In this document: positions 1-41,331 of the stretch, one piece after another
How the letters are laid out: each line of letters opens with the position of its first letter
How positions within the stretch are numbered: the stretch's first letter is position 1
IMG/VR virus record: IMGVR_UViG_3300041809_003467
Location: 1 to 41,331 of that record
Direction: 5' to 3' (one strand)
Length of the DNA stretch: 41,331 bases
Source of the DNA: a virus
Program-made: the position numbers and the translations under genes
Notes under the pieces: model-generated
Told to the model about the DNA's origin: nothing
What the model saw: only the letters and a program-made list of their open reading frames with translations
Databases searched by the model: none

Positions 1-495
1 CTACTCTTCACCGATAAAGGGCAGCAGTGACACCAATTGGTTCGGCACCACGCCGGGCGGACAGTAATTTTGAATGCAGGCCGGAAGCGGTGGAATTGTG
101 ATGTCCATCTCCTGCGCGGCGACAGGTGTCCATTCCGCCAGAAAAGCCGCCCACGCTTCCGGCTGATGCGGCCAAACGCCAGTCATCTTCTTGCCCGTGC
201 TGTCGGTTAGTGCGTTGTGCGCGATGGCCTCGTTATGAGCTTTCTCGCCGGCTATAATGCAGGGTTCCGCGCACAGCGCGGCAAAAGTGCGCGAGATGGC
301 AAATTTCAGACGAGACCACTCCACTGAAAAACCCCGCTCATGAGGTAGATCGTACGTCGCGAACTGTGCGAGTGTACGAACAGCTTCGACAGCTTTTCCG
401 ACCGTCAGATGCAGTTTGACGGTTTTTGCCACAGCGGAAGCCGCTGGAACCGGTAGTACTGTTTGGCTAAGTCGTTTTGCTTTTCTTTGAGACAT
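1..495 (-). CDS. Hypothetical phage-type small protein (164 aa)
   Basis: The window begins on its TAG stop, so the gene is complete. The ATG at 495 is preceded by AGAGG at good distance. The N-terminal 25 residues are basic and Ala/Val-rich. The middle (about residues 55-135) has the look of a helical family common in phage genomes: a hydrophobic-basic helix (SRLKFAISRTFAAL), an acidic helix, a short turn with a Gly-Lys pair, then a helix ending near EMDITIPPLP. It has no enzymatic motif that I recognise. It is separated from the tip/fibre gene by 276 bases and may have its own promoter. It could be the last gene of the late region or the first host gene; the family resemblance favours phage. 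Confidence 0.6.
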   Translation of the reverse strand: MSQRKAKRLSQTVLPVPAASAVAKTVKLHLTVGKAVEAVRTLAQFATYDLPHERGFSVEWSRLKFAISRTFAALCAEPCIIAGEKAHNEAIAHNALTDSTGKKMTGVWPHQPEAWAAFLAEWTPVAAQEMDITIPPLPACIQNYCPPGVVPNQLVSLLPFIGEE

Positions 496-771
496 TTAGA
501 CCTCTTTGTTATTTACAATGCCTGCTGGACGCGGTAGCCTTTGGGATATGACTACCACGCTTTATTGGGTTCTGAACATTTACTGGCTGATCGCTTGCGC
601 GAATGGCGCGACGCCGGCGTGTGTTCTCGCTGAACAGCAGGGCCTGCAATGTTATGTCGCGGAGCCGATGCCCTTGGCACTGATGTCGATACCGAACACG
701 CTCCTGCCCGCCTCCGATCCTAGACCTCGCTGTGCAGCACTGGTCAAGCCGAAACTTAGCGTATCCCATCG
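496..771. other. 276-base stretch without a convincing gene
   Basis: Open frames occur here on both strands (506-775 plus, 509-769 minus), but neither has a ribosome binding site or a plausible protein composition, and they shadow each other. The ACGCCGGCGT palindrome near 611-620 lacks a following T run, so it is not a standard terminator. The stretch presumably holds the late-operon end and the leader of the 1-495 gene. It is also a place where the phage right end could lie. Confidence 0.4.
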
Positions 772-3700
772 CTAGGTGATCACCCCACCAGAAACATATC
801 GGCCAGCCGCGATTGCCGCCGCGAGCGTCCCGTTGTAACCTGCGTTGCCAGCCATGGTAATCCCGTTTTGCCCATAGATCGTCGTACCGTAAGAGCTGGA
901 GATCTGCAGCCCGGTAATTGAAAGGGCGATCGCTGGTGCTCCGTTGTATATGATGCCAAAACCAGCCCAGGTTATATTGGCGACGTACAGCCCGGATGTG
1001 GCCGTCAGCCCGGCTGTGCTGTCAGAGACTGCAACTGTGCAGTTTGTCGTGACGATACTCAGCGATCCCCCGTTGATCGCCGGTGAAGTGAGTGCAGCGT
1101 TCGCAATGCTCACGCCGTTCTGATTGATCAGGACCTGCGCCAGGCCGCGCACGAAGGTAAAGCCGCTGTACCCAATGTAGATGCCGGGCAGACTGCATGC
1201 TTGCCAATAGGCAGGGTAACTGCCTGGGGCATAGCCGGCGCCAGGCGGTTGCACATAACAGGCGTAGTAGCTGGCGCCCACCGCCACCACGCTGCCGACA
1301 TAATATTGGGTACCGCCGCTGTAGGCCGGCGGAGGGCAGGTGATGGTCACACCGTTGGCGCTGGCTCCAAACTGCGCGCCGGTTGTGGAATTGGCAATGG
1401 TGCCGCCGGTCGAATTGAGTGTGAAGGTGTTGACGGGGCTCGGATACGAATCGCCTAGCACGATACCCGACCCGCCAAATTCCAGAAACTCCGGATTCGA
1501 GCTGAAATTGTTGATAAAGTACTGTGTGACGCCGCTTTGGAAAGTGATGGTCGAGTTCAGACCCAATGCACCGGCCACGTTCCCAAAATGTGGGCCAACC
1601 GGTAGGTAGCTGCCACCGACATAGAGATTGTTGGCATCGGTCGCCGTGGTCGCCGTGGCCGCTGTGGTAGCAGAGCCTGCCGAGGTTGCGTAAGTGGCAT
1701 TGGTCGCATTGGTCGCATTGGTCGCATTGGTCGCATTGGTCGCGTTCGTCGCATTCAGCACGGCGCCGTTCACCTGAGATCCCAGCACCTGTGAATTCGC
1801 CGGGTTCACCACCACGTCGTACCATTCGTTGCCCGACCCGTCCGTGTAGACCGTGCCGGCATAGCCCGACAGCCAGCAGGAATCTTGCTGAAACTCGGTA
1901 GCCTGGCCGCTGGTCTGGGTGATGCCGGTCCTCGAAGCCACCTTCCAACAGAATCGCAGCGTCGTGTTGGCATCGGAAGGCACGCCCCAATTTGCGATCT
2001 TGGCCACTACGCTATTCAGAGTCACCGAAGTGGCATCGCCGTCGTCTAGCACCGGGTCCAGTGTCGGGTGAAGACCTCCAGGCACGAATGATGCCCCAGT
2101 GCCCGCACCGGTCTGCACGTAAAGCCGCCCATAAAAGAAATTAGGATTCGGCGAGTACGGAAAGACTTGGGCCTGAATGTTATGGGCTGCTGGCGTTGTC
2201 CCATTCGCGCCGCGTGTCACCTGGATGCTCCCCGCGGTCGTCGTAACCTGCACGATTTCGGAGTCGATCTGGTAATAATCACCGGCCAGGTAGTTTCCCG
2301 GATTCAGCGCGGGCAGCGTCGCCGTCGAGTTGTTCATCGCCGACGCCAATGTGTCGATGCGAGTCGCCCCCTCTACGTAGCGTGGGAAAGTGGCATACAT
2401 TGCCAGTCCGAAAAGCCCTTGAGATCCACCGATGGTGTTCTGATAGGCCAAATTGTTGGCGTAGCAGCTCGACGCCATCGCGGACCCAGCCGCCGGCGGC
2501 GATACATTGAATGCCGCACTGACGACCGCACCCGCCATTAACGCAGGGTTCGTGCCGCCGGGGCTCCACGATATGGCGCCTGGGACCGCAACCAACTGTA
2601 CCGAATCCGTAGCGCCAGTCGGAGCCCAGAAGCCGGTGTTGCTGTTTGGCCCCCCAATCGTGATTATTGAGGCGCCCGCCGGCAATTGGTACCATTCCTG
2701 CCAGATAATGCCGGACACCGAGCCTACAGTCCAGAGCGTGTAAGTGCCGGGTTGGTTGACTGTAATCGAGGCCTGAAGTGTAGCCTGCACGCCGCCGCCG
2801 GCTTGATTCGTCCACAGCCCCACTTCACTCCCGCTGAGAGCCGTGATCCCTAGCGCTGGCACATTCAGACTGCCGATGCTGACTCCTGGCAGCGTGGGCA
2901 CGCCAATAGAGTTGTAGCTCACCAAGAGCAAGCTCCAGGTCTGCGCGGCCGCCGTCATCAGCATGGAATAGCTGAATGTCCCCGTCCACGCGAAAGCCGT
3001 GTAGTTGCCCGCGGTGAACCCGCTCAAGATTCCAATCGGAATCTGCTGCCCCGATGGGCTGACCGCGTACACGCAAATATAAGCGATCGCCGCGTACGTG
3101 CTCGGCAGCGTCAGTATGCTCGCAAAGGAGAATTGTGTTCCATTGCCCTGCCCCTGAGTTATGACCGTCGGCGCCGTTGACCTGCTGATGTTGGGCGCCG
3201 TCGTCACTCCCGTGGTTGTGACCGTCCCGTTTGGCACGTTCAACGCCGCCACTGTATAGGAGCTGACCGTCGGCACGCCGTCGATATTCAGCGGTACTAC
3301 GGTCGGCTGGAACGTCAGCACCGGTCCGCTCGTCGGCTGCGGATACAGCACGCTGGTCCAGTTGAGCACCGCGTTTGCCGTGAACGGCCCCATTAGCTTG
3401 TAAACCACCGTAGCCTGGCCGCTCGCCGTGTTCGTCATCACCACGTCGATTTCCGGGGTCGACCCCGGTGCTGGCCCCACAGTGACCGTTCCGCTGAACT
3501 GGTAGTACGGAATGCCGCCTTGCGTGATTCCGAGCGTCACTGTGGCCGTGAACCCTGCCACGTCCGGAGCCAGCGGATTGCCTTCCGCATCCACCGCATA
3601 CGGTCCCTGACCGGTGAAACACTTGGTTTGGATGGGCGATGGCCCAATCTCGTTCGCCACCCAGCAGCTCGCCGCCACCAGCGCCTGGCCCTGGAACGGT

Positions 3701-5163
3701 ATCTGCCCCAGCACCGTCGGCCAGTTCGGCGTCCCGTAGCTGAATAGCGGAATCGCGAACACCATCGTCTGTTCGCTTACCGGCCAGATCTTTGCGCCCG
3801 ACGCGTGCGCGGCCGCCGTCGACCCCAGCATTCCGCGCGCGATCACGGAGCCATTCGCGGCGTTCACCTGGATGATCTCCTGATCGATCGTCACATATGT
3901 CGGCTCGGTCTCCGCGAGCGTCGCCGGCGTGTTGGCGTCACTCGCCGAGCACGTCACATTGCCGCCGGTGTTCTGTAGAGCCGTTAGCACCACCGTCCCG
4001 CCGGTCGCCGTGGCGTAGGCGTTCGGATCGGCCGACGCGTCAATCACGTCGGCCAGCGCCGTGGCGATCGTCGCGTCCGTATCTTCGGTCTGCTGCTCGT
4101 AGGTGTACGTCGCCGCGCCGATCGAGATGCTGTGCACGTATCCCGGTCCGATCGTCACCGACCCTACCGTCACATTTGAGAAGTTGAACGTCACCGACCC
4201 CGGCGTCGACGCCGGCAGCGATCCGCTCGCGCTCAGCGATCCGGCCGCGGCCGTCAGCGCGGCCGTCAGCGTCAATGCAGTTCCGGCTGTCTCATTTACG
4301 TAGTACAGCAGAAACTCCGCGAACGCGATCTCTTCGCTATTGGTCGAACTCGCCAGTGTCAGGCCACCAATCACGAGCTGCGAGTTTGTCTCCGCCGCGG
4401 CGAAGTTCGGCAGTGGAGGAACTCCCGTGTCCTCGCCCACGCTTCCCAGCAGCAGCGACCCCGGCCCCGCCGGCACGATCGAGACTTCCGCGCCGCTGCC
4501 AATCTTCCGGCTAGAAATGGCGATGACCGATGTCGCGTTCGTCACCACCCAACCCACAGTCGCGTCCGTCGCGTTGTTCGGTGTCACCGAGTTCTTCCAA
4601 TACCATCCCGCCGTCGACGAGTAGAATAGCCAGCTTTTCTGTGACGCCGGTGCCGCCGGGAGCACCGGAGCCACGGCCGGATTGTAAAGCGTCGACTGTG
4701 CGAACAGCACGCCCTTGGTAATCGATGGGATCAGCTCGTTACCGGTTAGTTCGAACAGTGTCTGGCCCTGGTTCGTGCCACAGCTCAAGCTGGCCGAGCA
4801 GGCGATCGCCGCGCCGGTATTCTGCCGCGGCGTCAGCGTCAGCGTTCCCCCGGAAGACGTCGCCGTCGCCAGCGCGTCGGCCGCCGAATTGATCGCGTTC
4901 ATCAGATAAGACGCGATTGTCGTCGGCGTATCGCCATTCTGCTGTACGTACGAGAATACGCCGCCGCCGATGTTCACCCAGTGCTGGTACCCGGTGGCAA
5001 TATCGATAGTCACTCCGAGGACCGTGATGTTCGAGTTGGCGAACGTGAAGGAAATCGCAGCGCCGGTGCCAGGCGGTGTGCCGGAGTAATCCGGCGCCGA
5101 CAGCACGAAGCCCCCCACTACTCCGGGACGCTGAAAGGCCGGGTCTGCGAAGTAAACGGCCAC
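772..5163 (-). CDS. Tail tip/fibre protein, multi-domain (1463 aa)
   Basis: Largest protein of the element and last of the tail cluster, where distal tail and host-recognition proteins are encoded. It starts with GTG at 5163, two bases after the preceding stop. A beta-rich module occurs twice, at about residues 45-130 and 328-415; both contain a QQNGDTP/QQTEDTD-type turn followed by a QNTG motif. A second phage module with an (I)D-x-E-I-x-Q-V core and a downstream Ala-Ala-His occurs near 422-465 and 963-1000. Near residues 1136-1160 lie seven tandem Asn-Ala-Thr triplets. Residues about 1277-1324 are Tyr/Trp-rich with the spacing of carbohydrate-binding modules of the chitin-binding type. The C-terminal ~130 residues are Ser/Ala/Gly/Asn-rich like fibre tips. 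A role in receptor or glycan binding is inferred. Confidence 0.75.
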   Translation of the reverse strand: MAVYFADPAFQRPGVVGGFVLSAPDYSGTPPGTGAAISFTFANSNITVLGVTIDIATGYQHWVNIGGGVFSYVQQNGDTPTTIASYLMNAINSAADALATATSSGGTLTLTPRQNTGAAIACSASLSCGTNQGQTLFELTGNELIPSITKGVLFAQSTLYNPAVAPVLPAAPASQKSWLFYSSTAGWYWKNSVTPNNATDATVGWVVTNATSVIAISSRKIGSGAEVSIVPAGPGSLLLGSVGEDTGVPPLPNFAAAETNSQLVIGGLTLASSTNSEEIAFAEFLLYYVNETAGTALTLTAALTAAAGSLSASGSLPASTPGSVTFNFSNVTVGSVTIGPGYVHSISIGAATYTYEQQTEDTDATIATALADVIDASADPNAYATATGGTVVLTALQNTGGNVTCSASDANTPATLAETEPTYVTIDQEIIQVNAANGSVIARGMLGSTAAAHASGAKIWPVSEQTMVFAIPLFSYGTPNWPTVLGQIPFQGQALVAASCWVANEIGPSPIQTKCFTGQGPYAVDAEGNPLAPDVAGFTATVTLGITQGGIPYYQFSGTVTVGPAPGSTPEIDVVMTNTASGQATVVYKLMGPFTANAVLNWTSVLYPQPTSGPVLTFQPTVVPLNIDGVPTVSSYTVAALNVPNGTVTTTGVTTAPNISRSTAPTVITQGQGNGTQFSFASILTLPSTYAAIAYICVYAVSPSGQQIPIGILSGFTAGNYTAFAWTGTFSYSMLMTAAAQTWSLLLVSYNSIGVPTLPGVSIGSLNVPALGITALSGSEVGLWTNQAGGGVQATLQASITVNQPGTYTLWTVGSVSGIIWQEWYQLPAGASIITIGGPNSNTGFWAPTGATDSVQLVAVPGAISWSPGGTNPALMAGAVVSAAFNVSPPAAGSAMASSCYANNLAYQNTIGGSQGLFGLAMYATFPRYVEGATRIDTLASAMNNSTATLPALNPGNYLAGDYYQIDSEIVQVTTTAGSIQVTRGANGTTPAAHNIQAQVFPYSPNPNFFYGRLYVQTGAGTGASFVPGGLHPTLDPVLDDGDATSVTLNSVVAKIANWGVPSDANTTLRFCWKVASRTGITQTSGQATEFQQDSCWLSGYAGTVYTDGSGNEWYDVVVNPANSQVLGSQVNGAVLNATNATNATNATNATNATNATYATSAGSATTAATATTATDANNLYVGGSYLPVGPHFGNVAGALGLNSTITFQSGVTQYFINNFSSNPEFLEFGGSGIVLGDSYPSPVNTFTLNSTGGTIANSTTGAQFGASANGVTITCPPPAYSGGTQYYVGSVVAVGASYYACYVQPPGAGYAPGSYPAYWQACSLPGIYIGYSGFTFVRGLAQVLINQNGVSIANAALTSPAINGGSLSIVTTNCTVAVSDSTAGLTATSGLYVANITWAGFGIIYNGAPAIALSITGLQISSSYGTTIYGQNGITMAGNAGYNGTLAAAIAAGRYVSGGVIT
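1697..1750. repeat. 9-bp tandem repeat in the fibre gene
   Basis: Five perfect GCATTGGTC units (1697-1741) and one degenerate unit (1742-1750), in frame, encode Asn-Ala-Thr triplets on the minus strand. Copy number could change by slippage without breaking the frame because the unit is a multiple of three. Confidence 0.95.
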
Positions 5164-5165
5164 CT

Positions 5166-5621
5166 CTATCGGTTCCTCTGTGCGTGCGTGATCACCATCA
5201 GGATGCCGTCGTTAGTGTCCTGTTCCCCGGTCTTGTAATAGCTGACGTTCGTCGTCACCAGCCCCGTTTGCTGATTCACGTCCGCCCCCAGTTGCAAGAT
5301 CAGCCCCGAACCCGACGTTGCGCCCCGCGGCGGAGGTGTTTCCGTCCCGTCGCACGGCCCGGTCGCGGAACCCGTCCAGTACCAGCTATGGGAGAATCGC
5401 AGCTCGCTCATGGAGTACTCGTAGCCGTCCGCCGGCGACACCGGGAGTACTACTGTCTCGCCGTTCCGGTAGTAGCCGTAGAATTGCTCGTTGCGCACCG
5501 CCGCGAACTTGGCGTCGTCATTCAGCGCCGTCATCGCCGACGAGCTCGCCGCATTCCCGGCCGCAAACGTTGTGTCGGGTATCTCCGTGAACCCCGGCTG
5601 TGCACTCAGCGTCAAACTCAC
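5166..5621 (-). CDS. Tail-tip associated hypothetical protein (151 aa)
   Basis: Starts with a GTG at 5621 that overlaps the upstream gene's stop (GTGA), which argues for coupled translation. The protein is acidic-neutral and beta-rich, with many aromatic residues at about 45-80 (FYGYYRNGE; SHSWYWTGS) and no membrane segment. Lying between a 79-residue protein and the large tip/fibre protein, it probably belongs to the distal tail or fibre attachment. I do not recognise the family. Confidence 0.6.
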   Translation of the reverse strand: MSLTLSAQPGFTEIPDTTFAAGNAASSSAMTALNDDAKFAAVRNEQFYGYYRNGETVVLPVSPADGYEYSMSELRFSHSWYWTGSATGPCDGTETPPPRGATSGSGLILQLGADVNQQTGLVTTNVSYYKTGEQDTNDGILMVITHAQRNR

Positions 5622-5857
5622 CGGTGCGCCTCCTCATAGAGGTCGAACTCGCGTAGCGTGGCTAAGCCCTCGGTGGTTTCCTGTGGCAGTTCTTGTAACG
5701 CCGCCATCAGCGCGCGGAGGTGGCCCTTGCGATCGGCCCGTAGAACAAATGTCGGGACCACATCGCCGGCCGCGTCAGTATCGCTCATCAGATAGTCCGG
5801 CACGGCTTTTGTTGCCGCTGCCTCCACTGCCGTTTCGATTTCTTTCTTTCTCGCCAT
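5618..5857 (-). CDS. Small acidic hypothetical protein (79 aa)
   Basis: ATG at 5857 preceded by GGGAG. The start MARKKEIE is charged; the rest is helical and acidic with a late LATLREFDLYEEAHR segment. A longer frame opens upstream, but its extra sequence is Arg/Gly/Ala-rich antisense-like noise over the 445-residue neighbour, so the short form was chosen. Overlaps the next gene by GTGA. Its place between two tail-tip genes suggests a structural or assembly accessory, but no function can be read from the sequence. Confidence 0.6.
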   Translation of the reverse strand: MARKKEIETAVEAAATKAVPDYLMSDTDAAGDVVPTFVLRADRKGHLRALMAALQELPQETTEGLATLREFDLYEEAHR

Positions 5858-5868
5858 CGTTTTCTCCC

Positions 5869-7206
5869 TCAATAAATCGGACTCGTCCCGATAATGAACG
5901 GCCGCGCGCTCGTCGCGTCCCATTGGTATGCTGCCAGCGCGCCAGTCAGCCCCGTGTCCAGCAGCGAATACTGCATATTCCCGGCCGCGTAGTTCGGCTG
6001 CCGGTCGATCACTTCGTAAATCCGGTTCGTCACCCCGAGGTTCCCCGTGGTGATGTCGGGCATCTTCGAATGTGTCAGCGCCACGTAATCGCCCACCCAC
6101 ACCGGCAGCGTCATCAGCATTGCGCGAATTCGTAGCAGCGGCGCGCCGCCCTTGATTCCCGGCGCTACCGCGCCGAACCGCCGGAACAATTCGTTCGTTA
6201 CCCACTCCGTGAATGCGAACGCGCCCAAATAGCTCCTCAGCCCCGCACTCTCCACGCTGAACTGCTGCCCCTGCCCGTACTGCGATATGGAAGCCGCCTG
6301 CAAGCTGGTGACGTAGTTGTTGTACCCGTTGCTGTCTTTGTCGAACTTCCAGATCGCCGCGTTCACAATCGGCTGCCGGTCCCACTCCGGAAATGCAATC
6401 AGGTTGCTCTCCGTAAATGTGTACACCGGCGACGGGCCGGCCATCGGCGGCCGCATGCACCGTAGTGAGAGCTGCCCGTTTGCCAGCACAACCTGGTACA
6501 TGCCCGACGGCTTGAATATCTCTGTCTCCAGAAACTGTTTGGCGTTGAAGCTGCTCGTGATCGCGAACTCGAACGGCCGCCACGGCGCGAAGATGTTCTC
6601 CGTCGCCGAATCCAGGGTCACCATCGTGGCCCGGTCGATCTGGCTCACGCTCAGCCCCAGCGCCAGCAGCGTCACAGTCTGGAAAATCTCCGCCGGCGTG
6701 CCGCAGAGATACCACGGGTTTCCGTCGCTCAGCGGCAGCCCGTTCTCCGGATGCGTGTAAATCGTGATCTTTTGCAGGAGCTGCAAATCGCGCGCCACGA
6801 AGAAGAAGCTCGTATACCCCGGCGACGGATTGATCTTATACAGCAGGTAGGTCTGGAGCACCGCGAAGTCCGTCCACGCCAGGCCCGGGTACCCCACCGA
6901 AAGGGTCACCTGCGATCCCTCCAGCGTATGCGTACCCACCAACTCCCGGATCGCGCCGCCCACGTCCACCACTTCGCACGTCAGCTCGCCGATCGACGAC
7001 GACCCGTTGATGATATCGATCGTCTGCGATGCACCCTGCGGCGTCTTGAGCCAAGGTTCGTACGCCGGCAAAGTTCCGGTGATGCCGGCCGCCACCAGGT
7101 CGTGCGTAGTGTACACCGTGGCCTGGCCCGCGATCGTAAACGCGTAGATCGGCTTCTTCGCCGTCTTCGCGTTCGCCGTGTTCCAGTTGGTGGTAGTGGT
7201 GATCAT
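5869..7206 (-). CDS. Tail-tip/hub structural protein (445 aa)
   Basis: Chosen start ATG 7206 overlaps the upstream stop as ATGA; an upstream extension is antisense-like and was dropped. The N-terminal third is beta-rich, with an insert around IDIINGSSSIGELTCEV and an LVGTHTLEGSQVTL segment that recalls phage tail-hub or baseplate-hub proteins binding the tube end. The rest is globular with many aromatic residues, ending in RPFIIGTSPIY. There are no transmembrane segments. Position four genes after the tape measure fits a tail-tip hub or fibre-anchor. Family assignment is by position and general composition only. Confidence 0.55.
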   Translation of the reverse strand: MITTTTNWNTANAKTAKKPIYAFTIAGQATVYTTHDLVAAGITGTLPAYEPWLKTPQGASQTIDIINGSSSIGELTCEVVDVGGAIRELVGTHTLEGSQVTLSVGYPGLAWTDFAVLQTYLLYKINPSPGYTSFFFVARDLQLLQKITIYTHPENGLPLSDGNPWYLCGTPAEIFQTVTLLALGLSVSQIDRATMVTLDSATENIFAPWRPFEFAITSSFNAKQFLETEIFKPSGMYQVVLANGQLSLRCMRPPMAGPSPVYTFTESNLIAFPEWDRQPIVNAAIWKFDKDSNGYNNYVTSLQAASISQYGQGQQFSVESAGLRSYLGAFAFTEWVTNELFRRFGAVAPGIKGGAPLLRIRAMLMTLPVWVGDYVALTHSKMPDITTGNLGVTNRIYEVIDRQPNYAAGNMQYSLLDTGLTGALAAYQWDATSARPFIIGTSPIY

Positions 7207-7385
7207 GCGAGCTCGGCCAGTCTTTCCTGGCAGCCGCGTACGATGGCCCGTATTTCGCCCAGCAGCGCCCGCACGGGGTGTCCGCGATCCAGCAAGGGGA
7301 AGCACTCGGCCGACAGCACCATGACCTTCTCCAGGTCCTGGTGCGTCTCCCGCACCACCAACTCGACGGTGTCCGGAGCCTTCAC
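7203..7385 (-). CDS. Small hypothetical tail-region protein (60 aa)
   Basis: GTG at 7385 overlaps the preceding stop (GTGA) and its own stop overlaps the next start (ATGA), so it sits exactly between two real genes. The upstream part of the open frame is a shadow of the 89-residue gene. The product is helical and charged (ETHQDLEKVMVLSAE) with no motif. Its start choice is supported only by the overlap pattern. Confidence 0.5.
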   Translation of the reverse strand: MKAPDTVELVVRETHQDLEKVMVLSAECFPLLDRGHPVRALLGEIRAIVRGCQERLAELA

Positions 7386-7651
7386 GCCAGCAGCCACTCC
7401 TTCGCCGCGGAATACGCTTGCTCGAACCCGTGGCCCACGCGCTGGTACAGCGCCTTTTGCATGTCCGGAGTCAGCTTCAGGTAGCAGTCCAGGCAGAACG
7501 CGTTTCTTACCTTCTTCGTCCCCTTGCAAACGCACTGTTTAGACATCAGCATCTGACAGGCTGTGAGCGCGTCCATTACTTTCGTCTTCGGCGTTTCGGC
7601 GAACGCCGGCGGACGCAACGCTTTGTTCTTGTCATCGATCAGATTTGCCAT
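7382..7651 (-). CDS. Small Cys-containing tail-region protein (89 aa)
   Basis: ATG at 7651, eight bases after the previous stop. The product has a CVCKGTKKVRNAFCLDCYLKL stretch near residues 45-65, giving two closely spaced Cys pairs that could bind zinc, and ends in an Ala/Trp helix. Small zinc-binding proteins among tail-tip genes are known in siphophages and gene transfer agents, where they help tip assembly, but this one is not similar enough for me to name. Confidence 0.55.
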   Translation of the reverse strand: MANLIDDKNKALRPPAFAETPKTKVMDALTACQMLMSKQCVCKGTKKVRNAFCLDCYLKLTPDMQKALYQRVGHGFEQAYSAAKEWLLA

Positions 7652-7659
7652 CGTCACTG

Positions 7660-8097
7660 CTACGGCGTACTGCCGTAGAACCTCCTCAAAATCACATTCG
7701 GACCGCTCGGCGCCTGGCTGTCCTGCAAAATCCGGAGCAACACCTTGGCGCCGTACTTCTGCGGTGCGTTCCGTTGCGGCTTCCATCCCTTGTCTTCCGC
7801 CACACAGTCGTAGTAGTCCGTGAACCCCACGTACGGCCAGAACTGAAACTGGCCGCCGGCCAGCGCGAACTGTTCGAACGCGTCCCACGCCGTCAGGTCG
7901 GTGCCGACAATCATGTGGGGCATCTCAAACGAAATCATGATGTCCAGGTTCTCTACTACCCGCTCGCGCACCTGGCCGTTAGTCGACAGATTGTCGTTCA
8001 CCCGCCCGTCGAAGTACGGCATGAAATTCAAAGGCCCGCGCAGGAGCGTCAGCGTGACGTTGCCAGTCCCCGGATTGTAGATGATCTGGCAGCTCAC
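7660..8097 (-). CDS. Tail-tip hypothetical protein (145 aa)
   Basis: A GTG at 8097 overlapping the upstream stop (GTGA) is preferred to an ATG 27 bases upstream that would overlap more. The protein begins SCQIIYNPGTGNVTL, a beta-strand start often seen in tail proteins, and is rich in Phe/Tyr/Trp (FQFWPYVGFTDYYD). It lies two genes after the tape measure, the place of distal tail/tip attachment proteins in siphophages. Role inferred from position. Confidence 0.55.
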   Translation of the reverse strand: MSCQIIYNPGTGNVTLTLLRGPLNFMPYFDGRVNDNLSTNGQVRERVVENLDIMISFEMPHMIVGTDLTAWDAFEQFALAGGQFQFWPYVGFTDYYDCVAEDKGWKPQRNAPQKYGAKVLLRILQDSQAPSGPNVILRRFYGSTP

Positions 8098-8321
8098 GAG
8101 ATTGCCCCGACCGTTCGATGGCACGCGCCATCTTTGAGTGCCGCGATCGACTCCTCATCGCAAGGGCGCCGCAGTGTGCCAATCGGGAACCGCTCCGCCA
8201 TATGCACGTCGGCATCGCGGCCGGCAGCTTCCAGCGTGTAGCGGACAGGCGATTTCCATCCGCAAGCACAGGAAAACCGAAAACTCGCGCACTTCCCGTA
8301 GGTAAGGACCACCAGTTTCAT
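8094..8321 (-). CDS. Small Cys-rich protein after the tape measure (75 aa)
   Basis: Start ATG 8321 overlaps the tape-measure stop (ATGA). The chain has Cys residues at about positions 11, 18, 20, 54 and 68, with a CGWKSPVRY-type stretch following CAC, suggesting a small metal-binding or disulfide-free compact domain. It overlaps the next gene by GTGA. No family recognised. Confidence 0.5.
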   Translation of the reverse strand: MKLVVLTYGKCASFRFSCACGWKSPVRYTLEAAGRDADVHMAERFPIGTLRRPCDEESIAALKDGACHRTVGAIS

Positions 8322-10942
8322 TGATTCACCTGCACACCCGTCTTCGTATTTGTCGCCGTCAATTGCACGTCCGAGTTCATCACCGCGTCGTTCAGCATGC
8401 CCGCAAACTCCGCGACACCCGACGTCCCCACCACATGCCCGTACACGTTCACCGTCACATGCGGACCGCCGCTCGCCGCGTTCGGCCCCACCGCCATCCC
8501 CGACTGGTCCGACTGGATCGCTTTGGTGTTCGCCGCGTTCGTTCCCGGCCCCGCTGAGCCGCCTGCGCCCGCTGCCGAGCCACCGGGCCCTCCCTGTAGC
8601 GCACGCCCCGCCAGGCCCGCCGCTGCCCCCACAGCGGCCCATGTACCCGCCGCCGTGAATGCCGCCGCCGCGCCCGGCTCGTTGCCCTCCGCCAGGTCGG
8701 TGAAACCCAACGCCGTCGAGTAGATCGCGTATGTGAACGCCTGCCCGGCCAGGTTTTCCAGCGTGCTCTCCAGTGCCGCCTTCATCGCCTCCTTGATTGA
8801 CTTCGAGTAGACAATCGCATGGGCGATATTCCCGCCCATTCCCTGCGCCAGGCTCTCGAATGCCTTCTCGCCGACTTCCTTGAGGCCCTCCAGCGTAACC
8901 TTGACCATCATGGCGGACTGGTTCGTGCTCGACGCCCACTGTTTGGTCAGCTCTTCGTTGCCGCGTATCAGCTCGCCGAATTTCGCCCCGAAGACGCCCT
9001 GCCATCCCTGCGAGTTCAGAAGCTGCTGAAGATCGGCCCCCTCTTTGTCAAGCAGTGCCTTCCGGATCGCCGCAAACTGGGCCACGATAGCCGCGCGCTG
9101 CGCTTCGTTCACCGCCATGCTCAGCGTCTTCTTTTCTTCCGCAGCCGAGAACTTCGCCACGTCGGCATCGTACTGCGCCGCGATCCGCTGCTGTGCCGTC
9201 TGGTGCCGTTCCTCGATTTTCTCTAGCTGCTCGTCGAGCCGCGCCGACTCCTGGTCGAACGCCGCTTTCTGGTCGGCCGCGATCTTCGCCAGGCCGGCCT
9301 TCCTCAGCGCCTCGATCTCCGCTTCGTGGTTGGCGACCCCCTCGCCTTCCTTGCGGTCTTTCTCCAGCAGCGCGTCCATCTCGCGGTTCAACTCGGCTTT
9401 GCGCTCCTCGTAGCTGCGTTCGCCGATCGTCCGTTGCTTTTCCGCGATCGCCGCTCCGCTTTTCTCGATCTCCGCGATCTTCTCGTCGGTGATCTTCTGC
9501 CGCGCCGCCTGCTCGTACGCCGCCAGCCACGCCAAATTCTCCGCGGTGTCGGTGTGCTCCTGCTCCATCGCCGCGCGCCGCTTCGCCACTTCCAGTGTCA
9601 GCAGTTCGTCCTTGGTGGCCACCGTCTGTTTGCCCTGGCGGAGAGTCATCTCCTGCAACTCGGTGCCGGCGTTCCGGACGGCCGCTACCAGCTTGTCGCC
9701 GTACTCCTGCTGCAAAGCCTTGGCCAACGTGGCCAGCGCCTGGGGAAGCTGCATCAGCGCGGCCGACTGCGTCTTGATGTCGTCGGCGGTCAGCTTGCCT
9801 TCGCTGCGCAGCTTGATGAATTGGTCTTTCGCCTTGTTGAGTTCGTCGTTGAGGTGCTCGATCTGGGTATCGATCTTGCCCTCTTCGCCGCCGGCGATGT
9901 CCCACACCTTGCCGGTGATTTCACTCAGTAGTTCGCTCAGCCCGCGGTACTCTTCCTTCAACTTCTGCGGGACCGCCGCCGGATCGTTTCCGCCCCCTGT
10001 CTCCCCCACGCGCGCCAGCGATTCCGCCAGTTCGTGGATCTGCTGTTGGATGATGGAATTGTTTGTCTTCCACATTGTCAGGAAGCTGCCCAGGTTGCTC
10101 GCGCCGCCCTCCTTGATCGTCTGGATCAGGCCGGCCCACTCCACCTGCAACATCTCCATGATGCCGATGGATTCGCGGCCCATCGTCACGTCCAGGGCCT
10201 CCTGCATGGCCTTGGCCTTCTCCACCGCCGCTCGGTATTCGTTCACTGCGACCACGTCTTTGGTCGTGATCTCCAACCCCATCGCGGCAGCCTCTTTAGT
10301 GAACTCCCGCAGCCCCTCCGACCCCTGGCTCAGAATCCGCACCAGCTCGGCGCCGCCGCGGCCGAATAGCTCCCGCGCGATTGCAGTCTTGTCCACCTGC
10401 GAGCCCAGGCCCTTGAACCGGTCGGCCACGGCTTCGAGCAGCGGCATCATGTCCTTCTCGCCGGCCTTCACCTGCTCCTGCGAAATTCCCAGTCGCGCGA
10501 ATGCCTTCTCCTGCTGCTCGCCGCCCTCCGCTGCTTTGACAATCGTCGACGAGAACCGCGTGAGTCCCGTCACCAGCGCGTCGTAGGACGTGTGCGTTTC
10601 ATCGGCCGCGAACTTCAGGCCGCTCATTCTCTCCACGCTGATGCCCGTGACGCGCGAGCCGCGGTCGATTTGCGACACGAACTCCGCGTATCTGTTCGTC
10701 GATTCCTGCATCACCGCGCCGATCCCCACCACGGCCGCCGCCACCGCGGCCGCCGCGGCCGTCGTCGCGCCTTGCACTGTGCTTAGATCGCCCAGTACCT
10801 CCCGCGACCAGTCGGCGAACTCCCCCGTGATGTCGCCCAGGTCTTTAGACAGCAGCGTCCGGAATCGCTGAATATTCTCTTCCGCGTCGTCGCTGTTCGC
10901 GCCGATGCTGAAAAGCAGATTCGCCGTGGAGTCTATAGGCAT
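8318..10942 (-). CDS. Tail tape measure protein (874 aa)
   Basis: Sets tail length and is threaded through the tube. Evidence: size, position just after the chaperone genes, long alpha-helical composition, an Ala/Val-rich hydrophobic stretch at about residues 60-80, a conserved-looking TMP core (ISVERMSGLKFAADETHTSY, then a LFGRGGAELVRIL segment near 190), a long charged coiled coil from about 400 to 640, and a Gly/Ala-rich C-terminal part. ATG 10942 codes MPIDSTANLLFSIGA. It overlaps the second chaperone frame by ten bases, as usual for siphophages. At about 40 nm per 270 residues of helix it would support a tail well over 100 nm, an estimate from the known helix rise. Confidence 0.9.
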   Translation of the reverse strand: MPIDSTANLLFSIGANSDDAEENIQRFRTLLSKDLGDITGEFADWSREVLGDLSTVQGATTAAAAAVAAAVVGIGAVMQESTNRYAEFVSQIDRGSRVTGISVERMSGLKFAADETHTSYDALVTGLTRFSSTIVKAAEGGEQQEKAFARLGISQEQVKAGEKDMMPLLEAVADRFKGLGSQVDKTAIARELFGRGGAELVRILSQGSEGLREFTKEAAAMGLEITTKDVVAVNEYRAAVEKAKAMQEALDVTMGRESIGIMEMLQVEWAGLIQTIKEGGASNLGSFLTMWKTNNSIIQQQIHELAESLARVGETGGGNDPAAVPQKLKEEYRGLSELLSEITGKVWDIAGGEEGKIDTQIEHLNDELNKAKDQFIKLRSEGKLTADDIKTQSAALMQLPQALATLAKALQQEYGDKLVAAVRNAGTELQEMTLRQGKQTVATKDELLTLEVAKRRAAMEQEHTDTAENLAWLAAYEQAARQKITDEKIAEIEKSGAAIAEKQRTIGERSYEERKAELNREMDALLEKDRKEGEGVANHEAEIEALRKAGLAKIAADQKAAFDQESARLDEQLEKIEERHQTAQQRIAAQYDADVAKFSAAEEKKTLSMAVNEAQRAAIVAQFAAIRKALLDKEGADLQQLLNSQGWQGVFGAKFGELIRGNEELTKQWASSTNQSAMMVKVTLEGLKEVGEKAFESLAQGMGGNIAHAIVYSKSIKEAMKAALESTLENLAGQAFTYAIYSTALGFTDLAEGNEPGAAAAFTAAGTWAAVGAAAGLAGRALQGGPGGSAAGAGGSAGPGTNAANTKAIQSDQSGMAVGPNAASGGPHVTVNVYGHVVGTSGVAEFAGMLNDAVMNSDVQLTATNTKTGVQVNQ

Positions 10943-11115
10943 ATGCGCTCGGTAACGTGTCGCTCCGCGCCGCTAGTCGCTTCCAGCGCGGTCTTCGCCG
11001 CCGCCAGGTCGAATGCCAGCGCCACCCACGGGTCCTCGATCCGGAGCAGGCTCGACGGTCTGCATGAGAACAGCTTCGCCGTTGTGACTACCGCTCCCAT
11101 CTGCTCGCTCTCCAC
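10933..11115 (-). CDS. Tail assembly chaperone, downstream frame (T-like part)
   Basis: This frame runs from inside the 3' end of the chaperone gene into the start of the tape measure. It is the place and size of the T frame of lambda G/GT or the second frame of other siphophages. Its composition (LLRIEDPWVALAFDLAAAK) is protein-like, while the chaperone frame over the same DNA becomes Gly/Arg/Pro-rich. It could start on its own at GTG 11115 or, with GGAG nine bases upstream, at ATG 11100. It could also be reached by a +1 (or -2) frameshift from the chaperone, since it lies in the +1 frame and is open from about 11145. The mode of expression is unproven. Confidence 0.6.
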   Translation of the reverse strand: MESEQMGAVVTTAKLFSCRPSSLLRIEDPWVALAFDLAAAKTALEATSGAERHVTERICL

Positions 11116-11479
11116 GAAAGGGGCGGAGAGCCTCCACCTCCTTCAGCCGCATGGCCCACGCCACGATAAACCACAGGTCCTTGTCCGCAATCTCCCGCGG
11201 ATGGATCTCGCTATCGTCCTTCGGATCGAGCGACACGCGCGGTTCGAGGCAACACCACACCAACAGTTCGCGCAGCAGCTCCGCGATCCGCTTGCACTCT
11301 TCCTCGTCGGGCGCCCCTCCCGGCACTGCCGCGTTCGCCAGCATCGTCGGCAGCATCTGCCATTGCGTGAACTGCATCGGATCCGGCCGCCTGGCCCGGA
11401 TCGTCATCCCCGAAGGGAGCGGCAGACTAACCGCGTCCGCCGCTTCCCTGGTTTTCGCTCGCCACTCTGATGCCGTCAT
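10973..11479 (-). CDS. Tail assembly chaperone (168 aa)
   Basis: Lies between tube and tape-measure genes and has the typical features: an N-terminal LPSGMTIRARRPDPMQF-type segment, a middle helix pair, then DLWFIVAWAMRLKEVEALRPFR. Such proteins coat the tape measure before the tube polymerises. ATG 11479 (after TAACC) is preferred to an ATG six codons upstream, which would overlap the tube gene. The last ~50 codons after the FRG segment turn into Gly/Arg/Pro-rich sequence, suggesting that the useful frame changes there (see the overlapping frame). Confidence 0.75.
   Translation of the reverse strand: MTASEWRAKTREAADAVSLPLPSGMTIRARRPDPMQFTQWQMLPTMLANAAVPGGAPDEEECKRIAELLRELLVWCCLEPRVSLDPKDDSEIHPREIADKDLWFIVAWAMRLKEVEALRPFRGERADGSGSHNGEAVLMQTVEPAPDRGPVGGAGIRPGGGEDRAGSD
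11122..11138 (-). promoter_or_regulatory. Hairpin with SD-like run inside the chaperone gene
   Basis: On the mRNA, GGUGGAG pairs with CUCCGCC across a GCU loop, a seven-pair stem with one G-U. Just 5' lies AAGGAGG. Both sit immediately upstream of a CCC UUU C run where the downstream frame opens. SD-like runs and stems are known stimulators of recoding; here the role is inferred. Confidence 0.45.
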
Positions 11480-11481
11480 GG

Positions 11482-12747
11482 TTATACCGTGAGCCACTCC
11501 TGGTAAATGCCCATCGTGCGGCCCGCCGTCCTCGTGACGTCCGCCTGGCCGGTGAAGCTCACCTTGAACATCGACGGTTTATTGCGCTGCGCGGTCCAGG
11601 TAATTCCCTCGGCCGCGTTTACGCGGTAGAGGCACCCGCACACCGGCAGCGTCGGCGCCGTCCGCTTGGCCGCGATCGCCGCGATGCAGATCGCCGGGGG
11701 CTGGTTTGTGCCGCCGAACGTGCATTGCGCGAAGTTCCCGGCGTTCAGCGTGTAGTTCCCCACTCCCAGCGCCTGCGCCAGGTTCGCCATCGTGCTCGAC
11801 AGACACGTCGCCTCGATCTTCACCGTAAGCTCGTTCAGGTATGCGTCCAGGGCGCCGTCGAATTGATCGCCTTTGATCAGGCCGATCTTCGGCGCTAGCG
11901 AAAACGTCACCGGACCTTCCAAAATGCCCAGGTGGGCCGAATTGGCGTGCACCGCCGAACTGGGGGTCAGCGTCGTCGGGTCGATTGTCACCTGTTGGAT
12001 TACATCCGTCGGCGCCGGCGACACCAGCCACAGATCCGTCGGACCCTGGAAAATCTGCGACGGCTGGAAGTTCATCGCCTGTGGAGTGCCGCCGCTCGCG
12101 TTCACCAGCGTCTGGTAGAGCACGCCGATCTGCTGTCCAGCCGTCCGCGTCGGATCGCTCAGTCCCTGGAACTTAGCTTTGTAGCTCGCGGCTTTGGCGC
12201 GCCCCAGCGCCAGCGCAAATCCCGACATCGAGACACCGATGTAAAGCACGCTCACTACGTACTGGTTCGGATTCTGCCGCGTTGGCGAAATCACCGCCAG
12301 GCAGATCTTCGGCACCGTGAACGTGCCGCCAAAAGTCATCTGCTCGCCAGTTCCTCCGGTCGGCCCGGCGAGCTGCGGACCGCTCCCTGTCGATAGATAG
12401 CTGATGGCCGAGTAGGTCCCCACGCCCAGCGCGCGCTGTAATTGTGAGCTCTCCACCTGTTGCAGCGTCGCCTCGATCGATCCGTCGAGTTCCGTCACGT
12501 AAGAATCGATTGGCGCTTCGAATTGATCCGTGCTGATCGGTGAGATCTTCGGTTTAATCGCCGTCACAATGGACGATTCCACCGCGCCCAGATGCACCGA
12601 TCCCGGATGCGCCGTCGCGTCCGGAGTTCCGTTTGCCGCCAGTGTCAACATCACCGCGGCATTCGTCGGCGCCACACCGATTGCCCACAGGTTCCCCGGC
12701 CCGCAAATGATCTCGGCTATGTTGTAGTCTTTCACCGTACCCGGCAT
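11482..12747 (-). CDS. Tail tube protein, internally duplicated (421 aa)
   Basis: Two homologous halves, about residues 1-215 and 225-421, align through matching blocks: GPGNLWAIG/GPTDLWLVS, a VHLGAVES/AHLGILEG segment, a DQFEAPIDSY/DQFDGALDAY segment, QRALGVGTY/AQALGVGNY, and DPTRTAGQQIGV/DVTRTAGRTMGI. One half has the size of an ordinary siphophage tube subunit. The neighbours are the completion protein upstream and the chaperone downstream, exactly the place of the major tail protein. A ring of three such chains would equal the usual hexamer, as known for T5 pb6. Start is ATG 12747; its first codon abuts the previous stop. Confidence 0.85.
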   Translation of the reverse strand: MPGTVKDYNIAEIICGPGNLWAIGVAPTNAAVMLTLAANGTPDATAHPGSVHLGAVESSIVTAIKPKISPISTDQFEAPIDSYVTELDGSIEATLQQVESSQLQRALGVGTYSAISYLSTGSGPQLAGPTGGTGEQMTFGGTFTVPKICLAVISPTRQNPNQYVVSVLYIGVSMSGFALALGRAKAASYKAKFQGLSDPTRTAGQQIGVLYQTLVNASGGTPQAMNFQPSQIFQGPTDLWLVSPAPTDVIQQVTIDPTTLTPSSAVHANSAHLGILEGPVTFSLAPKIGLIKGDQFDGALDAYLNELTVKIEATCLSSTMANLAQALGVGNYTLNAGNFAQCTFGGTNQPPAICIAAIAAKRTAPTLPVCGCLYRVNAAEGITWTAQRNKPSMFKVSFTGQADVTRTAGRTMGIYQEWLTV

Positions 12748-12891
12748 TTACTTGCTCTCCTCTTCTTCCGGCACGCGCACCAGCGCATGGCTGTAGTCCT
12801 TCGCCAACGTCGCGTCCAGTTCCACCACCTGGCCGTATTGATACACCTTGCCGTCCACGTCGATGGGCAGCAGCACGCGATACTTCTTCAT
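12748..12891 (-). CDS. Small hypothetical protein before the tube gene (47 aa)
   Basis: ATG 12891 overlaps the stop of the tail completion gene (ATGA), and the TAA ends one base before the tube start. The sequence begins MKKYRVLLPIDVDGKVYQYG and ends in an acidic tail. Compact beta-type sequences with a VDGKVY hairpin are typical of tiny phage proteins that sit between head-tail joining and tube genes. No function assigned; the tight fit in the operon makes it a likely real gene. Confidence 0.65.
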   Translation of the reverse strand: MKKYRVLLPIDVDGKVYQYGQVVELDATLAKDYSHALVRVPEEEESK

Positions 12892-13313
12892 TCGTAAACC
12901 TCCACCAGCAAATGCAGCTCGGGAAATTTCGCGAAGCTGCTGTCCCGTTGGTACAGCGCGCCGTAATCGTGCGCCTGTACGAACACCCGCGCCGCGTTCG
13001 GAGGCAGCGCCGCTCCCTCGATCGCCGCGTCGATCGCCGCCATGTAAGTCATCGCCGTCGCCGTCACCACATCAGGATCCGCGTCCTGCACTCCGAATTT
13101 CACCGTCAGCAGATTCTCGGAATGCGATGCGCCCACGATCTCCGGATCGAACCCCGAGGTCCGCGGCATCACCGCCGCCTGCGGCCAGTTCAGAATTACG
13201 CCCGTAAAGGATTGCTTCACTTCCGCAAACGCCGGCGACCCTCCGACTTGCACTCCCTCCATCACTCCCACCAGCCAGGCCACCAGCGGGATCATGGCCT
13301 GCGGGCTAGACAT
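12888..13313 (-). CDS. Tail completion/terminator protein (141 aa)
   Basis: Located just before the tube gene with the usual length for proteins that cap the head-proximal end of the tail. The N-terminal helix (MIPLVAWLVGVME) is followed by a PRTSGFDPEIV segment, then mixed alpha/beta ending LHLLVEVYE, similar in outline to the lambda gpU / gp17-type fold. ATG 13313 overlaps the preceding stop by eight bases. Identified by position and composition. Confidence 0.6.
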   Translation of the reverse strand: MSSPQAMIPLVAWLVGVMEGVQVGGSPAFAEVKQSFTGVILNWPQAAVMPRTSGFDPEIVGASHSENLLTVKFGVQDADPDVVTATAMTYMAAIDAAIEGAALPPNAARVFVQAHDYGALYQRDSSFAKFPELHLLVEVYE

Positions 13314-13752
13314 GCGCCATCTCCGATGCCTCGGCCATCAAGGCCAGCATGGTCTCGCGGTCTTCCTGGCAGCCCAATTCCGCCTTCTCCGTTTTCCGGC
13401 CACGTTTGGGCCGCAGTCCGAGCCGGATAATCAGCCGGCTGACGTGGTCCGGGTCGTAAGTCACGCCCGTCGTCTGCCGGATCGCCTGGCCGAACGCCGC
13501 GGCCGTCCAGCGGCCCCGTGATTCCCATAGCGCATACAGTCCTCGCAATTGTTCGGCCGTCAATCGCGCCGGCCGCCCCGGAGGCTTCCGCGCCGTTAAG
13601 TCCGCCCCCTTTGCTACCGCGGCCGCCCACCGCGATGCCGTCGTGCGGCTCACTCCACACATCCGCGCAACATGGGCCTGCGATGCGCCCTCGCGCAGTT
13701 GCCCGCATCCCAGCATCCGCCGCTCTTCCATCGTCTTCCGGCCCGCCGTCAT
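13306..13752 (-). CDS. IS630-type transposase N-terminal HTH protein, domesticated (148 aa)
   Basis: Residues 22-48 (GASQAHVARMCGVSRTTASR) form a helix-turn-helix, followed by a KPPGRPARLT linker and a second winged helix at about 65-115 ending RLIIRLGLRPKRG. This is the DNA-binding half of IS630/Tc1-type transposases. The DDE catalytic half is absent and the protein ends some 30 residues later. Start ATG 13752 overlaps the previous stop (ATGA) and the gene end overlaps the next start, so it is built into the late operon and is not a recent insertion. It probably binds DNA; whether it is a regulator or a packaging accessory is unknown. Confidence 0.75.
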   Translation of the reverse strand: MTAGRKTMEERRMLGCGQLREGASQAHVARMCGVSRTTASRWAAAVAKGADLTARKPPGRPARLTAEQLRGLYALWESRGRWTAAAFGQAIRQTTGVTYDPDHVSRLIIRLGLRPKRGRKTEKAELGCQEDRETMLALMAEASEMAHV

Positions 13753-14333
13753 GACTTTCTCCATCCGTGCCGCGCCGACCCCGTGCCGCCCGCCGGCGTC
13801 GATCGCGCCCCGTACCCCATTAAGCTCGATACATCCAGTGGACTGAACGAGCTCGTCCGCGCCCCGGTCTGAGACGCAACCTGCACCAGGTACGTCTGGA
13901 GGTGGTGCATCACCGTCCGCTTCCATGCTTCCGGGAAGATCAGCTCCGGCCGCGCCGGCATATTCTCCGTGCCCTTCTGGTGGTACAGCGCATAAGGGAT
14001 CGTCGTACCCAGCGTCAGCGTCTTCCGCTCTTCCCGCCGCACGCCGTTTGTCGAGTTCGGATTCGTCAGCGACTCATATAGGCTGCCCGTCCGCTGCAAG
14101 ATCGGCTTGCCCGGAAAGTGCGCTTCCTTCCAGCCGTCATACTCCGGAGATAGCGCGTCCCACTTGTCGCCGCCCTCTGCGCCTTCGCTCTCGAACTGCG
14201 ACTTCTCCTGTGCGTAAAACTCGTCCTCGACCACCGGCCAGATTGGGCGATAGTCGGCAACGCCATCGGCGAATCTTGCGATCCCCCGATCCATCGCCAC
14301 ATCGCCCGCAATCTCCAGCCGGAATCGAAACAC
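13749..14333 (-). CDS. G: Phage virion morphogenesis protein, Mu gpG-like (194 aa)
   Basis: Resembles the virion morphogenesis / gpG family (Mu G and P2 gpS relatives): a helical N-terminus with a KWDALSPEYDGWK block, LQRTGSLYESL, a YALYHQKGTE motif, then PARPELIFPE. The LQRTGxLxxS, YxxxHQxG and PxRPf/l elements are typical. These proteins act at the head-tail junction and in tail completion. Start is a GTG at 14333 overlapping the preceding TAG (TAGTG). The last ~35 residues are Ser/Gly/Thr-rich. Confidence 0.8.
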   Translation of the reverse strand: MFRFRLEIAGDVAMDRGIARFADGVADYRPIWPVVEDEFYAQEKSQFESEGAEGGDKWDALSPEYDGWKEAHFPGKPILQRTGSLYESLTNPNSTNGVRREERKTLTLGTTIPYALYHQKGTENMPARPELIFPEAWKRTVMHHLQTYLVQVASQTGARTSSFSPLDVSSLMGYGARSTPAGGTGSARHGWRKS

Positions 14334-14584
14334 TAGCTCGCGCTCCCGCTTCCCGTCGCCGGCGGATTCACCGCCGCGATCTCCGCGTTAGCGGCCGCCG
14401 CCAGCGCCTGCAAAGCACTCACATAGGAGCTGCCTGTCTGAGCGACATTCGCCTGGTCCGATACCACCGTTGCCTGCGCCTTCGCCAGGGCGGTCTGATC
14501 CGTTCCCAGTTGGGACGTTGCGCTGTAGTAGCTCGCTCCAGTCGACTGCGCGTTACTGATCACCGTCGTGTCTAACACTTTCAT
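14333..14584 (-). CDS. Small Ala/Gln-rich hypothetical protein (83 aa)
   Basis: ATG 14584 has a strong GGGAGG site upstream. The protein is helical, Ala/Ser/Thr/Gln-rich (residues 15-70) with a Ser-Gly tail, suggesting a coiled coil. It lies between the lysozyme-linked small gene and gpG. Function not recognisable. Confidence 0.6.
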   Translation of the reverse strand: MKVLDTTVISNAQSTGASYYSATSQLGTDQTALAKAQATVVSDQANVAQTGSSYVSALQALAAAANAEIAAVNPPATGSGSAS

Positions 14585-14726
14585 CACCTCCCTTTTCACC
14601 GTCGATTTCCCGCCGCGGTCCGGCACTCGCTTCCTGCCTGCCGACACCGCGGCCCCGCATGAACTCATCCACCTTCTCGTACTGGGCCATCAGGCCGTTT
14701 CTTAAGTGAGCTAAATCGCTTTGCAT
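14553..14726 (-). CDS. Small hypothetical gene coupled to the lysozyme (57 aa)
   Basis: ATG 14726 overlaps the lysozyme stop (TGATG). The first ~25 residues are helical (AHLRNGLMAQYEKVDEF), the rest polar and Gly/Arg-rich. It overlaps the next gene by 32 bases, and its last third covers that gene's ribosome binding site. Could be an Rz-like or lysis accessory by place, but no membrane segment is present. Confidence 0.5.
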   Translation of the reverse strand: MQSDLAHLRNGLMAQYEKVDEFMRGRGVGRQEASAGPRREIDGEKGGDESVRHDGDQ

Positions 14727-15256
14727 CACAGCGCTCCTACCGCCGCCTCGATCCGCGCCACGTAGCCGAGCGTCTCCGCCGCGTGTGAGCCCGTCACCTG
14801 GCGCAGCACGGCGGCCACCTGGCGCCACACCTTCGCCCCGGCGATCTCGACCGCCCGCGCGATATTCCCCGGCCCGGCGTTGTATGCCGCCAGCGCCAGG
14901 TCTCGCCGATCGTCCGGCGCCGCGGCCGCCCACATGTCCTGCAACTGCCGGTCGTACAGCGCCGCGCCCTGGATCGCGCTCTCCGGGTCCAGCGGATTGA
15001 CGCCCAGGTCTTTCGCCGTGGCCGGCATGAACTGCATGATCCCCACAGCGCCCGCTGGCGAGACCTCCAGCGGGTCCAGGTCGCTCTCCGCGATCCCTTG
15101 GGCCTTCAGGTATTGCCACGGCTGCCAGGGCATGTAGAAGCGCCCCCAGCGCTCGAATGAGGCGTCGTAGCGCGTGGTGTACCCGGCCGCCTGCGCGCTA
15201 ATTGACAGCGCGCAGAACAACCCAAATAACAGCGATGTAGAGAGCAGCGATCGCAT
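14726..15256 (-). CDS. Exported lytic transglycosylase / endolysin (176 aa)
   Basis: Cleaves peptidoglycan. Residues 1-23 are a signal peptide (MRSLLSTSLLFGLFCALSIS, AQA cut). The SLT fold follows: catalytic Glu57 in GIAESDLDP, then SPAGAVGIMQFMPATA, and the AAYNAGPGNI motif of SLT/GEWL-type lysozymes. The signal peptide suggests Sec export, so release may not need a classical holin pore. It overlaps a small membrane protein by 59 bases. Confidence 0.9.
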   Translation of the reverse strand: MRSLLSTSLLFGLFCALSISAQAAGYTTRYDASFERWGRFYMPWQPWQYLKAQGIAESDLDPLEVSPAGAVGIMQFMPATAKDLGVNPLDPESAIQGAALYDRQLQDMWAAAAPDDRRDLALAAYNAGPGNIARAVEIAGAKVWRQVAAVLRQVTGSHAAETLGYVARIEAAVGAL

Positions 15257-15407
15257 AGTTTCCTTTCTTCAGCTCGTCCGCGGTGTTGAAGCCCTTCAGC
15301 CACCACTGGTCGATCACGACAATCACCACGAAAAATCCCGTCGCCAGCGCCAGCGCCAGCCGGATCCACCAGATCGCCAGCATGCCCATCTGCGCTTCCA
15401 AGGTCAT
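15198..15407 (-). CDS. Two-TM small membrane protein, holin candidate (69 aa)
   Basis: Two hydrophobic helices, about residues 9-33 and 51-68, with a charged turn (KGFNTADELKKGNY) between them. This is the topology of a small class II holin or a spanin partner. ATG 15407 overlaps the previous stop (ATGA). It lies directly before the lysozyme, with which it overlaps. Alternatives are an antiholin or an unrelated inner membrane protein. Confidence 0.65.
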   Translation of the reverse strand: MTLEAQMGMLAIWWIRLALALATGFFVVIVVIDQWWLKGFNTADELKKGNYAIAALYIAVIWVVLRAVN

Positions 15408-15850
15408 TGCGTGCCCCCGCCAATTACCAGCCTGCCAACATCACGTTCGAGCTGCCCCGTACCGCGCCCGATCGGCGATGCGTCGGATGTCACCGCCGCC
15501 GGCGCCTTCCCCGTGAAGTAGCCGCACAACCCCAGCGTCGCCGCCGTCGCGAAGTTCCCCATGTACGCTTGCGCCGCGGCCGCGATCAGGCCCAGAAAGG
15601 TCGTATGCCCGTCATGGCCCTGGTCCGCCGCCAACACGCCGATTCCCCACACCGCGACCGCCGAGACCACTAGCGCAATCTGTTGCGGGTTACCGGAAAC
15701 GAGTTGGCCGTAATCCAGCCCGTGGATTGCGAGAATCACGCCGGCAATCGTCCCGACGATCGTGCAGCGTGTCTTCGTGTCCGTCGCCAGGCTCTTCACG
15801 AGGCCCTGCAAGAACCCGGCGGCGATCCTGATTTTCAATGCGTCTAACAC
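15404..15850 (-). CDS. Membrane protein of the lysis cassette, holin candidate (148 aa)
   Basis: Has about three hydrophobic stretches: TIVGTIAGVILAIHGL near 30-47, ALVVSAVAVWGIGVLAA near 58-75, and a Gly/Ala-rich segment near 85-112. The C-terminus is polar and Gly-rich. GTG 15850 is supported by GGGAG just upstream. Position in front of a two-TM protein and an SLT lysozyme makes a holin or holin partner likely. Confidence 0.6.
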   Translation of the reverse strand: MLDALKIRIAAGFLQGLVKSLATDTKTRCTIVGTIAGVILAIHGLDYGQLVSGNPQQIALVVSAVAVWGIGVLAADQGHDGHTTFLGLIAAAAQAYMGNFATAATLGLCGYFTGKAPAAVTSDASPIGRGTGQLERDVGRLVIGGGTQ

Positions 15851-15851
15851 C

Positions 15852-15998
15852 TTACTCCCTGCCTTTCTCGATCAGTGAGCCAACTTCTTCCCACACTCCG
15901 CGCCGCGCCTGGTCACCGCCTTCCATTGCCGGTAGCGAACTCACGCGCATACAGTCGAGGAATGCGCGGTTCGGAGTTACCGGCGTAGCGCGAAGCAT
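15852..15998 (-). CDS. Small hypothetical protein between OMP-like and holin genes (48 aa)
   Basis: ATG 15998 with GGAGG nine bases upstream; TAA ends one base before the next GTG. Sequence begins MLRATPVTPNRAFLDCMRV and ends with charged residues, without a membrane helix. The good ribosome site and tight spacing support a real gene of unknown function. Confidence 0.55.
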   Translation of the reverse strand: MLRATPVTPNRAFLDCMRVSSLPAMEGGDQARRGVWEEVGSLIEKGRE

Positions 15999-16012
15999 AC
16001 GAAGTATCCTCC

Positions 16013-16600
16013 CTATTTCGCCGCCGGCAGTTTCTTCAGGTCGAATGAAATGCCGGCCGCCAGAATAGGGTTCCAGCCCTCGCCGCCTATATAGTTCATG
16101 CGCACCGGGACAACTAGGCTCATCCATGGATTCAGCCGATAAGTCATTACCGCCTTGAACGATCCGGTGGCGGAAATGCTGATGCCGCCGGTTTGCGTGG
16201 ATGCGAATGACGGACCACCGCAGACCCCGAGGTACATACGAAACTTCCCGGTCGCGATCAGCTTCTCGTCGATGCACTGATTCACCTCGGCGTTGATCGC
16301 GTAAAACGATGTGCCGGTGGCCGCGTCCTTGGCCTTCGTCACTACAAGGTCCACCCCGGTATCGTTCGCCATACCGATACTGTTCTGCGAAGACGTCGTA
16401 TACAGGAAGTCCATGAACGCCGAGCCCTTCGGCGTCGCGAGTTGGTTGAATTCGCCGCCCACCGAAAACGTGGCGGGCAGCATGACGGCGGCCGGCGCCG
16501 TTGGCGTTGTCGTTGTCTGCGCCTGCATCATCAGGGGCAGCGCGCAAAGCGCCACCGCCGCGCAAAGCGCAAATCGAATCGTACTGTGAGAAGTCGTCAC
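16013..16600 (-). CDS. Exported outer-membrane-like protein (195 aa)
   Basis: A signal peptide (FALCAAVALCALPLMM, cut after QA near residue 27) is followed by alternating beta strands with amphipathic pattern and a C-terminal strand ending GISFDLKKLPAAK, the look of a small eight-strand outer membrane barrel. GTG start 16600 has AGGAG upstream. It stands between the connector and the lysis genes, a place where transposable phages do not usually have such a gene. It may alter the cell surface (compare lambda Lom) or aid lysis; no family is recognised. Confidence 0.6.
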   Translation of the reverse strand: MTTSHSTIRFALCAAVALCALPLMMQAQTTTTPTAPAAVMLPATFSVGGEFNQLATPKGSAFMDFLYTTSSQNSIGMANDTGVDLVVTKAKDAATGTSFYAINAEVNQCIDEKLIATGKFRMYLGVCGGPSFASTQTGGISISATGSFKAVMTYRLNPWMSLVVPVRMNYIGGEGWNPILAAGISFDLKKLPAAK

Positions 16601-16613
16601 GGTTCCGTCTCTC

Positions 16614-17336
16614 CTAAAACACTTGCTCTCTGCGGAACACGGTCCGCCCCGTCGACGTATCCAGCGTCGGCTCCGGATCTACCGTTGCCGCCGCCGGGTC
16701 GAAGAACTTGTCGTAATCGCCATTGCGCAGCGCTGCCAGTTGCCGCAGGTATGCCGCGCCCAGGTTCTTACTGACGCCCCACTCGTTTTCCCCCGTCGCG
16801 AACTGCGATCCGATCGCCGCCGCCAGGCGCGCTGCCGCGCCCATGCGATTGATCATCTCCAGCACATCCGCCGGGTCCGGCTGCGCTGCCGATCCCGCCG
16901 GCTGCCAGGTCGTAGGATCCAGGCTCAGGCCGCGGCGCATCATCTCCGCCGCAATCTCCTGCGCCACGCTCCGGATCCAGGTGTTGATCTGTACGTCCTT
17001 GATCTGCCCGCCGCGCTGGAATCCCGGCACTTCCCCCACTACCTCATCGAGCGTTGTCCACGCCTGTAGTAGCGTTGGGAAGTTCACCGTGAACATCACC
17101 ACCCCGCTGGTGGATCCGTCCGACCCGAGCACGTAAACCGCGACCTGTATGCTCCCGCCGGCTGGGCCGGCCAGACCCCACGGGATCGTCGCCTGCAGCG
17201 TCGTCGCGTTGACGAACGTCGTCGCCACCAGCGTCGGGCAACCTACCTGGGCACCGGCGTCGAAGCCGGTGCCCGTGCAGGTGATCGCCGCCCCAGGGGG
17301 GCCGGAAAGCGGCGAAATTGAGCTAAGCGTTACCAT
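16614..17336 (-). CDS. TIG-domain head-tail connector (Mu gp36-like position) (240 aa)
   Basis: Residues 3-86 match an IPT/TIG immunoglobulin-like domain (SISPLSGPPGAAITCTGTGF, then IPWGLAGPAGG). Residues about 90-240 are a helical domain (LDEVVGEVPGFQRGGQI, INTWIRSVAQEIA, AAYLRQLAALRNGDYD) of the gp6/gp36-like adaptor type that forms rings under the portal. The gene follows the capsid gene as in other transposable phages. TIG domains are normal on virion surfaces, but a fusion to a connector is unusual. Confidence 0.7.
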   Translation of the reverse strand: MVTLSSISPLSGPPGAAITCTGTGFDAGAQVGCPTLVATTFVNATTLQATIPWGLAGPAGGSIQVAVYVLGSDGSTSGVVMFTVNFPTLLQAWTTLDEVVGEVPGFQRGGQIKDVQINTWIRSVAQEIAAEMMRRGLSLDPTTWQPAGSAAQPDPADVLEMINRMGAAARLAAAIGSQFATGENEWGVSKNLGAAYLRQLAALRNGDYDKFFDPAAATVDPEPTLDTSTGRTVFRREQVF

Positions 17337-17347
17337 CCGTCAGTCCT

Positions 17348-18436
17348 CTAGGCGCCGACTTCGCCGCCCGCGTCGACCGACGAGGTGTTCTTGTAGAGGA
17401 TGCCCGCGCCGCTCGCCGTCAGCGTCTGCGAATAATACTTGCTGACGTCGACGTTCCAGCGCTTCTGATCCTGGTCGTACCACTTCTCTACGATCCGCCC
17501 CATCACGCCCGTATTCCACAGGAACGTGGTCGCCAGGTTCAGCTTGCGCCGCCCCGCGCCCGGATCCCGGTAGAATAGCAACACCAGATCGCCCCAGATG
17601 TAATCGAGCGCGTGCGCCTCGCCTTCCGGCACCGTGTCGTACATCGCTTCCGCGATCAGCACCGTCGGGATCTCCAGTTTCTCGCTGGCCATCTCCGGCG
17701 TGATCTGTTTGTCCGGCGCCAGCACCGTGGTGCCGTAAATGTGCTTCAGCACGTTGGGGTTGTTGCGGAAAGCGCGCCAGGCCGGCCGCCCGAAGAGAAT
17801 CGTGTTCGGCTGCCGTCCGATCGCCTTCGCCACCGTTTCCTTCTGCAAATCGAAGAATGCGATGGGGTCGACGTTGGCATTGTCGAGCTGATAATACCCA
17901 GCCGCCTGGCCCAAGACCGCGGCCGAAAGGTCGTAGCTGGTGCAGTTCGCTTTGAGCAGATCGACCAGGTTGCACTCCTGTGCCAGCAGCACCTGGTCGG
18001 TGGTGACTTCCGTGGTGTCGATGTCCAGGTCGATCGCCGGATCGGCGTTCGCCGGGCCTTCCCACGGATACCAGCCGCGGATCATGTGCCCGTCCGCGTA
18101 GTACGGATTCGAGCTCACCGTCCAGCCGGTTTCCTTCGGTCGCGATCCCGGCGATCGCAGGTCCTGTCTGCGCCGGAAACGTTCGAAGCCGTACACGAAG
18201 TACTTGTTGGACTGCTTGTCGGTTGGCACCACCGGCGCCACGGTTTCCGCCAGGAACGCCGCGTTGCTGTATGCGATCGACAAATTGGTCAGAGCGTAAT
18301 TGACGTGGATCTGCGAAAGATCCAGGTTGCCGAAGCTCTCGCTGGCCACCAGGCGGTTCGCCTTGTCGCCGCCGGCGCGCAGAGCCTTTTCAAACTCGAT
18401 CCGCCGTCTCAGTTTTTCGGGTAGCTGTGCCGTCAT
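17348..18436 (-). CDS. T: Major capsid protein (362 aa)
   Basis: Size, position after decoration and protease genes, and family look (PVVPTDKQSNKYFVYG near residue 70; LDNANVDPIAFFDLQKE; then TILFGRPAWRAFRNNP with the helix and loop pattern of HK97-fold shells). ATG 18436 has GGAGG upstream. Mu T is the functional counterpart, but the sequence looks closer to the capsid family of non-Mu siphophages with a short N-arm; the scaffold is supplied by the protease gene. Confident as capsid, less so for gene symbol. Confidence 0.85.
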   Translation of the reverse strand: MTAQLPEKLRRRIEFEKALRAGGDKANRLVASESFGNLDLSQIHVNYALTNLSIAYSNAAFLAETVAPVVPTDKQSNKYFVYGFERFRRRQDLRSPGSRPKETGWTVSSNPYYADGHMIRGWYPWEGPANADPAIDLDIDTTEVTTDQVLLAQECNLVDLLKANCTSYDLSAAVLGQAAGYYQLDNANVDPIAFFDLQKETVAKAIGRQPNTILFGRPAWRAFRNNPNVLKHIYGTTVLAPDKQITPEMASEKLEIPTVLIAEAMYDTVPEGEAHALDYIWGDLVLLFYRDPGAGRRKLNLATTFLWNTGVMGRIVEKWYDQDQKRWNVDVSKYYSQTLTASGAGILYKNTSSVDAGGEVGA

Positions 18437-18449
18437 CGTCCGTTCCTCC

Positions 18450-18878
18450 TTAGCTCACCGCCAGCGCGATCAGCTCCGGCTTGATGTACACGTAGACGAT
18501 GTCGCCTGCGTTCGCCACCGTGTTTTCCGCCGTTCCCACGACGTTGAACACCTTCGCTGGATTGTTCAAACCCGACGCCACGGCCGCTTCCACGGAGTAC
18601 ACGTCGCCGATCGCGCCGTTGATTGCGACGTGATCGCCGCGGCTGATCGCGCCGCCGGCAACCGCCGGAGAGATCCCCAGCCGCATCACCGGCACGCTGC
18701 CGTTTTGATTCCCTTGCGACGCCTGGGTGAATCCCAGAAACTGCGCCGCGTTTTGCGCCGTCGGCAGCTTGCAGCTACCGTCCGCCGCGCCTTGTACCAC
18801 CGCGAGGAACTGCCCCACGCCCGCCGCGTTGTCGATCGCGTACGTGACGCTTAGTAATGAAATAGCTCCGCCCGTCAT
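18450..18878 (-). CDS. Capsid decoration / cement protein (142 aa)
   Basis: Directly upstream of the capsid gene with the correct length and composition: small, beta-rich, Gly/Ala/Asn-rich, with ISRGDHVAI, GDVYSVEA and a GDIVYVYIKPEL ending. This is the pattern of DUF2190-type capsid-stabilising proteins, whose Gly-Asp strands form a small barrel on the shell. ATG 18878. Confidence 0.75.
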   Translation of the reverse strand: MTGGAISLLSVTYAIDNAAGVGQFLAVVQGAADGSCKLPTAQNAAQFLGFTQASQGNQNGSVPVMRLGISPAVAGGAISRGDHVAINGAIGDVYSVEAAVASGLNNPAKVFNVVGTAENTVANAGDIVYVYIKPELIALAVS

Positions 18879-18881
18879 GGC

Positions 18882-20300
18882 CTATTCGCCTCCCTTTCTG
18901 TCCAGGCCGGCCATCGCCGCCCGGCGAAGCCGTTCCTGCTCCCGGAACAGATCCGGGTTCTCGCTCGCCACCAGCTTCAGTGCGCGCCCGTAGCTCAGCT
19001 CGGGATCGACCTTCTGCACTTCGGCGATCTGCGCATCAATCAGGTGCTGGATGCCCTGCACCGTGTGCATCTCCACGCCGTCGGCCGCCGTGCCCCGCTC
19101 GCCCAGGGCCACTACCGGCTTCATCGAAGCCACCAGCGCCTTGAATCCCTCGGGGTCGGCGATCGCCGACTTCTCGTAGAATCCCCGCTGCGCCGGCGTG
19201 ATCTTGCCGTCTTTCACCGCCGCGTCGATCGTCGTCTGCACGTCCATCGCGCGCATCACGTCGCTGGCGATTACCACGTTTTCGTCATGCGGTAGCTGGG
19301 CGAAATCGAACCGCCCGTCGCTCCCGCGCTTCACATCCGCCATCGTCAACACCCGCTGACCGCCTTCGAGTTGCATCTCGGTCTCGGTGTTATCGTCCGC
19401 CACAAGCCGAACCTTGCCCGCGGCGCCGGCGATCACTTTCGTGATTTTCACGTCTTTGACCCGCCTTTCTTCGACCACGTCGCCGCGATCGAAACTCCAC
19501 CCGTCGCTATCGCTGGCCACCAGCGGCAGCGCCGGCAATTTCTCGAACAGCGGGGAATTCGTCAGCGCCAACGATGTCAGCGTCGCCCCTTGCTGCTCTC
19601 CGGTGCTCTTGTCACGCACCGACCACTCGATCACCGGCGAAACGTACTTGTACTCCCGCGCCGCCACCATCCGGCCGCCGCGCTCCGTATATTCCGCCCA
19701 GCCCCACAACACGCCCTTGGCATCCGGCGCGTCATCGATCTTCTTCAGCCAGCCCGCCGCCGGCGCCGCGGCGCCGCTCCCGGCCGCGTACACCGTCGAG
19801 TGGTCGTAATCGATCACCACCTCGCCCGTGCCGCGCTTCGCGAAGTTCGCCACGATGCTCGCCAGGTCCTCGCGAGTCACCGAAAACTTTTGCGTGCCCT
19901 TGAACCCGCGCGTGATCAGCGCTACCGGTATCCGCCGCAGTCCATCCGCTTCCTTGGAATCGCCGATCAGGATCAGCACCCGCGGCCGCTCTTCCGCCTC
20001 GCTCGCGGCCAGATCCTTTTTCCATTCCTCCGGCAGTCGCGCCACAAACGCTTCGCCCTTGCGCTTTGCAATCCGGATGATATTCTTCTTGAGCGTGTCG
20101 GTATCGTAGTTGTCGTCGCCCGCGCGCCCGATCGATTGCGCCGCATCGTGCACATCCTCCGGCGTCTCGATCGGGAAGCTCCGGCCCTTCCCCGCGAAGT
20201 CCGCTTCGTCCATGTGCTTCCGGTGGGAGTCCGGAATATCGCGCGCCGCCAGCACCGTCACTTCGTACCCGTCCGTCATGCCATCGTTACTCGTCGGCAC
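18882..20300 (-). CDS. I: Mu I-like prohead protease with scaffold (472 aa)
   Basis: The N-terminal part (about 20-85) has a RKHMDEADFAGKG...YPI/FPIET...DVHDAAQSIG-type region seen before phage protease domains. The protease core (about 105-290) matches the Mu gpI family: EVVIDYDHSTVYA with the Asp-His, then LTNSPLFEKLPAL. The C-terminal ~170 residues are acidic and helical like a scaffold. In Mu, I and Z share such sequences; here they form one gene. GTG 20300 overlaps the portal stop (TAGTG); an ATG eight codons later is the alternative. It matures the head before DNA packaging. Confidence 0.85.
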   Translation of the reverse strand: MPTSNDGMTDGYEVTVLAARDIPDSHRKHMDEADFAGKGRSFPIETPEDVHDAAQSIGRAGDDNYDTDTLKKNIIRIAKRKGEAFVARLPEEWKKDLAASEAEERPRVLILIGDSKEADGLRRIPVALITRGFKGTQKFSVTREDLASIVANFAKRGTGEVVIDYDHSTVYAAGSGAAAPAAGWLKKIDDAPDAKGVLWGWAEYTERGGRMVAAREYKYVSPVIEWSVRDKSTGEQQGATLTSLALTNSPLFEKLPALPLVASDSDGWSFDRGDVVEERRVKDVKITKVIAGAAGKVRLVADDNTETEMQLEGGQRVLTMADVKRGSDGRFDFAQLPHDENVVIASDVMRAMDVQTTIDAAVKDGKITPAQRGFYEKSAIADPEGFKALVASMKPVVALGERGTAADGVEMHTVQGIQHLIDAQIAEVQKVDPELSYGRALKLVASENPDLFREQERLRRAAMAGLDRKGGE

Positions 20301-22660
20301 TATGCTGCCTCCTTCCCTTCATCGCTGAACACGTACACGATCACGCACCGGCACTTGTCGCCGCCGTCGCAATCCGGATTCGGCGTGTCCGGCAAATCGT
20401 CCGGCGTCTCCGCCGTCTGCCCGTCTGCGCCGGCGCACGTCTCGCAGCTATTTACATCCAGCAGCGCCGAGTAGTAGCAGCTCCCGATCTCGTCTTTGTA
20501 CTGCTCGTACCCCGCGTCGCGTCCGTCCGCAAACGCCTCGTTCGCGCCTTCGCCAGCCACCGCGTCAATCCATTTGTCGCTCTGCCCATCCAGGTCGCTC
20601 TGGATGCCCTGGATGACTTCGCCCTTCGTCGCGCCGCCGGTGTTCCGCATCCGGTTCGCCGCCACGTTCGCCGCCTTCGCCGTCAGGTTGTTTTGGAACT
20701 TGCTCACCACGGCGTCGGCATAGAGCCCCACCTGGTCGCGCTTGTCGGCCGCCACCACCGCTTCGCGCACCTGCGCCCCATCCGCCGGCTTCCGCCCGGC
20801 GAGCTGCCGCGTCCGTTCTTCGCCCACCTGGCGCTGCCCGAATGCCGAGATCCCGCGCAGCGTCTCTTCCACATCGGCGATCAGCTTCTCGTCCGCCGCC
20901 ACCGACACGCGATGCAGGTTCCGCACCGGCGTATTCACCAGCTTGTTGACGATCTCCGCCTGCACCCGCCCGCGCGCCTTGCGCAGCGCCGCCGCCACGT
21001 CATCCCGCCCCTTGTCGAGCGCCGAGACGATGTCCGCTGCCGCCAGATGAACTTCCGGTCCCCGCGGCGGCCGCCGCAAGTTGATCTCGCTCGCCGCCAC
21101 GTCGCCCTTCCCCTGGCCTTTTCCGCGCTTCCCAGCCGCGTCGCCGCCGTCCCATGGTCCGGCCGGCCGGGTGTCTTTCGCGTCGCCCTGGCCGGCCTGC
21201 TGGCCCGAATTCGGGCCTTTGGTCTCGTTCTCCTGGCCCGGCGCCCCCGGTTGTCCTGGCTGCCCCGGCAGATTCACCTGGCGCTTGGCCCGCTCCCGGA
21301 TGATCGTCGCCGAGTCCGCCTCCGGAGCGCCCATCAGTTTCCGGATCCACGCTTCCAGTTCCGGGGTCGGTGTAATCACGTTCCCCTGCCCGAGCGCCCC
21401 TAGCGCCGTCGCGATCGCGTCGAACTTGAGCGCCATCACGCTCTGCGGAATCAGTTGCGGGTACCGCCCCGGCTTGATCCCGTCGAAGTTGAAGTCGACC
21501 AGGCGCTTGATGGTGGTCTGCGAAATGCGCCGCCCGATCAGGTCAGCCGTCGCCTGCAGGCCCATGAAGAAGAAGTCCGACATCGTCTCGCCCAGCGATC
21601 GGTTTCCGCTCCCGTGCGACGATTGCCCCATCATCATGAACTGCGCCAGACCGACCATCGCGATCATCGTGCCGTGATGCTGGATTGCTTCCTTGGGGTC
21701 GCGCACATTCCCCGTTACGCCTTCCAGCGCGAACTTCCATTCCGGAGGCAGCAGCAGCCCGGTCCGTTCGTTCGCCGAGAGCGACCTCAGCCAGGCCATC
21801 GCCGTCTCGCGGTCTTCTTTCTTCACGTCCGGCCCCATCGTGATCACCGGCACGCCCAACCCGTTGCGCTCGCACGCCACTGCCTCAATCTTGTAAAGGT
21901 TGTTCTTGATGAACCAGTGCTGATACATCTCGCGCAGCAGAGCCCGGCCCGTGAAATTCGCACCCTCCTGCCGGAAGACGAACAGCGTGCTCTTATCCAG
22001 CGGTACGTCCGTCCGGATGTATTGCCCCGCGCGATAGCCGAGCTGCTCGATGGTCTCCAGCTCGTCCGTGCCCGGCTTGCACAGCCACCGGTACCACGTC
22101 AATGGCAGCCGCGCCGCCAGCTTGCGCAGCCGGATCCGGTTCTGGTCGACGTAATACACGTCTTCGTGCATGGAGGCGCCGAAATCGAACATCAGCAGCG
22201 CGTTTTCCAGCACCGCATCGAAATCGATCTCGCCGTCGAACATTTCCTGCTCGATGAACTCCGTGGCTTCCTTCTCCACCCCCTCCGCGTCCTCGGGAGG
22301 CTGGATCATCCACTCGCCGCCGCGGATCGGCAGCTTCGATGCCCACAGCGTCGCCGCCACCTGCGCGTCCGATCGCCGCATGCGTTCATAGACCATGTAC
22401 GCCGTCGGCCAGCTCAGCTCCGGGTTGTACTCGCCAAGCTCGCGCAGGAATCCCGAAAAGATCGGCGTGCCCGTGGCGCCGATCTCGCGCATGTCCGCGG
22501 CCGTCGCGGGCACACCCTTGTCTCCGCCGCCCGGCGCCACGTTCCACGGCTGCGAGACCTGGCCGATCTCGGTGCCCGCCGGTTGCTGCGGTTGCGGCGG
22601 ACCGGCCTGCCAATCCGACGGCGGTTTGGAAGTCAGCCCGAGTGTGATCAGCTTCGCCAT
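20300..22660 (-). CDS. Portal protein fused to MuF-type head protein (786 aa)
   Basis: The first ~455 residues match the Mu gp29 (DUF935) portal family: WPTAYMVYERMRRSDAQV, WASKLPIRGGEW and GRALLREMYQHWF, with a long helical end. A Pro/Gly/Gln linker (LPGQPGQPGAPGQENE) and a helical part lead to the MuF / SPP1 gp7 C-terminal motif near 729-778: YYSALLDVNSCETCAGADGQ, then the CRC pair. In Mu these are separate proteins 29 and 30. ATG 22660 (TGATG overlap) replaces an upstream ATG that would lie in the previous gene. Forms the DNA gate and the minor head protein. Confidence 0.88.
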   Translation of the reverse strand: MAKLITLGLTSKPPSDWQAGPPQPQQPAGTEIGQVSQPWNVAPGGGDKGVPATAADMREIGATGTPIFSGFLRELGEYNPELSWPTAYMVYERMRRSDAQVAATLWASKLPIRGGEWMIQPPEDAEGVEKEATEFIEQEMFDGEIDFDAVLENALLMFDFGASMHEDVYYVDQNRIRLRKLAARLPLTWYRWLCKPGTDELETIEQLGYRAGQYIRTDVPLDKSTLFVFRQEGANFTGRALLREMYQHWFIKNNLYKIEAVACERNGLGVPVITMGPDVKKEDRETAMAWLRSLSANERTGLLLPPEWKFALEGVTGNVRDPKEAIQHHGTMIAMVGLAQFMMMGQSSHGSGNRSLGETMSDFFFMGLQATADLIGRRISQTTIKRLVDFNFDGIKPGRYPQLIPQSVMALKFDAIATALGALGQGNVITPTPELEAWIRKLMGAPEADSATIIRERAKRQVNLPGQPGQPGAPGQENETKGPNSGQQAGQGDAKDTRPAGPWDGGDAAGKRGKGQGKGDVAASEINLRRPPRGPEVHLAAADIVSALDKGRDDVAAALRKARGRVQAEIVNKLVNTPVRNLHRVSVAADEKLIADVEETLRGISAFGQRQVGEERTRQLAGRKPADGAQVREAVVAADKRDQVGLYADAVVSKFQNNLTAKAANVAANRMRNTGGATKGEVIQGIQSDLDGQSDKWIDAVAGEGANEAFADGRDAGYEQYKDEIGSCYYSALLDVNSCETCAGADGQTAETPDDLPDTPNPDCDGGDKCRCVIVYVFSDEGKEAA

Positions 22661-22866
22661 CAGATCGCCACTCCCAGCGCCAGCCACTCATGCCGCGCGA
22701 TCGTCAGTTGCTCCGGAAACGGAATGTCGAGCACCTGTTGCTCCGGTGAGCACTCGCAATGGTCTTTGCACCGGTTGCACGTCCGGCATACCAGCTCGTC
22801 CATGCAGCCGCACGGGAAGTCGCCGGCGGCGTGCCACATTTTCTTGCAGCATTCGCAGTGCTTCAA
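22660..22866 (-). CDS. Small Cys-rich zinc-binding protein (68 aa)
   Basis: A TTG at 22866 overlaps the TerL stop (TTGA) and was chosen because no ATG fits; TTG is rare but the pattern is repeated in this operon. Residues 4-38 carry eight Cys in CxxC, CGC, CRTC and CxC groups and a His (CECCKKMWHAAGDFPCGC), a probable double zinc site. Between TerL and portal such a protein may help packaging or be a nuclease-like accessory; it has no catalytic motif. Confidence 0.6.
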   Translation of the reverse strand: MKHCECCKKMWHAAGDFPCGCMDELVCRTCNRCKDHCECSPEQQVLDIPFPEQLTIARHEWLALGVAI

Positions 22867-24257
22867 AAGACACGCTCCAACAGGTCTGAGGCGACCGTCC
22901 GCCCCGTCAGCCCGCAATCGCTAGCCGGCACGTAAACCCGCCCCGGCCCTTCCACGCCGGCCACCATCAGCGCCAGCGCCCAGAATTCATCCGCGTGCCC
23001 CGCGTCCGTCCGTACGGCGTCGAACCGGATCGCGCCCGTCGGCCCCACGTACCGCTTGATCGCCTGGCACGCCCGCCGCAGTTTCTGCGATTCCGGCAGC
23101 CGCAGTGTCCGCTCTTCGAACCGTTTCTTCAGCGAGACCGCCATCCGCTCTTTCACCGGCACGGTCACTTCCTTGCCGTCTTCCTTTTTTCCACCGCTCT
23201 CGACGCGCGCTCCAAACTGCACCGGCTCCACGCATGGGAACTCCTCATGCAGCTCTTCGGCGAGCTGCGCGCCCAGCCCGGTCGCGTCCATCGGGAACCG
23301 GCCGCCGCTATCCTCGACCGCCGCCGCCACTTCGCGCGCGATCTTTCTCTGGTCGGCAAACCGCATGCGCGGCATCTCGATCATGCCCTTCACTACCACC
23401 AGGTCCGCCATCGGCTGCCCGATCACGATCACCGACATGTCGCGTTTGCGCGCCACGTCGAACCCTGCGCACAACCCCGGCGCCGGCTTCCCGTCCCACT
23501 CGATCGATGCTTCGTCCGATTCGCACGCCAGCACCATCTCGATCGGGATGTAGTTCTCGGCCCCCGACATCGGCACGTTGCAGTAGTCCTGAAGCCAGAT
23601 TTCCTCGTCGCCGATCGCCGCCCTCTGCCCCTCGACATCCACCGGCATTCCCTGTGCCTTCGCCATGAAGATGTCCACCCAGTGCCCGCTCCACCCGTCG
23701 CGCTTCACAGGTTGCCGCTCCGGCCGCACGCCGGTGTGCAGCCCCAGCGTCTTGGCCAGCTCGTAGAACTTGTTTTCCGTCCCCTTGAACGTCGAGGCCA
23801 CCCGCACCTTGTAGCCGCGCGTCGCGCGCGTCATCATTGCCGCCCAGATCGACCGCGAGTCGCGATGCAGTGCGAACTCGTCAAGGAACACATCGCCGCT
23901 ATAACCGCGCGCCGTGTCCGGATTCGCTGGCAGCGCGATCAGCCGACCGCCGCCAGGGAACACCGCGCGATGCTCGATGATGGAGGTCTCGCCGAAGAAT
24001 CCGTCGTCGAAGTGCGCGTCCCAGGCCCGCGTGTGCATCTTGACCTTTTCCATCAGCTCGACGCTCTGCCGCTCCGACGCGCTGAGCAGAATCCCCAGGT
24101 TCCGCTCTTCCATCCGGTCAATCGCCATGTCCAGCGAAGTGCCGAACGATTTCCCCGACTGCACCGAGGCCGCCACAAACTTGAAGCGGCTCTTGTCGGC
24201 GATCCAGTCCAGTTGCCACTGGAGCATGGGAACGATCGGTTTGATCGCCGGAGTCAC
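22863..24257 (-). CDS. Terminase large subunit, Mu gp28-like (464 aa)
   Basis: Packages phage DNA. ATPase half: Walker A SVQSGKSF (residues 31-38, Lys36), Walker B VFLDEFA (Asp126, Glu127), and an ASTFKGTENKF motif. Nuclease half: acidic residues Asp267 (GFDVARKRD), Asp324 (MDATGLG) and Asp423 (DAGHADEFWALAL) in RNase-H-like order. The length fits Mu gp28. A GTG at 24257 overlapping the previous stop (GTGA) is chosen; the open frame begins earlier but shadows the small zinc gene. It probably cuts host flanks headful-wise like Mu. Confidence 0.92.
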   Translation of the reverse strand: MTPAIKPIVPMLQWQLDWIADKSRFKFVAASVQSGKSFGTSLDMAIDRMEERNLGILLSASERQSVELMEKVKMHTRAWDAHFDDGFFGETSIIEHRAVFPGGGRLIALPANPDTARGYSGDVFLDEFALHRDSRSIWAAMMTRATRGYKVRVASTFKGTENKFYELAKTLGLHTGVRPERQPVKRDGWSGHWVDIFMAKAQGMPVDVEGQRAAIGDEEIWLQDYCNVPMSGAENYIPIEMVLACESDEASIEWDGKPAPGLCAGFDVARKRDMSVIVIGQPMADLVVVKGMIEMPRMRFADQRKIAREVAAAVEDSGGRFPMDATGLGAQLAEELHEEFPCVEPVQFGARVESGGKKEDGKEVTVPVKERMAVSLKKRFEERTLRLPESQKLRRACQAIKRYVGPTGAIRFDAVRTDAGHADEFWALALMVAGVEGPGRVYVPASDCGLTGRTVASDLLERVF

Positions 24258-24456
24258 GCCGCCTTCAGCTCCTTCGCCGCTACCGGCAGCTTCGTATGGC
24301 AGCAATTGCAGAACGCTTCGTCGATCACCTTGCTCGTCCGCGCCACGCGCCTGACCTCACCCGCGATCCGCATCCACACGTCCGAAACCGTCGTGGTAAT
24401 GCTGAACCCGGTTACCAGCGCGGATCCGCTCCGCACTTCGGGCAATTGATCTGCAC
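24254..24456 (-). pseudogene. Zinc-ribbon gene broken by a 5-bp duplication
   Basis: GTG 24456 follows the upstream TAA by one base, as in the other operon joints, and reads VQINCPKCGADPRW to a stop. The -1 frame continues GSALVTG... to FCNCCHTKLP, and ends overlapping the TerL start. The two Cys pairs of a zinc ribbon are therefore in two frames. A tandem repeat of GCGGA at 24425-24434 explains this: removing one copy joins the frames and gives a continuous ribbon of about 65 residues. The downstream part could alternatively start at TTG 24445. A real mutation, a sequence error, or recoding cannot be told apart here. Confidence 0.6.
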
Positions 24457-24457
24457 C

Positions 24458-25003
24458 TTAGCCTGCGATGCCATAAATGCTCCGGATCTCCTGTATCCGC
24501 TCTTCCGGCGTCATCTGCCGTTCGCCGCCCTCGGCCTTCAGCAGCTTGATCGCGCGCTGTTCCCTGTCTTCCAGGAGCGCCATCTTCCGCTCGTCGATCG
24601 CCGCCACCCGCTCGCGCACCGCGATCTCGCGCTCCTTCAGTTGGACCTTCTTCGCGTCGAGTTGCAGCCCGTGCAGCTCGATGGGGTCCGCGCCCGTCAG
24701 CGCTTCGGGGTGCTCCACCAGGTGATCGATAGCCAGCGCCTGGATCATCTCCGTACCGTCCATCCCCTGTTCGCGCATCGCCGCCACCAGGTCCGACATG
24801 TGCTCGCGCCGCGCTTTCCGGTCCGCCATCTCCTGGCGCCATTCGGCCGCGCGCCGCGCTACCGTCCGCTCTGCGAGTTCCTCGCCCGTCTCATCCTTCA
24901 CGGCCTGCACGATGCACGCGGCCGTCTTGCCGGCGGCGAAGCCTTGCAGCATCGTTCGCTTGCCCGCATCGGAGATTTTGTCCGTCGCTCTCTCCATCGG
25001 CAT
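24458..25003 (-). CDS. Mu gp27-like protein, probable small terminase (181 aa)
   Basis: Matches the DUF3486/gp27 type: an N-terminal helix-turn-helix region (AGKRTMLQGFAAGKTAACIV, KDETGEELAERTVARRAAEWR), then a long coiled coil (LQLDAKKVQLKEREIAV). ATG 25003 overlaps the previous stop (TGATG). Directly upstream of TerL (with one small gene between), as Mu gp27 before gp28. Likely recognises pac DNA. Confidence 0.8.
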   Translation of the reverse strand: MPMERATDKISDAGKRTMLQGFAAGKTAACIVQAVKDETGEELAERTVARRAAEWRQEMADRKARREHMSDLVAAMREQGMDGTEMIQALAIDHLVEHPEALTGADPIELHGLQLDAKKVQLKEREIAVRERVAAIDERKMALLEDREQRAIKLLKAEGGERQMTPEERIQEIRSIYGIAG

Positions 25004-25344
25004 CAGAAGGTAACCAGCGGATCCGCCTCGATCTGCCCGTCGATTAGCAGCAGTCCCTTGGGTGCCAGGCGCGCGAACATGATCGTATCCGGCCTCATTT
25101 CGTTCACCCGGTCCGCGCGCCACTTCCCCATCGCCTTCGCGCGCCAGATCTTGATGTACTCGGAATCGGCCAGCAGCGATAGCGAGAACTGCAAACCCTC
25201 CACAGTCATTGGCGATCCGACCATATTGAGCGCCTTCGACAGTGAGCCCACACTCACCATCTCCTGGTCGTATCCCTGTTTGAGCGCGAGCAATATCGCG
25301 CCCCGCTCCTCCGCATGCCGCGCCTCTTCCATTTCCCGGATCAC
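25003..25344 (-). CDS. Mu gp26-like winged-helix protein (113 aa)
   Basis: Short helical protein with a winged-helix look: VSVGSLSKALNMVG, MTVEGLQFSLSLLADSEYI and an ADRVNEMRPDTIMFARLAPKG end. In Mu the small gene 26 precedes 27. GTG 25344 overlaps the previous stop (GTGA). The role is unknown, perhaps packaging or late DNA binding. Confidence 0.6.
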   Translation of the reverse strand: MIREMEEARHAEERGAILLALKQGYDQEMVSVGSLSKALNMVGSPMTVEGLQFSLSLLADSEYIKIWRAKAMGKWRADRVNEMRPDTIMFARLAPKGLLLIDGQIEADPLVTF

Positions 25345-25664
25345 GCCACTCTCCTACTCGCCTCCAACTTCACCGACTGCAACTGATCGTCTATCCGGAT
25401 CAAGTAGCCTTTTTGCATCTCGATCCGGTCCGCCAACAACCGCACCGCCATCAGTACTTCGCGGTCGTCGTTTCTCCCGTCCTTCACGGCCTGTGCCAGG
25501 TTCGCCGTCGCCGCCGCTTGTGTCGTCATCGCCTGCACCTGCTGCGTATGCGCCTCCAGAAATTTCCCCGCCCAGTTGTTGATCAGGCTCCACATCATCC
25601 AGCAGAAGCCGCCCGCGCCGCCGTAATTCACGACGAGCTTTACCAGCCATTCCCACTGCGCCAT
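25341..25664 (-). CDS. Membrane-anchored coiled-coil protein, DUF2730-like (107 aa)
   Basis: One hydrophobic segment at about residues 8-28 (VVNYGGAGGFCWMMWSLI) followed by an amphipathic helix rich in Gln/Ala/Glu (about 30-100). This fits the Mu gp25/DUF2730 shape. ATG 25664 overlaps the hydrolase stop (TGATG), so it is translated with the exported cassette upstream. Could be a spanin- or holin-related protein; the family is not certain. Confidence 0.6.
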   Translation of the reverse strand: MAQWEWLVKLVVNYGGAGGFCWMMWSLINNWAGKFLEAHTQQVQAMTTQAAATANLAQAVKDGRNDDREVLMAVRLLADRIEMQKGYLIRIDDQLQSVKLEASRRVA

Positions 25665-27328
25665 CAAAATATCCCCCCTCGGGCCGGGGCCGACGCCACC
25701 GGGCAGCGGCTCAGTCCCGTTCCTAGACAGTTATTTACGCCGGTCAACGCTCTGAACTCGCCGTACCCGACAGCACTTGTAATCGGCGATGGCTGCTGGG
25801 TCCAGTCGGCACCGTGATCGCTTTGCCCCGCCGTGTAGCTCGGTTGCGCAAACACGGTCATCGTGTAGTTGGGTTGCGTACTCAGTAGTTCCGCCTCTGG
25901 GGTAAAGCTGGGATCAGCACTACCGCGCTGAAAGTGAACCATAACGGGGCTGGTGTTTCCGGCCAGTGACCAAGAATAAGGCCCCGTCGCCGCACATGAC
26001 GTGTAGCAGGCGCTTGGTGTAGTACAGGTTGCCTGGAGCGCATTGTCCACCGACCAGCTCGACTTCGTGACATTCCCGTCTCCCATGTCGGCTGAGATAG
26101 TAATTGAACCTGTCGAGGAGTTGTACGCGGTCACCGTGCCTTCTAAATAATCCATGTTGGCGTCTGCGGTTTCAACGGCACGCGCGCGGTTACCCGCAGC
26201 CCAACTCAACCCGGCTCCCACTGTCAACGTAACTGAAGTAGGAAAAGTCGCCGGGATTGTCGCAGAAGTCGAGCTTGTGGTGTAGTACCCCGCGTTCCAA
26301 CCGCTGGTGCAGGCCGGGAGCGCTCCGCAACCACAATTCTGCACGCTGATCTGTGGAGCATAGTTACTGGCAAGTGCTTGGCCCCAGTTCGTCAAGCGTT
26401 GATAAGCCAGGTTCGACTCGATGGCCGGACTGCCGACCACAACCGCCACGCGGCCAGGATCGTAAACCGTCCAGTTAGTGCTGCTCCACTCCGAGTATCC
26501 AGGCGTGCCGGATGAGTTGTTAAGATAAGTGCAGGTGGAACCGAGATTGCATTTACCGATGCCGATGAATTGCAGAACGAGGTTCGCGCCGGAACTAAGC
26601 CCGGTGAGTATGATCTGATTCGGATCGCCGGGGATGGAGTAGGTCGAGCACGCCCCAACGCCAGGAGCGGACCCACCTGCCGAGCACTGGCCCAAAAAAG
26701 ATAGCAGCGACGCGATGTCATTCAGCGCTACAGGCAACTGGATCGACGGGATAATCCCGAACGCGCCCGAGGCGTGCGAATTGGCGACCGACGAAACGGT
26801 AATCGTGCCGGATGCACTGCACGGGCCGCTGATCGCAGTCACGTTCATTACTTCCCCGTCGATTGAGAGTGTCCACGATGGCGAAACGCCTGTCGGACAG
26901 AACGTGAAACCGGCGCCGCCTGTCGTGGTGTACGGATACGCCGTTGTCGGGATGACAACATTGCTTCCCGCCGTGATCGCGGAACGCAGCGTAAATATGG
27001 TGTTCAGCGTGTATCTGGGAAGCAGGACGGTGTACCCGTCCAGCGCCATCTGAATGGCGTAATCCTCATTCATCCCGTTGACGAGCATCCCGGTGAGGCC
27101 GCCGCCGTGAACGGCCACAATAATGGGGCTGGTCTTGGAAGAGACGCCTTTCGCCGTGCCGTAATACAGATCGTAAGCCCGTTGATCCTCCCCGGGGACA
27201 GTGGAAGAGTTGCTCGACCAGGAGACGTTGCACACCGTCGTCACGCCACCGGAAGTCCCCGCTGTGCAGGTATAAGGGAGAGCCCGCGCGGAAACCGAAA
27301 GGAGTATAAGTGCAAGGAGTTTACGCAT
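25664..27328 (-). CDS. Exported alpha/beta hydrolase with nested tail-fibre modules (554 aa)
   Basis: Residues 1-16 are a Sec signal peptide (MRKLLALILLSVSARA). The esterase-type fold shows the oxyanion motif HGGG (74-77), nucleophile elbow G-L-S-S-G with Ser245, Asp472 (GSADPSFTP) and His505 (SDHGADW). Two segments interrupt it. Residues 152-192 carry an IDGEVMNV...HASGA module also found twice in the phage tip protein. Residues about 352-428 carry a classical tail-fibre module (SSTSATIP, then LEGTVTAYNSSTGSITIS, then SSWSV). Likely cleaves an ester on a polysaccharide or other polymer. The short ATG 27328, four bases after the previous stop, beats an upstream ATG because it leaves an intact signal peptide. 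Confidence 0.8.
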   Translation of the reverse strand: MRKLLALILLSVSARALPYTCTAGTSGGVTTVCNVSWSSNSSTVPGEDQRAYDLYYGTAKGVSSKTSPIIVAVHGGGLTGMLVNGMNEDYAIQMALDGYTVLLPRYTLNTIFTLRSAITAGSNVVIPTTAYPYTTTGGAGFTFCPTGVSPSWTLSIDGEVMNVTAISGPCSASGTITVSSVANSHASGAFGIIPSIQLPVALNDIASLLSFLGQCSAGGSAPGVGACSTYSIPGDPNQIILTGLSSGANLVLQFIGIGKCNLGSTCTYLNNSSGTPGYSEWSSTNWTVYDPGRVAVVVGSPAIESNLAYQRLTNWGQALASNYAPQISVQNCGCGALPACTSGWNAGYYTTSSTSATIPATFPTSVTLTVGAGLSWAAGNRARAVETADANMDYLEGTVTAYNSSTGSITISADMGDGNVTKSSWSVDNALQATCTTPSACYTSCAATGPYSWSLAGNTSPVMVHFQRGSADPSFTPEAELLSTQPNYTMTVFAQPSYTAGQSDHGADWTQQPSPITSAVGYGEFRALTGVNNCLGTGLSRCPVASAPARGGIF

Positions 27329-27332
27329 GGTT

Positions 27333-28595
27333 TTAGTGGTGGCGCGGAACCACACTCACGCCGCCGCCTACCGGAGCAATATACCCGGCGTAAGACATGG
27401 CCAATGTGGTGGCGCCGGGAGAACCCGCGGTGTTGGTCAACAACGTGTCGAGCAGATCCCACTGACTTACAGAGAAACTCAGGCCCGTTGACGTGCAGTA
27501 GACAGCGCTCGCCCCGGATATCGAGCACTCCACCGCCGTTTCGGTCGTCGCATTGTCCCGCAACTGGTATTCTTGGGTAGCGGAAGCTCCGGGCGCGGCG
27601 GCGCGGAGGGCGGCGAAGGCCGCGATCTGCATAGCCGGAAACACCATCTGCGCATTGAGTTCCGGCGTCTCGGCATAGCACCTGTTGGCCACCTGATACC
27701 ACTCAGCAGTGGTCTGCGCAGTGTTGCGGAAAGCCGGGATGATGAACTGCCCCAGTGTCGTCGGAACAAAGACGATAGATATATAGTAGTTCTGGTTCAC
27801 TGCGGTGCCGGCAGGTGCCGAGACGTTGAACTCGACCACGTCGCCAGCGCTTACTGCCTGTGTGCCAGTCAGTGCGGTGACGCTATTGGTTCCGGTCGTC
27901 AGCGAGGCGGTTAGAACGGTTGCAGGCGTGCCACCGGAAGCGGCCCACATGAAATTATATACGACCGTTTCGCCGGTTCCGTTCGACGGCATCTGCACGT
28001 AGGCTTTTTTGAACGTGCCAGGAACAGGTATCACGGTGTAGCCGTTGGCTGCCCCGTTGGTGAAGACTCCCGTTCCGAGTCCACTGTACTGGTTAGACGA
28101 GCCGCTGGGCGTGCCGCCCGAACTCCCAAAGATTGTCTCCCCTTCAACCGTGGGCACAAAGCCCACGTACCCGCTCATCAGGGTTGCCGTGGGTGAACCC
28201 GATATCTGCTGCTCAACGGAGATGTAATCCCCGAGGGCCACCGATACGCAATGGCTGGTGTCAGCGCCGGCGGTGGCGGACCCGGTAATTGTCACCGCCG
28301 GTGCGCCGCTTGGGATCGAACCGTTTTTGTAGAGCGAGAACGTCCAGGATGTGCTCCCACCTGGAGCGGTGTGCAGCCACGCGCCGATTGAACAGATTTG
28401 TCCTCCTGTCGGCACGAGGAAATTAGTCTGGTTGGTGTTGCCGGACGTGTACTGGTTGCTCGACTGTAAAGCATACCACTCGTTGCCGACCGTGATATTA
28501 GTGCCGCCCGTCGGCCCGAACCACAGGTACTGCGTGGTGGTTTGGGCGCAGGCGCAGGCGACGAAGGCAAACAAAAGAATCAACAGTTTTCGCAT
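27333..28595 (-). CDS. Exported triple beta-sandwich protein (420 aa)
   Basis: Signal peptide MRKLLILLFAFVACACAQ. After it come three similar beta-sandwich units, about residues 58-148, 183-278 and 300-410, of the kind used by phage and bacterial surface fibres. The first two carry Gly-Asp turns (LGDYISVEQ; AGDVVEFNV) and end in GFVPT and VFVPT; the third is more diverged. Start 28595 comes one base after the previous stop. It has no catalytic motif. The two upstream and one downstream neighbours also carry signal peptides, so export seems intended. Confidence 0.65.
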   Translation of the reverse strand: MRKLLILLFAFVACACAQTTTQYLWFGPTGGTNITVGNEWYALQSSNQYTSGNTNQTNFLVPTGGQICSIGAWLHTAPGGSTSWTFSLYKNGSIPSGAPAVTITGSATAGADTSHCVSVALGDYISVEQQISGSPTATLMSGYVGFVPTVEGETIFGSSGGTPSGSSNQYSGLGTGVFTNGAANGYTVIPVPGTFKKAYVQMPSNGTGETVVYNFMWAASGGTPATVLTASLTTGTNSVTALTGTQAVSAGDVVEFNVSAPAGTAVNQNYYISIVFVPTTLGQFIIPAFRNTAQTTAEWYQVANRCYAETPELNAQMVFPAMQIAAFAALRAAAPGASATQEYQLRDNATTETAVECSISGASAVYCTSTGLSFSVSQWDLLDTLLTNTAGSPGATTLAMSYAGYIAPVGGGVSVVPRHH

Positions 28596-28596
28596 G

Positions 28597-31284
28597 TTAG
28601 TAAGTCCCTTTGAACGCCATCGAGATCTGCTTTGTAGTACCGTCCGCAACAAAAGTCAGTTTGATAAAGCCGCCAGACGCGATGGTTGTAGTGCTACCCT
28701 GTGTCCCGCTCGCGTACGTGTTGGCGCTTGATGGCGTGATCGCGCCGGTCAGTAACGCATTCCCTGATCCATCCGTCGCATTGCAGCTGGTAGAACCGCT
28801 GGCGTTGTCCACCGCGCACAGGATGCCGGTGAGCGTAACCGTCTGGCCGGTCCAGTTGAAACAGTTATTTTGAAGGTAGGTCTGTGCTGGAATGGCATTG
28901 TAGCCATCACCGAGGCCACCGCTTACACAACCCCACGGGCGCGCGCCGACTTCCGCGGCCACAACTTGCGCAGCGGTGGCCGCCGCTGGTGGACCCGTGG
29001 TCGAATCAAATTGGATACCGTTGATTGCCACGCCGCCGACTTGAGCGGTTGTCCCCGCCTGGGTGTAGTAGCTCACGTCGTATTGTGCGAAAGGCGACAC
29101 CGTTCCGCTTCCGCCGCTCGAAGTTCCGCAAGGCGCGGTCGCATCACCAATCCTGACAAGGTTCCCAACTTTCGTAATCGTCGCGCAATCCCCATTGGTA
29201 TACGAACCCAGCGAAGCCACAGGGATAGTCAACTCCATGGAGTCCACCCCTCCCGTGTAGTTGTGGTAAGCACCTACGGTGGTGTCTTCCAACAGGCATT
29301 TGGCGGTACCGCACGTCCCACCAGCCGAACCCGGCACGTACAAGCTAGCAGCCGAGAAGTCGTACAAATGAGCCCCGAACGTTGCCGCCGCTGTGATATA
29401 CACGAGGTTCGGGGCATCGCTGAGGTTCGTGCTGGCCGGTTGCGTCTGATGCTGTCCGGCGTGATCGATATACGATACCCACTCGTTGGCGCTAGCAGTG
29501 GCGTACTTCACGTAGCCATATTCGTTGCAAGCGCTGTCGTACTGGTGGAGTGTCAAATCCGTGGAATCGAACCATGGCAGCACGTAGCCCGCTGGCGGGA
29601 ACGTGCCAGAAACACACGTTGGCGCCGTCGCAGTCGCGGGCATCGACCAGCCGGTGCCGTTCGGGCTCGCGAACACCCAATAGCTCGCCCCGTCGTAATA
29701 GCCGAAATAGCTCGTCTCCGCGCCGAGATACGGCAGCGGAGGCCCGGCATTCGGAAAGATACCACCCGCCGGCCAAGCCACGGCGGTAAGCGTCGTGCCG
29801 CCCTGCGTCAGCAGAATCGAATGGTTGTTCCGCGACCAATTCGATATTGAGAATGTGATCGCAGATTGATTGCTCAGCGCGATCTCATAATTCAGGAAGG
29901 GCGCAACCCCGGAGGGCGTGCCTACACAAGCGGTCTCGCTGATCGCGAAGGAAGCCGCCGCAGTCGTGATGCTGCAAGTTCCCGCCGTGATCTGGTGGCC
30001 GCGATCGGAGCCGGGGAGTTCCACCCACACCAGCGTGCCTGCGCAGGCCGACGCGCAAGCAGACCGAACGCTAGCCACTGAATCCACAATCGGGACGGTA
30101 TTGGAGCTGTTGTTACCGGAATCGTGAATATACCCGGCAGTCGTGGTCGATGGCGCAATGATATCGCCAATTGTGGTAGTGCCATTATCGAGCAAGATCT
30201 GCGCAAAACCGACTTTCTGCACGTTTACGGAACCCGCCGCGCCCACGGTCGCCAGCGCCACGCCGTACCATGTCGTAGCCGATGTAGTTACCTCAACCAC
30301 CTGGCAAGTGGCCGCGCCCGAACTGCTATCCAACATGACCAGCGTATTGGCCGTAACGCCGCCCGCGCCAACGGTGCAGGATTGAATCACGGCAGGCACG
30401 CTCGCCGCCGTCCCGGCCGTATTCTGATTCAGGGTCGGGATATCGCCCGCCACCAGCGAACACGGCCCGAAAATCGTAGCGCTGCCGCATGTGCCAATCA
30501 CCTGGTGCGGTCCCTGGCCGGGAGTGGGCGCGATGCCGATATTGCCGTTCGATGTCAGCGGGTTATTCGACAGCGTGAGCCATGCCACCGACGAAAGAGC
30601 CAGGCCGACCGAAGATATTCCCCCACCCGCGCCGGGGCATGTGATCCACGAAGCCGGACCGCTGGACGGCACGCTGTAGCACCATGTGCCGACACCCGGA
30701 GTGGCAAGTCTCGCCGGCGCGCCAGCGGCACCGCCCACGATCATGTCATACGGCGACGTCATCGGGTTATTCAGCACTGCGAACGTGCCGAGCCCGAGAT
30801 TTGTGCGCGCGTTCGCCGCGTTCGCCAGGTCGGAGAGATTATTCGCGGCTTGCAGAAACGCGCCAACGTTCTGCACCGCGGCTGTCCCCAATCCCAGACT
30901 TGTGCGCGCGTTTGCCGCGCTCGCCAAGTCAGTCAGATTATTCGACGCCTGAAGAAAAGTTGGCGCCCCTGTGATTTTGCCCCACGCGAGACCGGTAATC
31001 CACGCCGGATTATTGAACGTTCCGTTCGCTGTGACACGCTGTGTCCAGGTGCCCGGATTCCCCGTGCCGATGCAGTCGTACGTATTCAATCCAGCCGTGT
31101 CGAAATAGTGATCCCTGCCGGCGGTGCAAGCCTGTGTGCTGGGTGCCCCCGTGCCGGACTGCCAGTTCGCCTTGCCGTTCATCGCGCCATACAGATTGGA
31201 GGCCGCCGTCTGCGTCGAGAAGTCGTACCACTGCGCCAGCGCCGGCATGCAGCAGGTGGCCACGATGAGGAATAAACGTTTCAT
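28597..31284 (-). CDS. Exported tail-fibre-like protein (895 aa)
   Basis: Signal peptide MKRLFLIVATCCMPALAQ, with a GGGAAGGA site before ATG 31284. Residues about 105-165 hold two copies of the tail-fibre repeat (LQASNNLTDLASAANARTSL; LQAANNLSDLANAANARTNL), each followed by LGLGT, then Gly/Ser/Thr-rich segments with a Ser-Pro/Gly pattern and scattered Cys. The C-terminal ~200 residues are compact beta-type sequence, with a Thr/Ser-rich shoulder and the ending FKGTY. Fibres normally assemble in the cytoplasm, so the export signal is odd. It may be an adhesin-like surface fibre or a shed receptor-binding copy. Confidence 0.7.
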   Translation of the reverse strand: MKRLFLIVATCCMPALAQWYDFSTQTAASNLYGAMNGKANWQSGTGAPSTQACTAGRDHYFDTAGLNTYDCIGTGNPGTWTQRVTANGTFNNPAWITGLAWGKITGAPTFLQASNNLTDLASAANARTSLGLGTAAVQNVGAFLQAANNLSDLANAANARTNLGLGTFAVLNNPMTSPYDMIVGGAAGAPARLATPGVGTWCYSVPSSGPASWITCPGAGGGISSVGLALSSVAWLTLSNNPLTSNGNIGIAPTPGQGPHQVIGTCGSATIFGPCSLVAGDIPTLNQNTAGTAASVPAVIQSCTVGAGGVTANTLVMLDSSSGAATCQVVEVTTSATTWYGVALATVGAAGSVNVQKVGFAQILLDNGTTTIGDIIAPSTTTAGYIHDSGNNSSNTVPIVDSVASVRSACASACAGTLVWVELPGSDRGHQITAGTCSITTAAASFAISETACVGTPSGVAPFLNYEIALSNQSAITFSISNWSRNNHSILLTQGGTTLTAVAWPAGGIFPNAGPPLPYLGAETSYFGYYDGASYWVFASPNGTGWSMPATATAPTCVSGTFPPAGYVLPWFDSTDLTLHQYDSACNEYGYVKYATASANEWVSYIDHAGQHQTQPASTNLSDAPNLVYITAAATFGAHLYDFSAASLYVPGSAGGTCGTAKCLLEDTTVGAYHNYTGGVDSMELTIPVASLGSYTNGDCATITKVGNLVRIGDATAPCGTSSGGSGTVSPFAQYDVSYYTQAGTTAQVGGVAINGIQFDSTTGPPAAATAAQVVAAEVGARPWGCVSGGLGDGYNAIPAQTYLQNNCFNWTGQTVTLTGILCAVDNASGSTSCNATDGSGNALLTGAITPSSANTYASGTQGSTTTIASGGFIKLTFVADGTTKQISMAFKGTY
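30791..30957. repeat. 68-bp imperfect direct repeat in the exported fibre gene
   Basis: Copies at 30791-30858 and 30890-30957, 99 bases apart (33 codons), encode the two fibre repeat units. They differ at scattered, mostly third codon positions, so they are an old duplication rather than recent slippage. Confidence 0.85.
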
Positions 31285-31294
31285 GCTTCCTTCC

Positions 31295-31864
31295 CTAATT
31301 TCCGATGCTCGCCAACTGACTGTTCGTCAACGTCGATAGCTGACTGTTCGTCAGCGTCGATAAGCTAAGCCCGGTACCCGATACCGAGCCTGGACAGCCG
31401 CTCTGTGTCAGCGTCACGGCGCCGTTGGTCACCTGCACGCAATACGTGCCGTTCGCCACCCCAGCCGTAAGTTGCCCCAGGGAAAACATCAGGCTTACCG
31501 ACGGCGGAATATTGATCCTCACCGCCGCGAGACTGAGTGTGCTCCCCGTCGTAGTAACTAACCAGTAGTCCGTCCGCGGCGCCGCGCCGTCCAACTGCCA
31601 TTTCGCGATGTAACTCGTCGTGGATGGAATGCCCGTGTCATTCGGCTCTAACTGAACCGAGAAAGCGCCGTTGATCACCGGCACAGACAGCGGGGTAGTT
31701 TCCACCCAGGTGCCATCGGCGGCTAGGAAAGCCGCGGACGCGGTAATAGTGATCTTCCCCGTCGCCAGGTGCTGTCCGTCGCCGGCCGTGATTTTCGACT
31801 GTGCGACCGTCGTTGATGCCGCCAATGCCACCGGGAGCCACAGTGCGATCGCCAGCCTCAGCAT
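31295..31864 (-). CDS. Exported fibre-associated protein (189 aa)
   Basis: Signal peptide MLRLAIALWLPVALAAS. Residues about 25-120 form a beta domain of the kind found at the start of phage fibres (VINGAFSVQLEPNDTG, YIAKWQLDGA, DYWLVTTTGSTLSLAAV). The C-terminus has two STLTNSQL units, then LASIGN. ATG 31864 has AGGGAG eight bases upstream and overlaps the previous stop by seven bases. First gene of the exported cassette. Probably an anchor or chaperone for the large fibre-like protein; inferred. Confidence 0.6.
   Translation of the reverse strand: MLRLAIALWLPVALAASTTVAQSKITAGDGQHLATGKITITASAAFLAADGTWVETTPLSVPVINGAFSVQLEPNDTGIPSTTSYIAKWQLDGAAPRTDYWLVTTTGSTLSLAAVRINIPPSVSLMFSLGQLTAGVANGTYCVQVTNGAVTLTQSGCPGSVSGTGLSLSTLTNSQLSTLTNSQLASIGN
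31314..31361. repeat. 24-bp tandem direct repeat at the end of the fibre-associated gene
   Basis: Two 24-bp units (31314-31337 and 31338-31361) differ at two positions and encode the STLTNSQL octapeptide twice. The repeat is in frame. Confidence 0.9.
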
Positions 31865-32178
31865 TTCGCGAGCTCCCTTCGCACCACCGCGGACACCCGG
31901 CGGTGGTTGCGCTGGCAACCCGCCAACTCGCAGAACGCCTCGCGCAAGCGGTCCTCCCGCTCGTATCCCGGCCCGAAGTTCTTACATACGACCTCCACCA
32001 TCAGAAACAAAATCCGCTCCACGTTTCCGATCCGTTCATCCATCCTAGTGATGCTCGACGGATTGCCCAAGAGCCCCATCGAGCGGGAAGGCCGTCCGGG
32101 TGTGCCGGCATCGAGGCGCGTGCCGCGAGGCGGCCCTATTTCCTCGCCATCGCGCCGTATTTTGGCCTTCCCGCTCAT
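31858..32178 (-). CDS. Hypothetical protein before the exported cassette (106 aa)
   Basis: ATG 32178 follows the membrane gene's stop (32186) by seven bases. The N-terminal 45 residues are Arg/Gly/Pro-rich; the rest is a helix pair (RMDERIGNVERILFLMVEVV) and a Cys-containing basic end (FCELAGCQRNHRRVSAV). An internal ATG at 32043 could give a 61-residue form starting MDERIG. No family recognised. Confidence 0.5.
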   Translation of the reverse strand: MSGKAKIRRDGEEIGPPRGTRLDAGTPGRPSRSMGLLGNPSSITRMDERIGNVERILFLMVEVVCKNFGPGYEREDRLREAFCELAGCQRNHRRVSAVVRRELAKC

Positions 32179-32185
32179 CTCGCAG

Positions 32186-32365
32186 TCACAGTATGGGCCG
32201 ATGCGGCCAAAGTAGTATGGCGGCCGCCAGCGCCAGGAAACACAGCATCGCGATCGCCGCGCGCCTCACCATTGCCGCCTGCATCCGCGACCACCGTTCG
32301 TACCGTGCGCACCGCGCGCAGCAGGCCTTCACGCACAGCCAATAATGCACTCGCTCGCTTCTCAC
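32186..32365 (-). CDS. Small membrane protein with Cys cluster (59 aa)
   Basis: This frame is not the longest here but fits best. GTG 32365 overlaps the GemA stop (GTGA). It reads a Cys-rich basic start (LCVKACCARCARYERW) followed by a membrane helix near residues 36-53 (AIAMLCFLALAAAILLW) and a short tail. A longer frame in the same place is Arg/Ala/Gly-rich shadow. It may anchor or regulate something at the membrane; function unknown. Confidence 0.5.
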   Translation of the reverse strand: MRSERVHYWLCVKACCARCARYERWSRMQAAMVRRAAIAMLCFLALAAAILLWPHRPIL

Positions 32366-32790
32366 GCCACACCGTCCCTTCGATTCATCGCCCGCAGTCC
32401 GCCCATCACCCGCACGAAATCCTTGCGCGATCGGATCGTCTCGCGACCGCGTAGTTGCCGGCGCACGAAATTCCGTTGTCCGTCCGCGCCCAGGCCGCGT
32501 GCCCCAAACTCACGCGCTAGGTCTTCCAGGTCGCCCGCGGACACTATCTCGTCGCCCTTCCCCGCCAGCTCGCCCCGCTTCGGCAGCGTACCTGCGCGCT
32601 TTAGACCCTTGCCCGTCCATCCGCGGTAAATCGCCAGGAGCTGCTCGTCCGTCAGCTCTGACATGGAGTGCACGCCGTAGCGCTCGCGCGCCAGATCGTG
32701 CAGCGCGTCGTGATCGAGCCCGCGCTTCACGGCCTCCGCATGCACCGCGGAGAATAGCCGATTCCGATATCCCTTCTGCGGTCCTGGCAT
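32362..32790 (-). CDS. gemA: GemA / Mu gp16-like regulator (142 aa)
   Basis: The middle (residues 10-70: RLFSAVHAEAVKRGLDHDAL, then HSMSELTDEQLLAIYRGWTG) matches the gp16/GemA family of transposable phages, here followed by a basic helix region. GemA influences host gene expression and DNA supercoiling in Mu. The ATG at 32790 directly follows the previous TAA. Next to Gam-type and regulator genes, as in Mu's semi-essential early region. Confidence 0.8.
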   Translation of the reverse strand: MPGPQKGYRNRLFSAVHAEAVKRGLDHDALHDLARERYGVHSMSELTDEQLLAIYRGWTGKGLKRAGTLPKRGELAGKGDEIVSAGDLEDLAREFGARGLGADGQRNFVRRQLRGRETIRSRKDFVRVMGGLRAMNRRDGVA

Positions 32791-33456
32791 TTATTCGCTC
32801 CCTTCGATCGCCGAGCGTTCGGTGAGGCTCGACACCGGCCGGCTGAAGACCATCGATTTGAACCACGTCTGGTCGACGCGGCGCAGATCGTACTCGCCCG
32901 GATAACGGCGCAGGAATCGCACCACCGCGTCTTCCGACACGCGCAATCCCTCGCGCTCCCGGACGGCTCCCAATAATCCGCGCCGCATCCATCCCCGCGC
33001 CGTCGGCGCCCCAACCCCCAGCACTCCCGCCAGGTCGGAGATGTTGTACCCCTCCTGGACCCGAGCCGAAAGCGCCAAATGCGACGCGCGATCGCGTACG
33101 CTGCCCATGCTCCGTTTCAGCCGCGCCGCGATCACGCGCGCCGTCAGGATGCCGATGTGATCCGCGAGAAATCCGTCTTCCTCCGCCGTCCATTCCCGCC
33201 GATTGAATGACAGTCCCATCTCTTGCGCCATCTGGTGAAAGACGAATCGCGGCCACTTAGTAGCAGCCTCTAACTTGTCGATAGCCGCCGCCCGCTCATT
33301 CTTCCGCAACCTATAAGCGGCTTTCAAGTCGGCTATAAGTTGCGGATTCCAGATATACCGCCGTCGTAACTCGCCAAACCGTCTTAGGCGGCACGAACGG
33401 CAGAGACCTAGCTTCCCCTGGCTTGGCCGTTCGTCGCATCTAAGACAGTTCGCCAT
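32791..33456 (-). CDS. Zinc ribbon plus SANT-like and MerR-like DNA-binding protein (221 aa)
   Basis: Residues 1-22 hold CLRC and CRSC, a zinc ribbon. A basic helix region follows (RFGELRRRYIWN). Residues about 89-130 look like a SANT/Myb repeat (WTAEEDGFLADHIG, then RSMGSVRDRASHLALSA). Residues 135-165 contain a MerR-like HTH (YNISDLAGVLGVGAPTARGW), and a basic DLRRVDQTWFKS end. This mosaic is found in phage early regions. It likely binds DNA as a middle regulator; targets unknown. Confidence 0.7.
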   Translation of the reverse strand: MANCLRCDERPSQGKLGLCRSCRLRRFGELRRRYIWNPQLIADLKAAYRLRKNERAAAIDKLEAATKWPRFVFHQMAQEMGLSFNRREWTAEEDGFLADHIGILTARVIAARLKRSMGSVRDRASHLALSARVQEGYNISDLAGVLGVGAPTARGWMRRGLLGAVREREGLRVSEDAVVRFLRRYPGEYDLRRVDQTWFKSMVFSRPVSSLTERSAIEGSE

Positions 33457-33469
33457 CGTCGTCGCCGCT

Positions 33470-33889
33470 TTACCTCACGAGCTTGTTTTTCTTCGCAATG
33501 GTCTCGGGGTCTTCGATCATCTGGATCTGCTTCCGCATCCGGAATTGCGAGAGAGCCACGTAGATCGACTGCGCCGGGAATTCTGGCAGCGCCTTGACGA
33601 TCTCGCCGCTAGTCATCGGCTTCTTCTCCAGCAGTGCCAGTATCTTCGCCGATACCACCCCGCTCTGCGGTTTCCCGCTCGTCTCCGCGGCCGCTGCATG
33701 CTTCACCTGCGCCTTCCTGTGAACCGGCGCCGCGATCCTTTTCGGCATCGCAGCCGCCTCAACCGCGGGCGCAATCGTCACCGCCCCCCCCGGCAATCCG
33801 GAGTCCAAAATCCGAATCGAGCGCAGAGCGTCCGCAATCGCCGCCTCGCCGCCCTCGATCTCCATCACCACCACACGCGCTTTTGCCAT
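33470..33889 (-). CDS. Winged-helix protein (139 aa)
   Basis: The ATG at 33889 lies two bases after the previous stop. The N-terminal 75 residues are low complexity (Ala/Pro/Lys-rich). The C-terminal part (about 78-139, SAKILALLEKKPMTSGEIVK, then IYVALSQFRMRKQIQMIED) is a winged helix. An early regulator of unclear target; part of the regulator block. Confidence 0.6.
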   Translation of the reverse strand: MAKARVVVMEIEGGEAAIADALRSIRILDSGLPGGAVTIAPAVEAAAMPKRIAAPVHRKAQVKHAAAAETSGKPQSGVVSAKILALLEKKPMTSGEIVKALPEFPAQSIYVALSQFRMRKQIQMIEDPETIAKKNKLVR

Positions 33890-33891
33890 CG

Positions 33892-34281
33892 CTAATCCTC
33901 CAGCGAGAGCTGCCCGTGCAACTCCGCCAATTCGTGCCTCGACGACAGCACTCGTAGCCGCCGCCACATCTGGACGATCTGCGCCCGGTACGGTTCCACC
34001 GCGGCCGCCAAATCCTCCGCATCCACGATCACGAAGTACCCCACCGGTGTGGCGCGGCTCGATCCGACGCGCATCCGGTGTGTGACCACCAGCTCGTGTA
34101 CCGCCGCCTTGATGTCGCGCTCGCTCTTGCCCGTCGCTCGATGCAGCACGTCGATCGAGATCGCGTTCTTGCGCCCTTGACGCCGCCAGATGATCTCCGC
34201 GATCAGCCGCTCCGTCACCGTGGGCGGGACATTTGAATTCGCGAAGGCCGCGCTCTCCGGCTCGTTCGACAGTGGGTTCAT
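33892..34281 (-). CDS. HTH phage regulatory protein (129 aa)
   Basis: A winged-helix fold is evident: TVTERLIAEIIWRRQGRKNA, then LHRATGKSERDIKAAVHELV, and VGYFVIVDAEDLAAA in the wing. The start ATG 34281 overlaps the LuxR-type gene stop (ATGA). Such proteins are common in phage early regions. Confidence 0.65.
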   Translation of the reverse strand: MNPLSNEPESAAFANSNVPPTVTERLIAEIIWRRQGRKNAISIDVLHRATGKSERDIKAAVHELVVTHRMRVGSSRATPVGYFVIVDAEDLAAAVEPYRAQIVQMWRRLRVLSSRHELAELHGQLSLED

Positions 34282-34571
34282 GCCGCCACTCCTTTGGTAG
34301 CCACCAACACGCCCAGCTCGGTCCGGTTCGACACACCCACCTTGCGGAAGATCCGGCCCATGTACTCCTTGACCGTTCCCTCCGCCAGCCCCAGTTCGAA
34401 GCCGATCTCTTTGTTTAATCGGCCCTTCGCCACTAGGTTGCAAATCTGGATTTCGCGATAAGTCAGAGGTTGCCCTAACTCTGGCTGGTGGCCGGAGTAC
34501 TTTCCGCGGCACTCGGGGCAGACGCGCCTATGCTCGTTGCACTCTTTCCCGCACTTGAAACATGTCCTCAT
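34278..34571 (-). CDS. Zinc ribbon fused to LuxR-type HTH (97 aa)
   Basis: N-terminal CFKC and CPEC pairs (residues 4-7 and 18-21) make a zinc ribbon; residues about 37-88 are a LuxR/GerE helix-turn-helix: LTYREIQICNLVAKGRLNKE, then LGLAEGTVKEYMGRIFRKVG. No receiver domain is present, so DNA binding may be controlled by metal or constitutive. The ATG 34571 lies inside the frame-shifted zinc gene upstream. A candidate for the activator of middle or late genes (role of Mu Mor/C). Confidence 0.8.
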   Translation of the reverse strand: MRTCFKCGKECNEHRRVCPECRGKYSGHQPELGQPLTYREIQICNLVAKGRLNKEIGFELGLAEGTVKEYMGRIFRKVGVSNRTELGVLVATKGVAA

Positions 34572-34651
34572 GGCTCCATCCGCATGGCGGATTGCACGGG
34601 TCCTTTTCCGTGCAACCGCAGACCTTGCACTTCGTAACTGTCGTGCCCCAT
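34528..34651 (-). pseudogene. Zinc-finger gene frameshifted at a GGGG run
   Basis: ATG 34651 directly follows the Gam TAG and has GAGGTG upstream. From this ATG the reading gives an unlikely 27-residue peptide. The +1 frame gives TKCKVCGCTEKDPCNPPCGW, the hallmark of a small phage zinc finger with CxxC...C...CxW. Its frame has no start codon. Removing one G of the GGGG after ATG would give a 40-residue protein starting MGTTVTK. Either a mutation or sequencing slip, or recoding, is possible. Confidence 0.65.
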
Positions 34652-35179
34652 CTACTTCACCTCACTCGGCGGATCCGGCCTGGTCGGCTCCGCGTAGAAG
34701 GTCTCTTTGTGCTTCACACAACAACCGACCTCCGCCAGGTCCTCCGCACTCAGATCGTCCTTCAATAGGTCCTTGTTGAGCTCCGGCTCCGGGCAGAGGA
34801 AATACTTCCCCTTGAACATCTCCCACACCTTCGCCTTGATCGCCTCCCACGTCCACGATCGATTCAGCGGCTTCAGCGCGCCCGGCGAGAAGCGCCGCCC
34901 CATCACGCCGTTCGCCAGCTTGAAGGATTGCAGCCCGTCCCGTTCAAGCTCCGCAACATGCGCGTAGTAATACGCCTCCAGCGCCGCCTCCAACTCCGCT
35001 GCCCGCTTCCGCGCCGCGTTAATCTCGCTCTCGAAACCCGCCTGCGCCTTTGCCACGTCCAGCGCCTGGTCGGCCGTCAACTTCTCGACGGTCGCCGTCG
35101 CCACCAGCAGATCGCCCATCGCCGCCGTGCAATCGTCGATCGACCGAAGCGTCGTCGACGCCTTCTTAGGCCGCGCCAT
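34652..35179 (-). CDS. gam: Gam-like host-nuclease inhibitor (175 aa)
   Basis: The family is recognisable from the N-terminal helical half (IDDCTAAMGDLLVATATVEK, a long coiled coil with an Ala/Glu-rich stretch) and the C-terminal LANGVMGRRFSPGALKPLNR, then WTWEAIKAKVWEMF. The length equals that of Mu Gam (174). It binds DNA ends and protects replicating phage DNA. ATG 35179 was chosen over a Trp/Arg-rich upstream extension. It overlaps the previous gene by 14 bases. Confidence 0.85.
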   Translation of the reverse strand: MARPKKASTTLRSIDDCTAAMGDLLVATATVEKLTADQALDVAKAQAGFESEINAARKRAAELEAALEAYYYAHVAELERDGLQSFKLANGVMGRRFSPGALKPLNRSWTWEAIKAKVWEMFKGKYFLCPEPELNKDLLKDDLSAEDLAEVGCCVKHKETFYAEPTRPDPPSEVK

Positions 35180-35336
35180 TCTGCACCTCTTCCAGCAGGT
35201 TCGCGGCCGCCGCCAGCAGATCGTCCACCAGCGGTTCCAGCCGCGGTTCGCCCGCCACGTAAGCGGCCGCAACGGCCGCGTTGCCCACAATTTCCCGCAG
35301 CCGCCTCATCAATCCTTCCCGCTCTGGCTTCGTCAT
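35166..35336 (-). CDS. Small helical protein between early genes (56 aa)
   Basis: ATG 35336 overlaps the upstream stop (ATGA). Basic start (MTKPEREGLMRRLREIVGNA) followed by an Ala/Leu-rich acidic helix. No motif. The preceding Gly/Arg-rich extension of the open frame is shadow of the neighbouring gene. Confidence 0.5.
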   Translation of the reverse strand: MTKPEREGLMRRLREIVGNAAVAAAYVAGEPRLEPLVDDLLAAAANLLEEVQNGAA

Positions 35337-35527
35337 CGCCGGTGATCCTCCTGCGGTTCCTGCACCGCTTCGCCCTTCTCGCGCGCCGCTAATTCCACGC
35401 GGTATACGCTCGCCCGCGTCTGCGCCGCAAACGCGAGCTTGAATCTGCCGTTGCTCCGATGCTTCGCCGCCGTCGCCTCGCACTGCTCGATACGCGCGAC
35501 AATCTGGCAGTCACTCAGCCTGCTCAC
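35333..35527 (-). CDS. Small basic hypothetical protein (64 aa)
   Basis: GTG 35527 with GGGAGG six bases upstream. It overlaps the previous gene by 17 bases. Helical and charged (RIEQCEATAAKHRSNGRFKL, then RVELAAREKGEAVQE). Function unknown. Confidence 0.5.
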   Translation of the reverse strand: MSRLSDCQIVARIEQCEATAAKHRSNGRFKLAFAAQTRASVYRVELAAREKGEAVQEPQEDHRR

Positions 35528-35795
35528 AGAGCACCTCCCTCCGTGCGCTCGCCTCATCCAGCGCCAGGTCGGCCATTAACTCCGCGATGCTGCCGTACTG
35601 GCCGATGGACTCGAAGGCCGGCGGCACGTCATCGTGAAACACGACGTCGGACGTGTCTTCCTCGCCCATCAGCTCGCACGTCCCGTCCGGCCGCACGATC
35701 AGCTCGATCTTGCAGCCACACCGGTCTTCGTACGCGGCCAGCGCCGCGATCACCTCGTCGATCCGCTCAATCACCTGCTGCTTTGCGTCCGGCAT
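35511..35795 (-). CDS. Small acidic hypothetical protein (94 aa)
   Basis: ATG 35795 overlaps the stop of the XRE gene (TGATG). Strongly acidic with many Glu/Asp (MGEEDTSDVVFHDDVPPAFE), possibly a DNA-mimic type or a small structural helper, but no family is recognised. Ends CEQAE. Confidence 0.55.
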   Translation of the reverse strand: MPDAKQQVIERIDEVIAALAAYEDRCGCKIELIVRPDGTCELMGEEDTSDVVFHDDVPPAFESIGQYGSIAELMADLALDEASARREVLCEQAE

Positions 35796-36064
35796 CAGCC
35801 CACCACCTGCACGATCGGGCAATCCCGAAACCGCACACGCAACTCCTCGACGATGGCCGTCTTCGCCTGCCCGGCGGCCGCCAGGCTGCCGATCTTCAGC
35901 AGCCGGTCGGTAGTCGGCGCCCTGCGCCCACGTTCCCACTGCGAGACGATGGACTGTTCGATGCCCACATACCCGGCGAACTCCAACTGCGTCATGCGTG
36001 CGTCGAACCGCACCTGGCGAATCGCCTCCGACAGCACCGGCAGCACTTCCATCGCGCGCTTCAT
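35795..36064 (-). CDS. XRE-type HTH regulator (89 aa)
   Basis: An HTH at about residues 22-55 (ARMTQLEFAGYVGIEQSIVS, then QWERGRRAPTTDRLLKIG) of the XRE/lambda-repressor type. ATG 36064 overlaps the MuB-like gene's stop (ATGA). It lies downstream of the transposition genes, so it may be an early regulator distinct from the 40218-40658 repressor. Confidence 0.75.
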   Translation of the reverse strand: MKRAMEVLPVLSEAIRQVRFDARMTQLEFAGYVGIEQSIVSQWERGRRAPTTDRLLKIGSLAAAGQAKTAIVEELRVRFRDCPIVQVVG

Positions 36065-37098
36065 GACACTACCTCCGAGCCCACGCTCATGCCCCACAGT
36101 TGGCCCGCCACGCCGACGATCGTCTTCTCTGTCACGCGCCGGCCCGCATGCTTCGCCTTCAGCAGATCGAGCGATCGCGCCAGGCGCCGGAACGATCCGC
36201 CGATCGCCTTGAACCACAGATCGAACGCTGCCTCGTCGACGTCGGTGATGCCTTCCTGTTTCACCACGGCCGCCATCTCCGGCCGCGTGATCCCCGAGAG
36301 CGGCGCCCAGATGCCGATCCGCGATTCCAGCGCGCCCAGGTCCACCATCTTGCCGGCCTTCAGCCGCGCCATCAGAATCGGCGCCGCGAGCATCGCTACT
36401 CCCACGCCGGCGTCGTACGTGCGGTCCCAGATCTGGCGGATGATGTCGCAGATCTGCGGCCGCAACGTCTCACACTGGTCGAAGATCAGGATGCAGGGAT
36501 TCCGCCGCAAGTGCTCGCATACCTCGCGGAACGCGCGGCCGGCGTTCTGCCAGCCCGACCGCGATAGGATCCCGAGCTGCTCGCCCACCGCCTGCATGAA
36601 GTAGCGTTTGTCTTTGGAGCTGAACACGTCGAACTCGAAGACGAACGAATCGGTCTTCCCGGCATTCTCGCGCCGCCATGCTTTGATGGCCTCCGTTTTG
36701 CCGACGCCATAGTCGGCCGTGATCACGCCCATCGCGCAATTCTCCGCGCAGAAGTCGAGCACCTGCGCCACACACCGCACGGTCTCCGTGCGGTAAAAGG
36801 TGCCGGCCTTCGCCACCTTGCGCACGCGCTTCGCGACGTTCTCTGTGACGGTTACCGCCGTCGTCCCGCCAGGCGCCAGGACGTCGCCCGCGCGCGCTTG
36901 AGCCAGCACGCGCCGCATCTGGTCCTGTACGTCGTTCCCGCCGGGTATGTCGCCGCGTATCCACGATCGCACCGTTGATTCCGCCAGCGTCGTATACTGC
37001 GCAAAATCGGCCGGCTCCAGGTCCGGCCGCGTCTTTAGATAATTGTGGAAGTCGGCTCGCAATTGCTGCGTTTCCGCTTCCGGTACTTGGCACACCAT
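36061..37098 (-). CDS. B: MuB-like AAA+ ATPase (345 aa)
   Basis: Target-choice ATPase of transposition. Residues about 28-72 form a cro-like HTH (AQYTTLAESTVRSWIRGDIP), as in MuB. Walker A ADYGVGKT (128-135, Lys134), Walker B ILIFDQCE (Asp207), and an AAA lid end. Start ATG 37098 has a GGGGGA site; MuB is 312 residues. Directly after the transposase gene and a small zinc protein, as in Mu. It should deliver target DNA to the transpososome and block nearby insertion. Confidence 0.9.
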   Translation of the reverse strand: MVCQVPEAETQQLRADFHNYLKTRPDLEPADFAQYTTLAESTVRSWIRGDIPGGNDVQDQMRRVLAQARAGDVLAPGGTTAVTVTENVAKRVRKVAKAGTFYRTETVRCVAQVLDFCAENCAMGVITADYGVGKTEAIKAWRRENAGKTDSFVFEFDVFSSKDKRYFMQAVGEQLGILSRSGWQNAGRAFREVCEHLRRNPCILIFDQCETLRPQICDIIRQIWDRTYDAGVGVAMLAAPILMARLKAGKMVDLGALESRIGIWAPLSGITRPEMAAVVKQEGITDVDEAAFDLWFKAIGGSFRRLARSLDLLKAKHAGRRVTEKTIVGVAGQLWGMSVGSEVVS

Positions 37099-37124
37099 TT
37101 CAGTTCCCCCCTGAAAAAGTTGAT

Positions 37125-37397
37125 TCAGACTTTCTGTGTCAGCACCGCCGTCGTTTGACCGGTCGTTGCCGCCACTACCGCGAACTTCTCGATCTCGCAA
37201 ACCGGGCACGCCAGGTCCGCACCGCAATCGCCGCAAGTCATGTCGTCACCCAATTCCGTCGGCTCCGGAGCTAACAGCTCAACCACTTCGAACCACGCCT
37301 GGCGCTCGATATCGTTCAAGTGCTCCCAGGGAATTTCGACCCCGGTCCGGTAGGCTCGCTTTGCTACTGTTTCCTCGATTGGACTCGCCATGTTCAT
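37125..37397 (-). CDS. Zinc-finger protein between A and B (90 aa)
   Basis: ATG 37397 overlaps the MuA-type stop (ATGA). The middle carries MTCGDCGADLACPVCE, two CxxC pairs of a zinc finger, preceded by an acidic helix. Mu has no such gene between A and B. May help the transpososome or regulate early transcription; unknown. Confidence 0.6.
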   Translation of the reverse strand: MNMASPIEETVAKRAYRTGVEIPWEHLNDIERQAWFEVVELLAPEPTELGDDMTCGDCGADLACPVCEIEKFAVVAATTGQTTAVLTQKV

Positions 37398-39526
37398 TCC
37401 CCCTGGAAAAACCGGAACTCGCCGTCGTCGCCTTCCGGAGCCGGCCGCTCCACTACCTCGACAGCGGCCGGCGCGGCGTTATCGAAGCTGAAGGTCCGAT
37501 CCTCGCGTGCCGTGTTCTCAGCCTCGACGATCGCGCTCGGCACACGCACCGGCGCGGACACGCGCGGAGCCATCTCGCGCGATGGCAGCACTTCCGCCCT
37601 ACGCGCCAGGCGGGTCTCCGGATCGGCCACCGGTACCGCCTTATGCACCGCCTCGATGAACTTCTTGACTTCCCGGCGAGCTGCCCGGCGATTGCGCTCG
37701 TCTTCGACGAACCCTTCTTCGCCCATGCGCCGCAGTTCGACACAGTGCGCCAGCCCCACGAACCGCGCCTGGTAGTAGATCGCCGCCTCGCCGAGGTCGA
37801 GCTGGTCGTACGCGAACTCCACCGCCTGCCCGTTCAACGCCATCAGCGCCACGGTATTTCCGGTCAGCCGGTAATGATAATCGCGGCCTGCAAAGCTCGT
37901 CTTTACTTCGCCGTGCTTTACCGTGAGCTCGCGCCGCTTCGCGAAGCAGAAGTGCAGCAGCTCCGCATCCACCGTCCGCCGCTCCACGCGATCGATCAGG
38001 ATCTCCCACGCTTCGTTCGGGCACATCCAACCGCGGCCGGTCGGTGTGACTTTCTGCATGCCCTCACCTTCGAGCGGCCGCTCGTTCAGATCTTCGATCA
38101 CGCGGCTATATAAGGAAGCGACTTGGTTTATCGTCCGGAACGGCGTCGAGTCCGCGGCGCCGGCTATCCACTTCTCGTGTTTGGCCAGCAGCTCGTCGAA
38201 CGCGTCCGGCCGCGATCCCGGTTTGTGCCCGCAGAACTCCGGCAGCGTCTCATCGAATTTGGAGATCCGCCCGAAGTTCGGCTCGATCAATTTCGCCCGT
38301 GCGTTCTTCACGATCGCGTGCGTCACCCGGATCCCGAGCGTCCCGATCACGCCGCGCCAGGCGCCGTCGAGCTCGCCCACGCGTCCTTCTTTATGCGACG
38401 GACGCCGGCCGCCTTCCAGCCACTCGCACCGGAAATCCTTGCCGTTGTCCCAGTAGAGTTGCCGCGGCAGACCGTGATCGATAAACACCCGCTTCAGCAC
38501 GGCCGCGATCGAGTCGCTCGATGGCGTCTCCACAATCACCCACCCCAGCCACTTGCGCGTGCGCATGTCGATCGCCGCCGTCAGCCACGGACGCGCCAGT
38601 TTCCATCCGTCGCGCGATGGCACCAAGCAGAACATGTCGAGCACCCGGTGATCCATCACCACGTAGTCGAGCGGCATCGTCGCGCCGATATCGCGGAAGC
38701 TCAGAATCTCCTGGGAATTGCGGAATGCTTCGCCGCCCTGTCGCGCCATCGTCCGCGCGATCTCGGGGATCTTGTCGAACCAGGTGCGCAGCGTCTCGTA
38801 CGACACTTTCGGCAGCAGGGCCGAATCGCGCAGCTTATAGTCTTCGTCCAGGTAGCGCGCGTACTTGTCGCGCTCGAAGTCGCCCATCGGCTGGCCGATA
38901 TGCGTCGCGCGCCAGGCCATTTCCTCGCTGTACGCCCGCGCGATCTCCTTGATCGAGAGCACACCGTACACACCCTTGCGAGGCATCGCCGCGGCCAGCA
39001 GCCAGTCGAGCGCCGCCGGCGTCATGGCCCGCGGCTTGCCCTTGTCGGCGCGATCGCGCGACACCAGTCCCGGCAGTCCGCGCTCTTGCCACGCCGCCAG
39101 CCAGTTGTATACGGTCCGCGGCTTCGTGGCGTGCGCCTTGCAAAGGTACGCCACCATCGCGCCCTTCGATCGGTACTGCGCCCACAACAGCGGATACTTG
39201 TCCGGCTCGATCAGCGGCTCGATTACGTCGTACCGCTTCTGTGCCTCGGCCCGATCTTCCTGCGAGAGGTTCGGCCCCACCGGCGTCGTGAGTTGCAGCG
39301 CCATCTGGCCAGGCGCGCCGCCGATGGGAAGCTCGATAACCTTGGGCTGCCCAGCCCACTTCTTCTGTACGTCTGCCGGCAGATCCGCAACGTCGTACCC
39401 AGGAACTGTGCGCCCGTTCCGCGCCCGTCCGGCCGGCGTCGAATCGAGCTTCCGGGTCACCGTGCGTTCGGAGCATCCTATGAGCTCTGCGGTCTCGACT
39501 TTCGAAAGCAGATTGTTCGCCGGCAT
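37394..39526 (-). CDS. A: MuA-like DDE transposase (710 aa)
   Basis: N-terminal HTH (SKVETAELIGCSERTVTRKL) and a second DNA-binding part, then the RNase-H core with Asp292 (MDHRVLDMF), Asp360 (YWDNGKDF) and Glu415 (KLIEPNFGRI); the spacings 68 and 55 nearly equal those of MuA (67 and 56). Length 710 against 663 in MuA. The ATG at 39526 overlaps the previous stop (TGATG); the longer open frame upstream is shadow. The C-terminal end (DNAAPAAVEVVERPAPEGDD) is acidic, possibly the B/ClpX contact region. It catalyses integration and replicative transposition. Confidence 0.95.
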   Translation of the reverse strand: MPANNLLSKVETAELIGCSERTVTRKLDSTPAGRARNGRTVPGYDVADLPADVQKKWAGQPKVIELPIGGAPGQMALQLTTPVGPNLSQEDRAEAQKRYDVIEPLIEPDKYPLLWAQYRSKGAMVAYLCKAHATKPRTVYNWLAAWQERGLPGLVSRDRADKGKPRAMTPAALDWLLAAAMPRKGVYGVLSIKEIARAYSEEMAWRATHIGQPMGDFERDKYARYLDEDYKLRDSALLPKVSYETLRTWFDKIPEIARTMARQGGEAFRNSQEILSFRDIGATMPLDYVVMDHRVLDMFCLVPSRDGWKLARPWLTAAIDMRTRKWLGWVIVETPSSDSIAAVLKRVFIDHGLPRQLYWDNGKDFRCEWLEGGRRPSHKEGRVGELDGAWRGVIGTLGIRVTHAIVKNARAKLIEPNFGRISKFDETLPEFCGHKPGSRPDAFDELLAKHEKWIAGAADSTPFRTINQVASLYSRVIEDLNERPLEGEGMQKVTPTGRGWMCPNEAWEILIDRVERRTVDAELLHFCFAKRRELTVKHGEVKTSFAGRDYHYRLTGNTVALMALNGQAVEFAYDQLDLGEAAIYYQARFVGLAHCVELRRMGEEGFVEDERNRRAARREVKKFIEAVHKAVPVADPETRLARRAEVLPSREMAPRVSAPVRVPSAIVEAENTAREDRTFSFDNAAPAAVEVVERPAPEGDDGEFRFFQGE

Positions 39527-39939
39527 CAGATCTTCTCCCATAGCCCCTGTGACAGTTTCTGCGCTGCCAGTTGATGCCGCCCCAACTCGGCGAATTCCCG
39601 ATCCTCTGCCGTGGCCGCCGACAACCCGCAGTCGGCGCATAAGATGTCCAGCAGACGCCGCGAGCCCGTCACCTTCACCCAGGCCGGCACCCACTCGGCC
39701 GGCATGCGGTTCGCTTTGGTCTCGGCGGCCACCGCATCGACGGCCGCTTCGCTCACTGCATAGCCGAGTTCCTCGGAAAGTCGAAGGGCTACTTCGGCCC
39801 GTGAGTACCGGCAAGCCTTTAGGTCTGCCCAGATCGCGGACAGTATTTTCAATGACTTACCGCGCAGCCGCGTACTGTCCGCAATTTCGCCCGCTGCGGA
39901 TATTGCAACGTGAGATTGACCGGGGAATACTGATCTCAT
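39526..39939 (-). CDS. CII-like small early protein (137 aa)
   Basis: The start ATG 39939 overlaps the HTH gene stop (ATGA) and its TGA overlaps the transposase ATG. Helical, with ILSAIWADLKACRYSRAEVA, then LPAEW-like MPAEWVPAWVKVTGSRRLLD, ILCADCGL. The A/VTGSRRLLDxLCAxxGL pattern is like phage CII/CP76-type regulators. Probably an early regulator; low-moderate confidence in the family. Confidence 0.55.
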   Translation of the reverse strand: MRSVFPGQSHVAISAAGEIADSTRLRGKSLKILSAIWADLKACRYSRAEVALRLSEELGYAVSEAAVDAVAAETKANRMPAEWVPAWVKVTGSRRLLDILCADCGLSAATAEDREFAELGRHQLAAQKLSQGLWEKI

Positions 39940-40166
39940 GCGACGCGCCTCCGTACTTCGAATCCCGGCACCCGGCGCCGCCGGAGAGCCTTCTCGATCC
40001 GGACGGATCGCCCTTCGCCCCGCCACACCTTGCTTACCGCTTGCCGTGAGACGTGAAGTTGTCTGGCAACCTCGGTCAGCAAACCGGCATTACGCTTCAT
40101 CCACGCGTCCTCGTAGGAGATCGCAATTACGGTATGCTGACGTGTGAGGTTGTCAGATTCAGACAT
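39936..40166 (-). CDS. Ner-like HTH regulator, first early gene (76 aa)
   Basis: A helix-turn-helix at about residues 28-55 (LLTEVARQLHVSRQAVSKVW) followed by a basic tail. This is where Mu ner lies, divergent from the repressor. With ATG 40166 the mRNA from the predicted promoter would be nearly leaderless (about 4 bases) and no SD is seen. An internal ATG at 40100 (MKRNAGLLTEVAR) has GAGG 8 bases upstream and gives a 54-residue protein that keeps the HTH. Both starts are possible. Confidence 0.7.
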   Translation of the reverse strand: MSESDNLTRQHTVIAISYEDAWMKRNAGLLTEVARQLHVSRQAVSKVWRGEGRSVRIEKALRRRRVPGFEVRRRVA

Positions 40167-40176
40167 GCACGTCTAG

Positions 40177-40206
40177 ATACTAGCGCTAGCTGCTAGTGCT
40201 AGTCAA
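40177..40206 (-). promoter_or_regulatory. Early promoter of the lytic operon
   Basis: On the minus strand TTGACT (40206-40201) and TAGTAT (40182-40177) are separated by 18 bases, good sigma70-type elements. Transcription would begin near 40170 towards the transposition genes. A 25-bp dyad fills the spacer, so a bound repressor would block the promoter. Confidence 0.65.
40179..40203. promoter_or_regulatory. 25-bp CTAG-rich operator dyad
   Basis: A 25-bp palindrome with two mismatched pairs and an unpaired centre, containing four of the five CTAG tetranucleotides found at 40173, 40180, 40186, 40193 and 40199, at alternating 7- and 6-base spacing. It lies between the divergent regulators and over the early promoter spacer. 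CTAG is rare in many bacterial genomes, so this cluster is unlikely to be chance. It probably binds the 40218-40658 repressor, the Ner-like protein, or both. Confidence 0.75.
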
Positions 40207-40217
40207 GGGATTTTGAT

Positions 40218-40658
40218 ATGAAAAATCCGTGCCGCGAGCTGCGCGAGTTGTTGGCTGTGAACCAGGCTGACTTCGGCCGCCTGATCGGCCGGTCGTTTCA
40301 GTCGGTGCGCGCGTACGAAAAACACCCGTCGGACATACCGGCCGACGTGATTGAGCGCATCAAATCCCTGGCTGCCGAGCGCGGCCATGCCGACTGGGCC
40401 GTATTCCTATCCAGCGATGAGTGGCGCGCGGTGAGCGTGTTGCAGCCCGGCGAAACCTTGATCGGCGCACGGCAAACGGAAGGCCCCAGGCCGAAGCTCG
40501 CCACAACGCGCGACCCCGCCACGTTACACTCAATGCTGGATGACATTCTGGAGAGCGAAGACCCCGACGCTATCCAGGCCGTTGTCCCGAATCTTGAACT
40601 ATTTCATAAGTGGGTGAAATTAAAGGGCAAGAACAAAGCAAAAAGAAAACGGGCCTAA
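40218..40658 (+). CDS. Repressor-like HTH protein (146 aa)
   Basis: Divergent from the early operon at the phage's regulatory end, place of Mu c. ATG 40218 has AAGGGA eight bases upstream. An XRE-type HTH at about residues 6-32 (RELLAVNQADFGRLIGRSFQ, SVRAYEKHPS) and a DIPADVIERIK end; the rest is mixed with an acidic patch, then a Lys/Arg-rich tail. A plus-strand -35 like TTGTCA (40150-40155) and weak -10 TAGATA (40174-40179) precede it. It likely maintains lysogeny; binding to the dyad is inferred. Confidence 0.7.
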   Translation: MKNPCRELRELLAVNQADFGRLIGRSFQSVRAYEKHPSDIPADVIERIKSLAAERGHADWAVFLSSDEWRAVSVLQPGETLIGARQTEGPRPKLATTRDPATLHSMLDDILESEDPDAIQAVVPNLELFHKWVKLKGKNKAKRKRA

Positions 40659-40672
40659 ATGTATTATTTAGG
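40654..40672 (+). terminator. AT-rich hairpin overlapping the repressor stop
   Basis: CCTAAAT and ATTTAGG form a perfect seven-pair stem with a GTATT loop, covering the TAA stop. No T run follows, so termination by itself is doubtful. It could act in mRNA stability or as a site near the phage end. Confidence 0.35.
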
Positions 40673-40684
40673 TGAGAATGTGGT

Positions 40685-40690
40685 TATAAT
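40685..40690 (+). promoter_or_regulatory. Consensus -10 box after the repressor
   Basis: TATAAT at 40685-40690 in the otherwise GC-rich region, without a good -35 at the proper distance; a TG lies two bases upstream of it. Could drive the small ORF and exported protein gene to the right. Confidence 0.4.
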
Positions 40691-40741
40691 ATCGGCGTAT
40701 TGCCCCCTGGTAAACTCCCAGTCACGCGGGAGGAAGTTGAA

Positions 40742-40873
40742 GTGCTGATCGAATTGGAAGAGCAACTGGCGCGCCTCGCTCAGTTTGCTGCTCAGCAGCG
40801 CGTTGAGATCCTTCGCCGGCTGGTGCGGGATGAGCCTGCGCCGAACTTGACCAAGATCAGGAGAATCAAATGA
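40742..40873 (+). CDS. Small helical protein coupled to the right-edge gene (43 aa)
   Basis: GTG 40742 has GGGAGGA seven bases upstream, and the TGA overlaps the next ATG (ATGA). The product is a charged helix (LIELEEQLARLAQFAAQQRV). A TTG at 40700 would give a 57-residue form starting PPGKLPVTREE. It could be a leader protein or a small partner of the exported protein. Confidence 0.5.
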   Translation: MLIELEEQLARLAQFAAQQRVEILRRLVRDEPAPNLTKIRRIK

Positions 40874-41331
40874 TCCGCCGACTCCTTATAATAATGATGC
40901 CGATTTTGCTCTTTGCCGCCGAAGATCCGGGTGGTTGGACGCGCGCAAAATGGGGTATGAAATCCCCGGAACTCATTAAACTCTTCCAGGGAGAGGTCAC
41001 CGGCGAGACGCCGCGATTATCGGTCCCTTCCTACGAAGTCGCCGGCACGAAATTCCGTGTGCTCCTGATCATGGATAAGGAAGACCGTCTCGATCACGTA
41101 TCGTTGAGTCCGATCTCCATGGCCGACTGCACCGACCAGCTTTTCCAATCCGTCCAGGAACTGCTGGTTCAGAAGTACGGCCGTCCGTGGAAGAGCGACG
41201 AAGCCGGCACCACAGAATTCCAGTGGACCTTCCCCACCACCGTCATCACCCTCAGCCGCATGAAGTCCTCGATCGGCGCCGCCCTCATCTCAGTCCGCTA
41301 CCAGCACCGCGCCGACGCGGATAAGATGTAA
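40870..41331 (+). CDS. Exported hypothetical protein at the right edge (153 aa)
   Basis: Signal peptide MIRRLLIIMMPILLFAAE, then GWTRAKWGMKSPELIKLFQ, a pattern known from small exported proteins of soil Acidobacteria. The rest is alpha/beta with a YGRPWKSDEAGTTEFQWTFP segment and few Cys. The window ends on its TAA. Possibly a host gene or a lysogenic-conversion gene at the phage's left end. Neither can be excluded. Confidence 0.6.
   Translation: MIRRLLIIMMPILLFAAEDPGGWTRAKWGMKSPELIKLFQGEVTGETPRLSVPSYEVAGTKFRVLLIMDKEDRLDHVSLSPISMADCTDQLFQSVQELLVQKYGRPWKSDEAGTTEFQWTFPTTVITLSRMKSSIGAALISVRYQHRADADKM

Follow-up and report, generated by a model that had tools for sequence, protein, structure and literature searches.

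Four consecutive late genes of a Mu-like phage of soil Acidobacteriota, S1 to S4, very probably encode exported proteins, and it is nearly as probable that these proteins derive from tail fibres, making the block a tail-fibre (receptor-binding) cassette that would have been rerouted via the Sec pathway. The same exported-fibre design is found in related phages, in a phage-derived element and in some host genes; the site of action of the fibres is therefore probably outside the cell, in place of the usual incorporation into the virus. The reading we favour, with a probability of about 0.4, is that the phage benefits from an action of the fibres chiefly on the host envelope.

Four genes packed into the late operon of a transposable phage

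The window, i.e. the whole stretch of 41,331 nucleotides that was analysed, is an IMG/VR viral contig without an attached host genome. MuA, MuB, Gam and gp16, together with the order of terminase, portal, protease and capsid genes, mark it as a Mu/B3-like transposable siphophage. Family matches were obtained to phrog_310 (E=3e-70), phrog_296, phrog_491 and phrog_286 and to terminase, portal, protease, capsid and tape measure. The minus strand carries MuA, MuB, Gam, regulators, gp16, the S1-S4 block, 107 aa and 113 aa genes, TerS and TerL, followed by portal, protease, scaffold, major capsid, lysis, neck, tube, tape measure and tail genes. Relatives of its TerL include phage B3, the nearest cellular terminase relatives in a genome scan are the Acidobacteriia MAGs L082 and L083, and the close relatives found by terminase scan range from 84 to 49% identity. 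On the plus strand, at 40218-41331, a repressor-like ORF is accompanied by a signal-peptide ORF running to the contig end; these may be phage repressor and host flank.

An earlier note on this DNA had placed four ORFs on the minus strand inside a Mu-like late operon, and both their positions (Table 1) and this setting were confirmed: the block is packed tightly into TerS with gaps of -7 to +10 nt, and from the 106 aa ORF through TerS no intergenic gap exceeds 10 nt. The block also lies, as proposed, between early regulators (reg221/gp16) and packaging genes (107aa-113aa-TerS-TerL), and the S4 stop overlaps the next start as TGATG, but that next gene is a small membrane-protein-like ORF and not itself a packaging gene. 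By analogy with Mu, a late promoter likely lies in the gap after gp16, for which no sigma-70 consensus was reported. Promoter-like sites numbered 6 against 2.3 expected, all of them weak 9-of-12 matches; the same scan gave no enrichment of terminators, and no internal promoter stood out within the block. The G+C content of the block is lower (0.60 versus 0.63).

Table 1. Positions of the S1-S4 block, its neighbours and related features in the window
Feature	Position	Strand	Remarks
gp16-like (phrog_286) and D5-like regulator	32362..33456	-	upstream boundary
Gap of 183 nt after gp16	32179..32361		likely late promoter place
106 aa ORF	31858..32178	-	first gene of packed operon; overlaps S1 start by 7 nt
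S1, 189 aa	31295..31864	-	Sec signal peptide and ~110 aa anchor domain (predicted)
S2, 895 aa	28597..31284	-	Sec signal peptide and tail-fibre shaft repeats, NLTDLASAANARTNLGLG type
S3, 420 aa	27333..28595	-	Sec signal peptide; Ser/Thr/Asn/Gly-rich; no family match
S4, 554 aa	25664..27328	-	Sec signal peptide and putative alpha/beta hydrolase (esterase-like); two insertions, one a phage-tail module
S4 catalytic motifs, span	25805..27109	-	putative
S4 HGGG	27098-27109	-	putative oxyanion motif
S4 GLSSG	26588-26602	-	putative GXSXG nucleophile
S4 Asp (SADP)	25910-25921	-	putative catalytic
S4 His (SDHGAD)	25805-25822	-	putative catalytic
107 aa small membrane-protein-like gene	25341..25664	-	start overlaps S4 stop (TGATG)
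Downstream genes	22863..25344	-	113 aa (phrog_436), TerS-like (24458-25003), TerL (22863-24305)
1463 aa tail protein (phrog_1101)	772..5163	-	repetitive fibre-like C-terminus, no signal peptide

Signal peptides on all four proteins

Sec-type signal peptides had been proposed for the four products, and all four indeed begin with an n/h/c signal sequence. Leaders were called with a rule-based scorer, distinct from SignalP, that looks for a positive n-region, an uncharged h-region and an AXA-like site. The leaders are MLRLAIALWLPVALA in S1, MKRLFLIVATCCMPALA in S2, MRKLLILLFAFVACACA in S3 and MRKLLALILLSVSARA in S4, with predicted cleavage before A, Q, Q and L, respectively; S4 passes when the start at 27328 is used. 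The scorer marks 140 of 2280 predicted genes (6.1%) versus 25 of 2280 shuffled N-termini (1.1%), and from the real-gene rate four leaders in a row are expected by chance at ~1e-5. Furthermore, in nine contigs (the window and 8 relatives) signal-peptide genes make up 19 of the 35 genes in the slot between gp16 and the 107aa/113aa genes versus 21 of 256 elsewhere (Fisher p=5e-10). Chance hydrophobic starts were rejected on the basis of the shuffled N-termini and this slot enrichment.

Tail fibres are taught as cytoplasmic proteins. The premise that ordinary ones lack signal peptides held in 8 of 8 controls, a small set of six viral-contig fibres that share a module with S4 plus LIT1 ORF53 and BFK20 gp21, and no report of a signal-peptide-bearing tail fibre was found in the open-licence literature. 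In this respect the block departs from phage tail-fibre/RBP cassettes, which are cytoplasmic. It is very improbable that the hydrophobic starts fail to work as signal peptides and that the products stay in the cytoplasm as ordinary tail fibres: the leader prediction is rule-based and the block does have fibre content, but genes with no other relation to one another have each retained a full leader with its AXA-type site, standalone host proteins bear the same leader, and most other virion genes are without one.

The late region of the window holds two more signal-peptide genes, SP195 (16013-16600) and an SLT lysin (14726-15256). Signal-peptide proteins between capsid and lysis genes occur in the window (16013-16600), L002 (17524-18069) and L008 (18532-19041) and have no detectable relation to one another; the L002 protein ends in Phe and resembles a small outer-membrane barrel. 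Cysteine averages 1.48% in exported proteins versus 1.01% in the remaining proteins of the clade (p=0.0013), reaching 2.5% in S2 and 2.8% in S4, which is modest evidence that would fit oxidative folding.

A predicted anchor domain, shaft repeats and an esterase-like protein

In the clade alignment, conservation of the block among relatives was found solely in the first ~130 aa of S1 (66% in L002, 26-54% elsewhere). AlphaFold2 on eight sequences predicts a beta-sandwich for the mature domain (pLDDT 81). By Foldseek, this model matches the Bxb1 tail tip best among PDB entries (E=2e-4); the DEV collar and the neck and tail fibres of cyanophage A-1(L) have weaker E-values at a probability of 0.98-1.0. 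In BFVD 30 matches have E-values below 1e-3, and tail fibre or minor tail protein is the annotation of many of these. The predicted fold of the S1 mature domain is thereby that of anchor domains by which phage tail fibres dock to the virion, the anchor expected of a tail-fibre/RBP cassette. LIT1 ORF53 and BFK20 gp21, both in the structural match list, differ from the block in that their domain starts at Met1, with no leader. Single-sequence scans of viral contigs gave no relatives of S1, S3 or S4; none of these three was found in the phage collection, where S2 matched solely through its repeat.

Beta-sandwich or fibre modules had been claimed for three of the genes. This holds for S1, by prediction, and for S2, which has tail-fibre repeats (phrog_2282, E=3e-21), but S3 has no family match and its beta-sandwich is unproven. 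The putative alpha/beta hydrolase assignment of S4 is based on its motifs: HGGG, GXSXG (with Ser245 as putative nucleophile), Asp and His follow one another in catalytic order, the order known from HSL/BD-FAE-type esterases; its Pfam BD-FAE match, however (E=0.0027), scores 17.7 bits against a curated cut-off of 26.8. A single-sequence AF2 model of S4 has a pLDDT of 33, and no match to S4 was found in solved structures. Its second insert occurs in six viral tail-fibre-like proteins (none of the six with a leader), and the other insertion had no match among the compared sequences. An 87 aa insertion in S4 (window 26729-27007) has an IDGEVMNV...HASGA motif that by eye is like stretches of the 1463 aa tail protein, with no profile match. 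S4 has no match at E<=1e-6 in 199 Acidobacteriota genomes, which lends no support to capture of a near host esterase as its source.

The same parts are split or fused among relatives

Across the nine contigs the slot proteins are mostly unrelated to one another, and slot content changes within the clade: L002 has five signal-peptide genes there and L082 four, L004 has a fused gene of 413 aa, and L008 has genes of 409 and 128 aa. Of the signal-peptide genes of L005, one is in the slot and three others are further down; the slot of L007 is empty, but a signal-peptide fibre of 570 aa follows its capsid genes, and L083 has a signal-peptide fibre of 1132 aa between portal and protease. In L004 and L007 the S1 domain is joined to fibre repeats, in L008 to collagen, and in L083 to collagen plus a weak SGNH lipase-like match. 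In these fused versions, leader and S1 domain precede the fibre, collagen or SGNH parts. A neighbouring slot gene in L002 encodes a lectin-like Laminin_G_3 domain (E=1e-14). The S1 domain is the conserved part, with shaft, collagen, lectin, SGNH or alpha/beta hydrolase as variable followers. The block thus has the shaft repeats and variable receptor-binding or enzymatic tips of a tail-fibre/RBP cassette, and it resembles known cassettes (LIT1 and KPP21 SGNH-esterase proteins, BFK20 gp21, Bxb1 tail tip, DEV collar) in anchor fold and in modular variable tips that include esterases. That the same parts are split or fused among relatives suggests that S1-S4 make one fibre, each split part with its own leader.

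The S1 domain in Acidobacteriota genomes

An S1-domain profile found the domain in 28 of 297 Acidobacteriota genomes, in 0 of 195 genomes in the phylum of L112 (a Verrucomicrobiota MAG) and in 0 of 299 in that of L096 (a Gammaproteobacterium MAG). Large signal-peptide proteins that contain fibre repeats account for most of the Acidobacteriota finds; their genes lie in a compact syntenic element together with capsid, connectors, terminase, HipA-like, DUF3037 and portal genes. This phage-derived element of Terriglobales, ~20 kb long and present in L154-L172 (e.g. L162/L178, L163/L182/L183, L161/L180, L155/L184), has a 323 aa capsid throughout, a HipA-like kinase and a signal-peptide fibre; no integrase was seen in it, and it is a candidate domesticated prophage or gene-transfer-agent-like element. 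It adjoins lpdA/lipB/E2 in the four genomes tested, three of which also have it near purE/purK, and from this shared neighbourhood it is probably vertically inherited. It is possibly the same as acidobacterial prophage 'Cluster 153', a Terriglobus-rich prophage group, for which the passages found mention neither exported fibres nor a fixed chromosomal site (PMC5900883).

Searching with a Terriglobales-only alignment added 4 viral contigs. L193 (G001:C258) shows the exported fibre in a third phage-like setting: a signal-peptide S1-collagen protein lies downstream of large tail-tip genes and is cut by the contig end. Standalone host genes with the S1 domain, 425-441 aa long, are found in L158, L189, L191 and probably L190 (short contig); a Flp-pilin-like ORF adjoins such genes in two genomes (L158 8408-10021, L189 8247-9933). 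A leader was scored in 39 of 40 S1-domain proteins, the exception (L126) having a leader-like start by eye that the rule missed. The S1 tree groups broadly by element type, with an unresolved root and several long branches; origin by capture of a host surface gene was considered, and these features of the tree leave the direction undecided.

Between the Mu-like clade and the Terriglobales element, no virion proteins were detectably related (maximum HHalign probability 2.6%, from profiles that are shallow and in some cases single-sequence). An S1 domain common to Mu-like phages, the Terriglobales element and host genes, where the first two have no related virion proteins, suggests a common partner in the cell envelope. 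This bears on the possible, though doubtful, alternative that the exported fibres fold in the periplasm and attach to virions via the S1 anchor once compartments mix after lysis, and so are true virion fibres. Docking would agree with the predicted fold of S1, with leader cleavage leaving its domain N-terminal as in LIT1 and BFK20, with a conserved anchor and variable tips, with the lack of any other fibre candidate found in the Terriglobales element, and with the place of the L193 fibre, which is the usual one for tail fibres. It has to contend with two phage-type lineages that have no detectable common virion partner and with standalone host copies that have no virion genes nearby. Moreover, the 1463 aa tail protein of the window, which may be an ordinary virion fibre, may already supply one, and fibres exported into a receptor-bearing envelope would be partly sequestered.

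Precedents among surface proteins

By analogy, the closest precedent for the block is the mosaic adhesive trimer (MAT) fibres of Bdellovibrio, which have a leader, a conserved ~130 aa beta-rich domain, a phage-like fibre and diverse adhesive tips and act at the surface (PMC10769870). The likeness, in that a signal peptide precedes a conserved beta-rich domain of ~130 aa, is one of architecture alone, as compared with the published description, and the MAT genes are chromosomal genes of a predator, in contrast to the phage late genes here (PMC10769870). Display on the lysogen to the benefit of the host, as a surface adhesin gained by lysogenic conversion, has this precedent (PMC10769870) and would suit the standalone chromosomal genes, two of them beside Flp-pilin-like ORFs, and a Terriglobales element apparently kept vertically. 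We nevertheless consider it unlikely for S1-S4, since genes packed in the packaging operon, with no outstanding internal promoter, are not expected to be expressed in the lysogen. PblA/PblB of Streptococcus mitis phage SM1 are likewise phage-encoded surface proteins that serve as adhesins, but they reach the surface of a Gram-positive host via holin/lysin permeabilisation and have no Sec leader (PMC2920869).

A possible action on the host envelope

The earlier note had read the block as an exported fibre/hydrolase system of late infection, perhaps one that is shed or surface-bound and modifies the receptor, or a surface adhesin. Leaders, fibre/hydrolase content and late-operon membership support this reading in part, and the predicted S1 anchor fold, the recurrence and the host genes with the same leader and domain strengthen it. 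From the leaders, operon packing, predicted fold, enzyme-like motifs and recurrence, all read from the sequence, we infer how leader cleavage, timing, assembly into one fibre, target and benefit might fit together. S1-S4 would be read late, together with the packaging genes, and the leaders would be cut off just before each mature domain. The pieces would fold outside the cytoplasm, perhaps with disulfides, into a split fibre with S1 as anchor end, S2 as shaft, S3 as a further fibre part and S4 as enzymatic tip, a layout that relatives encode in one polypeptide. The exported fibre would bind and deacylate the host's own envelope glycans used as phage receptor, which would both save progeny from being caught on the dying cell or on its debris and exclude co-infecting phages. 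Superinfection exclusion by T5 Llp and phi80 Cor likewise relies on phage-encoded envelope proteins that block the receptor, but these are small lipoproteins that have no relation to fibres or to enzymes.

Action on the host envelope is favoured since it is there that receptor-binding and esterase parts, once exported, would first encounter the receptor glycans. Against it stand the predicted anchor fold, best known for virion docking, and the conserved anchor beside hypervariable tips, a pattern typical of functional virion fibres; that no route for S1-S4 across the outer membrane was identified also counts against it.

Phages, a phage-derived element and host genes all have signal-peptide fibres with anchor domains, a phylum-linked recurrence which means either that some phages complete their virions outside the cytoplasm or that they send fibres to work on the host envelope. 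The former is a possibility to which we give well below an even chance: a tailed phage would complete its virion with Sec-exported composite fibres, folded and oxidised in the periplasm, that dock via the S1 anchor at lysis. If true, extracytoplasmic virion completion would be a strategy followed generally by phages of Acidobacteriota. Exported phage fibres could also help to explain the origin of bacterial fibre adhesins of the MAT kind.
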